Assembly: GCF_024704725.1 (NCBI RefSeq)
Contig: NZ_JALIQS010000001.1
Location: forward strand, 124,001 to 188,000
Length of the DNA: 64,000 nt
Direction of reading: 5' to 3'
Source of the DNA: Shinella sp. CPCC 101442
GTDB lineage: Bacteria; Pseudomonadota; Alphaproteobacteria; Rhizobiales; Rhizobiaceae
The notes beneath the pieces are model-generated. The model did not search any database, had not been told where the DNA came from, and saw only the letters and a list, made by a program, of their open reading frames with translations. Made by a program: the position numbers and the translations under genes. This document shows positions 1 through 64,000 of the stretch, piece after piece; position 1 is the first letter of the stretch; the number at the start of each line of letters is the position of its first letter.

Positions 1-4
1 TCTC

Positions 5-17
5 GTGCATCATGCAC
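5..17. promoter_or_regulatory. Short palindrome upstream of the TetR gene
   Basis: GTGCAT, one central C, then ATGCAC form a perfect 13-bp inverted repeat about 75 bp before the TetR start. Its size fits a regulator operator. The window edge cuts off the upstream gene, so it could belong to a neighbour. Confidence 0.3.
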
Positions 18-89
18 CCTTTTCCGGTGACGGCAGATCATCCTGCCCGTTTGCCATATTTACAAAACCAATAAGTACCATTAATCTCC

Positions 90-803
90 ATGAACCGAGA
101 TAGTCAATGGCTACCGCCTCCACGGAAATCCCCCATGCCCGAAACCCCGGCCTCGACACCCCCCGCGAAACGCAGAACCCGGGGACGCCCCAAGCTTGCG
201 ACGCCTGCCGAACAACGCGCGAAGATCATCGCGGCAACGCGCCAGCTGTTTCTGGCCCAGGGCTATGGCGGCACGACGATGAACGAGGTCGCCGCCCATT
301 GCCGCGCTTCCAAGCGCACGCTTTACGAACTCTTTCCCTCCAAGACCGATCTGCTCGGCGCTATCATCGAGCAGCATCGTACCAGCATGCTGGCTCTTCC
401 AGGTGACTACGAGGGATTGAGCCTTTCGCATGCCCTCGAACGGATTTTCCAGATCGATATCAGCGAAGAGGAAGATAGGGCACGGGAGGCCTTTCTCAAC
501 CTCACCATCGTGGAGGCCGCACGCTATCCCGAGGTCGGCGAGATGCTGCACCGGCTCGGCGGGCAGCGGGCGCATGCTCTACTTGCCGAATGGATGGAGA
601 CGGAAAAACAGGCAGGGCGGTTCTTCATCGACGACACACCGAGCGCCGCAAGGATGCTCATGGACATGATGTTCGGCGCCATCGTGACGAAAACGGGTGC
701 GCACGCCGAGTGGCCGGGCCTCGACGCGCGCAAGGACTACATGCGGCGTTGCATCCGCATCTTCGTCCACGGCACCGGCGTTCGCCCGGCGCCGGAAAAC
801 TGA
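90..803 (+). CDS. TetR/AcrR family transcriptional regulator
   Basis: This is a DNA-binding repressor of the TetR type, 237 aa. A basic Pro-rich tail (about residues 1-40, with KRRTRGRPK) precedes the helix-turn-helix domain at about residues 42-90, where GYGGTTMNEVAAHCRASK and TLYELFPSKTDLL match the TetR signature. The remaining helical domain would bind ligand and dimerise. An internal ATG at 135 is an equally possible start, and neither has a clear ribosome binding site. It converges with the small coiled-coil gene on the other strand, with stop codons touching (801-803 and 804-806). The ligand and targets cannot be told from the sequence. Confidence 0.85.
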   Translation: MNRDSQWLPPPRKSPMPETPASTPPAKRRTRGRPKLATPAEQRAKIIAATRQLFLAQGYGGTTMNEVAAHCRASKRTLYELFPSKTDLLGAIIEQHRTSMLALPGDYEGLSLSHALERIFQIDISEEEDRAREAFLNLTIVEAARYPEVGEMLHRLGGQRAHALLAEWMETEKQAGRFFIDDTPSAARMLMDMMFGAIVTKTGAHAEWPGLDARKDYMRRCIRIFVHGTGVRPAPEN

Positions 804-1127
804 TCAGACGTACATTTCCCGTTCGCCGAAGGGATCGCCGTCCTCGAAATTGCGCGTGCCGATGCGCGAGGTGTCTTCGCTTCCGGAAGCCTGCGCCGCC
901 TGCTGTTGTGGCGAACTCGTTTCCTTCGCAGCTTTCAGTGCGGCGATCTCGGCCTTGAGCGTGGCGATCGCATCCTTGAGTTCGGCCTTCGCGTCCTCGT
1001 CCTGCGCCTCGGAAAGCTCGCTCTCCTTAGCGGAAAGCTGCGCTTCAAGCGCTGAAAGACCACTGCCGCCCGACGAGGATGTGAGCGTAACGGCTGCTGA
1101 TGTCGATGAGGAAACTGCTCCGACCAT
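804..1127 (-). CDS. Small coiled-coil hypothetical protein
   Basis: A 107-aa protein of unknown function. Residues 1-22 are Ser/Thr/Ala/Gly-rich. Residues about 24-70 are an Ala/Leu/Glu/Lys-rich stretch with heptad spacing (LSALEAQLSAKESELSEA, then LKDAIATLKAEIAALK) that should form a coiled coil. The tail is polar and ends in DPFGEREMYV. The ATG at 1127 was chosen because a GGTGGA element lies 6 nt upstream; the frame stays open further upstream, but with low-quality sequence. There is no signal peptide or membrane segment. It shares no operon with its neighbours. Confidence 0.6.
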   Translation of the reverse strand: MVGAVSSSTSAAVTLTSSSGGSGLSALEAQLSAKESELSEAQDEDAKAELKDAIATLKAEIAALKAAKETSSPQQQAAQASGSEDTSRIGTRNFEDGDPFGEREMYV

Positions 1128-1352
1128 GTCGATCCACCCAATCACTTTCGATAGGCCGGACAATAGGCGTAAACAAATTGAGATACCCTCAGCGCGCGTT
1201 TTGTACCGCTTTAACGGCAATCGGCCGCATGTCTGGAAAACACCCTCTTGAAACCGGGCGCGGGAGGGGTGAGTAAAGCCGAGAGTATTCCTATATGGAG
1301 ATTTGCCGATTCCGGCAGATGGATCTCCTCCCGCCAAACAAGGTTGAATTTC

Positions 1353-2264
1353 ATGACCGAAAAATCGCCCAGCGACAATTTTCCCGCCGGCTACCAGCCA
1401 CCCAAGGTCTGGGAGTGGGAACAGGGCAATGGTGGCGCTTTCGCCAATATCAATCGGCCGGTCGCCGGTCCGACCCATGACAAGGACCTGCCGGTCGGCA
1501 AACACCCGCTGCAGCTCTATTCGCTCGCCACGCCCAACGGCGTGAAAGTCGGCATCATGCTGGAGGAGCTTCTGGCCGCCGGCCACAAGGATGCGGAATA
1601 CGATGCCTGGCCGATCCGTATCGGCAATGGCGACCAGTTCGGCTCCGGCTTCGTCGACGTCAACCCGAACTCGAAAATCCCGGCACTGATGGACCACGCG
1701 CCAAAGGGCGGCGGTGAACCGGTACGCCTCTTCGAATCCGCCTCGATCCTGCTCTATCTCGCCGAAAAATATGGCGCCTTCCTGCCGAGCGACCTTCGCG
1801 CCCGCGTGGAAACCTTCAACTGGCTGTTCTGGCAGATGGGCTCCGCCCCCTTCCTCGGCGGCGGCTTCGGGCATTTCTATGCCTATGCGCCGATCCACAT
1901 CAAATACGCCATCGACCGCTACGCCATGGAGGTGAAGCGCCAGCTCGACGTGCTCGACCGTCATCTGGCGGACAACCAGTACATGGCAGGCGCGGACTAC
2001 ACGATTGCCGACATGGCGATCTGGCCGTGGTACGGTGGCCTCGCCCTCGGTCAGGCTTACGGCGATGCCGGCACCTTCCTCGATGTGCAGAGCTACAAAA
2101 ACGTCCAGCGCTGGACGGCCGAAATCGCCGCACGCCCCGCCGTCAAGCGCGGCCGCATGGTCAACAAGCTGACCGGCGATCCGTCCGAACAGCTGCATGA
2201 ACGCCACGACGCCTCCGACTTCGACACGAAGACGCAGGACAAGATCGGCCAGAACGGGACCTGA
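1353..2264 (+). CDS. yghU: Glutathione-dependent disulfide-bond oxidoreductase, YghU type
   Basis: A cytosolic glutathione S-transferase-fold protein of 303 aa (E. coli YghU is close to 290) that reduces disulfides or peroxides with glutathione. The N-terminal segment NFPAGYQPPKVWEWEQGNGG is characteristic of the YghU/YfcG branch. The thioredoxin-like domain contains LQLYSLATPNGVKV, NPNSKIPALMD and the glutathione-contacting ES pair in LFESASILLYLAEKYG. An all-helical C-terminal domain follows (ADYTIADMAIWPWYGG). The frame is open from 1248, but the family alignment starts at the ATG at 1353. The next gene starts 6 bp after its stop, so they are probably co-transcribed. Confidence 0.9.
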   Translation: MTEKSPSDNFPAGYQPPKVWEWEQGNGGAFANINRPVAGPTHDKDLPVGKHPLQLYSLATPNGVKVGIMLEELLAAGHKDAEYDAWPIRIGNGDQFGSGFVDVNPNSKIPALMDHAPKGGGEPVRLFESASILLYLAEKYGAFLPSDLRARVETFNWLFWQMGSAPFLGGGFGHFYAYAPIHIKYAIDRYAMEVKRQLDVLDRHLADNQYMAGADYTIADMAIWPWYGGLALGQAYGDAGTFLDVQSYKNVQRWTAEIAARPAVKRGRMVNKLTGDPSEQLHERHDASDFDTKTQDKIGQNGT

Positions 2265-2269
2265 GGACC

Positions 2270-2653
2270 ATGGGAAAAGCGACGCTGCCCGACATGATCA
2301 AACACCGCGGTTTTCCCTCCGGCATGCCGGGCACCGGGGTTCAGTTCACCATCCGCCGCGCCAATCCGCGCGGGGTGACGCCTGTCAAGGCGCTGCCCCG
2401 CAAGGCGCGGGCAGGCATGGCAGAGTACCGCATCGACGCTGCTTTCATGCATGCGCTCTGGTACCATTTCGGTGCAGAACCCTTCGAGCGTGGCAATCTC
2501 GACGCCGCGCGCCTCAGCCTGCTTTTCGGTCGGGAGGTCATTGCGGCCGACAAGGATTTCGATCCCCTGTCCTACGAGGCGATGCTGCAGATCAACGAGC
2601 GTGTCGCCCGCCAGAGCTTTCCGGAAGCCTTCGAGGATCACTTCGAAGTGTAG
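2270..2653 (+). CDS. Hypothetical protein co-transcribed with the YghU gene
   Basis: A 127-aa soluble protein that I do not recognise. The N-terminus is basic (TIRRANPRGVTPVKALPRKARAG), and the C-terminal half is acidic and helical (YEAMLQINERVARQSFPEAF). It has no Cys, signal peptide or membrane segment. It starts 6 bp after the YghU stop and so is very likely in the same transcript, suggesting a role in the same redox or detoxification task, but no reaction can be assigned. Codon use and GC match its neighbours. Confidence 0.7.
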   Translation: MGKATLPDMIKHRGFPSGMPGTGVQFTIRRANPRGVTPVKALPRKARAGMAEYRIDAAFMHALWYHFGAEPFERGNLDAARLSLLFGREVIAADKDFDPLSYEAMLQINERVARQSFPEAFEDHFEV

Positions 2654-2659
2654 TCAGCG

Positions 2660-3403
2660 TTACACGAACCGCCGGCGCATCACGCCATAGGCCGCGCCGG
2701 CGCTCATGGCCGCCAACGCATACCAGGTCAACGCATAGACCAGATGGCTGTTGCGGAAGGCCACGACGGTAAGCCCGCCGACCGGCAGGCCACCTGGATT
2801 GGGCGTCGCATCCGCATCGATGAAATAGGGCTCGACGTCGGCCAATCCCTTCGCCGCCGCTATCGCCTCGACATCGCGCGAGAACCAGCGATCGTTTGCC
2901 GGATCGTTGGAGCGCAGAAAACCGCCGCCGGGTTCGGTGAGGCGCAGAAGGCCCGTCACGGAAACAGGGCCGGCGGCCAGTTCGCTGCCGACGCGCGCAT
3001 CGGCAGAACTCCTGTCCGAAGGCACGAAGCCGCGGTTGACGAGGATCGTCGATCCATCGACCTGCCGGAGCGGCGTCATCACCCAGAAGCCGGGGCCACG
3101 TTCCGTTACCGCCTGCACGAGCACCGATTTGCCATGCTCGAAAAGGCCGATGGCGGTAACGCGGCGGTATTCGTCCTCCGCCTGATCGGTCGCGCCCGAT
3201 GGTGCCGGCACCGGATCGGCGTGGATGCGGGCCTCCACGCGGGCGATGAGGTCGAGCTTCCAGAAGAGGCGCTGCACCTGCCAGGTGCCAAGCGCGATGA
3301 AAGCCACGGCGAGGCCGAGCAGGAGGGCCGTCAGAACCATCCGTGCGCGGGAGGGCGGCTTCGCACCCTCCCCGTCAGGCCATTGATCCCTGCGCATCGT
3401 CAC
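2660..3403 (-). CDS. SURF1 family oxidase assembly protein
   Basis: A membrane chaperone for heme-copper oxidase assembly, thought to deliver heme a to subunit I. The 247-aa protein has the SURF1 architecture: a first membrane helix at about residues 22-40 running into the hallmark LGTWQVQRLFWKLDLI, a periplasmic domain (GYxxPGxW-like region GFWVMTPL, NRGFVPSDR), and a second helix at about 220-238 (LVYALTWYALAAMSAGAAYG) before a basic end. The gene begins with GTG at 3403 or ATG at 3397, 1 or 7 bp after the cyoD stop, so it is the last gene of the cyo operon, where enterobacteria have cyoE. Confidence 0.92.
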   Translation of the reverse strand: MTMRRDQWPDGEGAKPPSRARMVLTALLLGLAVAFIALGTWQVQRLFWKLDLIARVEARIHADPVPAPSGATDQAEDEYRRVTAIGLFEHGKSVLVQAVTERGPGFWVMTPLRQVDGSTILVNRGFVPSDRSSADARVGSELAAGPVSVTGLLRLTEPGGGFLRSNDPANDRWFSRDVEAIAAAKGLADVEPYFIDADATPNPGGLPVGGLTVVAFRNSHLVYALTWYALAAMSAGAAYGVMRRRFV

Positions 3404-3404
3404 G

Positions 3405-3803
3405 TCAGGGCATATTCTTCATCATCTCGTGGGTCATCGGCATCATGTTCGTATTGAGGTGATGCATGACCCAGAGCGAACCGGCGATGGCAATGCCGAC
3501 GATGATGAGGGTGAAAATCAGCGCCATCAGCGTCCAGCCGCCTTCGGAGCGCGTGTTCATGTGCAGGAAATAGACCATGTGCACGACGATCTGCACCACG
3601 GCGAGGCCCATGACGAGGACGGCGGTGAAGAGCTTGCTGTCGAGCACCTCGCCCATGACCAGCCAGAACGGAATGGCCGTCAGGATGATCGAGAGGACGA
3701 AGCCGGTCATATAGCCCTTGAACGAGCCGTGTCCGGCGCCGGCGCCATGGCTGTGCGCATGGTGGGTGTCGTGTGCGCTTTCGTGCGTGGGGTGCGCGCT
3801 CAT
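3405..3803 (-). CDS. cyoD: Quinol oxidase subunit IV (CyoD)
   Basis: The small membrane subunit of the bo3/ba3-type quinol oxidase, thought to help assemble the subunit I heme-copper centre. It has 132 aa. The N-terminal tail is strikingly His-rich (MSAHPTHESAHDTHHAHSHG), followed by three membrane helices (about residues 37-55, 62-82 and 97-118) with VQIVVHMVYFLHMN between them, which is typical of CyoD. The ATG at 3803 overlaps the cyoC stop by 3 nt (ATGA), so an in-frame upstream extension to 3884 is rejected. The His-rich tail might bind metal, but that is inference. Confidence 0.93.
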   Translation of the reverse strand: MSAHPTHESAHDTHHAHSHGAGAGHGSFKGYMTGFVLSIILTAIPFWLVMGEVLDSKLFTAVLVMGLAVVQIVVHMVYFLHMNTRSEGGWTLMALIFTLIIVGIAIAGSLWVMHHLNTNMMPMTHEMMKNMP

Positions 3804-4423
3804 CCGAGAACTCCCAGAAGATAGACGAAGGAGAAGACGCCGATCCAGATGACGTCGAGGAAGTGCCAGAACATGGAGAGGCACATCAGCCGGCGACGGT
3901 TTTCGGGGTTGAGACCGTATCGCCTGACCTGCACCATCAGCGTGATCAGCCAGATCATGCCGAAGGTGACATGCAGGCCGTGCGTGCCCACCAGCGTGAA
4001 GAAGGACGACAGGAAGGCCGAGCGGGTCGGGCCGGCGCCTTCGAGGATCAGGTGATAGAACTCGTAGAGTTCCAGCCCGAGGAAGGCCGCGCCGAAGACA
4101 CCGGTGATGCCGAGCCAGACCAGCGTCTCCATCTTGGCGTTGCGCTCCATCTGGAGCATCGCGAAACCGTAGGTGATGGAGGACAGGAGCAGCATCGCCG
4201 TGTTGATCGCGACGAGGTTGAGGTCGAAAAGATCGGCCGGCGACGGGCCGGCCGCGTAGTTGCGACCGAGCACGCCATGGGTAGCGAAGAGCACGGCGAA
4301 GATCAGGCAGTCGCTCATCAGGTAGAGCCAGAAACCCAGCATGGTGCTGTTTTCCGGGTGATGCTCTTCCTTCAGGTAGAAGACTGGTTTTTCATCGGTG
4401 TTTTGGACTTGGGTCGCGCTCAT
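3800..4423 (-). CDS. cyoC: Quinol oxidase subunit III (CyoC)
   Basis: Subunit III of the cytochrome bo3-type quinol oxidase, 207 aa with five membrane helices. Typical elements are STMLGFWLYLMSDCLIFAVLF near residue 25, LGLELYEFYHLILEGAGP, SAFLSSFFTLVGTHGLHV and the terminal LCLSMFWHFLDVIWIGVFSFVY. It lies 3 bp after the cyoB stop and overlaps cyoD by 4 nt, so all subunits are probably made from one message. The subunit has no redox centre; in this family it stabilises subunit I and the proton uptake path. Confidence 0.95.
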   Translation of the reverse strand: MSATQVQNTDEKPVFYLKEEHHPENSTMLGFWLYLMSDCLIFAVLFATHGVLGRNYAAGPSPADLFDLNLVAINTAMLLLSSITYGFAMLQMERNAKMETLVWLGITGVFGAAFLGLELYEFYHLILEGAGPTRSAFLSSFFTLVGTHGLHVTFGMIWLITLMVQVRRYGLNPENRRRLMCLSMFWHFLDVIWIGVFSFVYLLGVLG

Positions 4424-4426
4424 GGC

Positions 4427-6442
4427 TCAGGTCCGTTCTGCAAGCAGCTTCGTGCGCGCATCTTCCGTCGCCGTCACGGTCTCGGCGGGGATGAAGAAGT
4501 CACGATCGTAGTTGAAGGTATGGGCGATCGACACCGCGACGATGGCGACGAAGGACACCGCAGCCAGCCACCAGATGTACCAGATCAGAGCGAAGGCGAG
4601 CACGATGCTGATGCCGGCGAGAATGACGCCCGTGCCGGTATTCTTCGGCATGTGGATCGGCCTGAACCCTTCCAGTGGACGCTCGTAGCCGCGGTTCTTC
4701 ATGTCGTACCAGCCGTCGTGATCGTGCACGACCGGCGTGAAGGCGAAGTTGTAGTCCGGCGGCGGCGAGGAGGTCGACCATTCGAGCGTGCGGCCGTTCC
4801 ACGGATCACCGCTGTCGCAGCGCAGCTGGTCACGCTTCAGGAAGCTGACGACGAGCTGGATGACGAAAGAGGCGATGCCGATCGCGATCAGGCCCGCGCC
4901 GAAGGCGGCGATGATGAACCAGATCTGCAGCGACGGATCCTCGAACTGGCTGACGCGGCGGGTGACGCCCATCAGGCCGAGCACGTAGAGCGGCATGAAG
5001 GCGAAGAAGAAGCCGATCTGCCAGAACCAGAAGCTCATCTTGCCCCAGAACACATCGAGCTTGTAGCCGAAGGCCTTCGGCCACCAGTAGACGACGCCCG
5101 CCATCAACCCGAACAGGACGCCGCCGATGATGACGTTGTGGAAGTGGGCGATGAGGAACAGCGAGTTGTGCAGCACGAAGTCGGCCGGCGGGATCGCGAG
5201 CATCACGCCCGTCATGCCGCCGATGACGAAGGTGATCATGAAACCGATGGTCCACAGCATTGGCAGCTCGTAGCGGATGCGGCCGCGATACATGGTGAAG
5301 AGCCAGTTGAACATCTTCGCACCCGTCGGGATCGAGATGATCATGGTCGTTATGCCGAAGAAGGCGTTGACCGAGGCGCCCGAGCCCATCGTGAAGAAAT
5401 GGTGCAGCCACACGAGATAGGACAGGATCATGATCACGCAGGTCGCGTAGACCATCGACGTATAGCCGAAGAGGCGCTTGCCGCAGAAAGTCGCGACCAC
5501 CTCGGAGAAGATGCCGAAAGCCGGCAGCACGAGGATGTAGACTTCCGGATGGCCCCAGATCCAGATGAGGTTGATATACATCATCGGATTGCCGCCGAGG
5601 TCGTTCGTGAAGAAGTTCGTCCCCACGTAACGGTCGAGCGAGAGCAGCGCGAGCGTCGCGGTCAAAATCGGGAAGGTCGCGACGATCAGGATGTTGGTGC
5701 ACAGCGACGTCCAGGTGAAGACCGGCATCTTCATGAAGGTCATGCCCGGCGCGCGCATCTTCACGATGGTCGCAATCAGGTTGATGCCCGACAGCGTCGT
5801 TCCCACACCCGCCACCTGCAGACCCCAGATGTAATAATCGACGCCGACGCCGGGACTGTAGTCAGCGCCCGAAAGCGGCGGATAGGCGAGCCAGCCAGTG
5901 CGCGCGAATTCGCCGACGAAGAGCGACATCATGATGATGATGGCGCCGGCCGTCGTCATCCAGAAGGAAAAATTGTTCAGGAACGGGAAGGAGACGTCGC
6001 GCGCGCCGATCTGCAGCGGCACGACATAGTTCATGAAGCCGGTGACGAAGGGCATCGCCACGAAGAAGATCATGATCACGCCGTGGGCGGTGAAGATCTG
6101 GTCGTAGTGATGCGGATTGAGGTAGCCCTCGTTGCCGTTGAAGGCGATCGCCTGCTGGATGCGCATCATGATGGCATCGGCAAAGCCGCGGAGCAGCATG
6201 ACGATGGCGAGGATGATGTACATGATGCCGATCTTCTTGTGATCGACGCTGGTGAACCACTCGTTCCAGAGATAGCCCCAGAGCTTGAACTTCGTGACGA
6301 GCGCCAGAACCGCAAGGCCGCCGACGGCCACGGCCGCGAAGGTCACGACGAGGATGGGCTCGTGATAGGGGATCGCTTCAAGGGAAAGCCGACCGAAGAG
6401 GAATTTCGTGAGGCTGATGTCACCGAACATGGGATCGTCCAA
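4427..6442 (-). CDS. cyoB: Quinol oxidase subunit I (CyoB)
   Basis: The catalytic subunit of the ubiquinol oxidase, which reduces O2 to water and pumps protons. Its 671 aa match E. coli CyoB in length. The metal ligands are visible: His in [11 protein letters not shown] and HFHNVIIGG (low-spin heme and high-spin heme ligands), the cross-linked His-Tyr pair and proton-path Glu in [12 protein letters not shown], and the CuB pair in [11 protein letters not shown]. The quinone-site region [10 protein letters not shown] and [11 protein letters not shown] is conserved, which supports a quinol rather than a cytochrome c donor. It is preceded by cyoA (48-bp gap) and followed closely by cyoC. Confidence 0.97.
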
Positions 6443-6490
6443 TAGCTTGTCGATTGCGCGTCCACCGTGACCGGCGGACGCGATGAAATC

Positions 6491-7597
6491 CTAGTGCGAC
6501 TGGTGCGCGTCGTGGTTCATCGTGGCCGGCTCCTCCTGCCGCTCCTCGACGCCTTCGGCGGGCTCTTCGCTGCGCGCGGGGTTGCCGGTTTCCGGGAAGG
6601 TGGCGGCAGGCGCTTCCTCCGCCGCATGCCGGTTGTCGTGCTCGAGCTTGGCCTTGTTCTCGTGGCTCTCCTTGCCCGCACCACCCATCATGTCGATGTG
6701 CATCATATCCTTCATGCACATCTGGTTGGATCGCACGCACATGTTGAGGATAGCCTGGTACAGCCCGTCATCGACCGAGGCGAAATAGCGGACCGGCTCC
6801 CTGATGCTGGGCTTTTCGAGCTTCAGGTAGGCATCGCGGTTGAGCGCCGTACCGTTCTGCTTCACACGGGCGACCCATGCGTCGAAGCCGGCCTGATCCA
6901 CGCCGTGGAACTTGAAGCGCATATGCGAGAAGCCGTCGCCGCTGTAGTTCGAGGAGAGACCTTCATACTCGCCGGCCTTGTTGATGACGGCGTGCAGCTT
7001 CGTTTCCATGCCGGGCATCGTGTAGATCATGCCGGCAAGCGCCGGGACGTAGAAGGAGTTCATCACGGACGAGGCGGTCAGCTTGAAATTGATCGGCACG
7101 TCGACGGGTGCGGCCATCTCGTTGACGGTCGCGATGCCGTAGTCCGGATAGAAAAACAGCCATTTCCAATCGAGCGCCACGACCTCGACGGTAACAGGCT
7201 TCACCTCTTCGGTAACGGGCCGGGCCGCATCGATCCGGTCGAGCGGGCGATAGGGATCGAGCTTGTGCGTGCTCACCCATGTGATGGCGCCGAGCGCGAT
7301 GATGATGGCGAGCGGCGCAGACCAGATGATGACTTCGAGGCCGGTGGAATGGTGCCATTCCGGATCGTATGTCGCCGCCGTATTCGACTGGCGATAGCGC
7401 CAGGCGAAGAACAGCGTCAGGAAAATCACGGGAATGATGATGACGAGCATCAGGATCGTCGAGATGACGATGAGGTCCCTTTGCTGCGCAGCGATATCGC
7501 CCGAGGGCGACATGACGACCATATTGCACCCCGAAAGGGTGGCCAGCATCAGGGCAAAAATGATGGATCGTCGGGCTAAACTGAATTGCTTCGGCAT
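6491..7597 (-). CDS. cyoA: Quinol oxidase subunit II (CyoA), lipoprotein
   Basis: Subunit II of the quinol oxidase, 368 aa. A signal peptide ends in a lipobox (ATLSGC), so the mature N-terminal Cys is probably lipidated. Two membrane helices follow (about residues 40-60 and 85-105), then the periplasmic cupredoxin-like domain (DWKWLFFYPDYGIATVNE, NSFYVPALAGMIYTMPGM). The CuA Cys pair is absent, as expected for quinol oxidases. A Met-rich segment (MCMKDMMHIDMMGG) and an acidic Pro/Glu-rich tail ending in NHDAHQSH extend past the usual fold. The ATG at 7597 starts the signal peptide. First gene of the operon. Confidence 0.95.
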   Translation of the reverse strand: MPKQFSLARRSIIFALMLATLSGCNMVVMSPSGDIAAQQRDLIVISTILMLVIIIPVIFLTLFFAWRYRQSNTAATYDPEWHHSTGLEVIIWSAPLAIIIALGAITWVSTHKLDPYRPLDRIDAARPVTEEVKPVTVEVVALDWKWLFFYPDYGIATVNEMAAPVDVPINFKLTASSVMNSFYVPALAGMIYTMPGMETKLHAVINKAGEYEGLSSNYSGDGFSHMRFKFHGVDQAGFDAWVARVKQNGTALNRDAYLKLEKPSIREPVRYFASVDDGLYQAILNMCVRSNQMCMKDMMHIDMMGGAGKESHENKAKLEHDNRHAAEEAPAATFPETGNPARSEEPAEGVEERQEEPATMNHDAHQSH

Positions 7598-7872
7598 TTC
7601 GGCCTCAACTTGCGTTCTGTCTAGTCGGCAATAATCGGGCACCACGGCACTTGGAAATGAGGTCGTTCGTCGCAGCGCAGCATTCTGTCGCAGGAGGTTA
7701 GTCAATCAGGGGCTATCTGTCGATGCGCGTTTGTACTAGCGCAATAGAAATGCCTGTCGTCAATTTCAGGCACCGAAGGCAAATCGGCACCGGCCCCCTA
7801 TCCAGTCCTTGATCTCCGGCGCCGATTGATCAACATTCTAACCACATGACGCAAATCCGCGCGGAGGAGTTC

Positions 7873-9201
7873 ATGAGTTCGGCCACCCACCACCCCACAT
7901 CATCCGGCATGGAACGGGATGCCCGTCGCATGCACGACGACGACAAGCCGCTCTCCCCGGGCAGCATCGCCATCGGCGTGGTCATAGGCCGCACCTCCGA
8001 ATTCTTCGACTTCTTCGTCTATGGCCTCGGCTCGATCCTCGTTTTCCCGAAGCTGATCTTCCCCTTCGCGTCGAGCGCGGTGGCCGCGACGCTGATGTCC
8101 TTCGCTCTCTTCCCGCTCGCGTTCATCGCCCGACCGATCGGCTCCTTCGTCTTCATGTGGATCGACCGCAACTACGGTCGCGGCACGAAGCTGACGGCGG
8201 CGCTTGTCATCCTCGGTGGCTCCACCGCCTCGATCGCCTTCCTGCCCGGCTATGACACGATCGGCTATTGGGCGGTGGCGCTGCTGGCCCTCTTCCGACT
8301 CGGACAGGGTTTTGCGCTCGGCGGGGCGTGGGATGGCCTGGCCTCGCTCCTCAACCTCAGCGCGCCGGAGAACAAACGCGGCTGGTACGCCATGATCCCG
8401 CAGCTCGGCGCACCCTTCGGCTTCGCGCTGGCCAGCATCCTTTTCGGTTACTTCGTCACGAACCTCTCCGAGGCCGATTTCCTCGCCTGGGGCTGGCGTT
8501 ATCCGTTCTTCGTCGCCTTCGCCATCAACGTCGTGGCGCTCTTCGCGCGCCTGCGAATCGTCGCCAGCAAGGAATTCGGCGCGGCGATGCAGGCGCAGGA
8601 ACTTCAGGCCCGACCGATCTTCGAAATGCTGAGCAAGCACAGCATGGACGTCGTGCTTGGCGCCTTCGTGCCACTCGCAAGCTTCGCCATGTTCCACCTC
8701 GTCACCATCTTCCCGCTCTCCTGGGTGACGTTGACGGGAGGCCAGTCGGCGGCGCAGTTCCTGTGGGTGCAGGTGGCCGGCGCGGCGCTCGGCGCGGTCG
8801 GCATCGTGCTGTCCGGCTTCATCGCCGACCGGATCGGCCGGCGCAACGAGCTGATGCTCGGCGCGGTTCTCATCGCCATCTTCTCGTTCTCGGCGCCGTT
8901 CCTGCTCGACGCCGGCCGCAGCGGCCAGGATGCCTATATCCTGATCGGCTTTTTCATCCTCGGCCTGACGTTCGGCCAGTCCTCGGGTGCCGTATCCTCG
9001 CGCTTCACACAGCAATACCGCTATACCGGCGCGGCGCTGACCTCCGATCTCGCCTGGTTGCTCGGTGCCGGCTTTGCACCCCTCGTGGCGCTCGGCCTTG
9101 CCAGCACCTTCGGCATCATCTTCATCGGCGGCTACCTGATTTCCGGCGCCATCTGCACCATTGCGGCGCTGACGCTGACGCGGACCACCCACAACCCCTG
9201 A
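7873..9201 (+). CDS. MFS transporter, metabolite:H+ symporter (MHS) type
   Basis: A 442-aa inner membrane transporter with about 12 helices. The start of helix 1 (SEFFDFFVYGLGSILVFPKLIF), the helix 2-3 loop (RPIGSFVFMWIDRNYGRGTK) and the helix 8-9 loop (GFIADRIGRRNE) match the MHS branch that includes ShiA, ProP and citrate or alpha-ketoglutarate permeases, which import organic acids or betaines with protons. The ATG at 7873 is preferred over 7846 because GGAGGAG lies 3-9 nt upstream. It is divergent from cyoA across about 275 bp and converges with the small gene at 9229. The substrate cannot be predicted. Confidence 0.9.
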   Translation: MSSATHHPTSSGMERDARRMHDDDKPLSPGSIAIGVVIGRTSEFFDFFVYGLGSILVFPKLIFPFASSAVAATLMSFALFPLAFIARPIGSFVFMWIDRNYGRGTKLTAALVILGGSTASIAFLPGYDTIGYWAVALLALFRLGQGFALGGAWDGLASLLNLSAPENKRGWYAMIPQLGAPFGFALASILFGYFVTNLSEADFLAWGWRYPFFVAFAINVVALFARLRIVASKEFGAAMQAQELQARPIFEMLSKHSMDVVLGAFVPLASFAMFHLVTIFPLSWVTLTGGQSAAQFLWVQVAGAALGAVGIVLSGFIADRIGRRNELMLGAVLIAIFSFSAPFLLDAGRSGQDAYILIGFFILGLTFGQSSGAVSSRFTQQYRYTGAALTSDLAWLLGAGFAPLVALGLASTFGIIFIGGYLISGAICTIAALTLTRTTHNP

Positions 9202-9228
9202 CGCGGCAGCGTATCAGGGGCCTGTCCC

Positions 9229-9426
9229 TCATTCCTCCGGAGGGTTGTGGAAGCCGGGCGGTAGAGCAAAACCCGTCCCGGCAGCAGACGGCTCGGACGC
9301 GGTTTCCGGGCGCGCCTTGGGGATCATCGCGTGGGCGGCAACGACGGAACGAATCGCAACCGGGCGGTAATTGCGCACGAGATCCGGTTTCACGCTTATC
9401 GTTTTGTTATCAGTCCTGTCGCTCAT
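9229..9426 (-). CDS. Small hypothetical protein downstream of the SDR gene
   Basis: A 65-aa protein of unknown function. The start is supported by a strong Shine-Dalgarno-like GGGGAGGGG just upstream, and the gene follows the SDR stop by 20 bp, so it probably ends that operon. The sequence has a polar start (MSDRTDNKTISVKPDLVRNY), a short apolar stretch (AIRSVVAAHAMIP) and a Pro/Gly-rich end (GTGFALPPGFHNPPEE). No family is recognised. It is too short for codon statistics to be decisive. Confidence 0.5.
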   Translation of the reverse strand: MSDRTDNKTISVKPDLVRNYRPVAIRSVVAAHAMIPKARPETASEPSAAGTGFALPPGFHNPPEE

Positions 9427-9446
9427 GCGCCCCTCCCCGCAAACCC

Positions 9447-10190
9447 TTATTCTGCCTGAAATTTCACCATCGTGCCACCACCCGGCGCCTGATCGGTGGG
9501 AAAAACCTCGACGCGAGCGACATCCACATAGACAGGAAGCGCGATCACGTCGGTGACGATGCGGGCGATATGTTCCGGGAGGATCGGGCGATAGCCATCG
9601 TAGAGCGCGGCCTGCGCCTGATTGTCGGCAATCGAGGTGCGGTAAAGGTCCGTCTGGACGCGACCCGGCACGATCTCGCTGACGCGGACGGACGTGCCGA
9701 GCAGATCGCAGCGCAGGTTGTCGCAGAACAGGCTGAGGCCGGCCTTGGAGGCGCCATAGGCCCCCATGTTCGGATAGGGCGCCTGGCCGCCGCTGGAGCC
9801 GATATAGATCAAATGGCCGCGCTTGCGCGCCACCATGCCCGGCAGCACGACGCGTGTGAGATGCAGCGGCGCCTTCAGGTTGACATCGATCATCGCATCG
9901 ATCTCGACGGGATCGATGTCCTGAAAAGCCGCGCGGGTGGAGAGGATGCCGGCATTGTTGACGAGAATGTCGACCGCGACACCGTCGAGTGCCTCGGCGA
10001 TACGCGCGGTATCGCGCACATCCGCCTGGACGGGGATCGCACCGGTCGCGTCGGAAAGTGCGGCGAGTTGCGCCTCGTTGCGGCCGACGGCGTAGACCGT
10101 GAGGCCGCGGGCGCGCAATGCCGGCACGATGGCCTTGCCGATGCCACTGGTGGCACCCGTGACGACGGCGACACGATAGGCGTCAGACAT
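9447..10190 (-). CDS. Short-chain dehydrogenase/reductase (first of pair)
   Basis: A cytosolic NAD(P)-dependent oxidoreductase of the classical SDR type, 247 aa. The cofactor motif is [13 protein letters not shown] near residue 10, NNAGIL follows near residue 83, and the catalytic Ser-Tyr-Lys set lies in IGSSGGQ and YGASKAG. The YdfG/serine-dehydrogenase-like C-terminus includes [12 protein letters not shown]. The ATG at 10190 overlaps the end of the upstream SDR gene by 8 bp, indicating coupled translation. With that gene it forms an operon divergent from ydiJ, so it probably oxidises or reduces an intermediate of the same pathway. Confidence 0.9.
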
Positions 10191-10932
10191 AGATGTAGCC
10201 CCCGCTGATGACGACATTCTCACCGGTCGCATAGGTGTTGCGGCTCGAGGCCATCATGACGATCCACTCAGCCATTTCGGCAGGTTCCGCCGCGCGTCCG
10301 AGCGCACTTGCCTTGGCGAGTTCCGGCAGGAAACCGAGTTCCTTGGCACGATCGGTGGCAAAACCCGCCGGAGCGACCGAGTTGACGAGGATCTGATCCT
10401 TGGCGCATTCCTGGGCGAAGGATTTGGTGAGGCTCACCACGGCCGCCTTGGTCGCGGCATAATGCGCATTCTGCGGATGCGCCTTGAAGGCGTCGACGGA
10501 GGTGATGTTGACGATGCGGCCTGTCACCTCGGGCACGCTGACGAACTGGCGCATGTGGCGCACGGCAGCCACCATCATATGGTAGGTGCCCTTCACGTTG
10601 ATGGCGTTTTCGAGGTCCCAGTCTTCGTCGGTGATTTCGAGGATGGCTTTTCGCGGATAGATCGCTGCACTGTTGACCAACGCATGGATGCGGCCGAGCT
10701 TGGCGGCTACCGCCTCGAAGCCGGCATGGGCCGTCTCGGCGCGGGAAATGTCGGCAACGGCCGTCGCCACCTCTGCGCCAAGCGCTTCGAGCTCCGTCGC
10801 CGAGGAGGCGAGCAGCGCTTCGTTGCGATCGATAAGGCCGATCTTCGTCGCCCCCTGTGCGATCATCAGCTTGGCAGTCACAAGGCCGAGGCCTGAAGCC
10901 CCGCCGACGATGACAACAGACTGGTTCTTCAC
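10183..10932 (-). CDS. Short-chain dehydrogenase/reductase (second of pair)
   Basis: A classical SDR of 249 aa. [13 protein letters not shown] near residue 10 is the dinucleotide site, NSAAIYPRK replaces the usual NNAG, and the catalytic residues sit in NITSVDAF and [10 protein letters not shown]. The C-terminal [13 protein letters not shown] is typical of 3-oxoacyl reductase-like SDRs. It starts with GTG at 10932, behind AGGAAC. It is transcribed divergently from ydiJ, with an operator-like palindrome in the 98-bp gap, and overlaps the next SDR by 8 bp. The substrate is unknown; a hydroxy acid or polyol is likely from context. Confidence 0.9.
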
Positions 10933-10967
10933 GTTCCTACCTCGCGATTTCGGGTTGCGCCGCCATA

Positions 10968-10993
10968 TTGGTATGTTATCACTTATATGCCAA
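10968..10993. promoter_or_regulatory. Operator-like palindrome A in the SDR/ydiJ divergent gap
   Basis: TTGG..AT..T..A at the left is mirrored by T..A..AT..CCAA at the right over 26 bp. Its core, TATCACTTAT at 10977-10986, recurs at 23693 exactly and at 14089-14098 with one change on the other strand. The position between divergent operons and beside a FadR-type regulator gene suggests it is that regulator's binding site. Confidence 0.5.
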
Positions 10994-11030
10994 CTTTAGC
11001 GAAGCGCAAGCCGTTTCTGGACTCCCGCCC

Positions 11031-14000
11031 ATGATCCCCCGCCTCAGCGCCATACCGACCGCGTCCGCCCCCTGCGACGATTTCCTGCACCATCTTGCCG
11101 GTGCGGGCTTTGAGGGCGACATCGCCGTGTCCGCGGCAGACCGCAATGTCTTTGCCACCGACAACTCCATCTACCAGGTCGAACCCGCTGGCATCCTGTT
11201 TCCGAAAAACATCCACGACCTCAAGCGTATTGCCAAGACCCTCGCCCGCGCCGAATTCTCCGGCGTGACACTTGCCCCGCGCGGCGGCGGCACGGGCACC
11301 AACGGTCAGTCGCTGACCACGGGGATCGTCGTCGATTGCTCGCGCCATATGAACCGCATCCTCGACATCGACCCCGTGCGCCGTATCGCGCGGGTGGAAG
11401 CCGGTGTCGTCAAGGACCAGCTCAACAAGGCGCTCGCGCCGCACGGCCTGTTCTTCGCGCCGGAACTCTCCACTTCCAATCGGGCGACGATCGGCGGCAT
11501 GATCTCCACAGACGCCTGCGGCCAGGGGTCCTGTCTCTACGGCAAGACCAGCAACCATGTGCTCGGCCTGCGTATCGTCCTGACCGACGGCACCGATTTC
11601 CTCTCCCGGCCGGTGCGCGAAGAGGAATTGCGCGCGCTGCAGGCGCGGGGCGACCGGATCGGCGATATCCATCGCACGCTCGCGCGCATCGCCACTGTCG
11701 AGCGTGCCGAAATCGAACGGATTTTCCCAAAGCTCAATCGCTTCATGACCGGCTATGATCTCGCCCATCTGCAACGCGGGGACGGGCGCTTCGACCTCAA
11801 TGCCGTGCTCTGCGGCTCGGAGGGCACGCTGGCGATCATCGCGGAGGCCGAACTCAACCTGCTGCCTCTTCCCGCGCACGCGGCCCTCGTCAACATCCGC
11901 TATGCCGATTTCAACGCCGCCCTCGAAGATGCGCGCAATCTCGTCGCACTCAATGTCGCCTCGGTCGAAACGATCGACGAGACGGTGCTGCGGCTTGCCA
12001 AGGGCGATATCATCTGGCCACGCATCGCACCCTTTTTCCCCGACGATGCGGACGGGCCGGCCAACGGCATCAATATCGCCGAGGTGCTGGCCGACACGCC
12101 CGAGGAGCTTGCGGACAAGCTCTTCGCGGTGACCGCGGCGCTGGCGGGCACCCCCTTTCCCGGAAGAAAGGGCTTTACGACCACCCATGGCAAGGCGGAG
12201 ATCGACGCGGTCTGGACGATGCGCAAGCGCGCCGTCGGCCTGCTCGGCAATGTGGACGGCCCGACGCGGCCTGTCGCCTTCGTCGAGGACACCGCCGTGC
12301 CGCCGGACAATCTCGCCGGCTACATCCGCGAATTCCGTGCCCTACTCGACGGGGAGGGCCTCTCCTACGGCATGTTCGGCCATGTCGATGCCGGCGTGCT
12401 GCATGTACGCCCTGCGCTGGACCTTACCCGACCCGAGCACGCGACGCTCGTTCGCCGGATCAGCGACGCCGTCGTGGCGCTGACGCGCAAACATGGCGGC
12501 GTACTGTGGGGCGAACACGGCAAGGGCGTACGGTCGGAATATGTGCCCGAATTCTTCGGCCCGCTCTATCCGTGCCTGCAGGACATCAAGACGGCCTTCG
12601 ATCCCCTTGGCCAGCTCAACCCCGGCAAGATCGTCGCACCTGCTGGCAAGGCGCTGCCGAAAATCGACGAAATTCCTTTGCGCGGCACGCTCGATCGGCA
12701 GATCGGCAATGAAATTCGCGCCGCCTTCGACAATGCGGCCTATTGCAATGGCAACGGCGCCTGTTTCGATTTCGACGCGGACAGCCAGATGTGCCCCTCC
12801 TACAAGGCGACCGGCGACCGGCGCCATTCGCCGAAAGGCCGTGCCTCGCTGATGCGCGAATGGCTGCGTCGTCTGTCGGAAAAAGGCATCGATCCCCGCC
12901 GCGAGGCCGAACGGCAGCGCCGGCCCCTCGCCAGCCTCACCCTCCCGCTGCGGGCGTGGAACAGCTTGAACCCGCTGAACCGCAACGACTTTTCCCATGA
13001 GGTGCGTGCGGCGATGGACACCTGCCTCGCCTGCAAGGCCTGCGCCGGCCAGTGCCCTGTAAAGGTGAGCGTACCGGCCTTTCGCGCAAAATTCCTCGAA
13101 CTCTACTACAGGCGCTATCTGCGTCCCTTGAAGGATCCTGTCGTCGCGACCATCGAGACCATGCTGCCGCTGATGGCGCGCCTGCGTCCCCTCTATAACC
13201 GTGCAACCGCCTCCACCGTCGGAAAAGCGGCCCTGGCCTTTGTGGGCCTCACCGCGCTTCCATCGCTTCCCGCACGTTCCGCCCGCCGCGAACTCGCCCT
13301 TCGCGCGGTCCCCGTGGCAACGCCGGCCGCGCTTGCCCGGCTTGGTGAGGCGGAAAGGGCAAACGCCGTCATATTCGTCCCCGACGCCTTCACCGAGCAT
13401 TTCGACCCGCAAGTGCTGCTCGATGCGGTCGAGGTGGCGCGCCGGCTCGGGCTTCGGCCCTTCGTCTCGCCTCCCTTCCTCAACGGCAAGGCACTGCATG
13501 TGCATGGCTATCTCGGCGCCTTTGAAAGAACGGCACGGCGCACGGCCGAGCGGCTCGACAAGCTCGCCGAAACCAATATTCCGCTGGTCGGTCTCGACCC
13601 GTCGATGACGCTCGCCTATCGCGGCGAATATGCCGGTACGCGGATGCGCGCCCGCGTCCAGCTGCCGCAGGAATGGTTGGCCTCCCTGTTTGACCGCCTC
13701 CCCTCCCTTCCTGGACAGGCGAAGCGTCACCTGCTGATGGCCCATTGCACGGAGCGCACCAACGCGCCCACCGCCGTCAGCCAATGGAGCGCCGTCTTCG
13801 CAAGGTTGGGCGTAGACTTGACCGCCCTCGACACCGGCTGCTGCGGCATGGCCGGCACCTTCGGCCACGAAATGCGCAACCGGGACATGTCCGAAAAACT
13901 CTACGCCATGAGCTGGGGACCGGCGCTGGCACGCGCCGGGGCTGACGCCATCGTGATGGCGACGGGTTATTCCTGCCGTTCGCAGGTGAAGCTGATAGCG

Positions 14001-14096
14001 GATCGGCACCTGCCGCATCCACTTCAGGCCATCCTCGCCATTCTCAGGGAGAACCCGGGCTTTTCTTTAAGTAAAGGCGCCAGGTATGATATGTGA
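11031..14096 (+). CDS. ydiJ: FAD/Fe-S D-2-hydroxyacid dehydrogenase, YdiJ type
   Basis: A 1021-aa flavin and iron-sulfur dehydrogenase, homologous over its whole length to E. coli YdiJ (about 1018 aa), reported as a D-2-hydroxyglutarate dehydrogenase. The FAD-binding domain contains PRGGGTGTNGQS (residues 83-94), FAPELSTSNRATIGGM and GSEGTLAI. The oxidase C-terminal domain has YGMFGHVDAGVLHVRPALD and GEHGKGVRSEY. Cys clusters CNGNGACFDFDADSQMCPS and CLACKACAGQCPV should hold Fe-S centres, and GCCGMAGTFGHE with the last GYSCRSQVK form the CCG domain. The frame extends to 10968, but homology begins at MIPRLS. It probably feeds electrons from a D-2-hydroxyacid intermediate to the respiratory chain. 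Confidence 0.93.
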   Translation: MIPRLSAIPTASAPCDDFLHHLAGAGFEGDIAVSAADRNVFATDNSIYQVEPAGILFPKNIHDLKRIAKTLARAEFSGVTLAPRGGGTGTNGQSLTTGIVVDCSRHMNRILDIDPVRRIARVEAGVVKDQLNKALAPHGLFFAPELSTSNRATIGGMISTDACGQGSCLYGKTSNHVLGLRIVLTDGTDFLSRPVREEELRALQARGDRIGDIHRTLARIATVERAEIERIFPKLNRFMTGYDLAHLQRGDGRFDLNAVLCGSEGTLAIIAEAELNLLPLPAHAALVNIRYADFNAALEDARNLVALNVASVETIDETVLRLAKGDIIWPRIAPFFPDDADGPANGINIAEVLADTPEELADKLFAVTAALAGTPFPGRKGFTTTHGKAEIDAVWTMRKRAVGLLGNVDGPTRPVAFVEDTAVPPDNLAGYIREFRALLDGEGLSYGMFGHVDAGVLHVRPALDLTRPEHATLVRRISDAVVALTRKHGGVLWGEHGKGVRSEYVPEFFGPLYPCLQDIKTAFDPLGQLNPGKIVAPAGKALPKIDEIPLRGTLDRQIGNEIRAAFDNAAYCNGNGACFDFDADSQMCPSYKATGDRRHSPKGRASLMREWLRRLSEKGIDPRREAERQRRPLASLTLPLRAWNSLNPLNRNDFSHEVRAAMDTCLACKACAGQCPVKVSVPAFRAKFLELYYRRYLRPLKDPVVATIETMLPLMARLRPLYNRATASTVGKAALAFVGLTALPSLPARSARRELALRAVPVATPAALARLGEAERANAVIFVPDAFTEHFDPQVLLDAVEVARRLGLRPFVSPPFLNGKALHVHGYLGAFERTARRTAERLDKLAETNIPLVGLDPSMTLAYRGEYAGTRMRARVQLPQEWLASLFDRLPSLPGQAKRHLLMAHCTERTNAPTAVSQWSAVFARLGVDLTALDTGCCGMAGTFGHEMRNRDMSEKLYAMSWGPALARAGADAIVMATGYSCRSQVKLIADRHLPHPLQAILAILRENPGFSLSKGARYDM

Positions 14097-14100
14097 TAAA
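14083..14100. promoter_or_regulatory. Operator-like site B before the FadR-type regulator
   Basis: GGTATGATATGTGATA, read on the other strand, gives TATCACATATCATACC, which matches site C (TATCACTTATCATAC) at all but one of 15 positions. It covers the ydiJ stop codon and lies 32-49 bp before the regulator start, a position suited to autoregulation. Confidence 0.5.
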
Positions 14101-14131
14101 TGTAAACTATCGGAAAAAAGGCGGGACGGGC

Positions 14132-14863
14132 ATGTCGATCATCACGCAGCGTGGCAATCTCGCAGAAATCGTCGTCGCCAAGCTGTCCGAGCGCATCGAT
14201 AGCGGACTTTATGCGCCCGGCGAAAAGATCCCGTCAAGTGCGCAACTCTGCGAAGAGTTCGGCGTTTCGCGCACCGTCATCCGTGAGGCGCTGACCTCAT
14301 TGAAGGTGGCCGGCCGCGTCATTTCCCGCCAGGGAGCGGGTGTTTACGTCACGGACAAGGACGTCCGCACGCTGAATTTCGAGATCAGCCGGATCGACGA
14401 CATCCGCTCAGCGATGCAGATCCTGGAACTGCGCCTTGGCGTGGAAATGCAGTCCGTGGCGCTTGCCGCCCAGCGCCGCACGCCGGAAGCCCTCGCAGAA
14501 ATCGCCCGCGCCTTCGACTATATCGAAAACCTCGACACTGAAGACGCAGAGATCGAGGCGCGGGCGGATTTCGAATTCCATCTCGCCATCGCCAAGGCGA
14601 CGCGCAACCCGCATTTTCCGAGTTTCCTCGAAGCCGTGATGGGTGAGATCAATTTCGATCTCGTGCTGAAGCATCGCCAGTCCGGCCGCACCTACAACGC
14701 CTATCTGAAGAAGATCAACAAGGAGCACGCAGCTATCCTGGCGGCGATCACGCAGGGCGACCCGAAGGCCGCCAAACAGGCGCTCGTCGCGCATCTCGAG
14801 GAAAGCCTCACCCGCTATCGCGCCATGTTGAACGATCCGGCGGGCAGCGAAGCGGAAGAATAA
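14132..14863 (+). CDS. GntR/FadR family transcriptional regulator
   Basis: A 243-aa regulator with an N-terminal winged helix (about residues 10-75: GEKIPSSAQLCEEFGVSR and TVIREALTSLKVAGRV) and a helical FCD ligand-binding domain (about 90-230) with the metal-site His residues of the family (FEFHLAIAKATRNP). FCD regulators usually sense small carboxylic acids. The ATG at 14132 is chosen for the upstream GGCGGGACGG; an in-frame ATG-like start at 14093 would overlap ydiJ. Operator-like site B lies just upstream, and matching sites control the SDR/ydiJ gap and the hyu/liv gap, so it probably represses the whole 9-29 kb region. Confidence 0.9.
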   Translation: MSIITQRGNLAEIVVAKLSERIDSGLYAPGEKIPSSAQLCEEFGVSRTVIREALTSLKVAGRVISRQGAGVYVTDKDVRTLNFEISRIDDIRSAMQILELRLGVEMQSVALAAQRRTPEALAEIARAFDYIENLDTEDAEIEARADFEFHLAIAKATRNPHFPSFLEAVMGEINFDLVLKHRQSGRTYNAYLKKINKEHAAILAAITQGDPKAAKQALVAHLEESLTRYRAMLNDPAGSEAEE

Positions 14864-14884
14864 CGCCCCGCCGCCCTTCAGTCC

Positions 14885-16570
14885 CTATTTTCCGGCGGCA
14901 AGCGCCTGTTCGCGGATCTGAGTCAGGCTCATCTTCGGCGTCAGCGCCTCGGGATCGATGCGGATTTCGATGAGCGCCGGCTTGCCGGAGGCTTCCGAAC
15001 GACGGAAGGCATCGGCAAACTCGTCCGTCTCCACCACCGTCTCGCCGTGCAGGCCGTAGGACCGCGCAAGCGCCGCAAAATCCGGATTGGTCAGCCTGGT
15101 GCCGGAAACCCGGCCCGGATAGCTGCGCTCCTGGTGCATACGGATCGTGCCATACATGCCATTATTGATGACGAGGAACACGACGCGGGCGTCATATTGC
15201 ATCGCGGTTGCCAGTTCCTGCCCGTTCATCAGGAAGCAGCCATCGCCCGCAAAGGCCACCACCATGCGCTCCGGCGCGGTGATTTTTGCCGCGATGGCAG
15301 CCGGCACGCCATAGCCCATCGAACCGTTCGTCGGCCCGAGCTGGGTACGGAACGTGCGGTACTGATAGAAGCGGTGCGCCCAGGCGGAGTAGTTGCCTGC
15401 GCCTGTCGTCAGGATCGCATCGGCCGGCAGATGGCCGCGCAGCCACTCCATCACGTCGCCCATCTGCACGGGCCCGGGGACCTGCGGATGCCGGATATTC
15501 GCCAGATAATCGGCATGGGCGGTCGTCGTCCAATCCGCCCAGGCGGGCGCGATGGCCGGCTTCAGCGTCGCCGCCTGCGACAGGAAGCCCGCAACGCTGG
15601 CATTGATCGGCAGCGTCGCGTGATAGACACGGCCGAGCTCCTCCGCCCCCGGATGGATGTGAACAAGCGTCTGCTTCGGCACGGGAATGTCGATCAGCGT
15701 GTAGGCACCGGTCGTCATCTCGCCGAGCCGCGCGCCGATGGAGATCAGCAGGTCGCAATCCTTGACGTGCTGGATCAACTTCGGTCCGGCGGCAAGGCCG
15801 AGATCGCCGGCATAGTTTTCGTGGGTGTTGTCGAAAAGGTCCTGGCAGCGGAAGGAGGCGGCAACAGGCAGCGCAAAGGCTTCCGAGAAGGCGCGCAGAT
15901 CCGCGACGGCCTGCCTGGTCCAGCCACCACCACCGGCGACGACCATCGGACGCTCGGCTTTCGCCAGAAGTGCCGCCAGGTCTTCGAGTTGCGGCCCCCC
16001 GGCATAGGTTTCGACGCGCTTGTAGACGGGCGTATCGGCGAGCGCGACCCTGTCGGTCAGCATGTCTTCCGGCAACGCCACCACGACCGGCCCCGGCCGG
16101 CCGTTGACGGCACGGTGAAAAGCCTGGCTGATCAGTTCGGGAATGCGCGCGGCATCCTCGATCTCCACCACCCATTTGGCCATCTGGCCGAACATGCGGC
16201 GGTAGTCGATTTCCTGGAACGCCTCGCGCTCCACCTGATCGCGCGCGACCTGACCGATGAAGAGGATCATCGGGGTGGAATCCTGGAAGGCCGTGTGCAC
16301 GCCGACGGAGGCATTGGTGGCGCCGGGCCCACGGGTGACGAAGCAGATACCCGGCTTGCCGGTGAGCTTGCCATAGGCTTCCGCCATATAGGCCGCCCCG
16401 CCCTCCTGTCGGCAGATGACGAATTCGATCGCGTCTTCCGCATCGTGGAAGGCATCGAGGGCGGCGAGATAGCTCTCACCCGGAACGCCAAACACCCGGT
16501 CGACGCCATGGATCCTCAGTGCGTCGACCAGAACCTGGCCGCCGCTGCGGGTCTCGTATTCGGTTGTCAT
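14885..16570 (-). CDS. Thiamine diphosphate-dependent enzyme, acetolactate synthase-like
   Basis: A 561-aa ThDP enzyme with the three domains of the ALS/pyruvate oxidase group. The pyrimidine domain carries the catalytic Glu56 in CRQEGGAAYMAEAYGKLTG, which argues against glyoxylate carboligase. The central domain has RPMVVAGGGGW. The ThDP-Mg motif runs from AGDGCFLMNGQELATA to VINNGMYGTI. It would decarboxylate a 2-oxo acid and possibly ligate or oxidise the product. It is the last gene of the six-gene operon that starts with hydantoinase A, 17 bp after the FAD oxidoreductase gene. The true substrate is not evident; it is not part of a biosynthetic ilvBN pair. Confidence 0.88.
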   Translation of the reverse strand: MTTEYETRSGGQVLVDALRIHGVDRVFGVPGESYLAALDAFHDAEDAIEFVICRQEGGAAYMAEAYGKLTGKPGICFVTRGPGATNASVGVHTAFQDSTPMILFIGQVARDQVEREAFQEIDYRRMFGQMAKWVVEIEDAARIPELISQAFHRAVNGRPGPVVVALPEDMLTDRVALADTPVYKRVETYAGGPQLEDLAALLAKAERPMVVAGGGGWTRQAVADLRAFSEAFALPVAASFRCQDLFDNTHENYAGDLGLAAGPKLIQHVKDCDLLISIGARLGEMTTGAYTLIDIPVPKQTLVHIHPGAEELGRVYHATLPINASVAGFLSQAATLKPAIAPAWADWTTTAHADYLANIRHPQVPGPVQMGDVMEWLRGHLPADAILTTGAGNYSAWAHRFYQYRTFRTQLGPTNGSMGYGVPAAIAAKITAPERMVVAFAGDGCFLMNGQELATAMQYDARVVFLVINNGMYGTIRMHQERSYPGRVSGTRLTNPDFAALARSYGLHGETVVETDEFADAFRRSEASGKPALIEIRIDPEALTPKMSLTQIREQALAAGK

Positions 16571-16587
16571 GTCTGTCTCCTCAGCCG

Positions 16588-17781
16588 CTAGATCACGGCG
16601 TCCTCAAGGAAGGGTCTGTTGGCGGCGACGCGCTCGTAGCCGAAGGGCGAGAGATCGAGTGTCCTAAAACCACCATACGTGAGCAGCTCGGAAAGCCCCC
16701 GTCCCATGGCGGGCGATTGCTGCAGGCCATGACCTGAAAAGCCGTTGGCGAAGAGGAAATTCTTCACCTCGGTATGTGGGCCGAGAATGACGTTGTGGTC
16801 GAGCGTGCAATAGTCGTAGTGACCGGCCCAGCTGTTGACGACCTTGATAGCCTCGAAAGCCGGCACGCGCTGCGCCATCGTCGGCCAGATCTCTTCCTCG
16901 AACTCGTCGTGCATGACGGCGAAATCGTTCGGATCGACTTCCGGATCGTGCTTGGGATAGGTGCCCATCAGGTAGAACTTTCCTTCCGGCCGAAAGAACA
17001 CGCCCGTCGGATCGATGGTAAGACCGACGCCGGGGCCGAGCGGTTCGCGGCAATCGACGACGAAGAGCGAGCGGCGGCGCGGCTCGACGGGAATGTCGAG
17101 GCCGGCCAAACGCGCCATGTTCTTGCCGTTGGTGCCCGACGTGTTGACCAGCGCGCCGCAGGCGATCGTCTGCCCGCCTTTGGTGGTCACCGAAACGATA
17201 CGATCGCCCTCACGGTTGATCGCGACGACCTCGTCCTCGATATACTCGACGCCGAGCGAACGGGCCTTCTTGCGAAAACCCTGCAACAGGCCGACGCTGT
17301 CGAACCAGCCCTCGCCGCGTTCGCCCTTGCTGCCGAGCGTCAGCCCCTCCGTGTTCAGCCACGCAAACCGCTTGCCCAACCCGTCAGGATCCAACAGCGA
17401 GACTTCGGCCCCGCAGGAGACCTGCGTTTCATGGTTGCGTCGAAGCACGTCGGCACCACGCTCATCGCCAGCGAGGAAGAGATAGCCGTTTTCGTGAAAA
17501 CCGATCTCCGGCGTGTCCTCGTCGACCGCGACGTTTTCCTTGAAATTGCGGATGAATTCCGTGCCGAACTGCGAGACCTGCACATTGATCGCATTGGAAA
17601 ACTGGTGCCGGATGGAACTGGAGGAGAGCGCGGTCGCCGAGCGCTGATAGGTCCAGTCCTTCTCGATGACCAGCACGGAGCCGGTGAAATCGGGATTGGT
17701 CGCCAGGAAGTAGGCGGTTGCGCTGCCAACGACGGCACCGCCGACAATGACGACGTCATAGGATGTTTTCGAAGCCGGCAT
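16588..17781 (-). CDS. FAD-dependent oxidoreductase, DAO family
   Basis: A 397-aa flavoprotein of the D-amino acid oxidase/glycine oxidase/FOXRED1 group. The FAD motif is YDVVIVGGAVVGSATAYFLA near residue 7, with a second nucleotide segment GSVLVIEKDWTYQ. The C-terminal flavin-contacting region is FLFANGFSGHGLQQSPAMGR. Such enzymes oxidise the C-N bond of amino acids or N-methyl amino acids (sarcosine, dimethylglycine, D-amino acids). The ATG at 17781 overlaps the stop of the upstream SDR gene by 1 nt, so the longer open frame to 18033 is rejected. In this operon it probably deaminates or N-demethylates an intermediate. Confidence 0.9.
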   Translation of the reverse strand: MPASKTSYDVVIVGGAVVGSATAYFLATNPDFTGSVLVIEKDWTYQRSATALSSSSIRHQFSNAINVQVSQFGTEFIRNFKENVAVDEDTPEIGFHENGYLFLAGDERGADVLRRNHETQVSCGAEVSLLDPDGLGKRFAWLNTEGLTLGSKGERGEGWFDSVGLLQGFRKKARSLGVEYIEDEVVAINREGDRIVSVTTKGGQTIACGALVNTSGTNGKNMARLAGLDIPVEPRRRSLFVVDCREPLGPGVGLTIDPTGVFFRPEGKFYLMGTYPKHDPEVDPNDFAVMHDEFEEEIWPTMAQRVPAFEAIKVVNSWAGHYDYCTLDHNVILGPHTEVKNFLFANGFSGHGLQQSPAMGRGLSELLTYGGFRTLDLSPFGYERVAANRPFLEDAVI

Positions 17782-18587
17782 CACGTGTCCTCGAAATGGC
17801 CGACGGCGGTGAAGCTGCCGCCCTGGAAGCGCACGGCCGAATCGTTCGGATCCCCCTGGCTGGTCCTGGCAAAAACCTTCTCGGCGTAATCGTCCGCGCT
17901 GTCTTCCGGCCTGTAGCCGAGCGAGGCGGCCGTACGGTTGTCCCAGAAGGCGCGGCTGTTGTTCGACATGCCGTAGGCGATCATGAAGCCGACGCGCTCG
18001 GCCGACAGGCACTTTTCGACCAGCTGGCGGCAATCGCGGTAGGAGAGCCAGGTGATGAGATGGCGGCGATCCGTCGGCTCCGGAAAGCAGGAGCCGATGC
18101 GGATGGACACCGTCTCGATGCCGAATTTGTCGAAGTAGTAGCGGCCGAGATTTTCGACGAAGGTCTTCGACACACCGTAGAGGCTGTCGGGCCGGGTCGG
18201 CACGGTGCCGTCGATCGTCTCGGTGCGTTCATAATAGCCGATGGCATGCACGGAGCTGGCATAGACGATGCGCTTGACGCCGTGCTGGCGCGCGGCTTCG
18301 TAGATATTGTAGCCGCCGGAAATGTTGCTATCGAGGATCGTCTTCCATTCGGCCTCGAGCGGCTGGCCGCCGAGATGCACGATGGCGTCGCAGCCCTTCA
18401 CGGCCTGCGAAACGGCAGCGAAATCGGCAAGCTCGAGCGGGAAATCCTCTTCATGCGAGGCGATGTTTTCGCAGGGCTCACGGTCGGAGAGCCGCACGGC
18501 CTTGCCGAGCCGCGTGCCGGACTGGCGCAGTGCCGTCCCGACGCCGCCGGCAGCACCCGTCAGAAGAACGTTCTGGAAATGGGACAT
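17781..18587 (-). CDS. NAD-dependent epimerase/dehydratase, uronate dehydrogenase-like
   Basis: A 268-aa extended-type SDR. LLTGAAGGVGTAL at residues 8-20 is the NAD site, and YGVSKTFVENLGRYYFDKFG holds the YxxxK catalytic pair, with SS in YASSVHAIGYY. Length, the DAIVHLGG and SIRIGSCFPEP motifs and the C-terminal DPNDSAVRFQGGSF closely resemble Agrobacterium uronate dehydrogenase (Udh), which oxidises galacturonate and glucuronate to lactones. Similarity is not identity, so the natural substrate here may be another polar aldehyde or hemiacetal. It lies 12 bp after the aminotransferase gene in the hyu operon. Confidence 0.85.
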   Translation of the reverse strand: MSHFQNVLLTGAAGGVGTALRQSGTRLGKAVRLSDREPCENIASHEEDFPLELADFAAVSQAVKGCDAIVHLGGQPLEAEWKTILDSNISGGYNIYEAARQHGVKRIVYASSVHAIGYYERTETIDGTVPTRPDSLYGVSKTFVENLGRYYFDKFGIETVSIRIGSCFPEPTDRRHLITWLSYRDCRQLVEKCLSAERVGFMIAYGMSNNSRAFWDNRTAASLGYRPEDSADDYAEKVFARTSQGDPNDSAVRFQGGSFTAVGHFEDT

Positions 18588-18599
18588 GGTCGGTTCCTC

Positions 18600-19811
18600 T
18601 TAGCGAAGCCGGGCGAGCGCATCGGCGATGCGGTCGATGGCGAGCGTGAGATTGTCGCGGGAGGTGGCGAAGGACAGGCGGATATAGGGCTCGACCCCGA
18701 AGGCGGCACCCGGCACGGTCGCGACCTTGCCCTCCGTCAGAAGATAGGAGGCGAGCGCCGTGTCGTTGGCGATGAGGGTGCCGTCCGGCGCGGCCTTGCC
18801 GATATAGGGCGCGCATTTCGGGAAGAGATAGAAAGCCCCTTCCGGCGCGCGCACCTCCAGACCCGGAATGGCGGCAAAACCCTTGGCGACGCGCTCGCCG
18901 CGCGCCTTGTATTCCTTGACCGATGTCGTCACGAAGTCCTGAGGCCCATCGAGCGCCGCTGCGGCCGCGACCTGCGTGATCGACGACGGGCAGGTCGTGC
19001 TCTGCGACTGCATCTTGTTCAGCACCCTGGTGAGGTTCTTGGGCCCGGCCGCATAGCCGAGCCGCCAGCCGGTCATCGCATAGGCCTTGGACACGCCATT
19101 GATCAGCAGCGTTCTGTCGCGCAGATCCGGGCAGGCATTGGCAAAGGACGTGAAAGGCACGTCGGCGCAGACGATATGCTCGTAGATCTCGTCCGACATG
19201 ATGGCGACGCGCGGATGGCGGGCGAGAACCTCGCCCAGCGCTTTCAGTTCGCCGGCAGTGTAGATCGCGCCGGTCGGATTGGACGGCGAATTGAACAGGA
19301 ACCAGCGGGTCTTCGGCGTGATCGCCGCCTCCAGCCGCTCCGGCGTGATCTTGAAGGCATCCTCGACACCGCAAGGCACGATAACAGGCATGCCGCCGTG
19401 CAAGATCACGATATCGGTGTAGGACACCCAGTAGGGTGCCGGCACCACCACTTCGTCGCCCGGCTCCAGCGTGCCGAGAAAGGCGTTGAACAGGATCTGC
19501 TTGGCGCCGTTGCCGATCGAGATTTCATCCGCGGCGTAGTCGAGGCCGTTCTCGCGCTTGAACTTCCGGACGATCGCCTCGCGCAGTTCGGGAAGGCCGT
19601 CCGGTGCCGTGTAGCGGGTGATGCCGCGCTTCATCGCATCGACGGCCGCCTCGACGATATGGGCGGGCGTGTCGAAATCCGGCTCACCGAGCGACAGGTC
19701 AATGACGTGCTCGCCCTTGGCCCGCATGGCCTTGGCGGCCATGGACACGGCCATGGAGGGGGACGACTTGATGGTGGATGCCCGCGCGCTTTCAAACACG
19801 ATCATGTTCAT
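18600..19811 (-). CDS. Pyridoxal phosphate aminotransferase, aspartate aminotransferase family
   Basis: A 403-aa fold-type I class I/II aminotransferase. The PLP-binding Lys is K242 in NGVSKAYAMTGWRLGYAAGP. Other conserved parts are SLGEPDFDTP, YTAPDGLPELREAI, NSPSNPTGAIY and the C-terminal substrate-carboxylate Arg in YIRLSFATS. It exchanges an amino group between an amino acid and a 2-oxo acid. The ATG at 19811 overlaps the hyuB stop (ATGA). Its presence with hydantoinase, FAD oxidoreductase and TPP genes points to handling of an amino or 2-oxo acid released by ring opening. Confidence 0.92.
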   Translation of the reverse strand: MNMIVFESARASTIKSSPSMAVSMAAKAMRAKGEHVIDLSLGEPDFDTPAHIVEAAVDAMKRGITRYTAPDGLPELREAIVRKFKRENGLDYAADEISIGNGAKQILFNAFLGTLEPGDEVVVPAPYWVSYTDIVILHGGMPVIVPCGVEDAFKITPERLEAAITPKTRWFLFNSPSNPTGAIYTAGELKALGEVLARHPRVAIMSDEIYEHIVCADVPFTSFANACPDLRDRTLLINGVSKAYAMTGWRLGYAAGPKNLTRVLNKMQSQSTTCPSSITQVAAAAALDGPQDFVTTSVKEYKARGERVAKGFAAIPGLEVRAPEGAFYLFPKCAPYIGKAAPDGTLIANDTALASYLLTEGKVATVPGAAFGVEPYIRLSFATSRDNLTLAIDRIADALARLR

Positions 19812-21466
19812 GGCTTTCCTCCCGACCTGCCATAAAGCACGGCCTGTTCCTCGGTGATATATCCGTGCTTCACGTCGTGGACGACGGCATCCGCGGGCCG
19901 CTCCTTCGGCTCGCCATAGCCGCCGCCGCCGGGCAGGGAGAGCACGAGACGCCGCCCCTCCGGCACGAATTGCAGCCCCTTGCCCTTCAGCGCCGTTCCG
20001 TCATCGAGCGCCACCCCGCCGGGTGCACCATCGAGGCCGCCGTCGCGGCCGCGGGCCGGATGGTCGAGCCGGTCGAACATCGCGGAGAAGCGGAACGAAA
20101 AACCCTCTGCCGCCTCGATCTCGATCATCTGGCCAAGACCGCCCCGCTGGGCGCCGGCCCCGCCGGAACCTTCGCGCAGTTCCTTGCGCCAGACGATAAC
20201 CGGGCCGACATTCTCCGTCGCCTCGATCGGCATCGTGTGAACGCCGCTCGGAAAAGCAGTGGCATTGAGGCCATCCAGCGAAGCGCGCGCGCCGGAACCG
20301 CCGGAGTTGAACATCAGGATTTCCGCGCCCTTGCCGCCGATCTGGTCGGAGATGGGGCGTACGCTCATGTGCAGGTTCCAGAGCGCGCTCGCACCTTCCG
20401 CCGGCACCTGGCCGGGCAGCGCCTGATGCAGCGCGCCGAGCACGAGATCCGGCACGAAATGGCCGAGCACGTGGCGCACGGCGACCGGCGCCGGCCGCTT
20501 GGCATTGAGGATGCAGCCCTCCGGGGCCGAGATGTCGAACGGCGCGAGCGAGGCGGCATTGTTGGGGATGTCGGGCGCCACGACGCATTTGATACCGTAG
20601 CAGGCATAGGCCTTGGCATAGACCAGCGGCACATTGATGCCGAACTTGCTCATGCCCGACGTGCCGTCGAAATCGACCAGCACGCCGTCGGGGCCGATGG
20701 TGAGTTTTGCGGCGAGATGCACCGGCTCGTCGTAGCCATCGAGATCGAGGCTGTAGGACCAGCTGCCGTGCGGCAGGTTCCTCAAGCGCTCCAGCGTCGC
20801 CTCGCGGCTGTGCTTGAGGATGAAGCCGCCGATCATCGAGAGATCTTCGAGGTTGAACTCCGTCAGCATGTCGATGAGGCGGCGATGGCCGGTCTCGTTG
20901 CAGGCGGCAAGCGCATGGAAGTCGCCGACCACCTTGTCGTTCTCGCGCACATTGTTGCGCACGATGTGGATGAGCGTGCGGTTCAGTTCACCACGCTCGA
21001 AGAACTTCATGATCGGGATGAAAAGGCCTTCTTCGTACACTTCACGTGCATCCGGCCCGAAGCCGCGCCCGCCGACATCCACGACATGAGCGGTGGAGGC
21101 GAAGTATCCGACCAACTTGCCGTGATGGAAGGATGGCGTGACGACGGTAATGTCGTGCAGGTGGCCGGTGCCCTTCCACGGGTCGTTGGTGATGTAGACA
21201 TCTCCTTCGAAGATGTTTTCCGGGCCGATGTCGCGAATGATGTGCGCGACGGATTCGGCCATGGCGTTGACATGGCCGGGCGTGCCGGTCACGGCCTGCG
21301 CCAGCATGCGGCCTTCGAGGTCGAAGACGCCGGCCGAGAGGTCACCCGCCTCGCGCACGGAGGTGGAGAAGGCGGTGCGGATCAGCGTCTGCGCTTGCTC
21401 TTCCACGACGGAGATCAGGCGGTTCCACATGACTTGCATATGGATATCGATCATCGACTGGTTCAT
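19808..21466 (-). CDS. hyuB: Hydantoinase/oxoprolinase subunit B
   Basis: The 552-aa B subunit of an ATP-dependent amidohydrolase of the N-methylhydantoinase/5-oxoprolinase family. The N-terminus (IDIHMQVMWNRLISVVEEQAQTL) and AFSTSVREAGDLSAGVFD, GTPGHVNAM and NDPWKGTGHLHDI are family hallmarks. The C-terminus ends in the Gly-rich RRLVLSLPGGGGYGEPKER. Together with HyuA it would couple ATP hydrolysis to opening of a cyclic imide or amide such as a hydantoin or oxoproline, or it could act as a carboxylase, since the superfamily includes acetone and acetophenone carboxylases. The gene lies 11 bp after hyuA. Confidence 0.92.
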   Translation of the reverse strand: MNQSMIDIHMQVMWNRLISVVEEQAQTLIRTAFSTSVREAGDLSAGVFDLEGRMLAQAVTGTPGHVNAMAESVAHIIRDIGPENIFEGDVYITNDPWKGTGHLHDITVVTPSFHHGKLVGYFASTAHVVDVGGRGFGPDAREVYEEGLFIPIMKFFERGELNRTLIHIVRNNVRENDKVVGDFHALAACNETGHRRLIDMLTEFNLEDLSMIGGFILKHSREATLERLRNLPHGSWSYSLDLDGYDEPVHLAAKLTIGPDGVLVDFDGTSGMSKFGINVPLVYAKAYACYGIKCVVAPDIPNNAASLAPFDISAPEGCILNAKRPAPVAVRHVLGHFVPDLVLGALHQALPGQVPAEGASALWNLHMSVRPISDQIGGKGAEILMFNSGGSGARASLDGLNATAFPSGVHTMPIEATENVGPVIVWRKELREGSGGAGAQRGGLGQMIEIEAAEGFSFRFSAMFDRLDHPARGRDGGLDGAPGGVALDDGTALKGKGLQFVPEGRRLVLSLPGGGGYGEPKERPADAVVHDVKHGYITEEQAVLYGRSGGKP

Positions 21467-21477
21467 GATTCTATCCC

Positions 21478-23562
21478 TTACAGCCGGGTAACGAGCAGGC
21501 AGCCATCGTTCTGGACGATGGCCTTGAAGGACGCGGTGAGCATGGTGGAGGTCTCGCGCTCCACGACGATGGCGGGGCCCTTCACGACATCGCCGGGCTT
21601 CAGGTTGTCGCGTTCATGGATGCCAGCATCGAGGAAGGTGCCTTGCGCGGCTTCGAAGAGACGCCGGGTCCTGGCCGGCACAACGACGGCGCCTTCATCG
21701 ACGGTGGCGACGCGGGCGACCGGCGGCAGCGGCGAGCTTGCCCTCACCGACCAGCTGACGATCTCGATATCGAGGCCCTCGATGGCGCGACCGAAGAAGC
21801 GCGCATATTCGCTCTCGAACAGGGCCGCGATCTTTTCGGCGCTGACGGCATCGAATTTTTCCGTTTCGAGCGGCACCGGGATATCCCAGCCCTGCCCGGC
21901 ATAGCGCATGAAGAGCGTGCGCTCGACGACGGGCGCACCGCTGTCGAGCCCGCCTTCGACGAAGCCGAGCGCTTCGGCCTGCATGGCCGCGACCAGCCTG
22001 TTCGCCGCGGCAAAATCGAAATGCGAGAGGTTGAAGACAGCGCTGCGCACGGATTCGTAGCCGAACGGCGCGCGCAGAAAACCGATAGCGGAGCCGACGC
22101 CGGCGCCTGACGGCACGAGGAAGGTGGAAATGCCCATCTTCTCGCAGAGGCGGGCGGCATGCAGCGGGCCGGCGCCGCCGAAGGTGATCATGGTGAAATC
22201 GGCGATGTTCTTACCGTTCTCGACCGTGTGGACGCGGCCGGCATTGGCCATGTTCTCGTCCACCATCTCGCAGGTGCCGTAGGCGGCCGCGTCTGGATCA
22301 AGACCGATGACGGAACCGATATCGTCGACCATGGCCTGGCGGCTGGCCGCCACGGAAAGCGGGATTGCGCCACCGGCAAAATTGTCGGGATCGAGTTTGC
22401 CGAGGATAAGGTCGGCGTCGGTCACCGTCGGATTCTTGCCGCCGCGCTGGTAGCAGGCCGGCCCCGGCTCGGAGGCCGCGGAATGCGGGCCGACGCGGAT
22501 CTGGCGCATGCCATCGACGGAGGCAATCGAGCCGCCGCCCGCGCCGATCTCCACCATTTCCACCACCGGGATGGAAATCGGCATGCCGGACCCCTTGCGG
22601 AAGCGATAGGTGCGCGCGACTTCGAAGGTCTTTGCCGTCTTCGGCACCTGGTTCTCGATCAGGCAGATCTTTGCCGTCGTGCCGCCCATGTCGAAGGACA
22701 GCACCGTATCCAAACCATGGCGGCGGGCGATGTCGGCCGCGAAGATCGCACCGCCGGCAGGCCCGGACTCGACCAGCCGAACCGGGAACTCCGAAGCGCT
22801 CTCGACCGAGACGATGCCGCCGCCGGAATGGATCATGAAGACCGGGCAGCCGACACCGATCTCCTTCAGCGAAACGACGAGACGGTCGAGATAGGATTTG
22901 ATCGCCGGCTTCACATAGGCATTGGCGCAGACCGTGTTGAACCGCTCGAATTCGCGCATCTGCGGCGACACTTCCGAGGAAATCGAGACGGAGACATGCG
23001 GCAGGCGCTTCAGGATCGCCTCGCGCACCGCGCCTTCATGCGCCCCATTGGCATAGGCATGGATGAAGCCGATGGCGACGCTCTCGTAGCCGCCGGCTGC
23101 AATCGCGTCGACGACGGCGGAAACCGAGGCGTCATCGAGCGCCAGCAGCACCTGACCGGCCGCATTCATACGCTCGCGCACCACGAAACGGTCGGCGCGG
23201 GCAATCAATGCCGGCGGCAGGACGATGTTGAGATCATACTGCTCGAAACGGTTTTCCGTGCGCATTTCCAGCACATCGCGAAAACCTTCGGTCGTAACGA
23301 AAGCCGTCCTGGCGCCGCGCCGCTCGATCAAGGCGTTGGTGGCGAGCGTCGTGCCGTGGATCAGAAGGTCGATCTCGGAAAGGGCGACGCCAGCCGTCAC
23401 TGCGACGGCGGCGACACCCTTGAGGATCGCCCGCTCCGGCGCGGTGTAGTCGGTCAGCACCTTGGTCGAATGGATAACACCATCGAGATCAAGGGCGATA
23501 TCCGTAAAGGTGCCGCCGATATCGACCCCCACCCGGCAGTTGCGCGACACGTTGCTTGGCAT
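21478..23562 (-). CDS. hyuA: Hydantoinase/oxoprolinase subunit A
   Basis: The 694-aa ATP-binding subunit of the hydantoinase pair. The actin-like phosphate loop is RVGVDIGGTFTDIALD at residues 9-24. A second set of family motifs is LLIHGTTLATNALIERRG, FDMGGTTAKICLIE and ITFGGAGPLHAARLCEKMG. It phosphorylates the substrate amide for hydrolysis by HyuB. The ATG at 23562 follows TTGGGGAA and fits the family start; the frame open to 23658 is not used. First gene of the six-gene minus-strand operon; its promoter lies about 130 bp upstream in the operator region shared with the liv genes. Confidence 0.93.
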   Translation of the reverse strand: MPSNVSRNCRVGVDIGGTFTDIALDLDGVIHSTKVLTDYTAPERAILKGVAAVAVTAGVALSEIDLLIHGTTLATNALIERRGARTAFVTTEGFRDVLEMRTENRFEQYDLNIVLPPALIARADRFVVRERMNAAGQVLLALDDASVSAVVDAIAAGGYESVAIGFIHAYANGAHEGAVREAILKRLPHVSVSISSEVSPQMREFERFNTVCANAYVKPAIKSYLDRLVVSLKEIGVGCPVFMIHSGGGIVSVESASEFPVRLVESGPAGGAIFAADIARRHGLDTVLSFDMGGTTAKICLIENQVPKTAKTFEVARTYRFRKGSGMPISIPVVEMVEIGAGGGSIASVDGMRQIRVGPHSAASEPGPACYQRGGKNPTVTDADLILGKLDPDNFAGGAIPLSVAASRQAMVDDIGSVIGLDPDAAAYGTCEMVDENMANAGRVHTVENGKNIADFTMITFGGAGPLHAARLCEKMGISTFLVPSGAGVGSAIGFLRAPFGYESVRSAVFNLSHFDFAAANRLVAAMQAEALGFVEGGLDSGAPVVERTLFMRYAGQGWDIPVPLETEKFDAVSAEKIAALFESEYARFFGRAIEGLDIEIVSWSVRASSPLPPVARVATVDEGAVVVPARTRRLFEAAQGTFLDAGIHERDNLKPGDVVKGPAIVVERETSTMLTASFKAIVQNDGCLLVTRL

Positions 23563-23675
23563 TTCGTTCCCCAAATAGACGCACCCTCGGCGCTCAATCC
23601 TAGTCCGACGCAAACGCCGGGCGAAGCTCTGACGCACCAGTTTCCACGGCTGGCGCATCGATGCAAGATTTCCGC

Positions 23676-23716
23676 TTGACGGATTTTGGATATATCACTT
23701 ATCATACATGTGTCAA
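23676..23716. promoter_or_regulatory. Face-to-face promoters with operator-like site C
   Basis: For the liv operon, TTGACG (23676-23681) and TATCAT (23700-23705) are separated by 18 bp. For the hyu operon on the minus strand, TTGACA (23711-23716 complement) and TATATC (23689-23694 complement) are separated by 16 bp. The operator-like TATCACTTATCATAC (23693-23707) lies inside both, so one bound protein could block both promoters. The 324-bp gap between hyuA and livK holds nothing else but this site and a leader hairpin. Confidence 0.55.
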
Positions 23717-23770
23717 CTGAAATCGAGGCCTGTTTACGACGGGACAAGCGTCGCGAACAGGACGGGATGC

Positions 23771-23810
23771 CGGCCGTCTTCCCATCCGCAAACAAGCAGA
23801 AGACGGGCCG
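23771..23810 (+). promoter_or_regulatory. Hairpin in the livK leader
   Basis: CGGCCGTCTTC at 23771-23781 pairs with GAAGACGGGCCG at 23799-23810 (one bulged base), leaving a 17-nt loop. It lies in the roughly 170-nt untranslated leader before livK. No terminator T-run follows. It could stabilise the message or be a post-transcriptional control element. Confidence 0.4.
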
Positions 23811-23886
23811 CAAGAAGAAGATCGAACGCCGGAAAACGCGCGTCACCTTCAGGAAGATCAACGGCTTAACCAGAGGGAAGCCTTTC

Positions 23887-25002
23887 ATGTCCTATGTTTC
23901 GAAATTCCTCACCGCCACTGCCATCGCGTCCGCGCTGCTGCTGGCGCCGGCCTTCTCCGCCGATACGGTCAAGATCGGCGTCGCCGGCCCCTACACGGGC
24001 GCAAACGCCACTTTCGGCGAGCAGGTCTTCAACGGTGTGTCGGCCTATGTGAACGGCGTGAACGCCGCGGGCGGCATCAACGGCAAGCAGATCGAACTGG
24101 TAAAGGGCGACGACGCCTGCGAGCCGAAGCAAGCCGTGGCCGTCGCCAACCGCTTCGTCGACCAGGACAAGGTGCAGGCCGTGATCGGCCACTTCTGCTC
24201 CTCGAGCACCATCCCGGCTTCTGAAATCTACAACGACGCCGGCATTCTCGAAATGACGCCGTCCTCGACCAATCCTGCCGTCACCGACCGTGGCTTCGAC
24301 AACCTCTTCCGCGGCTGCGGCCGCGACGACCAGCAGGCCGTCGTTGCCGCCGGCTTCATCCTCGACACGCTGAAGCGGGACAAGATCGCCCTCATCCACG
24401 ACAAGGACACCTATGGCCAGGGCCTGGTGGACGCCGTGAAGAAGACGATCGAGGCGCGCGGCATCCAGCCCGTCCTCTACGAAGGCCTGACGCGCGGCGA
24501 ACGCGACTTCAACGCGCTCGTCACCAAGATCAAGAGCACCGGCGCCAACGCGGTCTACTTCGGCGGCCTCATCCCCGAAGGCGGCCCGCTGGTACGCCAG
24601 CTGAAGGAACAGGGCGTCGATGTCGTCTTCGTCACGGGTGACGCCTTCGCGCAGGCAGAAGTCGTCGCCGCGGCCGGCGGCGCCGCCAACCTGAAGGACG
24701 TCTATTATTCGGCAACGCCCGATCCGCTGGCCGACCCGTCGACCAAGGATGTTCAGGACGCGCTGACGAAGGCGGGCGTCACCCCGGCCAACTACGTGCT
24801 CTACGGCTACGCCAATGCGCAGGCCGTCGTCGCGGCGCTGAAGGCCGGCGAAGACCTCGATGCCCAAGCCGCATGGCTGCGCGGCAACACGGTCGATTCG
24901 GCCATCGGCAAAATCACCTGGGACGAGAAAGGCGACATCAAGGACTTCAAGTTCGTCTTCTACAACTTCGATGACAAGGGAACCCCCGCCCTCGTGAACT
25001 GA
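23887..25002 (+). CDS. livK: Branched-chain amino acid-type ABC substrate-binding protein
   Basis: A periplasmic binding protein, 371 aa. Residues 1-26 are a Sec signal peptide, with cleavage likely after AFSA. The mature start [20 protein letters not shown] and the disulfide-forming Cys pair in [19 protein letters not shown] and [19 protein letters not shown] are diagnostic of LivJ/LivK-like proteins. GGAAG lies just before the ATG. It is the first gene of the liv operon and shares an operator with the hyu operon, so the ligand may be the cyclic amide or amino acid degraded by that operon rather than leucine. A hairpin follows the gene. Confidence 0.92.
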
Positions 25003-25018
25003 GGCAGGTCTGCTCGAA

Positions 25019-25044
25019 CCAGCCGGACCTTTGCGTCCGACTGG
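25019..25044 (+). other. Hairpin between livK and livH
   Basis: CCAGCCGGAC (25019-25028) pairs with GTCCGACTGG (25035-25044) at 9 of 10 positions around a 6-nt loop. There is no T-run, so it is not a canonical terminator. It probably protects the 3' end of the livK message, raising binding protein over permease. Confidence 0.5.
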
Positions 25045-25082
25045 CTTCACCATGCCCGCAAAATATAAGAGAGGGGAGCGCC

Positions 25083-26000
25083 ATGGACGTCTATATCCTG
25101 GTCCAGCAACTGTTCAACGGCATCACGCTCGGCACGATCTATGGCCTCATCGCCGTCGGCTACACCATGGTCTATGGTGTCATACGCATGATCAACTTCG
25201 CCCATGGCGACGTCTACATGGTCTCGGCCTATATCGCCGCCATCACCTTGGCCGTTCTCACCTTCTTCGGCATCCAGTCCGTACCGTTCGCGCTGATTTC
25301 CGTGCTGGTGATCACCTGCGCCATCACTGCCGTCTATGGCTGGGCCATCGAGCGCGTCGCCTACCGGCCGCTGCGCGGCTCCACCAAGCTTGCTCCCCTC
25401 ATCTCTGCCATCGGCATTTCGCTGATGCTGCAGAGCTATGTGCAGATCGCCCAGGGTGCACGCGATCAGGGCGTGCCGACGCTGATCAGCGGCGCCTTCC
25501 GCTTCGGCGACGGCGTGCATTTCGCACAGATCACCTATATGCAGACGGTCATCCTCTTCGCCTCGCTGATCGCCATGGGCATCCTCACCTATGTGATCAA
25601 CTACACGCGCATCGGCCGCGAATGCCGGGCGACGCAGCAGAACATCCGCATGTCCGCCGTGCTCGGCGTCAACACGGACCGCATCATCTCGACCGTCTTC
25701 GTCATCGGCGCCGCGACGGCAGCCGTCGGCGGTGTGCTCGTCACCTTCAATTACGGCTCGTTCAACTTCTTCATCGGCTTCGTCATGGGCATCAAGGCCT
25801 TCACGGCGGCGGTGCTCGGCGGCATCGGCTCGCTGCCCGGCGCCGTGCTCGGCGGGATTCTGCTGGGTCTGACCGAAGCGCTGTTCGCCGGCTATGTCAG
25901 TACGGACTACAAGGACGTCTTCGCCTTCGCGCTGCTCATCACCCTCCTGTTCTTCCGCCCCTATGGTCTGCTCGGCCGGCCGGAAATCCAGAAAGTGTGA
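25083..26000 (+). CDS. livH: LivH-type ABC permease
   Basis: A 305-aa inner-membrane permease of the LivH type with about eight helices. The N-terminus ([22 protein letters not shown]) followed by [17 protein letters not shown] is the family hallmark, and [21 protein letters not shown] is the cytoplasmic coupling loop for the ATPases. AGAGGGGAG precedes the ATG. It pairs with LivM to form the translocation path for the ligand bound by LivK, 80 bp downstream of that gene. Confidence 0.94.
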
Positions 26001-26011
26001 GGAGAACGACC

Positions 26012-27319
26012 ATGGAAACGAACCGCCTCCCGGCGCTGCTCAAGCAGGCTCTCCTCACCTTCACCGTTTCGCTGATCCTCTTTGGTCCGATTTCCGGCCT
26101 CGTGCTGGAGGGCTTTTCATTCCGCAACGAACTGACGCGCGCCGTAGTGCTCGCCGCCTTCGTAACCCTCGGCCGCGTCGCACTTTCGCTGATCGGCATG
26201 ACGGCCTTCGGGCGGAAACTCGCCGGCGGGGCCGCACCGAGTGGCGGCGGCGTGACGGTCATGACGGGTGAGGAAAAATCGTCCACCGCCCTTCTCGCCC
26301 TCCTCTTCCTCGCCGGCATCGCGCTGCCCTTCTTCGCCGACAAGTATTTTCTCGGCATCGCTATCCTCGCGCTCATCTATTGCCTGCTCGGCCTCGGCCT
26401 CAACATCGTCGTCGGCCTTGCCGGCCTGCTCGATCTCGGCTTCGTCGCCTTCTATGCCGTGGGCGCCTATCTGCTGGCGCTCGGTTATCAGTATCTCGGA
26501 CTTGGTTTCTGGAGCGCACTTGTCATCGCGCCGTTCTTGGCGGGCCTCTTCGGCATGATCCTCGCCTTCCCGGTCCTGAAGATGCACGGCGACTACCTCG
26601 CCATCGTCACGCTCGGCTTCGGCGAAATCATCCGTCTCGTCCTCAACAACTGGCTGGAATTCACCGGCGGCCCGAACGGTGCTCCGGTTCCCGCGCCCAC
26701 CCTGTTCGGGCTCGAATTCACCCGCACGGCCAAGCAGGGCGGCGTGCCTCTGCACGACTATTTTGGCATCGCCTACAGCGCCGACTACAAATTCTGGTTC
26801 ATCTACCTCGTGCTTTTCCTCGTCGTCTGCCTCGTCATCTACGCCGTGGAGCGCCTGCGCGTCATGCCGCTCGGCCGCATGTGGGAAGCACTGCGCGAGG
26901 ACGAGATCGCCTGCCGCTCGCTCGGCGTGAACCACGTCTTCACGAAACTCACGGCCTTCATGCTCGGCGCATCGACGGGCGGACTTGCCGGCGTGTTCTT
27001 CGCCGTGCACCAGGGTTTCGTGAATCCCACCTCCTTCACCTTCTTCGAATCTGCGCTCATCCTCGCCATCGTCGTGCTCGGCGGCCTCGGCTCGACCGTC
27101 GGCGTCATCGCCGCAGCCCTTGTGCTCACCATCCTGCCGGAACTGCTGCGCGACTTCGCCGAATATCGTGTGCTGATCTTCGGCGTGCTGATGGTGGTCA
27201 TGATGATCTGGAAACCGCGCGGCCTCGTGCGCATCAAGCGCCCGGCCTTCTTCCCGAGCACCACGGCCGAGAAAACCGGCAGCCTTCCATTTGCGGCCAA
27301 AGCGGAGGCAACCCGATGA
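26012..27319 (+). CDS. livM: LivM-type ABC permease
   Basis: A 435-aa LivM permease. The N-terminal about 90 residues add helices not essential to the core, as in other long proteobacterial LivM proteins. The core begins near [22 protein letters not shown] and includes [20 protein letters not shown] and the coupling loop [18 protein letters not shown]. The ATG at 26012 has GGAGAACG upstream, 11 bp after the livH stop. Its stop overlaps the livG start (ATGA), so the two products are made in step. Confidence 0.94.
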
Positions 27320-28130
27320 CGACACCCCTCCTCGACGTGCGCAACGTTACCATGCGCTTCGGTGGCATCGTCGCAAACCGCGCCGTCAGCTTCTCCGTCG
27401 AGCGCGGCGCGGTGACCGCGCTGATCGGCCCGAACGGAGCCGGCAAGACGACCATGTTCAACTGCATCACCGGTTTCTACCGCGCCAGCGAAGGCCAGAT
27501 CCTGCTTAACGGCCGCGACGGACCGCAGGACATCGGCGCGCTGATGACGAGGCCCATCACAGGTGGCTCGCATCTCGTCACCCGCGCCGGCATCGCCCGC
27601 ACCTTCCAGAACATTCGCCTGTTCAAGGAAATGTCGGTCGTGGAAAACCTGCTGGTCGCCCAGCATCGCGTCACCGCCAACAACATCGTCAGCGGCGTCC
27701 TGCGGACGCCGGCCTTCCGCCGGGCGGAGCGCGAGGCCGTCGACAGGGCGTATCATTGGCTGCGGCAGATGAACCTGGCAGAGGACGCCAACCGGCTCGC
27801 CGGCGAGTTGCCCTACGGCCGCCAGCGACGCCTCGAAATCGCACGCGCCATGTGCACGGACCCGAAACTTATATGCCTCGACGAACCGGCCGCCGGCCTC
27901 AACCCGTCCGAGACGCGCGAGCTATCCGAAGTCATCCAGCGGCTGTGTCACGAACACGGCCAGACGGTCCTCGTCATCGAGCACGACATGGGCCTCGTCA
28001 TGCGCATATCGCAGCACGTCGTCGTGCTCGACCATGGCGAGGTGATTTCCGACGGAACGCCCGAGCATGTGGCAAACGACCCGGCTGTCGTCGCCGCCTA
28101 TCTCGGGGTCAGCGAAGAAGAGGTCAACGC

Positions 28131-28134
<4 letters not shown>
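27316..28134 (+). CDS. livG: LivG-type ABC ATP-binding protein
   Basis: A 272-aa ABC ATPase. Walker A is [13 protein letters not shown] near residue 40, the signature region is reduced to [17 protein letters not shown], typical of LivG, and Walker B is [15 protein letters not shown], with His in [10 protein letters not shown]. It powers the LivHM channel. The gene overlaps livM and livF by 4 nt each. Confidence 0.95.
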
Positions 28135-28844
<710 letters not shown>

Positions 28845-28951
28845 AGAAGCGATTTCCGTGCTTTCCGGTCAGTTGACGGCCCGATGCAATTGCGTTTGCG
28901 CAAAACGTTCTTGTAATAAAGCTTTGCGGCATGGACCGCTGCGGAGAGAGC

Positions 28952-30535
28952 ATGGATCCGACCCATCTGTTCGAGCTCGTGATCGGCATGTTCGTGGCGA
29001 TCATCGCGCTCCACTATGCCGCGCACCGGCTCGGCCTGCCGCCGTCCGTCGCGCTGCTGGCCGGTGGGGCCATGCTGGCCTTCGTGCCGGGCCTGCCGAC
29101 CATCGAGGTCGACCCGGAACTCGTGCTCGTCATCTTCCTGCCGCCGCTGCTGCTGGATGGCGCATGGACCATCGCCGTCGGACGCCTGCGCCGGCACCTG
29201 ATCGGCATCTTCTCGCTCGCTGTCGGCGCCGTGTTCTTCACCGCCGTTGTCGTCGCCGTCGTCACCCATTTCCTGTTTCCCTCACTGCCCTGGGCGGCCT
29301 GCGCGGCGCTCGGCGCCATCGTCTCGCCACCGGATGCCGTCTCCGCCCGCGCGATCCTGCAGCGCGTAAAACTGCCCCGGCGCCTGCAGATCCTGCTTGA
29401 GGGAGAAAGCCTGCTCAATGATGCGAGCGGCCTGGTGCTCTTCCGCTTCGCGATCGCTGCCGGCGTCACCGGCGCCTTCAGCGCATCCGAGGCGGTGGGC
29501 AGCTTCTTCGTCCTGGCCGTCGGCGGTGCGCTGGTCGGCACGGCCATCGGCACGGCCTGGGTACTGGTGGTGCGCCGTCTGGGCGACGAGTACCTGATGA
29601 TCGCCGCCACCGCCCTGTTGTCCTGGACCTCCTACCTGCTCGGCGAGTACCTGCATGTCTCCGGCGTCATCGCCACCGTCACGACGGGCCTCATTGCCAG
29701 CTGGCACCAGCACACCGTGCTTTCGGCCGCGACGCGCATGCGCGGCACGTCCTTCTGGACGGTCGTCGTCTTCCTGATGGAGGCGGCTGTCTTCATCCTG
29801 ATCGGCCTTTCGCTGCGGGGCGTCGTGGAACGCGTCGGCGGCTTCGACGTCGTCGCCGCCACCTGGGGCCTGCCGATCCTCGTCATCCTCGTCGCGCTGA
29901 CGCTGGCGCGCTTTGCCTGGATATTCATGTCGGACCTCGCAATTGTCGTGGGCAACACGCTTGGCCTCAAGCGCTACACGCCGGTGGGTGCCCGTGGCGC
30001 GACGGTGCTGAGCTGGGCCGGCATTCGCGGCGTGGTGACGCTGGCGCTGGCGCTCAGCGTGCCCGAGAGCTTTCCGGGCCGCGACTTCATCCTCGTCACG
30101 TCCTTCGCCGTCATTCTCGGCACCGTTCTCATCCAAGGCACGACCCTCGGAAAGATCATCGAATGGGCCGGCCTCAGCGAATCCATTTCCGAAAAACCAC
30201 GCCTTTCGATGAGCCAGGCGGAAATGACCATGGCGCAGGCGCAGTTCGCGACGGTGCAGAAGCGGGCCTATGACGGCGACGGCGCGCTCATCCATCCGCA
30301 ACTTCTCGAGAAATACCAGCGCCGGGCCGTGGCCATCGTCGATTATGCCGAGCGCACCGAGCACTACACGCCGCTGCTGCACGCGCATTTCGACCTCGTC
30401 CTTGAAATCGTCGCCGCCGGCCGCCACGAGCTCATCCGCCTCCACCGCGCCGGCGATATCGACGACGAGACCCTGCACGAACTGGAGCGCGATCTCGATC
30501 TCGAGGAACTGAGCGCCATCTCCGCCAAGGGCTGA
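28952..30535 (+). CDS. Na+/H+ antiporter, CPA1 family
   Basis: A 527-aa inner-membrane sodium/proton antiporter with about 12 helices and a roughly 110-residue cytoplasmic tail. The CPA1 motifs are VIFLPPLLLDGAW, GAIVSPPDAVSARAIL and EGESLLNDASGLVLF, which hold the ion-binding Asp residues, plus GIRGVVTLALALSVP. The charged tail ends in DLDLEELSAISAKG. The start at 28952 is preferred to 28931 because GGAGAG lies 3-8 nt upstream. It is probably its own transcription unit, since a Rho-independent terminator follows. It is not obviously related to the flanking catabolic genes. Confidence 0.9.
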   Translation: MDPTHLFELVIGMFVAIIALHYAAHRLGLPPSVALLAGGAMLAFVPGLPTIEVDPELVLVIFLPPLLLDGAWTIAVGRLRRHLIGIFSLAVGAVFFTAVVVAVVTHFLFPSLPWAACAALGAIVSPPDAVSARAILQRVKLPRRLQILLEGESLLNDASGLVLFRFAIAAGVTGAFSASEAVGSFFVLAVGGALVGTAIGTAWVLVVRRLGDEYLMIAATALLSWTSYLLGEYLHVSGVIATVTTGLIASWHQHTVLSAATRMRGTSFWTVVVFLMEAAVFILIGLSLRGVVERVGGFDVVAATWGLPILVILVALTLARFAWIFMSDLAIVVGNTLGLKRYTPVGARGATVLSWAGIRGVVTLALALSVPESFPGRDFILVTSFAVILGTVLIQGTTLGKIIEWAGLSESISEKPRLSMSQAEMTMAQAQFATVQKRAYDGDGALIHPQLLEKYQRRAVAIVDYAERTEHYTPLLHAHFDLVLEIVAAGRHELIRLHRAGDIDDETLHELERDLDLEELSAISAKG

Positions 30536-30565
30536 CGGCGGCCATCACACCAGAGTCCCCAATGG

Positions 30566-30593
30566 AAACGGCGCGGCGCGGTCGCGCCGTTTT
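30566..30593 (+). terminator. Rho-independent terminator after the antiporter gene
   Basis: AAACGGCGCG (30566-30575) and CGCGCCGTTT (30583-30592) form a perfect 10-bp stem with a 7-nt loop, ending in TTTT, 31 bp after the antiporter stop. Confidence 0.75.
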
Positions 30594-30767
30594 CGCTTGC
30601 GTTCCTGCGGTCGAACGCCACCAGGGTCGTTTCCTCCACACATTTTCACGAACCGACTGGCCGAGTTTCGGAGCGAAAAATCCAATGCCGCCAAAGGCAT
30701 GGTGACCGATGACATTCGCCCACCTTACAAAAGACAAGCGATCATCATCGTTTGTCATTTTCCAATG

Positions 30768-30797
30768 TTGACATTTGTCGACACATAAACGTATTTT
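30768..30797 (+). promoter_or_regulatory. Promoter of the polyol/ketose transport operon
   Basis: TTGACA (30768-30773) and TATTTT (30792-30797) are separated by 18 bp and stand about 50 bp before the ATPase start. The perfect palindrome TGTCGACA (30776-30783) sits in the spacer and could be part of the SorC-DhaK operator. The 309-bp gap 30536-30844 otherwise holds only the antiporter terminator. Confidence 0.55.
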
Positions 30798-30844
30798 GTA
30801 AAAATGCGATGGGAGAGCATCGCCCGAAATGCCGGGAGGAATGC

Positions 30845-32323
30845 ATGCAGCCACTTCTGAAAGTGGAAGGACTGAAAAAGTCCTTTGGCGGCGTTGCCGC
30901 GCTTCGCGACGGCCGCTTCGAGCTGGAAGCCGGCTCGGTGCACGCGCTGTGCGGCGGCAACGGCGCAGGCAAATCGACCTTCCTGTCCATCCTCATGGGT
31001 ATCCACAAGCGCGATGGCGGCACGATCCTGCATCGTGGCAATCCGGTCGAATTCGCCAACCCCGCAGAGGCACTGCGCTCCGGCATCGCCATCATCGAGC
31101 AGGAGCTGAGCCCGGTTCCGCACATGACGGTGGCGGAAAACATCTATCTCGGCCGCGAGCCATCGGCCCGCTTCGGCGGCATCGATTTCAAGACGATGAA
31201 CCGCAATGCGCAGTCGCTGCTCGACCGCCTCGAATTCAGCATTTCCGCCACGCAATACATGATGAACCTCTCGGTCGCGCAGATGCAGCTGGTCGAGATC
31301 GCCAAGGCGCTGAGCCACGAGGCTGACGTCATCTTCATGGACGAGCCGACGTCCGCGATCGGCGAGAAGGAGGCGCAGCACCTCTTTTCGGCCATCCAGC
31401 GCCTGAAGGCCGAGGGCAAGGGCATCGTCTATGTCTCGCACCGCCTCTCGGAGATCTTTCAGATCGCCGACAGCTACACGGTGTTCCGCGACGGCGGCTT
31501 CGTGGGGGCAGGCAAGCTCGCCGATATCGACCGGCCGGGCCTCATCCGCATGATCGTCGGCCGCGATCTCGGCGAAGAATACATCAAGACCAACACGCCG
31601 ACCGAGATCGCCGGCCTCGAAGTCTCGGGCCTGTCTGCACCCGGCAAGATCGACGACATCTCGTTCACGGCCCGCAAGGGCGAGATCTTCGGCATCTATG
31701 GCCTGATGGGCTCGGGCCGCACGGAAATCTTCAACTGCCTCTTCGGCATGGACCGGCCCTCGGCAGGCGACATCCGCCTCGACGGCCAGGCCGTCACGAT
31801 CCGCCAGCCGTCCGACGCCATGGCCGAAGGTATCGCCTTCGTCACCGAGGATCGCAAGGTCACGGGCCTCAACCTGACGGACAGCGTGCGCAACAATATC
31901 TGCCTCGCCAGCCTGCCGGAAATGAGCCCGGCCTTCGTGATGCGCAAGAGCGAGGAGCAGGCCGCCAGCGCCGATATGATCGCCCGCTTCGCCATCAAGG
32001 CCGCGCGCGACACGATGCCGGTCTCCGGCCTTTCGGGCGGCAATCAGCAGAAGGTCGTGCTCGGCAAGTGGTTCCAGCGCCAACCGCGCGTGCTGCTGCT
32101 CGACGAGCCGACCCGCGGCGTCGATGTTGGCGCCAAGCGCGAGATCTACCGCATCATCTGCGACTTCGCCGCCGCCGGCGGTACGGTCGTGATGATCTCC
32201 TCCGAAATCGACGAAATCCTGGGAATGTCCGACCGCATCCTCGTGATGCGGCAGGGACGGTCCGCCGGTATCCATGACCGGCGGCAGACGGATGCCCAGT
32301 CCCTCGTGCATCTGTCGACCTGA
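30845..32323 (+). CDS. Sugar ABC transporter ATP-binding protein, RbsA/MglA type
   Basis: A 492-aa duplicated ABC ATPase. The N-terminal half has an intact Walker A (GGNGAGKSTFLS), a weak signature LSVAQMQLVEIAKAL and Walker B IFMDEPTSAIGEKE. The C-terminal half has the degenerate GLMGSGRTEIF instead of Walker A but a good signature (LSGGNQQKVVLGKW) and Walker B (LLLDEPTRGVDVGAK), the normal pattern for RbsA. GGGAGGA precedes the ATG. It is the first gene of the operon with permease, binding protein, SDR, DhaK and DhaL, so the cargo is probably a polyol or ketose destined for phosphorylation by the Dha-type kinase. Confidence 0.93.
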   Translation: MQPLLKVEGLKKSFGGVAALRDGRFELEAGSVHALCGGNGAGKSTFLSILMGIHKRDGGTILHRGNPVEFANPAEALRSGIAIIEQELSPVPHMTVAENIYLGREPSARFGGIDFKTMNRNAQSLLDRLEFSISATQYMMNLSVAQMQLVEIAKALSHEADVIFMDEPTSAIGEKEAQHLFSAIQRLKAEGKGIVYVSHRLSEIFQIADSYTVFRDGGFVGAGKLADIDRPGLIRMIVGRDLGEEYIKTNTPTEIAGLEVSGLSAPGKIDDISFTARKGEIFGIYGLMGSGRTEIFNCLFGMDRPSAGDIRLDGQAVTIRQPSDAMAEGIAFVTEDRKVTGLNLTDSVRNNICLASLPEMSPAFVMRKSEEQAASADMIARFAIKAARDTMPVSGLSGGNQQKVVLGKWFQRQPRVLLLDEPTRGVDVGAKREIYRIICDFAAAGGTVVMISSEIDEILGMSDRILVMRQGRSAGIHDRRQTDAQSLVHLST

Positions 32324-32377
32324 CGGAAACGAGACCCCGAGCGACGCATCGACCCAAGCATGGCAAGAGGTGACACC

Positions 32378-33382
32378 GTGTCCAGTGCAGAAAACAACAC
32401 CGCCAGCAGCTGGCTGAATTCCGACCGCCGCAGGCTGATCCTGCAGGAATACGGCATCTTCTTCGCCTTTCTGCTGCTCGTCGGCGTCCTCGCGCTGTCG
32501 AACGAGTTCTTCCTGACGCCGGGCAATATTTCCAACGTCCTGCTGCAGACGTCCATCAACGGCGTTCTCGCCATCGGCATGACCTTCGTCATTCTGACGC
32601 GCGGCATCGACCTGTCGGTCGGCTCGGTCGTGGCGCTGGCCGGCATGGTGAGCGCGAGCTTCGTCACGAGTTCGGCGACCGCCGGCATTGCCGGCGCGCC
32701 CTATCCGATGGTCGTGGCGCTCGCCGTCGGCATCCTCGTCGGCGTCGCTTGCGGCGCGCTGGTCGGCTTCATCGTCTCGCGCTTCTCGGTGCCGGCCTTC
32801 GTTGCGACGCTCGGCATGCTGTCGGCCGCCCGCGGCGCCACGCTGATCTATGGCGGCGGCAAGCCGGTGCCGGGCCTCAGCCCCGAGTTCCGCTGGATCG
32901 GCACGGGCAACATTCTCGGCATTCCGATGCCGGTCATCCTGCTCGCGCTGGTCTTCGGCGTCTCCTGGTGGGTGCTCACCCGCACGCGCTTCGGCCGCTA
33001 CATCTATGCCGTTGGCGGCAACCCGCATGCGGCCAAGACCTCGGGCCTCAACGTCACCCGCATCCGCTTCATGGTCTATGTCATCTCGGGCGCTCTATCG
33101 GGCCTTGCCGGCATGATCCTGTCGGCCCGCACGGGTTCGGCCCTGCCGCAGGCCGGCATCGCCTACGAACTGGACGCCATCGCGGCGGTCGTCATCGGCG
33201 GCACCAGCCTTTCGGGCGGCGTCGGCCGGGTGACGGGAACGCTGATCGGCGCGCTCATCATCGGCGTCATGAACAACGGCCTCGATCTCATGGGCATCCA
33301 GTCCTACTACCAGCAGGTCCTCAAGGGTGCCCTCATCGTCGGTGCCGTCATGCTCGACCAGAAGCGAAATCAGGGCCTCTAG
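32378..33382 (+). CDS. Sugar ABC transporter permease, RbsC type
   Basis: A 334-aa permease with about ten helices. Hallmarks are SINGVLAIGMTFVILTRGIDLSVGS, SVPAFVATLGMLSAARG and AVGGNPHAAKTSGLNVTRIR, the last being the cytoplasmic loop that touches the ATPase. GTG at 32378 is preferred because AGAGGTGA lies 4 nt upstream; an ATG at 32360 would add six residues without a binding site. It forms a homodimeric channel with the preceding ATPase. Confidence 0.92.
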   Translation: MSSAENNTASSWLNSDRRRLILQEYGIFFAFLLLVGVLALSNEFFLTPGNISNVLLQTSINGVLAIGMTFVILTRGIDLSVGSVVALAGMVSASFVTSSATAGIAGAPYPMVVALAVGILVGVACGALVGFIVSRFSVPAFVATLGMLSAARGATLIYGGGKPVPGLSPEFRWIGTGNILGIPMPVILLALVFGVSWWVLTRTRFGRYIYAVGGNPHAAKTSGLNVTRIRFMVYVISGALSGLAGMILSARTGSALPQAGIAYELDAIAAVVIGGTSLSGGVGRVTGTLIGALIIGVMNNGLDLMGIQSYYQQVLKGALIVGAVMLDQKRNQGL

Positions 33383-33393
33383 CCCGCAGAAAC

Positions 33394-33413
33394 CGGGCGT
33401 CTTCCCACGCCCG
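33394..33413 (+). other. Hairpin between permease and binding-protein genes
   Basis: CGGGCGT and ACGCCCG form a perfect 7-bp stem with loop CTTCCC, 12 bp after the permease stop. No T-run follows. It could act as a processing or stabilising element at the 5' side of the binding-protein message. Confidence 0.45.
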
Positions 33414-33466
33414 TGGACGAACGGCACGCCGGAGGGCGGCCGAAATTCTCAAAGGAGGAGAATGAC

Positions 33467-34453
33467 ATGAAGAAACTGATGATCGCGCTTGCCTCTGCGA
33501 CGGTGCTGCTCGCCTCGTCCGCCATGGCCCAGGAGAAGCTGAAGATCGGCGCGGCACCCTACGGCCTCAACGCGGAATTCATGCAGATCTGGTCCGCAGC
33601 GCTCGAGGAACACCCGGCCGTCAAGAGCGGCGAAGTCGAGCTGACCGTCTTCGACGGACGCTACGACGCGCTGGTCCAGCAAGAACAGTTCAACACGATG
33701 ATCACCCAGAAGTTCAATGCGATCATCTTCGTGCCGATCGACATCGAAGCCGGCGCGACCGCCGTGCAGGCCGCCAGCGACGCCGGCATTCCGGTCGTCG
33801 GTTCCAACACCCGCGTCAATTCCGACCTGCTCGCCTCCTATGTCGGCTCCGACGACACGATCTCCGGCTACATGGAAGCCAAAGCCGTGCTCGACAAGAT
33901 CGGCTGCAAGGGCAATGTCGTGATCATCGAAGGCCCGATCGGCCAGTCCGCACAGATCTCGCGCCTTGAAGGCAACCAGAAGGCGCTTGCCGAGTGCCCT
34001 GATGTCAAGGTTCTCGAACAGCAGACCGCCAACTGGTCGCGCGCCGAAGCCCAGACGCTGATGGAAAACTGGCTGACCTCGCATCCCGGCCAGATCAACG
34101 GCGTCATCGGCCAGAACGACGAAATGGCGCTCGGCGCCGTCGAAGCGATCAAGTCCGCCGGCCTGAAGACCGAGGATTTCGCGATCGCCGGCATCGACGG
34201 CATCACGGACGCGCTGACGGCCGTCAAGGAAGGCACGATCACCTCGATCCTGCAGGATGCCCGCGCCCAGGCGCAGGGTGCGCTCGATCTCGCGATCTTC
34301 CACGCCAGGAAGGGTGACTACAAGCCGCAGTCCGACATCTGGGCGCAGTATCCGGACATGCCGTTCAACGACGGCAAGGACAAGGAGTACAATGTTCCGT
34401 GGACGCCGGTCACGGCCGACAACGTCGACAAGCTCCTGGGCATGCGCAAGTAA
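33467..34453 (+). CDS. Sugar/polyol ABC substrate-binding protein
   Basis: A 328-aa periplasmic binding protein of the ribose-binding (Peripla_BP_4) group. Residues 1-20 are a signal peptide, with cleavage likely after SAMA. The mature start EKLKIGAAPYGLNAEFMQIW, then FNAIIFVPIDIEAGATAVQAA and INGVIGQNDEMALGAVEAI follow the fold. AAGGAGGAG precedes the ATG. Hairpins flank the gene on both sides, which often goes with high expression of the binding protein. Ligand unknown; from the linked enzymes, a short polyol, erythrulose or dihydroxyacetone-like sugar. Confidence 0.92.
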   Translation: MKKLMIALASATVLLASSAMAQEKLKIGAAPYGLNAEFMQIWSAALEEHPAVKSGEVELTVFDGRYDALVQQEQFNTMITQKFNAIIFVPIDIEAGATAVQAASDAGIPVVGSNTRVNSDLLASYVGSDDTISGYMEAKAVLDKIGCKGNVVIIEGPIGQSAQISRLEGNQKALAECPDVKVLEQQTANWSRAEAQTLMENWLTSHPGQINGVIGQNDEMALGAVEAIKSAGLKTEDFAIAGIDGITDALTAVKEGTITSILQDARAQAQGALDLAIFHARKGDYKPQSDIWAQYPDMPFNDGKDKEYNVPWTPVTADNVDKLLGMRK

Positions 34454-34462
34454 CGACCATTC

Positions 34463-34486
34463 GCGGGGCGGTCGATGCCGCCCCGC
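34463..34486 (+). other. Hairpin after the binding-protein gene
   Basis: GCGGGGCGG (34463-34471) and CCGCCCCGC (34478-34486) form a perfect 9-bp GC stem with a 6-nt loop, 9 bp after the stop codon. The following bases are CT-rich but lack a T-run, so partial termination or protection of the upstream message is more likely than full termination. Confidence 0.55.
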
Positions 34487-34513
34487 TCTCCCAACCCTTC
34501 GAAGGCTGAACCG

Positions 34514-35287
34514 ATGACCGACACACCTCCCAAGATCGATCTCAACTTCCCGCTCGACGGCAAGGTCGCGCTCGTCACCGGCGGCGCCTCCGGCATCGGC
34601 GCGGCCGTCGCCGCCGCCTTTGCCGCCAAGGGCGCCAAGGTCGCCGTGCTCGACATCAATGTCGAGGTCGCGAAGGCGAAGGCCGAGGAGCTCGGCGGTT
34701 CGGCAAAGCCCTTCGTCTGCGACGTCTCCAATCCGGCCTCCGTCGAAAAAGCCGTAGCCGATGTGGTCGAAGCCTTCGGCGGCATCGATATCGCGGTCAA
34801 CAGCGCCGGCATCGTGGCCCTTGCGCCAGCCGAAGACCTGACGCTTGCCCAGTGGGACAGGACGATCGACATCAACCTCAAGGGTAGTTTCCTGATCACC
34901 CAGGCCGTCGGCCGCCGCATGATCGCGGCCGGCAAGGGTGGCAAGATCGTCAACCTCGCCTCGCAGGCCGGTACGGTCGCCATCGAGGATCACGTCGCCT
35001 ATTGCGCCTCGAAATTCGGTGTCATCGGCATGTCCAAGACCTTTGCCGCCGAATGGGGCAAACACGGCATCACCGTCAACACGATCTCCCCCACCATCGT
35101 TCTGACCGAACTGGGCAAGCAGGCCTGGGCCGGTGAGAAAGGCGAAGCCGCCAAAAAGCGCATCCCCAACGGCCGTTTCGCCTTCCCGGAAGAGATCGCT
35201 GCCGCCGCCGTGTTCCTGGCCTCGCCGGGCGCCGACATGATCAACGGCGCCGATCTCCTGATCGACGGCGGCTACACCATTCTGTGA
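34514..35287 (+). CDS. Short-chain dehydrogenase, polyol dehydrogenase-like
   Basis: A 257-aa classical SDR. VTGGASGIGAAVAAAFAAKG near residue 20 is the NAD site; NSAGIVALAP, NLASQAGTVA and YCASKFGVIG hold the catalytic Asn, Ser, Tyr and Lys. Position between a polyol/sugar importer and two Dha-type kinase genes suggests it oxidises an imported polyol to the ketose that is then phosphorylated. A similar gene set (SDR plus DhaK-like kinase) degrades threitol in mycobacteria, which makes a tetritol a reasonable guess. The ATG at 34514 follows GAAGG at a slightly long distance. Confidence 0.88.
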   Translation: MTDTPPKIDLNFPLDGKVALVTGGASGIGAAVAAAFAAKGAKVAVLDINVEVAKAKAEELGGSAKPFVCDVSNPASVEKAVADVVEAFGGIDIAVNSAGIVALAPAEDLTLAQWDRTIDINLKGSFLITQAVGRRMIAAGKGGKIVNLASQAGTVAIEDHVAYCASKFGVIGMSKTFAAEWGKHGITVNTISPTIVLTELGKQAWAGEKGEAAKKRIPNGRFAFPEEIAAAAVFLASPGADMINGADLLIDGGYTIL

Positions 35288-35298
35288 GAGGACTTATC

Positions 35299-36291
35299 AT
35301 GCAGCGTTTCATCAACGATCCGGATCTGGTGGTCGAAGACACCGTCAAGGGCTTCGTCAAGGCCCATTCGGACATCGTGCGCCTTGCGGAGAACCCGCGC
35401 GTCGTCGTCGCCAGGGATGCGCCATTCGCCGGCAAGGTCGGTGTGGTGACGGGCGGCGGCTCCGGCCATGAGCCGGCCTTCATTGGCTATACCGGCAAGA
35501 ACATGCTGGATGCGGTCGCCGTCGGCGAACTGTTCTCCTCGCCCACCGCCAAGAGCTTCTACGATGCCATCCGCGAGGCCAATGGCGGCAAGGGCGTCGT
35601 CGTGCTCTACGGCAACTATGCCGGCGACAACATGAACGTGAAGATGGCGACGAAGCTCGCCGCCAAGGACGGCATCGAGATCGCGACCGTCGTCGCCAAT
35701 GACGACGTCTGCTCCGCCCCACCGCAGGAGCGCGAAAAGCGCCGCGGCGTCGCTGGCGAGATATTCATGTGGAAGATGGGCGGCGCAAAGGCCGCGACCG
35801 GCGCCAGCCTCGAAGAGGTTCGCGCCACCGCGCAGAAGGCCATCGACAATTGCCGCTCGATCGGCGTCGGCCTCGGCCCCTGCACGCTGCCGGCCGTCGG
35901 GCATCCGAACTTCCAGATCGAGCCCGGCACGATGGAGGTCGGAATCGGCCATCACGGCGAACCGGGCGTGCGCGTCGAAAAGCTGAAGACGGCCGAAGAG
36001 GTCGCCAAGGACATGGTGAAGATCGTGCTCGACGATCACAACCTGCCCGAGGGCACCGAGGTCGCGGTCCTCGTCTCCGGCCTGGGCGCGACGCCGCTCA
36101 ACGAACTCTACATCCTCAACGACACGATCGAGAGCGAGATTTCGGCCCGTGGCCTGAAAATCCGCAAGACCTGGATCGGCAACTATTTCACCTCGCTGGA
36201 AATGGTCGGCGCGACGCTGACCGTCATGGCGCTCGACGACGAACTGAAGACGCTGCTCGAGGTCGAGACGCGTTGCACGATGATCCTGTAA
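35299..36291 (+). CDS. dhaK: Dihydroxyacetone kinase subunit DhaK
   Basis: The 330-aa substrate-binding subunit of a Dha-type kinase. The general acid-base His is H57 in GGGSGHEPAFIG, Asp D110 is in YGNYAGDNMN, and H219 in GHHGEPGV is the His that binds the ketone covalently; all three align with E. coli DhaK H56, D109 and H218. GAGAGGA lies 6 nt before the ATG at 35299. It is followed 13 bp later by dhaL. Substrate may be dihydroxyacetone, erythrulose or another ketose. Confidence 0.93.
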   Translation: MQRFINDPDLVVEDTVKGFVKAHSDIVRLAENPRVVVARDAPFAGKVGVVTGGGSGHEPAFIGYTGKNMLDAVAVGELFSSPTAKSFYDAIREANGGKGVVVLYGNYAGDNMNVKMATKLAAKDGIEIATVVANDDVCSAPPQEREKRRGVAGEIFMWKMGGAKAATGASLEEVRATAQKAIDNCRSIGVGLGPCTLPAVGHPNFQIEPGTMEVGIGHHGEPGVRVEKLKTAEEVAKDMVKIVLDDHNLPEGTEVAVLVSGLGATPLNELYILNDTIESEISARGLKIRKTWIGNYFTSLEMVGATLTVMALDDELKTLLEVETRCTMIL

Positions 36292-36304
36292 CGGAGGAAG
36301 ACAC

Positions 36305-36946
36305 ATGCAGACCTTCGACAATGCCTCCTCAGGTGCCATCGTGCTGTCGATGGCCGAACGGATCGTCGAGAACCGCGCCTATCTCAGCGAGATCGACGGC
36401 AAGATCGGCGACGGCGACCACGGCGTGAACATGGCCAAGGGTTTCGCCATGGCCGCCGAGCGCCTGAAGGGCAAGGACGCTTCGCTTTCTGAATCCCTCG
36501 ACACGCTCGGCACCGTACTGATGACGGAAATCGGCGGTTCGATGGGCCCGCTCTACGGCGTCATGTTCACGGAATTCGCCGAGACCCTCCAGGGTATCGA
36601 AAAGATCGACGCGGCCACCTACAGCAGGATGCTGCATGCCGGCCTGGCGGGCATCCAGTCGATCGGTTCGGCGAAGGTCGGGGACAAGACGCTGATCGAC
36701 GCTCTCGCGCCCGCCGTCGAGGCCTTCGACACGACGACGGCGGCTAATAAGTCGTTCGGCGAAGCACTTGAAGCGCTTGTCGCCGCCGCGGAAGCCGGCC
36801 GCGACTCGACAATCAACCTCGTTGCCAAGATCGGCCGTGCGAGCCGCCTCGGCGAACGTTCGCTCGGTGTGCTGGATGCGGGCGCCACCTCCTGCGCCAT
36901 CATTCTCAAGGAACTGTCCGGCGGCGCGCGCGAACGCCTCGCCTGA
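36305..36946 (+). CDS. dhaL: Dihydroxyacetone kinase subunit DhaL
   Basis: The 213-aa nucleotide-binding subunit. The Mg-ADP ligands D31, D36 and D38 lie in EIDGKIGDGDHG; GGSMGPLYG and VGDKTLIDALAP complete the nucleotide barrel, and RASRLGERSLGVLDAGA is the terminal family signature. In PTS-type systems DhaM rephosphorylates bound ADP, but no dhaM is present here, so either a distant DhaM serves it or it uses ATP directly. GGAGG precedes the ATG. A strong terminator follows the gene. Confidence 0.93.
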   Translation: MQTFDNASSGAIVLSMAERIVENRAYLSEIDGKIGDGDHGVNMAKGFAMAAERLKGKDASLSESLDTLGTVLMTEIGGSMGPLYGVMFTEFAETLQGIEKIDAATYSRMLHAGLAGIQSIGSAKVGDKTLIDALAPAVEAFDTTTAANKSFGEALEALVAAAEAGRDSTINLVAKIGRASRLGERSLGVLDAGATSCAIILKELSGGARERLA

Positions 36947-36971
36947 GACAGACGAAAAGTTCCTCCCAGGA

Positions 36972-37013
36972 TGCGCGGCCTGTCCTTCGTGACGGGTCGC
37001 GCACCGCTTTTTT
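36972..37013 (+). terminator. Rho-independent terminator after the first dhaL
   Basis: The segments at 36972-36984 and 36991-37003 pair over 13 bp (two G-U pairs) around loop CTTCGT, followed by TTTTTT at 37008-37013. It separates the transport/kinase operon from the SorC-DhaK fusion gene, whose start lies only 70 bp downstream. Confidence 0.8.
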
Positions 37014-37082
37014 GCCGTGGCATGTTGCAAACCGGCGGCGTTGCTTTCATCTTCGCCGCCTGATGGGGGACCGGCGAAACCG

Positions 37083-39200
37083 ATGGTATTGAAGACTTCC
37101 GCACCGCGCAAGGGCGGCCCCGGCCGGGGCACCGGGCCTGAGGGCATCGACACGATCCCGCTACGCTATGGCGATGACCCCTATGTCTGGGCCTGCTGGC
37201 TCTATTACGAAGACGGCATGACGCAGGGCGAGATCGCCTCGGCGATGGGCGTCTCGCGCGCCACCGTCAACAGCTACCTCGCCGATGCCCGCGAAAAGGG
37301 CATCGTCAACATCTCCATCGAGCCCGCCCGCCTCGCCTCTCTCACCATCGCGCAGGAACTGAAGCGCCATTTCGGCCTCGCCGACTGCCTCGTCGTGCCA
37401 AACGGCGACGATTCACGTCCACTGATCGGCCGGCTGGGCGCTGCCGGCGCGCAGGCGCTTTCCAAGATGATCAAGTCCGGCGACACGCTCGCCGTCGCCT
37501 GGGGCCGCACGATCCTTTCGGTCGGCGAACATCTCGAAATGGGCTCCCTGCAGGACGTCACCGTCGTACAGGCGACCGGTGGCACCACCGCGAGCTTCGC
37601 CTACACGCCGGAACTGACCACCGCCGCCGTTGCGCGTGCCATCTCCGCGCGCTGCGTCAACATCACCGCACCCGCCGTCGTCGCCTCCGCGCAGATGCAC
37701 GACATGCTGCTGGCCGAGCCGCTGATCCGCGAGCAGTTCGATACGCTCGCGCGTGCCAACCGCATCGTCTTCGGCATCTCGTCGCTGCGCCCCAATTCGA
37801 CGATCCACACCAGCGGCTTCTTCGAATCCGTACCCCTGCAGCACTATCTCGCCAAGGGCGCCGCCGGCGTGCTCGCCGGCCGCTTCATCGACGAACGTGG
37901 CCGTCCCGTCGCCGGTCCACTCGACGACCGCACCATCGGCATCTCGCTCGAAATGCTGCGCGGCATCGGCACGCGCGTCGCCGTGGCCGGCGGCTTCGAC
38001 AAGGTACCGGCCCTCCTCGCCGCCCTGCGCGGCGGCTATGTCAATGTGCTTGTAACGGATGCGGCAACAGGCGCCGGCATTCTCCGCGCCGATGGCGTCA
38101 CCAGTCTCGACGGCAAGCTTTCGCAACGCCAGAAAAGCACGCCGGTCGCCAACAGCTATCGCAGCCATGTCAAGAAATTCCTCAACAATCCCAATGATGT
38201 AGTCGAAGAGATGCTGGACGGCCTGATCGCCGCGCACAGGCCTTACCTCCAGCCGATCGGCACCTCCCACCGCGCCCTCGTCGCCCGCAACGGCCCGCGC
38301 CCCGGCAAGGTCGGCCTCGTCATCGGCGGCGGCACGGGACATGAACCCTGCTTCGTCGGGTATGTCGGCAAGGGGCTTGCCGATGCGGTGGCGCTCGGCA
38401 ACATTTTCTCCTCCCCCCCGCCCGACCCGATCGTGAAATGCGCCGTGGCGGCCTCCGGTGGTGCGGGCGTACTGTTCGTCTACGGCAACTATGCCGGCGA
38501 CGTAATGAATTTCGAGATGGCCGCAGAGCTTGCCGAGGAACGGGGCATCCCGATCCGCACGGTTCTGACCACCGATGACATCGCCTCCTCGCCCGTCGAG
38601 GACAAGGAGGGACGACGCGGCGTTGCCGGAAATTTCTTCGTCTTCAAGGTGGCGGGTGCTGCCTGCGATCTCGGCATGACGCTTGGCGAATGCGAGGCCG
38701 TCACCCGCAAGGCGAACGACCGTACCTATACGGTCGGGGTCGCGCTCGAATCCTGCTCCATGCCGCAGACACGGCGGCACAACTTCGAAATCGGCCCCGA
38801 TGACATGGAACTCGGCATGGGCATCCATGGCGAGCCCGGCGTATCGCGCGAGCGCGTGCGCACCGCCGACGAGATTGTCGATGCGATCATGGACAACATC
38901 TTCAAGGAGATGAAGGCCGAGCCCGGCGACAAGGTGGCGGTTCTCGTCAACTCCTTCGGCGCCACGCCGTTGATGGAGCTCTACATCCTCTACCGCCGGG
39001 TAGAGCAGCGGCTCGCCGCCAAGAACATCCAAATCGAGGCGAACTGGGTGGGGCACTACTGCACTTCGCTCGACATGGTCGGCGCCTCCATCTCGATCCT
39101 GCATCTCGACCGTCAGCTGACCGGGCTTTTGCACCATCCGTGCCGGACGGCGATCCTGACCATCCATGCGCCTGAAGCGGACGAAGCGGCAAAGGGCTGA
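37083..39200 (+). CDS. SorC-type transcriptional regulator fused to DhaK
   Basis: A 705-aa two-part protein in one uninterrupted frame. Residues about 35-75 hold a helix-turn-helix (MTQGEIASAMGVSRATVNSY); about 85-340 is a SorC/DeoR-type sugar-binding domain (SGDTLAVAWGRTI, FGISSL, GVLAGRFIDERG, VAVAGGFDKVPAL). A linker near 345-360 leads to a full DhaK domain, about 361-690, that keeps all catalytic positions: H420 in GGGTGHEPC, D473 in GNYAGDVMN and H582 in GIHGEPGV. ATG at 37083 is preferred over 37017. It lies behind a terminator and 28 bp before a second dhaL. It probably senses the ketose directly and controls the upstream operon. Databases name similar fusions bifunctional regulator/DhaK. 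Confidence 0.93.
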   Translation: MVLKTSAPRKGGPGRGTGPEGIDTIPLRYGDDPYVWACWLYYEDGMTQGEIASAMGVSRATVNSYLADAREKGIVNISIEPARLASLTIAQELKRHFGLADCLVVPNGDDSRPLIGRLGAAGAQALSKMIKSGDTLAVAWGRTILSVGEHLEMGSLQDVTVVQATGGTTASFAYTPELTTAAVARAISARCVNITAPAVVASAQMHDMLLAEPLIREQFDTLARANRIVFGISSLRPNSTIHTSGFFESVPLQHYLAKGAAGVLAGRFIDERGRPVAGPLDDRTIGISLEMLRGIGTRVAVAGGFDKVPALLAALRGGYVNVLVTDAATGAGILRADGVTSLDGKLSQRQKSTPVANSYRSHVKKFLNNPNDVVEEMLDGLIAAHRPYLQPIGTSHRALVARNGPRPGKVGLVIGGGTGHEPCFVGYVGKGLADAVALGNIFSSPPPDPIVKCAVAASGGAGVLFVYGNYAGDVMNFEMAAELAEERGIPIRTVLTTDDIASSPVEDKEGRRGVAGNFFVFKVAGAACDLGMTLGECEAVTRKANDRTYTVGVALESCSMPQTRRHNFEIGPDDMELGMGIHGEPGVSRERVRTADEIVDAIMDNIFKEMKAEPGDKVAVLVNSFGATPLMELYILYRRVEQRLAAKNIQIEANWVGHYCTSLDMVGASISILHLDRQLTGLLHHPCRTAILTIHAPEADEAAKG

Positions 39201-39228
39201 GGCCGCTTGTGCCCTAGGGGAGGAAGAC

Positions 39229-39864
39229 ATGTCGGAAACTGCCGCACGGGTGCTTGCCCGGATGTTCGAACGGATGTCCAGGGTGATCGAAACGGAAAAG
39301 GACCGCCTTTCCGAACTCGACGGCGCCATCGGCGACGGCGACCATGGCATCACCATGTCGATCGGCTTCAAGGCGGTGACGGCGGCACTGGCCGCGCTTG
39401 ATCTTGAAAGTGCAAGCCCTTCCGACGTGATGTCGACGGCGGCAAGCGGCTTCCTCGACGCCGTCGGCGCCTCCACCGGCCCGCTCTATGCAACAGGCTT
39501 TCGCCGCGCCGGGCAGGCGCTTGCGGGCTGCGACCAGCTCGATCTTGCGGCCTGCCGAGACATGCTCAGCGCGATTTCCGAGGGCATCCGCGACCGCGGC
39601 AAGGCGCAGCGCGGCGACAAGACGATGCTCGACGTCTGGCTGCCCGCCGCGGAGGCTGCCGCGACAGCCGTTGCCGCTCACCGCCAGAAACCCGAATTCT
39701 GGAAGGCCGTGGAAGCCGCCGCAGAGAACGGCGCTGCCGCCACCGCCACCATGGTTGCCACCAAGGGCCGCGCCGCCCGCCTGCGCGAACGCTCGCTCGG
39801 CCATACCGACCCGGGCGCCGCCTCCGCCGCCATGCTGATCAAGGCGATGGCTGCGACGCTCTAG
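39229..39864 (+). CDS. dhaL: Second DhaL subunit
   Basis: A 211-aa DhaL paralogue of the gene at 36305. The Mg ligands D31, D36 and D38 are kept in ELDGAIGDGDHG, with GASTGPLYATGF, RGDKTMLDVWLP and the terminal RERSLGHTDPGAASAAM. GGGGAGGA precedes the ATG, 28 bp after the SorC-DhaK stop, so this DhaL is probably the partner of the fused DhaK domain. Its TAG stop lies within the CTAG at which the decayed IS481 element begins; the length is still normal, so the insertion did not truncate it noticeably. Confidence 0.92.
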   Translation: MSETAARVLARMFERMSRVIETEKDRLSELDGAIGDGDHGITMSIGFKAVTAALAALDLESASPSDVMSTAASGFLDAVGASTGPLYATGFRRAGQALAGCDQLDLAACRDMLSAISEGIRDRGKAQRGDKTMLDVWLPAAEAAATAVAAHRQKPEFWKAVEAAAENGAAATATMVATKGRAARLRERSLGHTDPGAASAAMLIKAMAATL

Positions 39865-40620
39865 GTGTTTGGTCCTGATATTTGGCGGGTTGGAGCGAGC
39901 CTGAATCTTTCGGGTTCTTTTGTCCAGACGCTCAAGATGTAATCATACGGCGTGAGGCCTGTCAGGTCTTGAGCCGCCTGCGAAATTGTTGTCGAGACGA
40001 AATCGCCTATGTGTCTGCGGAGGTGATCGTAGCTGTCGGAGTGATATTGTTTGACGGTTGCCTCCTTGATCGTCCGATTCATCCGCTCGACCTGGCCGTT
40101 TGTCCATGGATGCCTGGGTTTGGTCAGCCGATGCTCGATGCCATGTCGTCAGCATGCCCGATCGAACGGATGCCCCCAGAACCGGGCGGCTGGCCCGTTG
40201 CAGTTCTTCGGGATGTCCGCGAACTGAATTCCGCTGTCGGTTAACATCGTGCGGATCTCGAAGGGTACAGCAGCAACCGGCGCATCCAGGAAGTGTGACG
40301 CCGTTCGGGTGGCTGCTCGCTCGGCCAGGTCGACGTGAAAATAGCCGGTTGCATAGGCCTTGAACTTCTTTCTCGGCGGTTTATCACCATCGACCTCCGG
40401 CAATCTCGAAATCCCATGGCGTTGCAGACATCGATGCAATGACGAGCGCGTCAGATGCGGGATTGTCGGCTGGAGGGCTTAGAGGCAATCATCCAGCACC
40501 AGCAACATGTGCTGCCGGAACGCAACGATGACCGCCTCCTCTTCTGCACTGACAACAGTTGAACGCGGCTCCTGCGAGCGCGGTCGTGACGTGTTTGGCC
40601 CATAGTGCTTCCTTCCATTC
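39861..40620 (-). pseudogene. Decayed IS481-family transposase (IS relic)
   Basis: Fragments of an IS481-type DDE transposase lie in order on the minus strand: SAEEEAVIVAFRQHML near 40500-40560, SLHRCLQRHGISRLPE near 40400-40440, KFKAYATGYFHVDLAE, then LTDSGIQFADIPKN, HRLTKPRHPWTNGQVERMNR near 40075-40140, and LTPYDYILSVWTKEPERFRL near 39890-39940. Damage is plain: an in-frame TAA at 40479-40481, about 25 residues missing after VDLAE, and frame changes near 40150 and 39975. The intact gene would be about 950 bp. The element tip TGTTTGGTCC starts at 39866, directly after TCTAGG, matching the CTAG target preference known for IS481. Not functional. Confidence 0.85.
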
Positions 40621-41033
40621 CATGGAAAAGATTGCACCATCAAATACAGGGACTAAACACTGAAGATCGTCCCCACTCGGCAATCGGATACAACGTCACG
40701 ATTGCCATGCACAATCCCGATGACAAAATCAGCCGGTCATCGTGATCAAAGCCGGAAAATTCCAAATCCCGGCGGCCCAAACCTGGGACTCAGTGCTAAA
40801 CCATATTTCTCTCTCATGCAGTTGGGGTTCGAGGGCATGCCGCTTCCCGGGGAGCAATGGCACACTGTTTCAAGCCGTTCGCCGATATGATCACCCTCCA
40901 CAGAGACTTTCCCCTTTACATATGCAACTGCCGTTGCCGCGGTAGACAGTTACCATCGTCGGTGAACCATGCACGCCCGACCGAGCTCATAGAGACCACG
41001 GCTCCCGCACCCGACCGCGGCTTTGCTTTTTCA
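40621..41033. other. Gene-free stretch beside the IS relic
   Basis: About 410 bp with no convincing gene, promoter or repeat. GC content looks lower and composition more mixed than in neighbouring genes, and the short open frames (for example 40702-40890) have no recognisable sequence. It is probably more insertion-element debris or remains of a gene broken by the insertion. The right end of the IS relic could not be located here. Confidence 0.4.
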
Positions 41034-41918
41034 TCACGCGGGGCAGACCGTGATGCGCATGGAGACACTCAGGCTTTCGGCCGGTTCCAGCACCCTGAGC
41101 CCATGGTCCTGCGGTTCACCGGGCAGGTTGAAAGCATCCACGGGATGCGTCACCGGCTCGAAGCAGATGAAATCCGCATCCGCGGCAGGGGAAAAGACGA
41201 CGTACCGGTTCAGCGGCTCGCTCGTCTCGATATCCGCCGCCAGGCCCTTCCCCGGCCAGGCGATCCGCGCCTTGCCGTTCCAGCCGTCGAACCAGTTGTT
41301 GATCCACCGGGCCGGGAGAAGCCGGGGCCGGTTGAAATCCATGTCCGGATGCATGCCAACGGGCTCGCGGCCCTTCGAAAGATGATCGGCCTGCTCCAGC
41401 CAGACGTCCGTAGCCGCGGCGGCAAGCGTCGTATCCGCATCGCGCACGAACCAGGGATGGAAGCCTGCGCCGTAAGGTAGCCGGATGGCTGCGCGGTTGG
41501 TGACGTCGAGCGTCATGACGAGCCCGGCATCGACGAGACGATACGTCGCGGTCGCATCAAAACGGAATGGCCCCGGCCCCTCGGCCGCGAGCGCCAGGCT
41601 TATGAAATCCCCTCCCTCCGCTGCCACGCGCCATGGAGATGAAAAACCGCTGCCGTGGAGGGGATAGGCCTCTGTGTCCATGTTGCGGGACAATGCGTGG
41701 AAGTCGCCATTGAAGGAGAAGCCACCGCCGGAAACACGTCCGGAAAAGGGCACGAGCAAGATGTTGGATAGGGCAAAGGGATGAGCCGTCCCGGGATCGA
41801 CTGCCCGAAAGATCGGCTGCCAGTCCGCCCCATGCAACACGTCGAACGCCGCCAACCCGGCGCCGAGATCAGGCCGCACGGTGATGCGCGCCCTGCCGTT
41901 GGAAAGCGAAACCGTCAT
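41034..41918 (-). CDS. Aldose 1-epimerase family protein
   Basis: A 294-aa cytosolic mutarotase-like protein with the galactose mutarotase beta-sandwich. Visible elements are LSNGRARITVRPDLGAGLAA at the start, LHGSGFSSPWRV with the substrate-binding His, YGAGFHPWFVRD with the catalytic-type His, and FICFEPVTHPVDAFN with a late Glu. It interconverts alpha and beta anomers of an imported sugar. Its start touches the stop of the SDR gene upstream (shared base 41918), so it is the last gene of the long minus-strand sugar operon. Confidence 0.88.
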   Translation of the reverse strand: MTVSLSNGRARITVRPDLGAGLAAFDVLHGADWQPIFRAVDPGTAHPFALSNILLVPFSGRVSGGGFSFNGDFHALSRNMDTEAYPLHGSGFSSPWRVAAEGGDFISLALAAEGPGPFRFDATATYRLVDAGLVMTLDVTNRAAIRLPYGAGFHPWFVRDADTTLAAAATDVWLEQADHLSKGREPVGMHPDMDFNRPRLLPARWINNWFDGWNGKARIAWPGKGLAADIETSEPLNRYVVFSPAADADFICFEPVTHPVDAFNLPGEPQDHGLRVLEPAESLSVSMRITVCPA

Positions 41919-42673
41919 TACCAGCCGCCATCAACGGCTATGTTCTGGCCGGAGATCATGTCGGATGCCGGCGAGACGAGGAAATGCACCAGTTCCGCAA
42001 CGTCCTCCGGCTGGATACGTGCCTTCAGCGACTGGTTTTCGAGAATCCAGTCGTTGTAGGCCTGCAGCCGGTCGGCAAAGACACGCGCCTCCGCCTCCGA
42101 CACCACCGCGCCGGGGGAGACCGCATTGACGCGCACGCCATGCGGGCCGAGTTCGCGCGCAAGCGACTTCGTCAGCCCCAGCATCGCGCCCTTGGAAGCG
42201 ACATAGGGCACATATCCGTCCCAGCGACCGTTCAGCGTTACCGAGCAGAAATTGACGATCTTGCCGTAACCCCTGCCCTTCATGGCCGGCGCGACGGCGC
42301 GGGCCAGCGCGAAGGCGGCGGAGGAGTTGACGCGGACCTGATCCTCGTATTCCTCGAGCGAGAACGCCTCGAAGGGCTTGTTGATGATGAGCGCGGCGTT
42401 GTTAATGAGGATATCGATGCCGCCGTGCTCGCGCGCGAGCACGAACACACGCCTTTCCGCAGCGGCGAGGTCGTTCAGGTCCTCGCCGATATAGACTGCC
42501 TTACCGGTGTACGCCCGGGCCGTTTCGGCAGCGAATTCCTCGCCGCCGCCGGTGTCCGGACGGTCGAGCAGCAGCAGGCTCGCCCCGGCACGCGCAAGCC
42601 GGTTTGCCTGGGCGCGGCCGAGCGTGCCGAGCGCGCCGGTGAGAAGGACGGTCTTTCCTGTCAGCTCTGTCAT
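41918..42673 (-). CDS. Short-chain dehydrogenase in the acid-sugar cluster
   Basis: A 251-aa classical SDR: LLTGALGTLGRAQANRLARAG at about residues 10-30, NNAALIINKPF, FCSVTLNGRWDGYV and YVASKGAML hold cofactor and catalytic residues, and SGQNIAVDGGW ends the protein. By context it oxidises an aldose or a deoxy-ketoacid intermediate (in L-fucose and L-rhamnose diketo pathways an SDR acts on the 2-keto-3-deoxy acid). It lies 7 bp after the ATPase gene and overlaps the epimerase by 1 nt. Confidence 0.88.
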   Translation of the reverse strand: MTELTGKTVLLTGALGTLGRAQANRLARAGASLLLLDRPDTGGGEEFAAETARAYTGKAVYIGEDLNDLAAAERRVFVLAREHGGIDILINNAALIINKPFEAFSLEEYEDQVRVNSSAAFALARAVAPAMKGRGYGKIVNFCSVTLNGRWDGYVPYVASKGAMLGLTKSLARELGPHGVRVNAVSPGAVVSEAEARVFADRLQAYNDWILENQSLKARIQPEDVAELVHFLVSPASDMISGQNIAVDGGW

Positions 42674-42680
42674 TGTCTCC

Positions 42681-43412
42681 TCACAGAAGCGCGTGAACCT
42701 CGTCGATGGAGGTTTCGGACGTGGGCTTGTCGAACACGATCTCGCCGCGGGCCATGGCTACGATCCGGTCGCAGGACTGGAAGACATGCTGCATGTTGTG
42801 CGAGATGAAGATACCGGTCAGCCCCTGTGCCTTCAGGCCCCGCACGAAACCGATGACCTTGTCGGTCTCCTTGACGGAGAGATGGTTGGTCGGCTCGTCA
42901 AGGATCAGCACCTTGGACTTGAAATGCATGGCACGCGCGATTGCGACACCCTGCCGCTGACCGCCGGAAAGCTCACCGACGAGTGCATCCGGCGAACGCA
43001 GGTGCAGATCGACATCGGCGATGGCCTGCACGCTTTCGGCGCGCATGCGCTTCTGGTCCATGATGCCGATGCCGAAGAGCGACCATTTCATCGGCTCGCG
43101 ACCGATGAAGAGATTTCGGGCGATCGACATGGTAGGCACCATGGAATTGTACTGGTAGATCGTCTCCAGCCCATGACGCATCGCGTCCTTGGGGCTGCGC
43201 AGTTCGACCTTCCTGCCTTCGATCAGCACCTCGCCGGAATCCTGATGGTGGACACCGGAGAGGATCTTGATGAGCGTCGATTTGCCCGCCCCATTGTCGC
43301 CCACCAACCCGACGGTCTCGCCGGGATGGATGGTGAGGTTGACGCTCTTCAGCGCGTGCACGCCGCTGTACCATTTCTGCAGGTTGCGGCATTCGATGAC
43401 CGGCGTCGTCAC
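42681..43412 (-). CDS. Sugar ABC transporter ATP-binding protein, single-domain (FrcA-like)
   Basis: A 243-aa ABC ATPase with one domain rather than the duplicated RbsA type. Walker A is GDNGAGKSTLIKILSG, the signature LSGGQRQGVAIARAM, and Walker B LILDEPTNHLSVKE. The GTG start at 43412 overlaps the permease stop (GTGA). It is a close paralogue of the ATPase at 50106 (compare IETIYQY and ETIYQYNS, FIGREP, DEPTNHLSVKET), so the two transporters probably arose by duplication. Confidence 0.92.
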   Translation of the reverse strand: MTTPVIECRNLQKWYSGVHALKSVNLTIHPGETVGLVGDNGAGKSTLIKILSGVHHQDSGEVLIEGRKVELRSPKDAMRHGLETIYQYNSMVPTMSIARNLFIGREPMKWSLFGIGIMDQKRMRAESVQAIADVDLHLRSPDALVGELSGGQRQGVAIARAMHFKSKVLILDEPTNHLSVKETDKVIGFVRGLKAQGLTGIFISHNMQHVFQSCDRIVAMARGEIVFDKPTSETSIDEVHALL

Positions 43413-44392
43413 TTGTGCGCCTCCACCTTGATCTTGCGGGAAAGCTTGCCCATCCAGGCATTGGCGATGACAGCGAACATGGTGAGCACGCCGATGGCGA
43501 ACTTGAACCAGTTGGCATCGACGCGCGAGAGAACCAGACCATTGTCGATCGTGCGGATCAGCAGCGTGCCGATGATCGCGCCGAAGACCGTGCCTATGCC
43601 GCCCGCCAGCGCCGTGCCGCCGATGACCGCGGCCGCGACCGCCTGCAGCTCCAGCCCCTCGCCGATGGAGGGGAGCGGCGAACCGAGACGCAGCACCTGC
43701 AAGAGGCCGGCGAACCCCGCCAGCACGGAGCAGAGCATGAAGCAGGCGATCTTGACGCGCTTGACGGGGATGCCCATCGAGGCGGCCGCCTCGTTGAAGC
43801 CGCCGGCTGCACGGATCCAGTTGCCGAAATTGGTGAGCGACAGCATGGCCCCGACCAGCGCCGCAATGCCGACGAACCAGACGAAGGACATACGGAACAG
43901 CGCGCCCTGCCAGATATAGTCCGTGAAGAGCCAGGTCGGCAGGTCGGAGGGTAGCAACGGCGGGAAGCCGCCGGAGATGACGATGGTCAGCGAACGCGCG
44001 ATGAACAGCATGCCGAGCGTGGTGATGAAGCTCGGGATCGCGAATTGCAACGTGACATAGCCGTTGATGAAGCCGATCACCGCGCAGACCAGAAGCCCCA
44101 GCAGAACCGCGCCCGTGAAGGGTACTCCGCCGTTCAGCATCACGGCCATAGACATCGGCATCAGCGCGAAGACCGACCCGACCGACAGATCGAACTCGCC
44201 GCAGATCATCAGGATCGTCACGCCGATGGCGACGAGCGCCATTTCCGGCAGCAAGCCCATGACGCCGCGCACGTTCTCGAAGGAGAGCAGGATGCCGTTC
44301 GACTTCACCTGGAAAACGGCCAGGAGAACGATCAGCAGAGCGAGGCCGGCGAGTTCCGGCTTGTCGAGATAGATTTTCAGAAACCGCTTCAT
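43409..44392 (-). CDS. Sugar ABC transporter permease (FrcC/RbsC-like)
   Basis: A 327-aa permease with about nine helices. EMALVAIGVTILMICGEFDLSVGS near residue 50, IPSFITTLGMLFIARS and RAAGGFNEAAASMGIPVKRVK (ATPase-contact loop) are typical. The ATG at 44392 starts with MKRFLKIYLDKPELAG; the frame open to 44491 overlaps a hairpin and is rejected. It is a paralogue of the permease at 50865, sharing GEFDLSVGSVFxL and GGFPP. It overlaps the ATPase gene by 4 nt. Confidence 0.92.
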   Translation of the reverse strand: MKRFLKIYLDKPELAGLALLIVLLAVFQVKSNGILLSFENVRGVMGLLPEMALVAIGVTILMICGEFDLSVGSVFALMPMSMAVMLNGGVPFTGAVLLGLLVCAVIGFINGYVTLQFAIPSFITTLGMLFIARSLTIVISGGFPPLLPSDLPTWLFTDYIWQGALFRMSFVWFVGIAALVGAMLSLTNFGNWIRAAGGFNEAAASMGIPVKRVKIACFMLCSVLAGFAGLLQVLRLGSPLPSIGEGLELQAVAAAVIGGTALAGGIGTVFGAIIGTLLIRTIDNGLVLSRVDANWFKFAIGVLTMFAVIANAWMGKLSRKIKVEAHK

Positions 44393-44410
44393 GAACCGCC
44401 ACTTATGGTT

Positions 44411-44440
44411 CGGCGTCTCGCCTTCCGGGACAAGACGCCG
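44411..44440 (-). other. Hairpin between binding-protein and permease genes
   Basis: CGGCGTCT (44411-44418) and AGACGCCG (44433-44440) form a perfect 8-bp stem around a 14-nt loop, in the 70-bp gap after the binding-protein stop. It lacks a T-run and probably protects the upstream message. Confidence 0.5.
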
Positions 44441-44462
44441 GTTGCGTGTCGGGTGCGCCGGA

Positions 44463-45437
44463 TCAGCGCAGGCCCTGCTTTGCCATTTCAAGAATGATCG
44501 GAACGTCTTTCGGCGTAACGATGCCCTGCCCGGTGTCGATGTCGGAGGGCGTCAACCCGGCCGTCTTCCACAGATAGGCCTGCATGACGGGCATGAAGCC
44601 CTGCATGTAGGGCTGCTGGTCGACCTGCACCTGCACATAGCCAGCCTCCATCTGCTGGAGCACTTCCGGCACGAGATCGAAACCGCCGAGCAGAACCTTG
44701 CCGGGCTCGATGCCCCTATCCTTCAGCACCTTGGCGACGCCAGCGTGCCAGTAGCCCGTATCGAAATAGGCCGTCGTGTTGGGGTTGGCATTGAGATATG
44801 CACCGATACGGTCGGCGGTCAGCGCAAGGTCGGTCGCAGAATCGATGCGCGTAATGGTGATCTCGCGATCGGTGTGCGCGGCCTTGTACTCTTCGAGGAA
44901 CTTCATCACACCGCCGGCGCGCTGTTCGGACCAGGTCTGGCCGGGCGCATTCACGCCGACCAGCAGGTTGAGCGGGCCGTCCTTCGGAAAGTTCTCCGAC
45001 TGCGCTTTGGCGAGCGAATAGCCGGCTGCGGTAAAGCCCTGGCCGATGAAGGCTTTACGGGCATTGCCCTTGGCGCCTTCGCTGTCATCGACATTGACGG
45101 CGAGAACGAGGATGCCGGCATCGACCGCTTCCTGGATCACATTGTCATAGGCCTTGTTGTCGACGATCGCGACAAAGATCGCATCCGGCTTGGAAGCAAT
45201 CGCCGCCTGAAGGTTGGCGACGGCCTGTTCGACGGCTCCTTCCGTCTGCGTGAGGATCAGCTGGCATGAGGCACCGACCTTCTCGCAGGCATCGTCATAG
45301 CCCTTTTTGACCGACTGCCAGAAGGTGTTGGAAGCGGACGAGTGGCTGATGAAGGCGATGTTGAGCCCTTCGGCGCTGGCGCCGGAAGCCATGAATGCCA
45401 GCCCGAGGGCTGTTCCCGTTATCAATTTTCGGATCAT
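44463..45437 (-). CDS. Sugar ABC substrate-binding protein
   Basis: A 324-aa periplasmic binding protein, Peripla_BP_4 type. The signal peptide spans residues 1-21, with cleavage likely after GASA. The mature start GLNIAFISHSSASNTFWQSV followed by KGYDDACEKVGASCQLILTQ, with two Cys that may form a disulfide, parallels the binding protein at 51897 (SFWQSIKRGMDDACAQF..CQLIF). GGGAGG precedes the ATG at 45437. Perfect hairpins lie on both sides. The ligand is probably a sugar or sugar acid used by the adjacent dehydratases. Confidence 0.92.
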   Translation of the reverse strand: MIRKLITGTALGLAFMASGASAEGLNIAFISHSSASNTFWQSVKKGYDDACEKVGASCQLILTQTEGAVEQAVANLQAAIASKPDAIFVAIVDNKAYDNVIQEAVDAGILVLAVNVDDSEGAKGNARKAFIGQGFTAAGYSLAKAQSENFPKDGPLNLLVGVNAPGQTWSEQRAGGVMKFLEEYKAAHTDREITITRIDSATDLALTADRIGAYLNANPNTTAYFDTGYWHAGVAKVLKDRGIEPGKVLLGGFDLVPEVLQQMEAGYVQVQVDQQPYMQGFMPVMQAYLWKTAGLTPSDIDTGQGIVTPKDVPIILEMAKQGLR

Positions 45438-45505
45438 GATGCGTACCTCCCGTTGAACATCGATCGTTGTGTCCGGCGCTCCTTCACGCCGTCGCGGAAC
45501 TCCAC

Positions 45506-45525
45506 CCGGGACCTTGCAGTCCCGG
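45506..45525 (-). other. Hairpin upstream of the binding-protein gene
   Basis: CCGGGAC and GTCCCGG form a perfect 7-bp stem with a 6-nt loop in the 145-bp gap between the dehydratase and binding-protein genes. No T-run is present. The gap holds nothing else recognisable. Confidence 0.45.
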
Positions 45526-45582
45526 CAATCTTCAGAAAATCGCGCAGATGCCGTCCGCGCGCAGGCAAGACACCCGAAGGCC

Positions 45583-46791
45583 CTACCCTTCGAGAGCCGA
45601 CATACGGCGCGAAACGTCAAACTTGCGGTCAAGATCCGGCGCGAGATCGACACCATGCCCTGCTCCCGGCGGAATGGTGATCATGCCGTTCCTCACGGTC
45701 GGCAATTGCGTCGTCAGCTCGGCGTACCAGGTCTTGTAGTAGGCGCGCACACTTTCCTGCACGAGCGCGTTCGGCGCGTTGAGCGAAAGATGCGTCGATG
45801 CGGCCAGCACGACCGGCCCGGTGCAATCATGCGGCGCGACCGGCAAGTGCCAGGCCTCCGCCATGGTGGCGATCTTTTTGGCTTCCGAAATACCGCCGCA
45901 CCAGGAAAGGTCGAGCATCACGACGCCTGCGGAATCCGTCTCCATCAGGTCGCGGAAGGCCCAGCGGGTGGCGAGCGTCTCCGAAGCGCAGAGCGGCGCG
46001 CGGCTGGCCGCAGCGTAACGTTTCAGGCTGGAGAGTGAATCCATCTTGATCGGATCCTCATGCCAGAAGGTGGCATAGGGCTCCAGGGCCCTTGCGATCT
46101 GGATAGCGGGCGTCAGCTGCCACATGGAATGGAACTCGACCATGATATCTATACGGTCGCCGACGCGCTTGCGGATTTTCTCGAAGGGTTCCAGCGCCTT
46201 GCGCATATCCGGACCGGAAATGTACTGCCCCCCGCTCTTCTCTGCAGCGATATCGAAAGGCCAGATCTTCATGGCCGTGATACCCTCCGACAGCAGATCC
46301 TCGGCAAGCTCATCGGCCCGCTCCAGGAAACCGTTGAGGTCGTCATAGTCGCGCTGGGGGCCACCGATGCCGTAATTGGCAGTCTGCTGGCCCTTCGCCT
46401 CACGCATGTATGTGTTGCCGGCGCAGGTATTGTAGGTCCGGATTTCCTGTCGCGAAAAGCCGCCGAGAAGCTGGGCGATCGGTAGGTTGGTCGCCTTACC
46501 GAAGAGGTCCCAAAGCCCGATATCGACGGCGGAATTGCCGCGCATCTCCGCGCCCGTCGAGCGAAAACCGAGATAGCCCGTCAGGTCCTTGGAAATCCGG
46601 TCGATCTCCAGCGGATCGCGGCCGAGGAGTTTGGGTGCGACGACCTCATGGATGTAGGCTTCCACCGTCGCAGCCATGAAGAAGGTCTCGCCAAGTCCGA
46701 CAAGGCCTTCGTCCGTGTGGATGCGGACCCAGAGAATGTTGGGAAAGTCGCGGGCGCGGACCGTTTCGAACGCCGTAATCTTCATGCTCAA
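45583..46791 (-). CDS. Enolase-superfamily sugar acid dehydratase (mandelate racemase type)
   Basis: A 402-aa member of the mandelate racemase/muconate lactonizing family. The N-terminal lid (AFETVRARDFPNILWVRIHTDEG) leads into the barrel, with MKIWPFD in the base strand, metal ligands in IMVEFHSMW, FWHEDPIK and LCASETLATR, and the late His in PVAPHDCTG. This pattern fits an aldonate or aldarate dehydratase that makes a 2-keto-3-deoxy acid. A TTG start at 46791 overlaps the GntR stop (TTGA) and has GGGAG 4 nt upstream; an ATG at 46785 is the alternative. The natural sugar acid is not evident. Confidence 0.9.
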   Translation of the reverse strand: MSMKITAFETVRARDFPNILWVRIHTDEGLVGLGETFFMAATVEAYIHEVVAPKLLGRDPLEIDRISKDLTGYLGFRSTGAEMRGNSAVDIGLWDLFGKATNLPIAQLLGGFSRQEIRTYNTCAGNTYMREAKGQQTANYGIGGPQRDYDDLNGFLERADELAEDLLSEGITAMKIWPFDIAAEKSGGQYISGPDMRKALEPFEKIRKRVGDRIDIMVEFHSMWQLTPAIQIARALEPYATFWHEDPIKMDSLSSLKRYAAASRAPLCASETLATRWAFRDLMETDSAGVVMLDLSWCGGISEAKKIATMAEAWHLPVAPHDCTGPVVLAASTHLSLNAPNALVQESVRAYYKTWYAELTTQLPTVRNGMITIPPGAGHGVDLAPDLDRKFDVSRRMSALEG

Positions 46792-47522
46792 TACACTCCC
46801 GCCGTCAACAGCGCCTTCACCGTCAGATCGAAATGCTCCACCATCGCCTGTTCGCCCAGCGTCGGGTCTCCATTGGCAATGGCCTGCGCGATCGTCATGT
46901 GGCCATCGATGCTCTCCTGCCGCGTTTCGTTGCTGGCGCGACTTGCCCAGCCGATCGGCCAGGTCTGGCGCGTGACGACGTGGAAGGAGCCGACGATCAG
47001 GGCGAACATGGGATTGCGCGACGCGGCGCCGATCGCCTCGTGAAACGCGATATCGTGCTCCATGACTTTCTGCGGATCCTGAAAATCGCGCTGCATCGCA
47101 TCGGCGAGCGCGATGATCTCGGCCGCCTCCCTGTCGGTGCGCCGCATGGCGGCGAGTACGACGGTGCGGCGCTCGATCGTCCGGCGCACGTCGAATATTT
47201 GCTGGATCGTCACCTGGTCGGTGTAGACGGCGTGATCGGTGATCAGCGCCAGAACATCCGCCTTGGGCGCGGCCACCCGTGGGCGGCGGCCATTGCCGAT
47301 ATCGATCAGCGTCAACGCGGCGAGAGAACGATACGCCTCCCGCACGATGCCGCGGGAGACGCCGAATTTCTCCGAAAAGGCCCCCTCGCTCGGCAACCAG
47401 TCACCGACCTGCAGCCCATTCTCACGGATATGAGCCTTCACAGCATTGATGACGCCCCCGAGCAGCCCGTCGGTCTCCGATTGAATGCGGGGTGGCGTGC
47501 CATCCGGCGCGATCTCTTTCAA
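46788..47522 (-). CDS. GntR/FadR family transcriptional regulator
   Basis: A 244-aa FadR-group regulator. The winged helix spans about residues 20-75 (GDWLPSEGAFSEKFGVSR, GIVREAYRSLAAL), and the FCD domain follows, with HDIAFHEAIGAASRNP and His residues for metal and acid binding. There is no ATG: TTG at 47522 is preferred because TTGGAGGA lies 4 nt upstream; another TTG at 47534 would have none. A 15-bp perfect palindrome abuts the start, suggesting autoregulation. It probably responds to a sugar acid and controls the flanking dehydratase and transport genes. Confidence 0.88.
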   Translation of the reverse strand: MKEIAPDGTPPRIQSETDGLLGGVINAVKAHIRENGLQVGDWLPSEGAFSEKFGVSRGIVREAYRSLAALTLIDIGNGRRPRVAAPKADVLALITDHAVYTDQVTIQQIFDVRRTIERRTVVLAAMRRTDREAAEIIALADAMQRDFQDPQKVMEHDIAFHEAIGAASRNPMFALIVGSFHVVTRQTWPIGWASRASNETRQESIDGHMTIAQAIANGDPTLGEQAMVEHFDLTVKALLTAGVY

Positions 47523-47533
47523 GTTATCCTCCA

Positions 47534-47548
47534 ACCTATCATATAGGT
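47534..47548. promoter_or_regulatory. Palindromic operator at the GntR gene start
   Basis: ACCTAT, spacer CAT, ATAGGT is a perfect inverted repeat 12-26 bp upstream of the favoured TTG start. The AT-rich sequence around it (TATACC, TATATG on the minus strand) could hold the -10 element, so binding here would block transcription of the regulator and the genes after it. Confidence 0.5.
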
Positions 47549-47646
47549 ATAGCGTAACCTTTAATTAGCCTCCGCCCGAAGGAGTGTCAATTCGAAAAAT
47601 GGCGGCTCCACCTCCGCCCGCCCGCAGGCGCTTTCCCCAGCTCGTC

Positions 47647-48780
47647 CTAAAGCAGACCGCGCTTCGAGAGATTGCGCATCAGATCGGATATGCCGAACAG
47701 CCAGGGATCGCATTCCGTGGACAACCTGACCCGGTTGACCAGCGTGCCGAGCCGGTCGTTCGATATGCTGACCCGGTCGCCGATCCTGTGGGTAAAACCC
47801 TGGCCGGCAACGCCGCGATCCTCGACCGGTGCGAACATGGTCCCGAGAAACAGCATGAATCCATCAGGATATTGGTGATGGGCGCCGATCGTCTGGGCCA
47901 CGAGATCAAGCGGGTCACGGCTGATCTCGCTCATGGAGCTGCTTCCGGTGAGCACGTAACCGTCCTCGCCTTCCACCTTTAGCTGGAGAACGGCATTTCG
48001 CACGTCCTCCATGGAGTAGCTTTCGTCGAAGAGCCGAATGAAGGGACCGATGGAGCAGGAGGCATTGTTATCCTTGGCCTTGCCGAGAAGCAGCGCGGAG
48101 CGGCCCTCGACATCGCGCAGGTTGACGTCATTGCCAAGCGTGGCGCCCCGCACCCGGCCACGGCTGTCGACAGCGAGGACGACTTCCGGTTCGGGATTGT
48201 TCCAGCTCGAAATGGGGTGCAGCCCGACATCCGCGCCGTGGCCGACGGACGACAGCGCCTGCGCCTTGGTGAACACCTCCGCATCCGGGCCGATGCCGAC
48301 CTCGAGATATTGCGACCAGAGCCCCTCTTCCACGAGAGCGGCCTTCACGTTCGCGGCCTGCGGCGAACCGGCTTTCAGATCACGAAGGCTGGCGCCGACA
48401 AGCGTCGCCACCCGCTCCCGGATCGCCTTTGCGCGGGCCGGGTCGCCGGCCGCGCGCTCCTCGATCACCCGCTCGATCATCGAGCGCGCGAAGGTCACGC
48501 CACAGGCCTTGACGGCCTGCAGGTCACAGGGCGCGAGAAGCCATGGCCCGTCTCTGCGCCCGAACGCGGCGAGAATGTCGTCCAGACGGCCGACGGCCGT
48601 TCCGGCCTGTGCCCGCACGAAGCCGGCGGGGTCGTCCATTTCGAGCAGGTCGCGCATGGTCGGCGTCTGGCGCGAGGTGATGTCGACCAGCGTCCCGTCG
48701 CGCAACACGACAAGAGAGGGGCCGGCCACGGCGGGAAGCCAGGCGCGGCCGACGAAGGTGCCTTGAGGATCCAGCTCCAT
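47647..48780 (-). CDS. Fumarylacetoacetate hydrolase-fold enzyme, sugar acid type
   Basis: A 377-aa protein of the FAH superfamily. The divalent metal ligands sit in NPEPEVVLAVDSRG and LGNDVNLRDVEGR, and the active-site cap motif in CGVTFARSMIER. C-terminal GFTHRIGDRVSISNDRLGTL is typical. In sugar acid pathways members either dehydrate 2-keto-3-deoxypentonates or hydrolyse 2,4-diketo-3-deoxy acids to pyruvate plus a hydroxy acid. Its place next to two acid-sugar dehydratases supports such a role. It starts 11 bp after the dehydratase at 48792. Confidence 0.9.
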   Translation of the reverse strand: MELDPQGTFVGRAWLPAVAGPSLVVLRDGTLVDITSRQTPTMRDLLEMDDPAGFVRAQAGTAVGRLDDILAAFGRRDGPWLLAPCDLQAVKACGVTFARSMIERVIEERAAGDPARAKAIRERVATLVGASLRDLKAGSPQAANVKAALVEEGLWSQYLEVGIGPDAEVFTKAQALSSVGHGADVGLHPISSWNNPEPEVVLAVDSRGRVRGATLGNDVNLRDVEGRSALLLGKAKDNNASCSIGPFIRLFDESYSMEDVRNAVLQLKVEGEDGYVLTGSSSMSEISRDPLDLVAQTIGAHHQYPDGFMLFLGTMFAPVEDRGVAGQGFTHRIGDRVSISNDRLGTLVNRVRLSTECDPWLFGISDLMRNLSKRGLL

Positions 48781-48791
48781 AGCCCGGTCCC

Positions 48792-50039
48792 TCAGTAGTT
48801 GACGACGCGGTTGTCATCCGGATCCGCCCAGCGCGTATTCGGCACGACGGAGAACCAGCCTTCGCGCGACGGATCGCGGTCGTAGGGATAGCCGCCCAGC
48901 GTCTTGTAAAGGTCGGCATATTTGCCGAGCTTGTCACGGTCGATCTCCACACCCAGACCCGGCGCGGACGGCACCTTGATCGCGCCGTTCTCGTAGCGCA
49001 TCGGGCCGCCGACGATGATGTCGTCGACAAGCTGATGGTAGTGCGCATCGGCATGGAAAACGAGGTTCGGCACGACGGCACCGAGATGCAGCATGGTGGC
49101 GAGCTGGATGCCGAGTTCGCCGGAGGAATGCACGGCGATACCGAGCTGGAAGGTCTCGCAGACACCGGCTGCCTTCACGCAGGGCCGGATGCCGCCCCAG
49201 AAGGTCGTGTCCAGCAGGATGACATCGACCGCCGGGTTGAGGATGTTGGTGGCGAGCTGCTCGAAATTGACGACCACGGTATTCGTGGCGAGCGGCATGT
49301 TGGTGTTCTCGCGCACGCGGCGCATGCCGTTGAGCCCCCAGGTCGGATCCTCGTAATAGTCGTTGTTGAGGTCTTCGATCCCCTTGGCGAAACGGATCGC
49401 CTCCTCGACGGAGAAGGCGGCGTTGGGGTCGTAGCGCACGCTGTCCGGCCCCAGCGCCTTCGCCCAGGCACGATACACCTCCAGCTCGTAGTCCGGCGGG
49501 AAGACGCCGCTTTTCAGCTTGTGCGAGGTGAAGCCACATTTCTTCTTCAGCGCCAGCGTCTGTTCGATGAGCTGGTCGGCCGTGCGCGTTTCGCCGAGAC
49601 CCGTGTCCTTGTTGGGCAGGCGGAAGAACATGTAGCTGGCGAAGGGCACCATTTCACGCATCTTGCCGCCGAGCAGATCATAGACCGGTACGCCGAGGAA
49701 CTTGCCCATGATGTCGAGACAAGCGAATTCGAGCGCCGCATGCATCTGTGTGCGATTGTTGTAGAGGCTTGCCGTCGGGTTGCAGATCATGAACCGGAGG
49801 TTTTCCAGTTCGAAAGGGTCGTGCCCGACGAGATAGGATTTCAACGCCCGGAAGGCGGCTTCGGCGCTCTCTCCGCCGCCGCCCATCTCGCCGAGGCCGA
49901 CGATGCCCACATCGGTCTCCACCTCGACGATGGTGCGCACGAAACGTCCCCAATGGGCCCCGTTGGAATGGCGCAGTGGCGCCTCCAGCGGAACGGTGAT
50001 GGTCGTGGCACGGATATCGGTAATTCTGGGTCGCTTCAT
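48792..50039 (-). CDS. Enolase-superfamily dehydratase, glucarate dehydratase subgroup
   Basis: A 415-aa enzyme whose motifs follow the glucarate dehydratase (GlucD) pattern: the N-terminal RHSNGAHWG, the KxK base in [14 protein letters not shown], metal ligands in [18 protein letters not shown] and [12 protein letters not shown] (Asn as third ligand), and the late His in [11 protein letters not shown]. It would dehydrate an aldarate or a related acid sugar to the 2-keto-3-deoxy acid. TTGGAG lies 7 nt before the ATG at 50039. Sequence differs clearly from the second family member at 45583, so the two probably act on different acids. Confidence 0.9.
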
Positions 50040-50070
50040 GGGAGGCTCCAATGGAACTGTCTGTCGGGAA

Positions 50071-50089
50071 AGCCGGGGACATCCCGGCT
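50071..50089 (-). other. Hairpin between ATPase and dehydratase genes
   Basis: AGCCGGG (50071-50077) and CCCGGCT (50083-50089) form a perfect 7-bp stem with a 5-nt loop, 16 bp after the ATPase stop. No T-run follows on the minus strand; probably a processing or stability element. Confidence 0.45.
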
Positions 50090-50105
50090 CTGGCCAGCGA
50101 GGCCG

Positions 50106-50861
50106 TTAGCTGATCATCCGGGTCATCTCGTCGACGCTGATCTCGCCGGCAGGCAGATCGGCGATCTTCTCGCCGCGGGCCATGGCGACGATGCGGTCGG
50201 AGATCGGATGGATGTGATGCAGGTTGTGGCTGATGAAGATCGAGGTGATGCCAAGGCCCTTCAGCTCGACGACGTGATCCAGCACCTTGTTGGTCTCCTT
50301 GACCGAGAGGTGATTGGTCGGCTCGTCGAGGATCAGCACCTTCGAGCGGAAATGCATGGCGCGCGCGATGGCGACGCCCTGGCGTTGGCCGCCCGAAAGG
50401 GCCTTGACCGGCGTATCGGGCCCGCGCAGGTGAAGACCCACGCCGCGCAGCCCCTCCATCGCCTCGCGCGCCATCTTCGCCCGGTCGACGATGCCGAGGC
50501 CGGGACGGCCGAATTTCAGCGGCTCCCGTCCGATGAAGAAATTCTGCGCGATCGACATTTCCGGTACCATGGCGGTGTACTGGTAGATCGTCTCGATGCC
50601 GAGGCCCATCGCCACTTCCGGGCCGGTAATGGAGACATTGCGGCCTTCGATGAAGATGTCGCCCTTGTCTTGCGTGTGCACGCCGGACAGGATCTTGATC
50701 AGCGTCGACTTGCCCGCACCGTTGTCGCCAACGAGGCCGATCACCTCGCCGCGCGCGGCATGGAAATCGACATTCTTCAGGGCATGGACGGCGCCGTACC
50801 ACTTCTGCAGGCCGACGCATTTGATGATCGGCTCTTCGGCCGTATTGGCAGCGGTGCTCAT
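50106..50861 (-). CDS. Sugar ABC transporter ATP-binding protein, single-domain (FrcA-like)
   Basis: A 251-aa single-domain ABC ATPase: Walker A GDNGAGKSTLIKILSG, signature LSGGQRQGVAIARAM, Walker B LILDEPTNHLSVKET and switch His in FISHNLHHIHPISD. It is the paralogue of the ATPase at 42681. It starts 3 bp after the permease stop and ends 66 bp before the GlucD-like gene. Confidence 0.93.
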   Translation of the reverse strand: MSTAANTAEEPIIKCVGLQKWYGAVHALKNVDFHAARGEVIGLVGDNGAGKSTLIKILSGVHTQDKGDIFIEGRNVSITGPEVAMGLGIETIYQYTAMVPEMSIAQNFFIGREPLKFGRPGLGIVDRAKMAREAMEGLRGVGLHLRGPDTPVKALSGGQRQGVAIARAMHFRSKVLILDEPTNHLSVKETNKVLDHVVELKGLGITSIFISHNLHHIHPISDRIVAMARGEKIADLPAGEISVDEMTRMIS

Positions 50862-50864
50862 GGC

Positions 50865-51836
50865 TTACCCCTTCATGCCTTCGGCTTTCAGCCGGGTCTG
50901 CGTGTTGAGGACGACCGCCACCACGATCATGGCGCCGACGGCGAACATGAACCAGTTGGCATTGACGCCGCTGAGGATGAGAATGTTCTCGATCATGGCG
51001 ATCAGCAGCGTGCCGACCACCGCGCCGAGAATGGAGCCGACGCCGCCGGTGAGCGCCACGCCGCCGATGACGGCCGCGGCGATTGCCTGCATTTCAAGGC
51101 CTGTGCCGAGATTGGGCACGATCACCTTGACGCGGAAACTCTGGATGATACCGGCAAATCCCGCGAGCGTGGCGCACAACATGAAGCAGGCCATTTTCAC
51201 CCGCTCGGTCTTGATGCCCATGTCGCGCGCCGCCTGCGGATGGCCGCCGGTGGCAAAGATCCAGTGGCCGAAATCCATGCGGCGCAGCACGAAGCCGAGC
51301 ACCAGCGCAATCGCGATCATATAGAGCAACGAGACGCGCGGCGTGACGAGCCCGAGATCGAGCCGTCCGACCAGCCAGGAAACATCGAGTTCGCGCGGAA
51401 AGATCGGCGGAAAGCCGCCGGCCAGCACGACCGCGAAGCTTCGCGCCATGAACAGCATGCCGAGCGTCGCGATGAAGGAGGGGATCTTGAGTTTCAGCGT
51501 GATCAGGCCGTTGCCGAAGCCGATCAACGCGGCAATCATGAGACCAGCGAGGATTGCCGCCGCGGTCGGCCAACCGTTCTGCATCAAGAGCACCGTCACC
51601 ATCGGCGAGAGGCCGAAGACGGAGCCGACGGAAAGGTCGAACTCGCCGGCGATGATCAGGATCGTGATGCCCATCGCGACGATCGCCAGTTCCGGGATCG
51701 GCTGCAGATAGACAGTCATGTTGCCGGTCGCGAAGAACCGGTCGTTGATGAAGCTGAAGACGACGAACAGGGCGACGAAGATCAGCAGCGCCGCCATTTC
51801 CGGCCGCGCCATCAGGTTGCGGACATTGAGTTTCAT
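50865..51836 (-). CDS. Sugar ABC transporter permease (FrcC/RbsC-like)
   Basis: A 323-aa permease with about nine helices, including IPELAIVAMGITILIIAGEFDLSVGS, IPSFIATLGMLFMARS and FATGGHPQAARDMGIKTERVK (ATPase-contact loop). It is the paralogue of the permease at 43409 and belongs to the second FrcABC-like set (ATPase 50106, binding protein 51897). GGCCTGACACC precedes the ATG, a poor ribosome binding site, which would lower its level relative to the binding protein. Confidence 0.92.
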   Translation of the reverse strand: MKLNVRNLMARPEMAALLIFVALFVVFSFINDRFFATGNMTVYLQPIPELAIVAMGITILIIAGEFDLSVGSVFGLSPMVTVLLMQNGWPTAAAILAGLMIAALIGFGNGLITLKLKIPSFIATLGMLFMARSFAVVLAGGFPPIFPRELDVSWLVGRLDLGLVTPRVSLLYMIAIALVLGFVLRRMDFGHWIFATGGHPQAARDMGIKTERVKMACFMLCATLAGFAGIIQSFRVKVIVPNLGTGLEMQAIAAAVIGGVALTGGVGSILGAVVGTLLIAMIENILILSGVNANWFMFAVGAMIVVAVVLNTQTRLKAEGMKG

Positions 51837-51855
51837 GGTGTCAGGCCTTTGAAGG

Positions 51856-51881
51856 GCCCTCCCGCGCCTTGGCGGAAGGGC
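51856..51881 (-). other. Hairpin between binding-protein and permease genes
   Basis: GCCCTCCCGC (51856-51865) pairs with GCGGAAGGGC (51872-51881) at 9 Watson-Crick positions plus one wobble on one strand, with a 6-nt loop, in the 60-bp gap after the binding-protein stop. Confidence 0.5.
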
Positions 51882-51896
51882 TGGGAAACGGCGGGC

Positions 51897-52877
51897 TTAG
51901 CGGACACCCATCGACATGAATTTCTCCACCTGCTCCAGGTCCTTCGGTTCGACCACGGCTTTGCCGGTGTTGACGTCGAAGGCGCTGAGACCGAACTTCT
52001 TCATCATCGCTAGCTGGAGAATCGGCAGATAACCCTGGTAGTAGGGCTGCTGATCGATGGTGATATCGACATAGCCCTTCTTCATCTCGTCGAGCACGAC
52101 GGGCACGAGGTCGAAGGTCGCCATGTGCAGCTGGCCGGGCTTGATGCCGAGGTCGCGCAGGCATTCACCCGCCCCCGCACCCCAGAAGCCGGCATCGACA
52201 TAGGCGTTGGTTTCCGGCTTGCCCTGAACATACTGGCAGATGCGGGACGCCGTGACGGAAATGTCATTGGAGCTGTCGATCACCTCGTAGGTGATCTCGC
52301 GGTTCGGCTCGGCCGCCTTTGCCTCCTCCAGGAATTTCTTGGCGCCGCCGATACGCGCCTCGGCCCAGCTTTCCCCCGGACGGGAGAGACCCAGCAGCGC
52401 ATGGATGGGCTGGCCGGCCGGAATTTTCGCATGGAGCCCCTTCATCAGGACATAGCCCGCCTCGAAAAGATCCTGCCCCACGAAGGCGTTGCGCGCGTTG
52501 CCGGCAGCACCCTGGCTGTCATCGACATTGGCGGTGATGACCGGAATGCCCTTGTCGACAGCCTTCTTCACGGTCTCGTCGTAGAGGTCGTCGTTGACGA
52601 CGACCGTGACGATGCCGTCAACACCCTGCTCCACCACCGTTTCGAGATTCTGCAGGTGCTTCTGCAAGTCACCGTTCGGCGTCGTGAAGATGAGCTGGCA
52701 ATCCGCCTCGAACTGGGCGCAGGCATCGTCCATGCCCCGCTTGATCGACTGCCAGAAGCTGTTGTCGATGCCGGTCTGCGTCAGATAGACGAATTTCGGT
52801 TTGTCCGCCGCCCCGGCGGCACCGGCCGTGACGAGCGCGGCGCCCAACGCCAATGCGGCTAGCGATGTCTTCAGCAT
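51897..52877 (-). CDS. Sugar ABC substrate-binding protein
   Basis: A 326-aa periplasmic binding protein. The signal peptide is residues 1-23, with cleavage likely after GAAGA. The mature protein starts with DKPKFVYLTQTGIDNSFWQS and has a Cys pair (DDACAQFEADCQLIF), as in its paralogue at 44463. Later parts (ITANVDDSQGAAGNARNAFV, GLSRPGESWAEARIGGA) also align. GGGAGGGAA precedes the ATG. A frame open upstream to 53396 is not coding. The ligand is probably a sugar or sugar acid handled by the neighbouring epimerase and dehydratases. Confidence 0.92.
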   Translation of the reverse strand: MLKTSLAALALGAALVTAGAAGAADKPKFVYLTQTGIDNSFWQSIKRGMDDACAQFEADCQLIFTTPNGDLQKHLQNLETVVEQGVDGIVTVVVNDDLYDETVKKAVDKGIPVITANVDDSQGAAGNARNAFVGQDLFEAGYVLMKGLHAKIPAGQPIHALLGLSRPGESWAEARIGGAKKFLEEAKAAEPNREITYEVIDSSNDISVTASRICQYVQGKPETNAYVDAGFWGAGAGECLRDLGIKPGQLHMATFDLVPVVLDEMKKGYVDITIDQQPYYQGYLPILQLAMMKKFGLSAFDVNTGKAVVEPKDLEQVEKFMSMGVR

Positions 52878-52966
52878 GTCATTCCCTCCCATAATCTTTG
52901 CTTGCGCTCTCTGCCGAGAGACGAGCCGCGGAGCGCCTGGCGCGGCCGGCCGTTTTCCATCGGGCG

Positions 52967-54163
52967 CTACTTCGCCTCCCCCAGTATGCGGAGGATTTCG
53001 TAGCAGGCGCCGAAGGGGTGATAGTCGGTCTTGCCCGGCGGACTCTTGATGTCGCTCTGCTTTTCGCCAGCGGGTGAAAGGATGCGGAACCAGCAGCCGT
53101 GATCGTGATCGACGAGATGCCGCCAGCTGTAGCGCCAGAGACGGCCGTAGTCCTGCCAGTAGCGCTCTTCGCCGGTGCGCTCCGCAAGGCCGGCGGCGGC
53201 CGCCACCGTCTCGCAATGAACCCAATGGTACTTGTCGAGATCGTAGAGCTTGCCATCCGGGCCGTAGCTGTAGTGCATGCCGCCGAACTCGAGGTCCGCG
53301 CTTTTGGCGAGCGCCGTCTCGTAGAGCAGGACGGCCCTGGGCAGCATCCATTCCCGCGGGCGATACCGCTCGAGGATCAGCAGCAGCTTGGTCCATTCCG
53401 TCATATGGCCCGGCAGATAGCCGTAGGGGCGGAAAAGGTGTTTGGGGTCGTCCTTGTTGTAATCCCAGTCGATCGCCCAGTCCTGGCGATAGTGCTCCCA
53501 GACGACATCCTTGGCACCGGCCGCAAGCTCGACGCAGATGCGGCGGGCGAGCGTTTCGGCGCGGTCGAGGTAGCGCGTCTCGCCCGTCGCCTCATAGGCC
53601 GCCAGCATCGCCTCGGTCATGTGCATGTTGGCATTCTGGCCGCGATAGGGCGAAACTCGTTGCCAGTCGCGGCCAATCTCGTCCTTGTAGAGCTCGTGTT
53701 CCGGCTCCCAGAAGCGGTTTTCGAGCAAGTCCCAGGTCTCTGACACCTTCTCGGCCATGCCGGCGATGCCGGCCTTCATCGCCGTGGCATAGGCCAGCAA
53801 CACGAAGGCGTGACCGTAGCAATGCTTGGTCGTATCCACCGGTTCGCGGCCGTGCATCAACCAGAAATAACCGCCGAAGTCGGGATCACGGTGTACCTCG
53901 TCGAGATACTTGACGCCGTGGGCGGCAGCTTCGGCGAAGTCCGGCCGCTGGAACAGCACGGCGGCCGTCGCATAGTTGAAGATGAATCGCGTGGTCGAGA
54001 CGAGATGCTGTGTCTTGCGGTCGGTGACGAAGCCGTCGTCGCGGTATTCGTTGTAATAGCCGCCGTCCTCGCTGTTCAGGCAGATCGGGTGGTAGAAATC
54101 CATGATCTCGCGCAGATGGGCGAGCAGGAACGTCTTCGAGCGGAAATCGGGAAACGGTTTCAT
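52967..54163 (-). CDS. AGE family sugar epimerase/isomerase
   Basis: A 398-aa (alpha/alpha)6-barrel protein of the N-acylglucosamine 2-epimerase family, which includes mannose isomerase and cellobiose 2-epimerase. STTRFIFNYATAAVL near residue 57, TKHCYGHAFVLLAYATAM, NANMHMTEAMLAAYEATGE and YHWVHCETVAAAAGL carry the conserved His, Arg and Glu positions of the active-site pocket. It probably interconverts a 2-epimer or aldose/ketose pair of the imported sugar. GGAAGG lies 8 nt before ATG 54163. It lies 14 bp after the SDR gene stop. Confidence 0.9.
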   Translation of the reverse strand: MKPFPDFRSKTFLLAHLREIMDFYHPICLNSEDGGYYNEYRDDGFVTDRKTQHLVSTTRFIFNYATAAVLFQRPDFAEAAAHGVKYLDEVHRDPDFGGYFWLMHGREPVDTTKHCYGHAFVLLAYATAMKAGIAGMAEKVSETWDLLENRFWEPEHELYKDEIGRDWQRVSPYRGQNANMHMTEAMLAAYEATGETRYLDRAETLARRICVELAAGAKDVVWEHYRQDWAIDWDYNKDDPKHLFRPYGYLPGHMTEWTKLLLILERYRPREWMLPRAVLLYETALAKSADLEFGGMHYSYGPDGKLYDLDKYHWVHCETVAAAAGLAERTGEERYWQDYGRLWRYSWRHLVDHDHGCWFRILSPAGEKQSDIKSPPGKTDYHPFGACYEILRILGEAK

Positions 54164-54177
54164 GGCCAGCCTTCCGA

Positions 54178-54966
54178 TCAATCGGGAATGATGATGCCGA
54201 GCTTGGAGAGGACGCCGCCGTCGATCTTGATATCGGCGCCGGTGATGAAGCGGGCCTTGTCGCTTGCGAGGAAGGCGACGAGATCGGCGACCTCGGCCGG
54301 CTTGCCGACGCGGCCGAGCGGATGGCCACGGCCCCAGGCGTCGAGCGTCGCCTCGGCCGTGCTCTCACCTTTCCAGATATCCGCCGCCCAGCGCAGCATG
54401 GGCGTGTCGATCGAGGCGGGGCAGACGGCGTTCACTGTGATGTTATCAGGCGCATGGTCGAGCGCCATGGCGCGCACCAGCGCGTTGATGGCGCCCTTAC
54501 TCGCCGTGTAGGCGGCGACGCCCGCCTGCGAGGCATAGGCCTGCACGGAGGAGATGGCGACGATCGCTCCGCCGCCGCGCTTCTTCATTTCCGGGATGGC
54601 AAATTTCGCGGCGAGGAAGAGGCCTTTGACATTGATATCCAGCACGTCGTCCCAGACCTCGACCGGTGTATCGACCACCGTGCCGTAGCGCTGGATGCCG
54701 GCGCAGCAGGCAAGCACGTCGACGCCGCCGTGGCGCGCGACCGCGGCCGCAACGGCAGCCGCCATGTCGTCCTTGCTGCGCACATCGCCGACGAAGCCGG
54801 CGGCGCTACTGCCGATCGCCGCCACCGCGTCATCGACCGAAGCCTTGTCGTTGGCGACGATCAGCACCTTGCCGCCGCCCGCCGCGAAACGGTGTGCGCA
54901 GGCAAGCCCCATGCCGAGGCTACCACCGGTAACGATGATGCTCTTGCCGTCAAATTCACTCATCAT
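54178..54966 (-). CDS. Short-chain dehydrogenase/reductase
   Basis: A 262-aa classical SDR. IVTGGSLGMGLACAHRFAAGG near residue 12 binds the cofactor; ACCAGIQRYG, AISSVQAYASQAGVA and YTASKGAIN hold the catalytic residues, and TGADIKIDGG ends the protein. It could be the sugar dehydrogenase producing the lactone for the adjacent SMP-30 enzyme, or the dehydrogenase of the 2-keto-3-deoxy acid. Its ATG overlaps the SMP-30 stop (ATGA). Confidence 0.9.
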   Translation of the reverse strand: MMSEFDGKSIIVTGGSLGMGLACAHRFAAGGGKVLIVANDKASVDDAVAAIGSSAAGFVGDVRSKDDMAAAVAAAVARHGGVDVLACCAGIQRYGTVVDTPVEVWDDVLDINVKGLFLAAKFAIPEMKKRGGGAIVAISSVQAYASQAGVAAYTASKGAINALVRAMALDHAPDNITVNAVCPASIDTPMLRWAADIWKGESTAEATLDAWGRGHPLGRVGKPAEVADLVAFLASDKARFITGADIKIDGGVLSKLGIIIPD

Positions 54967-55895
54967 GCTTTCTCCGAAACGGAAGGATTTTGGCCACAGG
55001 CCCCGAATTTCGGCTCGGCGAGACCACGCCCGACGCCTTCGACGGCAAAGAGCCCGCCTTCCAGCGGATGCGCATCGAGATGGTCGGCCGACATGGTGAA
55101 GCGCGCCGAGGTGACATAGAGGGTGGAAAGATCCGGCCCGCCGAAGGTGCAGCTCGTCGGCCAGCCCGCCGGTAGTTCGACGACGCCGACGAGACCGCCA
55201 TCCGTGTCGAAACCTGCGACCGCCGCGCCGCCCGCCACACGGCAGTTCCACAGCCGATCCTTCGCATCGAGGCAGGAGCCGTCCGGAAAGCCACGCGGGA
55301 AACCGGCCGCGAGGGTGCGCCGGTTGGCAAGGGTCCCGGTGGCGACATCGCAATCGAAGAGATAGAGCTCGTTCGCCAGAGTATCGGCGAAGAAGAAGCG
55401 GCCATCCTGCGTCCAGGCCATCGTGTTGGTGATACCGTATACGTTCGGCGTCAGTTGTGCGACCTGGCCGCCCGCATCGATGCGGTAGATGGCCCCGGCA
55501 TTGCGGTCCATATCCTTTGGCGACCCGTCGGGATGGAGATTGCTCTGCATGGTCGACACCCAGAAGGTACCGTCCGGCGCGACGCGCCCCTCGTTGAGGC
55601 GGTTGTCCGGCAGATCCGGCTCCGGCACCGCGAACTCCTCGAAGGCGCCGCCCGGCAGCCACAGGCAGACAGTGCGGCGCAGGCCGACGATGAAGCCACC
55701 ATCCGCCCGCATGCCGATGGAGGTGACGAAATCGGGCGTCGGCCAGACATCGTGGCGGCCGCTGGAGGGTTCCAGCCGATGGATGCGCCGGCCGACGATA
55801 TCGACCCAGTAAAGCGCGTTCTCCTCACCCGACCAGACGACGCTCTCACCGACGGTGTCCTGCGCATCGAGGAGCAGGGAAATCGTCATCTTCAT
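54963..55895 (-). CDS. SMP-30/gluconolactonase-like lactonase
   Basis: A 310-aa six-bladed propeller protein of the SMP-30/regucalcin family that hydrolyses sugar lactones with a bound divalent metal. Metal ligands are the Glu in TVGESVVWSGEENALYWVD, Asn in ITNTMAWTQDGRFFFADT and Asp in FPDGSCLDAKDRLWNCR; RLNEGRVAPDGTFWVSTM is a further hallmark. The protein begins MKMTISLLLDAQ at 55895, overlapping the dehydrogenase stop (ATGA). It fits the lactone step between the sugar dehydrogenase and the acid-sugar dehydratases. Confidence 0.92.
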   Translation of the reverse strand: MKMTISLLLDAQDTVGESVVWSGEENALYWVDIVGRRIHRLEPSSGRHDVWPTPDFVTSIGMRADGGFIVGLRRTVCLWLPGGAFEEFAVPEPDLPDNRLNEGRVAPDGTFWVSTMQSNLHPDGSPKDMDRNAGAIYRIDAGGQVAQLTPNVYGITNTMAWTQDGRFFFADTLANELYLFDCDVATGTLANRRTLAAGFPRGFPDGSCLDAKDRLWNCRVAGGAAVAGFDTDGGLVGVVELPAGWPTSCTFGGPDLSTLYVTSARFTMSADHLDAHPLEGGLFAVEGVGRGLAEPKFGACGQNPSVSEKA

Positions 55896-56926
55896 GGCAG
55901 CACCACCGATTTGATCGAGGACGGATCGTCGCTCGCCTTGGCAAGCGCCGCCGCCGTTTCCTCGAGACCGAAACGGTGCGTGATGACGGATTTCAGATCG
56001 ACAAGACCACTTGCGGCCAGTTCGATCGCCCTCGGATACATGCCGGCATAGCGAAAGACGCCGTGGATCGAGAGCTCCCGCTCCATGGCGGGCCAGAAAT
56101 CGACGGAGGCAGCGCCCGTCGGGTTTATGCCGACCAGAGCAAGGCCGCCGCGCGGACGGATACGCGGCAGGGCGCGCGTCACCGCCATCGGCGCCCCGCT
56201 GCATTCGATGACGGCATCCACCTCGGCAATCGTCTCATAGGCCGGATCGGCTGCCGCATCATGCGCCTCGAAACGCGGAAAACGGGCGACGAGGCCGATA
56301 CGCGCCGGGTTGATGTCGGAAAGGATGATGCGCGTGGCCCCCCGCGCCGCCGCCGCCTGCCCCGCCAGAAGCCCGATCGGACCGGCACCGACGATCAGTA
56401 CGGAGCTGCCCGGCTTGAGGTCGAGCCGCTCCGTCGCCCACAGTCCCACGGCCAGCGGCTCGATCATTGCCGCCTCCTCGAAGGAGAGGCTGTCGGGAAT
56501 GACAAAGGTGAAGTCGGCCGGATTGACGACTCGCCGCGCGAATGCCCCGTGATGGGGAGGGGTCGCCATGAACACCACGTCGCGGCAGAGATTGTAGGCA
56601 CCCGACCAGCATTGCTCGCAATGGCCGCACGGCCGCTGCGGCTCCAGCGTCACGCGGTCGCCGGGCTTGAGATGCGTAACCGCACCGCCCGTCGCGACGA
56701 CCGTACCCGCCGCTTCGTGACCGAGCACGATCGGCCGGTCGCAGACGAGATTGCCGATGCGGCCATGGCGGAAATAGTGCACATCCGATCCGCACACGCC
56801 GACAGCGGCGACCTCCACCACCACATCGTTCGGACCCGCGGCCGGCTCCGGCCAGTCCTGCAACTCGACATGGTTGGGCGACAGGAGCACGGCTGCCCGG
56901 TTCGGCCTTGTGACGTTGAGGTTCAT
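55892..56926 (-). CDS. Zinc-dependent sugar/polyol dehydrogenase (MDR family)
   Basis: A 344-aa medium-chain dehydrogenase related to sorbitol, xylitol and L-idonate 5-dehydrogenases. The catalytic zinc site is GVCGSDVHYFRHG plus GHEAAG; the structural zinc is held by four Cys in RPCGHCEQCWSGAYNLC. The NAD site is VLIVGAGPIGLLAGQAA near residue 168, with IEPLAVGLWA before it. It probably oxidises the sugar or polyol imported by the third transporter. It overlaps both neighbours by 4 nt (ATGA), so it is translated in step with the permease upstream. Confidence 0.92.
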   Translation of the reverse strand: MNLNVTRPNRAAVLLSPNHVELQDWPEPAAGPNDVVVEVAAVGVCGSDVHYFRHGRIGNLVCDRPIVLGHEAAGTVVATGGAVTHLKPGDRVTLEPQRPCGHCEQCWSGAYNLCRDVVFMATPPHHGAFARRVVNPADFTFVIPDSLSFEEAAMIEPLAVGLWATERLDLKPGSSVLIVGAGPIGLLAGQAAAARGATRIILSDINPARIGLVARFPRFEAHDAAADPAYETIAEVDAVIECSGAPMAVTRALPRIRPRGGLALVGINPTGAASVDFWPAMERELSIHGVFRYAGMYPRAIELAASGLVDLKSVITHRFGLEETAAALAKASDDPSSIKSVVLP

Positions 56927-57918
56927 GTGCGCCCCCGCATGCGCTTGATGCTGATGATGTTGACCATGACGGCGACGAGGATGACGACGCCGCGCACGAT
57001 ACCCTGCGCGAAAGGATCGACGCCCATGAGGACGAGACCGTTGACGAGGGCTGCGATGAACACCACGCCGAGCAACGTACCGAGCATGGTGCCGCGCCCG
57101 CCGAACAGGCTGGTTCCGCCGACGACGACGGCGGCGATGATGTCGAACTCCAGGCCGGAGGCCGCGCCACTGTTACCGGAGCCGAGGCGGCTTGCCATCA
57201 GGATGCCCGTCAGTGCCGCCAGCGCGCCGGTGATGGCGAAAACGAGGATGCGCACCCGCGCAACGGGAATGGCCGAGAGGCGCGCGGCCTCCGCATTGCC
57301 GCCGACCGCGTAGACGCTGCGGCCGAAGACCGTGCGCGTCGCAACGAAACTGAAGATGGCAAAAAGGATCAGCATGATGACCGCGGGCGTCGGAATCCCC
57401 AGGAACCAGCCCGCACCGAGGCGCTGAAAGCTGAAATCCATGATCACGATCGGCACGGCATCCGACATGACCTGCGCCGTACCGCGCAGCCCGAGCCAAA
57501 GCGCCAGCGTGACGATGAAGCTCGGCACGTCGAGGAAGGCGCGCAGCACGCCTGTAAAGCAGCCGATCAGCGCGCCAAGGACGATGACGATCAGCGCAGC
57601 GACGGCAAGTGGTACGCCGGATTGCGCCAGCGAGGCGAGAAGCACGCCGGCAAAGGCGACATGCGGACCGACGGAAATATCGATCTCGCCGCTGATCAGC
57701 ACCAGCGTCATGCCCCAGGCGATGATGCCGACGAAGGCGGCATCGCGGAGAATATTGAGCTGGTTGGGCAGCGTCATGAAATTCGAGGCGAAAGCCGCCA
57801 GGAAGGCGTAGAGCACAAGGATGGCGACGAGGAGGCCGATCTCGTTGGCACGCCCGCTCAGGAAGTGTCGCAGATCGAATTTCTGATAGGATTCGGATTG
57901 GATAGGGGCCATCGTCAA
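56923..57918 (-). CDS. Sugar ABC transporter permease, RbsC type (third set)
   Basis: A 331-aa permease with about nine helices: FVGIIAWGMTLVLISGEIDISVGP, VPSFIVTLALWLGLRG and AVGGNAEAARLSAIPVARVR (ATPase-contact loop). A TTG start at 57918 overlaps the ATPase stop (TTGA) and has GGAG 4 nt upstream; an ATG at 57912 is possible. It belongs with the duplicated-domain ATPase at 57915 and the binding protein at 59506, and is more distant from the two FrcC-like permeases at 43-52 kb. Confidence 0.92.
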   Translation of the reverse strand: MTMAPIQSESYQKFDLRHFLSGRANEIGLLVAILVLYAFLAAFASNFMTLPNQLNILRDAAFVGIIAWGMTLVLISGEIDISVGPHVAFAGVLLASLAQSGVPLAVAALIVIVLGALIGCFTGVLRAFLDVPSFIVTLALWLGLRGTAQVMSDAVPIVIMDFSFQRLGAGWFLGIPTPAVIMLILFAIFSFVATRTVFGRSVYAVGGNAEAARLSAIPVARVRILVFAITGALAALTGILMASRLGSGNSGAASGLEFDIIAAVVVGGTSLFGGRGTMLGTLLGVVFIAALVNGLVLMGVDPFAQGIVRGVVILVAVMVNIISIKRMRGRT

Positions 57919-59429
57919 TGCACTCCGTGTTCGCCCGTCGTCAGGTCGGCCAGCGTCTCCGTGCGGATCGCCGACCCCTCCACCTCGCCCGTTATGCAGC
58001 CGCCACGCAGAATCAGGACGCGGTCGCAGACCTCGCAGAATTCCTCGATCTCGCCGGAGACGAAGACGACGGCGAGGCCGTCGGCGGCGGCATCCCGCAT
58101 CAGCTGGTAGATCTGCCGCTTGGCGCCTATGTCGACGCCGCGCGTCGGCTCGTCGAGCAGCAGGATGCGCGGCGCGGCATTCAGTGCCTTACCGATGACG
58201 ACCTTCTGCTGGTTACCGCCGCTGAGATTGCCGAGCGCCTCGCCGGGATGGGCAAGCTTGATGCCGAGCGAGCGGATCGATGCGGTAACCTTCCTGCGCA
58301 TGGCCGCCCGGTCGATCACGCCACCACGCGAGACCGACCCCCAGCTCGCCATGACCAGGTTCTCGTCGATGCCGAGCATCATCACGGCGCCCTCGCCGCG
58401 ACGATCTTCCGGCGTCATGAAGATGCCGTTCGCCCGCGCCTCGCGCAGGCTCGTCGGCCTGAAGTCTCTGCCGGCAAGCGTCATGGAGCCGCCATGGGCG
58501 GCGCGCAGGCCGGCGATGGCCTGCAGGAGCTCCGTGCGGCCGGATCCGAGCACGCCGGCGATGCCCAGCACCTCGCCGGCCCGAATCTCCAGGCTCGCGT
58601 TTTCGATGCGCGGCGCAACACGAAGGTCGCTGATCGTCAGCAACGGGGTAAATTTACCCGGCTGGCCGAAGATGCGTGTGCTACCGCCTTCGCCCTGCGC
58701 GCTGCCGAGCAGCATGTCGACGATCTCGCGGTTCGAGACATCGGCAACCGGTGCGGTCGCGATATGGCGGCCGTCCCGCATGATGGTGACGGAATGCGCC
58801 ACCTTGCGGATTTCATCCATGCGGTGGGAAATGTAGATGATGCTGGTGCCCTGTTCGGCGAGCTGCCGCACGACACGGATCAGCGTTTCCGCCTCCTGGG
58901 CGACGAGCGAGCTGGTCGGCTCGTCAAGAATGAGCAGGCGGGCGCCCTGGCTGAGGGCGCGCGCGATCTCGATGAGCTGGCGCTCCGCCACGGAGAGGCG
59001 CGCCACCGGCTGGCGTGGATCGAGATGAAGGCCGAGCAGGGCCAGTGCATCATGTGCTTCGCGCTGCATCCGGCGCCAATCGACGCGCCTGCCGCGGGTC
59101 GGCCAGCGGCCGAGGAAGACGTTTTCCGCGATGGAAAGCTCCGGCACCACGCTCAATTCCTGATGCACAGTGGCGATGCCGGCCCGGATGCCATCCATGG
59201 GCGCGCGCAGCGCGACGGCTTTACCATCGATCAGGATCGTACCCTCGTCCGGCCGTTCGACGCCGGCGAGAATTTTTACCAGCGTCGATTTGCCCGCGCC
59301 ATTCTTGCCGAGCAGGGCACGGACTTCGCCCCGCGCCAGGGCGAAGCTCACGTCCTCCAGGGCGACAACGCCGGGATACGCCTTGGATATTCCGCGCATA
59401 TGAACGAGCGGTTCGACCATGGGGACCAT
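57915..59429 (-). CDS. Sugar ABC transporter ATP-binding protein, RbsA/MglA type
   Basis: A 504-aa duplicated ABC ATPase. First half: Walker A GKNGAGKSTLVKILAG, signature LSVAERQLIEIARAL, Walker B LILDEPTSSL. Second half: degenerate GVLGSGRTELLQ instead of Walker A, then LSGGNQQKVVIGKAL and LLLDEPTRGVDIGAK. This is the usual RbsA pattern. A second ATG at 59420 is also possible. It lies 76 bp after the binding protein, a gap that holds two hairpins, and overlaps the permease. Confidence 0.93.
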   Translation of the reverse strand: MVPMVEPLVHMRGISKAYPGVVALEDVSFALARGEVRALLGKNGAGKSTLVKILAGVERPDEGTILIDGKAVALRAPMDGIRAGIATVHQELSVVPELSIAENVFLGRWPTRGRRVDWRRMQREAHDALALLGLHLDPRQPVARLSVAERQLIEIARALSQGARLLILDEPTSSLVAQEAETLIRVVRQLAEQGTSIIYISHRMDEIRKVAHSVTIMRDGRHIATAPVADVSNREIVDMLLGSAQGEGGSTRIFGQPGKFTPLLTISDLRVAPRIENASLEIRAGEVLGIAGVLGSGRTELLQAIAGLRAAHGGSMTLAGRDFRPTSLREARANGIFMTPEDRRGEGAVMMLGIDENLVMASWGSVSRGGVIDRAAMRRKVTASIRSLGIKLAHPGEALGNLSGGNQQKVVIGKALNAAPRILLLDEPTRGVDIGAKRQIYQLMRDAAADGLAVVFVSGEIEEFCEVCDRVLILRGGCITGEVEGSAIRTETLADLTTGEHGVH

Positions 59430-59461
59430 GCCACTGACTGCGATTGAAAAAGAAGGAAGGC

Positions 59462-59491
59462 CGCGGCAAGCCGCGCCCCTCCTCCGGGAGG
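59462..59491 (-). other. Tandem hairpins between binding-protein and ATPase genes
   Basis: CGCGGC and GCCGCG (59462-59475, 2-nt gap) and CCTCC and GGAGG (59478-59491, 4-nt loop) make two small stem-loops in the 76-bp gap after the binding-protein stop. The first has too short a loop unless its inner pairs open. They resemble the 3'-protecting hairpins after the other binding-protein genes. Confidence 0.4.
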
Positions 59492-59505
59492 AAACAGAAC
59501 CAGCA

Positions 59506-60498
59506 TCAGGGGATGCCGTCGGGCCGCGCTTCCAGCCAGGACTTCACCTTCTCCGGATCGGACGACAGGAACATTTCCGTCGGCACGATGGTCAGATAGC
59601 TGTCGACCGCCTCGCCCTTGATGGCCTTCAGCGCTATGCGCACAGAATCCTTGCCCATCTGCTGCGGCTGCTGGCCGTTGGTGGCGATCAGCGTTTCGGG
59701 CGCGTTGATGAGATATTGCGCGAGCTGCACGCTGATATCGTTGCCGAACACCACCGCCTGCCCCTGGCGGCCCGAGGCCATGATGCCCTGGATGGCGCCG
59801 ATCGTGCCATTGTCCGTCGTTGCGAACATGGCGTTGATCGCCATGTCGCCGGTCAGCATGGTCGTTGCCGTCTCGGTCGACTTGCCCGGCTCGAACCCCG
59901 CCTGGTCGGCCGCCCATTCGACGCCCGGAACCTTCTCCTCCACGGCCTTCTTGAACCCGGCCTTGCGCTGGACGCAGGCTTCGTAGACGTCGCAGTTCAG
60001 AATGCCGAACCGGGGCTTGTCGATCCCCTTACCCTTGAAGTAGTCGCCAGCGACGAGGCCGACATCGTAGCCGAGCTTGTACTGGTCGGTCGTCACGAGC
60101 GCCTTGACGTATTTCTTGGCGTCCTCGTCGTTCACGCAGGTGTTGTAGCAGACCACCGGTATACCGGCCTCCGCCGCCTGCTTTACGACCGGCACGGAGG
60201 CGGTGGCCGACACCGGGGACATGATGATGGCGCCGACCTTCGAGGAGATCAGCGTGGAAGCAAACTGCGCTTCCTTGGCCGCATCGCCCTGGGAATTCTG
60301 CCCGAGCAGGCGCACGCTTTCATCACCGGCACCTGCCTCGATGCCCTTCTTGATGCCGCCATAAAAGCCCTGCGCATCAAGGTACAGGGCGCCGATCGTC
60401 AGATCCTCAGCGCTTGCCGCGCCCGCCATGAATACGGCCATTCCGGTAGATGCAATGGTCCGCACGATAGCGGGCCGCAACTTGCCATGCAGTGTCAT
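59506..60498 (-). CDS. Sugar ABC substrate-binding protein (third set)
   Basis: A 330-aa periplasmic binding protein of the ribose-binding group. The signal peptide ends near AASA (residues 1-31), then EDLTIGALYLDAQGFYGGI. The Cys pair in YNTCVNDEDAK and LNCDVYEACVQ may be disulfide-bonded, and ATTDNGTIGAIQGIM matches the ligand-binding lobe. GGGAGGAG precedes the ATG at 60498. It is the first gene of the minus-strand operon; a promoter and a strong palindrome lie just upstream, opposite a GntR gene. Confidence 0.92.
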   Translation of the reverse strand: MTLHGKLRPAIVRTIASTGMAVFMAGAASAEDLTIGALYLDAQGFYGGIKKGIEAGAGDESVRLLGQNSQGDAAKEAQFASTLISSKVGAIIMSPVSATASVPVVKQAAEAGIPVVCYNTCVNDEDAKKYVKALVTTDQYKLGYDVGLVAGDYFKGKGIDKPRFGILNCDVYEACVQRKAGFKKAVEEKVPGVEWAADQAGFEPGKSTETATTMLTGDMAINAMFATTDNGTIGAIQGIMASGRQGQAVVFGNDISVQLAQYLINAPETLIATNGQQPQQMGKDSVRIALKAIKGEAVDSYLTIVPTEMFLSSDPEKVKSWLEARPDGIP

Positions 60499-60515
60499 CG
60501 GTCTCCTCCCAAATG

Positions 60516-60537
60516 TCTTGCATTCTTGTATGCAAGA
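60516..60537. promoter_or_regulatory. GntR operator palindrome over the binding-protein promoter
   Basis: TCTTGCAT and ATGCAAGA, separated by 6 nt, form a perfect 8-bp-arm inverted repeat. On the minus strand TTGACC (60548-60553) and TACAAG (60525-60530) with a 17-bp spacer make a promoter whose -10 element lies within the palindrome, so binding here would shut off the transporter operon. Confidence 0.65.
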
Positions 60538-60616
60538 TTCCGGCAATGGTCAAGCTTCGACATTGGTACGAGTGGAATATCTTTGTTTCCCGGGTTATCC
60601 TGCGCGTGCGGGCGAT

Positions 60617-60628
60617 TTGCATGCAAGA
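60617..60628. promoter_or_regulatory. Second GntR site before the regulator gene
   Basis: TTGCATGCAA is a perfect 10-bp palindrome, and the ATGCAAGA half-site (60621-60628) matches the operator at 60516-60537. It lies 20-32 bp before the GntR start and suggests autoregulation. Confidence 0.5.
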
Positions 60629-60648
60629 AAACAAGAGGTGTTCAACCC

Positions 60649-61344
60649 ATGACGCGTGACACGAAGATTTCGGCGGCGGAGCATTGCTACCGTACCCTTT
60701 CACGAAAGATTATCGGGCTCGAGCTGAAGCCGAACGAACCGATCGGGGAGCATGCGATGGCCGACCTCCTGGGCGTCAGCCGCACGCCGGTGCGCGAGGC
60801 GCTGTCGCGGCTTTCCGCGGAGGGGCTGGTCGATATCCGGTCGCGGGCGGGCGTCGTGGTCGCACCGATCCGCATGGACGCGGTGCGCACGGCACAGTTC
60901 GTCCGCGAACAGCTCGAACTCGCGATCGTGGCGGAAGCGGCGCGGCAATCGAACCGCCGCATCCTGCTTGGCATCCGCCAAGCCATCGAAGAGCAGGCGC
61001 TTGCCATCCAGGAAGACAATCCGGATTTGTTCTTCGAATGCGATGAGCGCATGCACGCGCTCTATTGCAGCCTGGCCGGCCGCGACGGGGTCTGGGGCTT
61101 CATTTCCGATGCGAAGAAGCACATGGATCGCGTCCGTCGCCTGTCGGTGCAGGCAGGCCAACTCGACCAGCTCGTGCAAGATCACCAGGAAGTACTGGAT
61201 GCCGTGACGAGCGGTGACGTGGACCGCGCCCAGGAAGTGATGAAACTGCACCTGCGGCGGGTCATGCTGGATCTCAGCGAACTTTCGCGACGGTTTTCAT
61301 CCTTCTTCGCGCAAGAAGCGATGCGCACTTCAAATGAGCAATGA
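60649..61344 (+). CDS. GntR/FadR family transcriptional regulator
   Basis: A 231-aa regulator with a winged helix at about residues 10-70 (GEHAMADLLGVSRTPVREAL, SRLSAEGLVDIRSRAG) and an FCD-like helical domain (FFECDERMHALYCSLAG, and the terminal HLRRVMLDLSELSRRF). AGAGGTG precedes the ATG at 60649. It is divergent from the third sugar transporter operon and most likely its repressor, since ATGCAAGA half-sites lie over that promoter and before its own gene. Ligand: probably the sugar or sugar acid imported. Confidence 0.9.
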   Translation: MTRDTKISAAEHCYRTLSRKIIGLELKPNEPIGEHAMADLLGVSRTPVREALSRLSAEGLVDIRSRAGVVVAPIRMDAVRTAQFVREQLELAIVAEAARQSNRRILLGIRQAIEEQALAIQEDNPDLFFECDERMHALYCSLAGRDGVWGFISDAKKHMDRVRRLSVQAGQLDQLVQDHQEVLDAVTSGDVDRAQEVMKLHLRRVMLDLSELSRRFSSFFAQEAMRTSNEQ

Positions 61345-61472
61345 CGGCCGACCACCTGCCGGCCACAGATGCATTGAGAATTTCAGCCCATGTACCGCTG
61401 CCCGGCGTGGCCGATATTTCCATCGAGAATTGCCCGATGATTGAAACTTCCCTCGCATGCCTTCAGGCGGGG

Positions 61473-62837
61473 CTATCTCGCCTCTTCCAACTGTGCAGCC
61501 AGCTGCAGAACCAGAAGATCGCCTCCCGGCTTGCCACTGATTTGCACCCCGATAGAAAGACCCGACGTGCTCGCGAACCACGGGCAGGACGCCGAAGGTT
61601 GACCTGAAATATTCGAGGGTGTCGAAAACGGTGCGAAACCATAGCCCGCCTCGTTCCAGGCATCCACGCCATCGAAACTGGTGAAGGCCAAGGTGCCCAC
61701 CTTTGGCGGGTTCGCCGCCAGGGTCGGCGTCAACACGATATCGATCTCCTGCATGGAGCCAAGATAGCGGGTATTGTAGCCGATACGCGCCGTTTGTGCC
61801 GCTGCATGAGCCGCAGGGCCGCCGGCTTTCGCTTTCTCCAGCAGATGCCACGTCAGAGGCTCGAGCTCCTCACGCTCGGGACTGCGTCCTATCTCCCGCG
61901 CCCTCTCATCCACCAGCTTCACGATGTCGAAAATCCAGAGGTCGTCGAACCATGGCGCGGACAGGCCTTCAGGGTAGACATACTCGAACACGTCGTGCCC
62001 AAGGCCCTCAAGAAGCCGCGCTGCATCGCTCAACGCCTGCTGCTGCTCCGCACCGGATCTGCGGCCCATGGGATCGACCGCGCTGATGCCGATCCTGAGG
62101 CGGCCTGTAGGTTGGTGGAGGGCCTTGAGGTAGGAGCCTCCTTCGGGTTTTCGGCCCGCGGTAATGTCAAGCGAGGCTGCGCTGTCGCGAACCGATCGGG
62201 TGACGACATGGTCGGAGTTAAGGCCTCCGGCAATTTCGGCGAAGTAGGGACCAACGGGATTGAGACCAGCCGTCGGCTTGAACCCGAAAACACCGCAGCA
62301 GGCGGCCGGGATCCGGATGGAGCCGCCAAGATCGGTGGCGTGCGCAATCGGCACCATGCCGGCGGCCACCGCTGCCGCTGCACCGCCGCTGCTTCCGCCG
62401 ACCGTCAATCCGGGCGCACGCGGGTTTTTCGTCGTGCCGTAGGCGCGCGGCTCCGTCACGAACTCGGCTGCGAATTCAGGCGTGTTGGTCTTGCCGAGGA
62501 TGGACAGCCCCGCCTTGCGCCAACGATCGACCATGAGGCTGTCAGGTCGTGCAGCCGCATCGCGGAAGAACGCCGAGCCGAAGGTCGTTGGCATGCCGGA
62601 CGAATAGAGGTTGGCGTCCTTCAAGAGAAACGGAACCCCATCGAGCATGCTGCGGATTTCAGAAGAGCCGTCCCGGATGCCATCAAAATTATAGCGGATC
62701 ACGGCGTTCAGATCGGGATTGCGGCTTTCGATCACCCCGATTGCCGCCGCCGTGACCTGCTCGCGGGACACCTCTCCTCGCGCGATCAGGTCTGCAAGCG
62801 CCACCCCGTCCAAAGCGCTGTATTCCCATTCCTTCAT
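61473..62837 (-). CDS. Amidase signature family hydrolase
   Basis: A 454-aa amidase. The catalytic Ser-cisSer-Lys set is present: K73 in [15 protein letters not shown]149/S150 in [17 protein letters not shown] and S173 in [13 protein letters not shown]. The C-terminal region [20 protein letters not shown] is typical. It hydrolyses a C-N amide bond in the cytosol. The ATG at 62837 overlaps the betI stop (ATGA), so it is translated with the choline regulator, hinting at a quaternary-amine amide or related substrate. A 128-bp gap separates it from the converging GntR gene and holds no clear element. Confidence 0.9.
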
Positions 62838-63436
62838 TGCCCCACCTGCCCGCGCGAAAGCTGTGCAACAAGTTGAAGGACATAGTCCTTGAAGATCGGA
62901 AAGGCATTTTCGGTGGTGATGCGGCTGGTCGGCTGTGCCGCCTTCACCCAGAGCCCGTCGATCATGGCGAGAAGGCAATTCACGCCGAATTCGATCCGAT
63001 CAGCCGGGATGAGGGAGCGCAGGCAATGGGCGATGTTGCTGGCCAGCCGCCTTTCATAGATCGACTGGAAACGCATCATCTCGGGATTTCCGGCAAGGCT
63101 GGCCCACAGGGCGAACCACGTCGTCGCAACAGCGGGCTGAAATTGCGCGGGCTCGAACTGAGCGGAGGCGATAGCCAGCAACCGTTCCATCGGCGTCCCT
63201 GCACCACGAAGCCGCTCAACGGTCGCCCGTGACAGCTCGCGGTTCAGATGGCGCAGGACCACCGTATAGAGCGCATCCCGGCTACCGAAGTAATGGGTGA
63301 TGAGGCTGGGGGAAATACCAGCCTTCATGCCGATCTGTCGGATGGAGCTCTGTTCGATCCCGAATTCGTGAATGGTTTCAATGGCGGCAGCGATGATCTG
63401 CTTCTGCCTAATGGGTTGCATGCCGACCTTTGGCAT
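62834..63436 (-). CDS. betI: BetI-type TetR repressor
   Basis: A 200-aa TetR-family regulator. The start MPKVGMQPIRQKQIIAAAIE aligns with E. coli BetI (MPKLGMQSIRRRQL), the choline-responsive repressor. The helix-turn-helix is SIRQIGMKAGISPSLITHYF, and the C-terminal FGVNCLLAMIDGLWVKAAQP also matches. AGGAGGA lies 6 nt before the ATG at 63436. It is divergent from a choline-binding protein gene across a long dyad. It may respond to choline or another quaternary amine. Confidence 0.9.
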   Translation of the reverse strand: MPKVGMQPIRQKQIIAAAIETIHEFGIEQSSIRQIGMKAGISPSLITHYFGSRDALYTVVLRHLNRELSRATVERLRGAGTPMERLLAIASAQFEPAQFQPAVATTWFALWASLAGNPEMMRFQSIYERRLASNIAHCLRSLIPADRIEFGVNCLLAMIDGLWVKAAQPTSRITTENAFPIFKDYVLQLVAQLSRGQVGQ

Positions 63437-63470
63437 CCCGTGTCCTCCTGCATGACACAGGCATTTTGCA

Positions 63471-63527
63471 TTTTTTATTGATCGCGCCAACAAAAAAGAT
63501 ATTATTGTTGGCACGATCAATAAAAAA
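63471..63527. promoter_or_regulatory. 57-bp near-perfect dyad between betI and choX
   Basis: The arms 63471-63493 and 63505-63527 match at 22 of 23 positions as an inverted repeat (only C63484 opposite A63513 fails), around an 11-nt spacer. Each arm carries TTTTTTATTGATCG and GCCAACAA or the complement. It fills the 100-bp divergent gap and should be the BetI operator region controlling both directions. Confidence 0.7.
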
Positions 63528-63536
63528 GAGGGAACC

Positions 63537-64000
63537 ATGAAAACTCACGTCCTTTTCGCCAGCGTTTCGCTCGCGCTTCTGGGTTCTGCTGCGTCCGCCT
63601 GGGCGGAGCCGGAAAGCTGCCAGAAGGTCCGCCTTTCCGATCTTGGGTGGACGGACCTCGCCTTGACGAACGCCACGGCATCCCTGCTGCTGAACTCACT
63701 GGGATACGAGACCGAGCAGACGCTTCTCGGCCTTAACGTCACCTACGAGATGCTGAAGACCAACCAGGTCGATGTCTTTCTCGGCAACTGGCTTCCCGTG
63801 CAGGAGGAGCAGTTCAAGTCCTACTTCGATGACGGGGACGTCGAGGTCATCGTGACGAACCTGACGGGAGCCAAATTCACGCTCGCAGTGCCGAGCTATG
63901 TCGCCGAAGCGGGTGTCAAATCCTACGACGACCTCGCCGGACACGCCGACAAATTCGACGCCACAATCTATGGGATAGAGGCAGGTTCCAATCAGCCCCT
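63537..64000 (+). CDS. choX: Choline/betaine ABC substrate-binding protein, partial
   Basis: The first 154 residues of an OpuAC/ChoX-type periplasmic binding protein; the gene continues past the window. Residues 1-23 are a signal peptide (cleavage near AWA, mature EPESCQKVRL). The choline-site aromatics appear in LGWTDLA and FLGNWLP, with LGYETEQ, NLTGAKFTLAVPSYV and ATIYGIEAG as in Sinorhizobium ChoX (EPESC, GWTD, GNW, YGIE). GAGGGAA precedes the ATG. It should deliver choline or a related quaternary amine to a permease and ATPase lying beyond the window. Confidence 0.9.
   Translation, partial: MKTHVLFASVSLALLGSAASAWAEPESCQKVRLSDLGWTDLALTNATASLLLNSLGYETEQTLLGLNVTYEMLKTNQVDVFLGNWLPVQEEQFKSYFDDGDVEVIVTNLTGAKFTLAVPSYVAEAGVKSYDDLAGHADKFDATIYGIEAGSNQP

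What the first reader, a model, noticed from the sequence alone, without database searches (positions are those of the whole stretch)
37083..39200. Transcription regulator fused to a catalytically complete DhaK kinase subunit
One frame joins a SorC-type HTH and sugar-binding domain to a full DhaK domain that retains H420, D473 and H582, the three positions needed to bind and activate a ketone. In E. coli the DhaK and DhaL subunits act as separate co-regulators of DhaR. Here sensor, regulator and kinase subunit are one molecule, so substrate bound covalently in the DhaK half, or its exchange with the adjacent DhaL, could directly switch DNA binding. Databases label such fusions as bifunctional, but I know of no worked mechanism.
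Basis: partly seen in the sequence, partly recalled or inferred. Interest (0 to 1): 0.8.

Follow-up and report, generated by a model that had tools for sequence, protein, structure and literature searches.

The report
Operon repressor fused to ketose kinase
One protein joins a DNA-binding sugar sensor to a seemingly intact sugar-kinase subunit, and comparison of many bacteria suggests that it switches its own sugar-use operon while also taking part in that pathway's chemistry.

Summary
Window 37083-39200 is one frame (705 aa): HTH, SorC effector domain, disordered linker, full DhaK domain with H420, D473, H582. The architecture is already named by NCBI and found in many Alphaproteobacteria; my searches listed no study of it.

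New here: (1) the triad is invariant in 230 of 230 distinct fusions; (2) a DhaL gene of the same type lies beside the fusion in 78 of 78 distinct loci, one relative fuses all three parts, and in one of 12 genomes examined the fusion is the only DhaK, so the DhaK half is probably a working kinase subunit; (3) a probable operator, TTGACAWWTGTCRA, occurs exactly once in the 6.1-Mb genome, over the -35 of the operon promoter at 30768; relatives have it within 1 mismatch in 53 of 78 loci, 44 of them with a weaker copy exactly 21 bp away. None lies at 37.0 kb.

Best reading: autoregulating repressor-kinase of a tetrulose or DHA operon. I favour induction by a ketose phosphate in the SorC half; direct switching through the DhaK half is untested, not excluded.

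The parts
30768..30781 (+). candidate operator palindrome TTGACATTTGTCGA, overlapping a TTGACA -35 (TATTTT at 30792 as possible -10)
   Evidence: exact pattern once in 6.1 Mb own genome; conserved upstream of the operon in congeners and other families; promoter elements read by eye
30725..30802 (+). wider regulatory region with further GACA/TGTC half-sites (TTACAAAAGACA 30725, TTTGTCATTTTC 30751, TTTTGTAAA 30794)
   Evidence: alignment of congeneric upstream regions; 21-bp spacing peak in relatives; the half-sites are degenerate in the window itself
30845..32323 (+). RbsA-like sugar ABC transporter ATPase
   Evidence: NCBIfam/Pfam
32360..33382 (+). RbsC-like permease
33461..34453 (+). periplasmic sugar-binding protein
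34511..35287 (+). GolD/DthD family polyol dehydrogenase
   Evidence: NF005309 409.3 bits over cut-off 286
35302..36291 (+). separate DhaK (second kinase set)
   Evidence: PF02733
36305..36946 (+). separate DhaL (second kinase set)
   Evidence: TIGR02365 175.0 over 138.3
37083..38090 (+). SorC half of the fusion: HTH + effector-binding domain (about residues 1-336)
38091..38171 (+). linker, residues about 337-363, variable length in relatives, low model confidence
38172..39200 (+). DhaK half with H420, D473, H582
39229..39864 (+). DhaL partner, Asp triad D31/D36/D38
   Evidence: TIGR02365 188.2 over 138.3

Best explanation
The protein is a bifunctional repressor-kinase of its own operon. Inferred mechanism: the SorC half forms a tetramer that sits on a tandem palindrome (TTGACAWWTGTCRA, half-operators 21 bp apart) over the -35 of the promoter at 30.77 kb and blocks transcription of transporter, dehydrogenase, DhaK, DhaL, the fusion and its DhaL. 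When a polyol such as threitol enters and the GolD/DthD dehydrogenase makes its ketose (erythrulose, or DHA from glycerol), the DhaK half traps the ketose on H582 and, with a DhaL carrying ATP, phosphorylates it. The ketose phosphate binds the SorC effector domain and releases the DNA. The flexible linker fits tethering better than a rigid lever. Shown: the fusion, residue conservation, DhaL linkage, the operator candidate and its rarity. Inferred: repression, tetramer, substrate, catalysis, effector.
For: Catalytic triad 230 of 230 distinct fusions; SorC K307 and D326 also 230 of 230. A DhaL of the fused partner's type lies next to the fusion in 78 of 78 distinct loci. Of 12 genomes with the fusion or its unfused pair searched for Dak1, G373 (about 40 contigs, 100% complete) has the fusion as its only Dak1 domain. 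P0132 is a 943-aa SorC-DhaK-DhaL protein. Operator: exact once in the own genome, at this promoter; TTGACAWWTGTCAA within 1 mismatch in 53 of 78 loci, vs 3, 0, 0 loci in three Markov-resampled sets; 52 of 57 such sites lie within 450 bp upstream of a gene of the operon's kinds, and 44 of the 53 loci have a copy within 4 mismatches exactly 21 bp away, against a mean of 0.4 loci for other spacings of 15-40 bp. In the genus the exact site is in 11 of 15 genomes with the fusion and 0 of 6 without. No DhaM found in the own genome (0 matches at E<=1), so ATP is the likely donor. In 5 loci (L067, L068, L070, L072, L126) the site lies between the operon and a divergent RpiB-type isomerase, fitting a tetrulose phosphate pathway.
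Against: No binding, kinase or expression data. 25 of 78 loci lack a site within 1 mismatch and 10 of 78 within 2. 70 of 78 loci also hold a separate DhaK of the other type, and 10 of the 12 genomes have 2-5 Dak1 domains, so the fused DhaK need not be the main kinase there; the remaining one of the 12, G127, has a single but unfused DhaK. The DhaK half scores under the curated dhaK1 equivalog cut-off (376.8 vs 406.25). The Lys that aligns with the covalent effector Lys of DeoR (position recalled) is Thr165 here, so effector chemistry differs. RpiB was found in only 12 of 79 loci and not in the window. Four of 20 relatives outside the genus have the exact site without a fusion, and site presence within the genus is partly trivial because it belongs to the operon. 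Loci are related, so counts are not independent.
Confidence: 0.5

Rival explanations
1. One reading: free ketose bound covalently in the DhaK half, or docking of DhaL on it, directly changes DNA binding of the SorC half, as DhaK/DhaL do for DhaR in E. coli and DhaQ for DhaS in Lactococcus (details recalled).
For: Covalent fusion with an invariant ketone-binding His in 230 of 230; DhaL adjacent in 78 of 78; precedent: 'E. [quoted passage not shown]
Against: Linker stretch 24-36 residues, variable, pLDDT under 50 at 348-363, pTM 0.51: no sign of a fixed interface. SorC effector domains are sensors on their own in the family. Unfused SorC proteins of the same clade exist (L046, L047, L079, L103, L084).
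Confidence: 0.22
2. The fused DhaK is only a sensor or passenger; the separate DhaK/DhaL at 35302-36946 does the catalysis.
For: 70 of 78 fusion loci carry that second DhaK.
Against: Each fusion keeps its own DhaL (78 of 78); 4 loci (L075, L080, L148, L152) have no other DhaK within the fetched flanks (L152 keeps two DhaL genes), G373 none in the genome; triple fusion P0132.
Confidence: 0.13
3. The fusion only ensures co-expression of regulator and kinase; the halves work independently with no signal passing between them, and the effector is any ketose phosphate in the cell.
For: Flexible variable linker; unfused pair SorC + DhaK in G127/L084 with a palindrome at the SorC start; DhaKs of the same clade without a detected SorC in L085-L094.
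Against: The fusion is kept in 9 family groups of the order (22 of 397 genomes) while gene order around it is reshuffled, which suggests that one chain matters.
Confidence: 0.3
4. The SorC half is an activator or binds elsewhere; the conserved palindrome belongs to another regulator.
For: Site absent within 2 mismatches in 10 of 78 fusion loci; four genomes without the fusion also have the sequence (G026, G030, G031, G035); in minimal loci the copies have 3 mismatches, a level reached by chance elsewhere, and L148 has none within 2.
Against: Site overlaps the -35; resembles the DeoR half-operator TTGAACAAAATTCAA (sequence in NAR 2024); in L080, where the fusion is the only SorC gene detected, two 3-mismatch copies lie exactly 21 bp apart just upstream of it.
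Confidence: 0.15

Closest known systems
NCBI-named proteins 'bifunctional sugar-binding transcriptional regulator/dihydroxyacetone kinase subunit DhaK'
   Same: Same architecture; the 120 listed relatives are 71-92% identical. The window protein is a member.
   Different: Only a name given by a source; no partner, operator or mechanism attached in anything I found.
SorC/DeoR family repressors (DeoR B. subtilis, LsrR and SorC of enterics)
   Same: HTH plus phosphosugar-type effector domain; palindromic two-part operator over the promoter (DeoR).
   Different: The solved relatives end after the effector domain; the covalent Lys of DeoR is Thr165 here (Lys position recalled).
E. coli DhaKL-DhaR and L. 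lactis DhaQ-DhaS
   Same: A DhaK-type ketone-binding protein informs transcription of a kinase operon.
   Different: There DhaK/DhaQ are separate proteins acting on an enhancer-binding or TetR-type regulator (recalled); here DhaK is in one chain with a SorC regulator that has its own sensor.
Tetritol catabolic kinases (D-/L-erythrulose kinases of Mycolicibacterium)
   Same: DAK-type kinase with DthD-type dehydrogenase and, in some loci, an RpiB-type isomerase (family details recalled; pathway outline in PMC12780249 passages).
   Different: Not fused to a regulator (recalled); substrate not proven here.

Membership tests
SorC family (SorC/DeoR subfamily) | C-terminal sugar-bind effector domain PF04198 | tested here: met
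   1.7e-59, residues 86-334
SorC family (SorC/DeoR subfamily) | short homeodomain-like HTH rather than CggR winged HTH | tested here: met
   helices within residues 33-71; aligns from the HTH on with LsrR, DeoR, SorC, but with CggR only from residue 86
SorC family (SorC/DeoR subfamily) | tetramer on a two-part operator | tested here: inconclusive
   tandem sites with 21-bp spacing in 44 of 53 loci; oligomer not testable
SorC family (SorC/DeoR subfamily) | phosphosugar effector | not testable with these tools
   conserved GG-x-D/E-K and D326 only
DhaK (Dak1) | Dak1 domain with the three catalytic/substrate residues | tested here: met
   PF02733 3.8e-116; 230 of 230
dhaK1 equivalog TIGR02363 | curated score cut-off | tested here: not met
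   376.8 vs 406.25 bits
PTS-type DHA kinase | DhaM phosphodonor in the genome | tested here: not met
   TIGR02364: 0 matches at E<=1; control E. coli rings
DhaQ (TIGR02362) | curated score cut-off | tested here: not met
   198.4 vs 413.25
ATP-type DHA/ketose kinase | DhaL partner with Asp triad | tested here: met
   TIGR02365 188.2 over 138.3; D31 55/55, D36 55/55, D38 53/55 rows of this DhaL type, query included, some from loci without fusion
ATP-type DHA/ketose kinase | catalytic activity with ATP | not testable with these tools
   no assay

The most novel reading that the evidence does not exclude
A one-chain flux sensor: the same DhaK site that traps and phosphorylates the ketose reports its occupancy or DhaL docking to the tethered SorC tetramer, or hands its product to it locally, so that the operon promoter reads flux through the enzyme rather than a metabolite pool.
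Probability: 0.2. Interest if true: 0.8.

Novelty: new variant of a known kind. Interest (0 to 1): 0.55.

Why it matters
Enzymes that regulate genes usually do so as separate partners or by moonlighting. Here a metabolic kinase subunit and a repressor with its own sensor have been kept in one chain across several families of Alphaproteobacteria. With an operator candidate, a DhaL partner and a genome where the fusion is the only DhaK, the coupling between catalysis and repression can now be tested with simple in vitro work.

Tried and rejected
Artefact or frameshift: rejected (78 distinct loci open across the linker). Uniqueness: rejected. A site directly before the fusion (36947-37082): none with up to 3 mismatches. 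Single origin of the fusion: the DhaK tree nests separate DhaKs among fusions, but one clade of 33 fused rows is not rejected (AU p 0.488, tree of 67 rows, 8 of the 75 left out); gain versus loss stays open. AlphaFold: good domains, no inter-domain answer; no fold search was run because both domains are clear by sequence. A paper search for S. meliloti locus tags recalled from memory found nothing. The substrate could not be settled between erythrulose and DHA.

Controls and limits: the shuffles are first-order Markov resamplings, three sets. Searches used the symmetrical pattern TTGACAWWTGTCAA, the pattern ending in RA. The 78 loci are those of 86 taken in which both domains lay in one frame (L145, L149, L154 dropped: cut at contig ends), less 5 duplicates; the window itself, the short loci L107 and L108, and the unfused L084 are not counted among them. 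The 230 are distinct out of 249 before removal of duplicates; one (L097) is cut at its N-terminus. One search counted any DhaL within 250 bp; one search repeated it for the fused partner's type alone (78 of 78, domain-to-domain gap under 400 bp).

Full report
The observation. Window 37083-39200 encodes one 705-residue protein without internal stop. Pfam gives HTH matches around residues 40-75, the SorC-type sugar-binding domain at 86-334 and a full Dak1 domain at 380-690. By sequence the N-terminal half is nearest among solved structures to LsrR, DeoR and SorC, and the C-terminal half to E. coli DhaK. H420, D473 and H582 sit in the expected motifs. The downstream DhaL (39229-39864) is over its curated cut-off.

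The operon. From 30845 to 39864 on the + strand: RbsA-like ATPase, permease, binding protein, GolD/DthD-family dehydrogenase, DhaK, DhaL, the fusion, DhaL. So there are two kinase sets, one with its DhaK fused to the regulator. The own genome has five Dak1 domains and no DhaM at E<=1, so ATP-dependent kinases are likely. Three genomes of the same genus group carry fusions identical to those of named Shinella records (L053, L054, L057 = L110, L111, L109), so the genus is very probably Shinella.

How common. The 120 listed hits of a protein search carry both PF04198 and PF02733 (676 hits in all, 120 seen), and so do the 120 listed with a distant fusion as query (813 in all). Many carry NCBI's name 'bifunctional sugar-binding transcriptional regulator/dihydroxyacetone kinase subunit DhaK'. 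Near full-length matches were found in 15 of 21 genomes of the genus and in G023, that is 16 of 41; in 22 of 397 genomes of the order, with G334 split over two contigs and G127 unfused (E<=1e-130); in 1 of 385 genomes drawn from the class, the own one, and in 5 of 398 drawn from the phylum. Among the 79 named loci kept of 586 or more, fusions occur in Rhizobiaceae, Brucellaceae, Phyllobacteriaceae, Aurantimonadaceae, Labrys, Rhodobium and two Roseobacteraceae (Salipiger, Tropicimonas). The architecture is known by name and seems bound to Alphaproteobacteria.

Is the DhaK half a working kinase subunit? Four results say probably. The triad is invariant in 230 of 230 distinct fusions. A DhaL gene of the fused partner's type lies beside the fusion on the same strand in 78 of 78 distinct loci, upstream or downstream. 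One relative, P0132 (1 of 171 proteins held), is a single 943-aa SorC-DhaK-DhaL protein. And of 12 genomes that I chose for a Dak1 search, G373, rated 100% complete, has the fusion as its only Dak1 domain. Against: 10 of those 12 have 2-5 Dak1 domains (G127, the last, has one unfused), and 70 of 78 loci have the second type of DhaK, so in most hosts the fused one could be subsidiary. Four loci have a separate DhaK of the fused type and four no other DhaK in the fetched flanks (L075, L080, L148, L152).

What does it regulate? Aligned upstream regions of the operon in congeners show conserved blocks around TTACAAAtGACA, TTTGTC and TTGACATwTGTCG. The core TTGACAWWTGTCRA occurs exactly once in the 6.1-Mb genome, at 30768; other places in the window need 3 mismatches, no more than chance (16 matches found, 12.5 expected). 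Over 78 distinct fusion loci, 53 have the symmetrical form within 1 mismatch and 68 within 2, against 3, 0, 0 and 5, 9, 9 in resampled sets. 52 of the 57 sites within 1 mismatch lie within 450 bp upstream of a transporter, dehydrogenase, kinase or fusion gene; 44 of the 53 loci have a second copy within 4 mismatches exactly 21 bp away, against a mean of 0.4 loci for other spacings of 15-40 bp. L067, L068 and L069 have two near-perfect copies 21 bp apart. In the window itself the neighbouring copies are degenerate. Among 21 genomes of the genus, the exact site is in 11 of 15 with the fusion and 0 of 6 without; ten of the eleven lie at the fusion operon by coordinates and the eleventh (G018) at the other end of the same contig, as expected if that replicon is circular (circularity inferred). 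Four of 20 other relatives carry the sequence without a fusion, so the site alone is not proof. In loci where the fusion is the only SorC gene detected, weaker copies lie just upstream of it (L080 two copies 21 bp apart, L075 one, 3 mismatches each), a level that single sites reach by chance; L148 has none within 2. The site overlaps a TTGACA -35, as the DeoR operator overlaps its promoter (NAR 2024, passages), which points to repression. There is no copy in front of the fusion gene.

What is the signal? The effector domains of this family are phosphosugar-binding domains, and DHAP releases CggR from DNA. GG-x-D/E-K and D326 are conserved in the fusions. In five loci the operator lies between the operon and a divergent RpiB-type isomerase, which fits erythrulose 4-phosphate better than DHAP; but RpiB was found in only 12 of 79 loci, and the window has none (the genome's single PF02502 match is at C1:247757). 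I therefore favour a ketose phosphate, tetrulose type, as inducer, with moderate confidence.

Evolution. In the DhaK tree all 33 fused DhaKs fall in one group with 15 separate DhaKs (L084-L094, L059, L128, L131, L133); one fused clade is not rejected (p 0.488). SorC halves form one clade with a few unfused SorC proteins (L046, L047, L079, L103, L084). L084 (G127) has SorC and DhaK as adjacent separate genes, the DhaK start preceded by GGGAGG. Whether this is an ancestor-like state or a fission is open.

Literature. Searches for SorC with dihydroxyacetone kinase and fusion, for the NCBI name, and for kinase with sugar-binding domain and Rhizobium listed no title on the fusion; the library lacks most subscription journals. 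Only passages of PMC11229326, PMC12780249, PMC6643234 and PMC10733421 were seen. DhaQ/DhaS, the roles of DhaK and DhaL on DhaR, residue functions of E. coli DhaK and the DeoR lysine are recalled.

Verdict. Real, conserved, named but mechanistically unstudied in anything I could find: a repressor-kinase that most likely controls its own operon. The operator, the DhaL linkage and the sole-DhaK genome are the new, testable points; direct allostery from the kinase half remains a hypothesis.

Noticed in passing
P0132: A 943-aa protein fusing SorC, DhaK and DhaL in one chain, 1 of 171 proteins held.
   Followed up: partly
L084:7419-9507 (G127): SorC and DhaK of the same types as adjacent, separate genes, with the palindrome at the SorC start.
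   Followed up: partly
L046:449-1504, L047:313-1350, L103:8277-9497: Stand-alone SorC proteins 43-44% identical to the fused half, with 2-mismatch palindromes near their starts (L046, L047) or in the locus (L103); probably a sister regulator of other transporters.
   Followed up: no
L085-L094: DhaK genes 60-63% identical to the fused DhaK half with DhaL and no SorC domain detected nearby.
   Followed up: partly
G000:C8 (L100:8099-11184): A DhaK-DhaL fusion next to a convergent SorC gene in the same genome; a second SorC/DAK pairing.
   Followed up: no
G000:C1:657187-657200 (L106): The only other place in the genome within 1 mismatch of the operator pattern; no RpiB match there, genes not examined.
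   Followed up: partly
window 41034-46791: Minus-strand sugar cluster: aldose 1-epimerase, SDR, sugar ABC transporter, enolase-superfamily protein; seems separate from the operon studied.
   Followed up: no
L059:5876-10822: G023 operon with a separate fused-type DhaK, one DhaL and the fusion, i.e. two DhaKs for one DhaL, plus a PfkB-type kinase.
   Followed up: no
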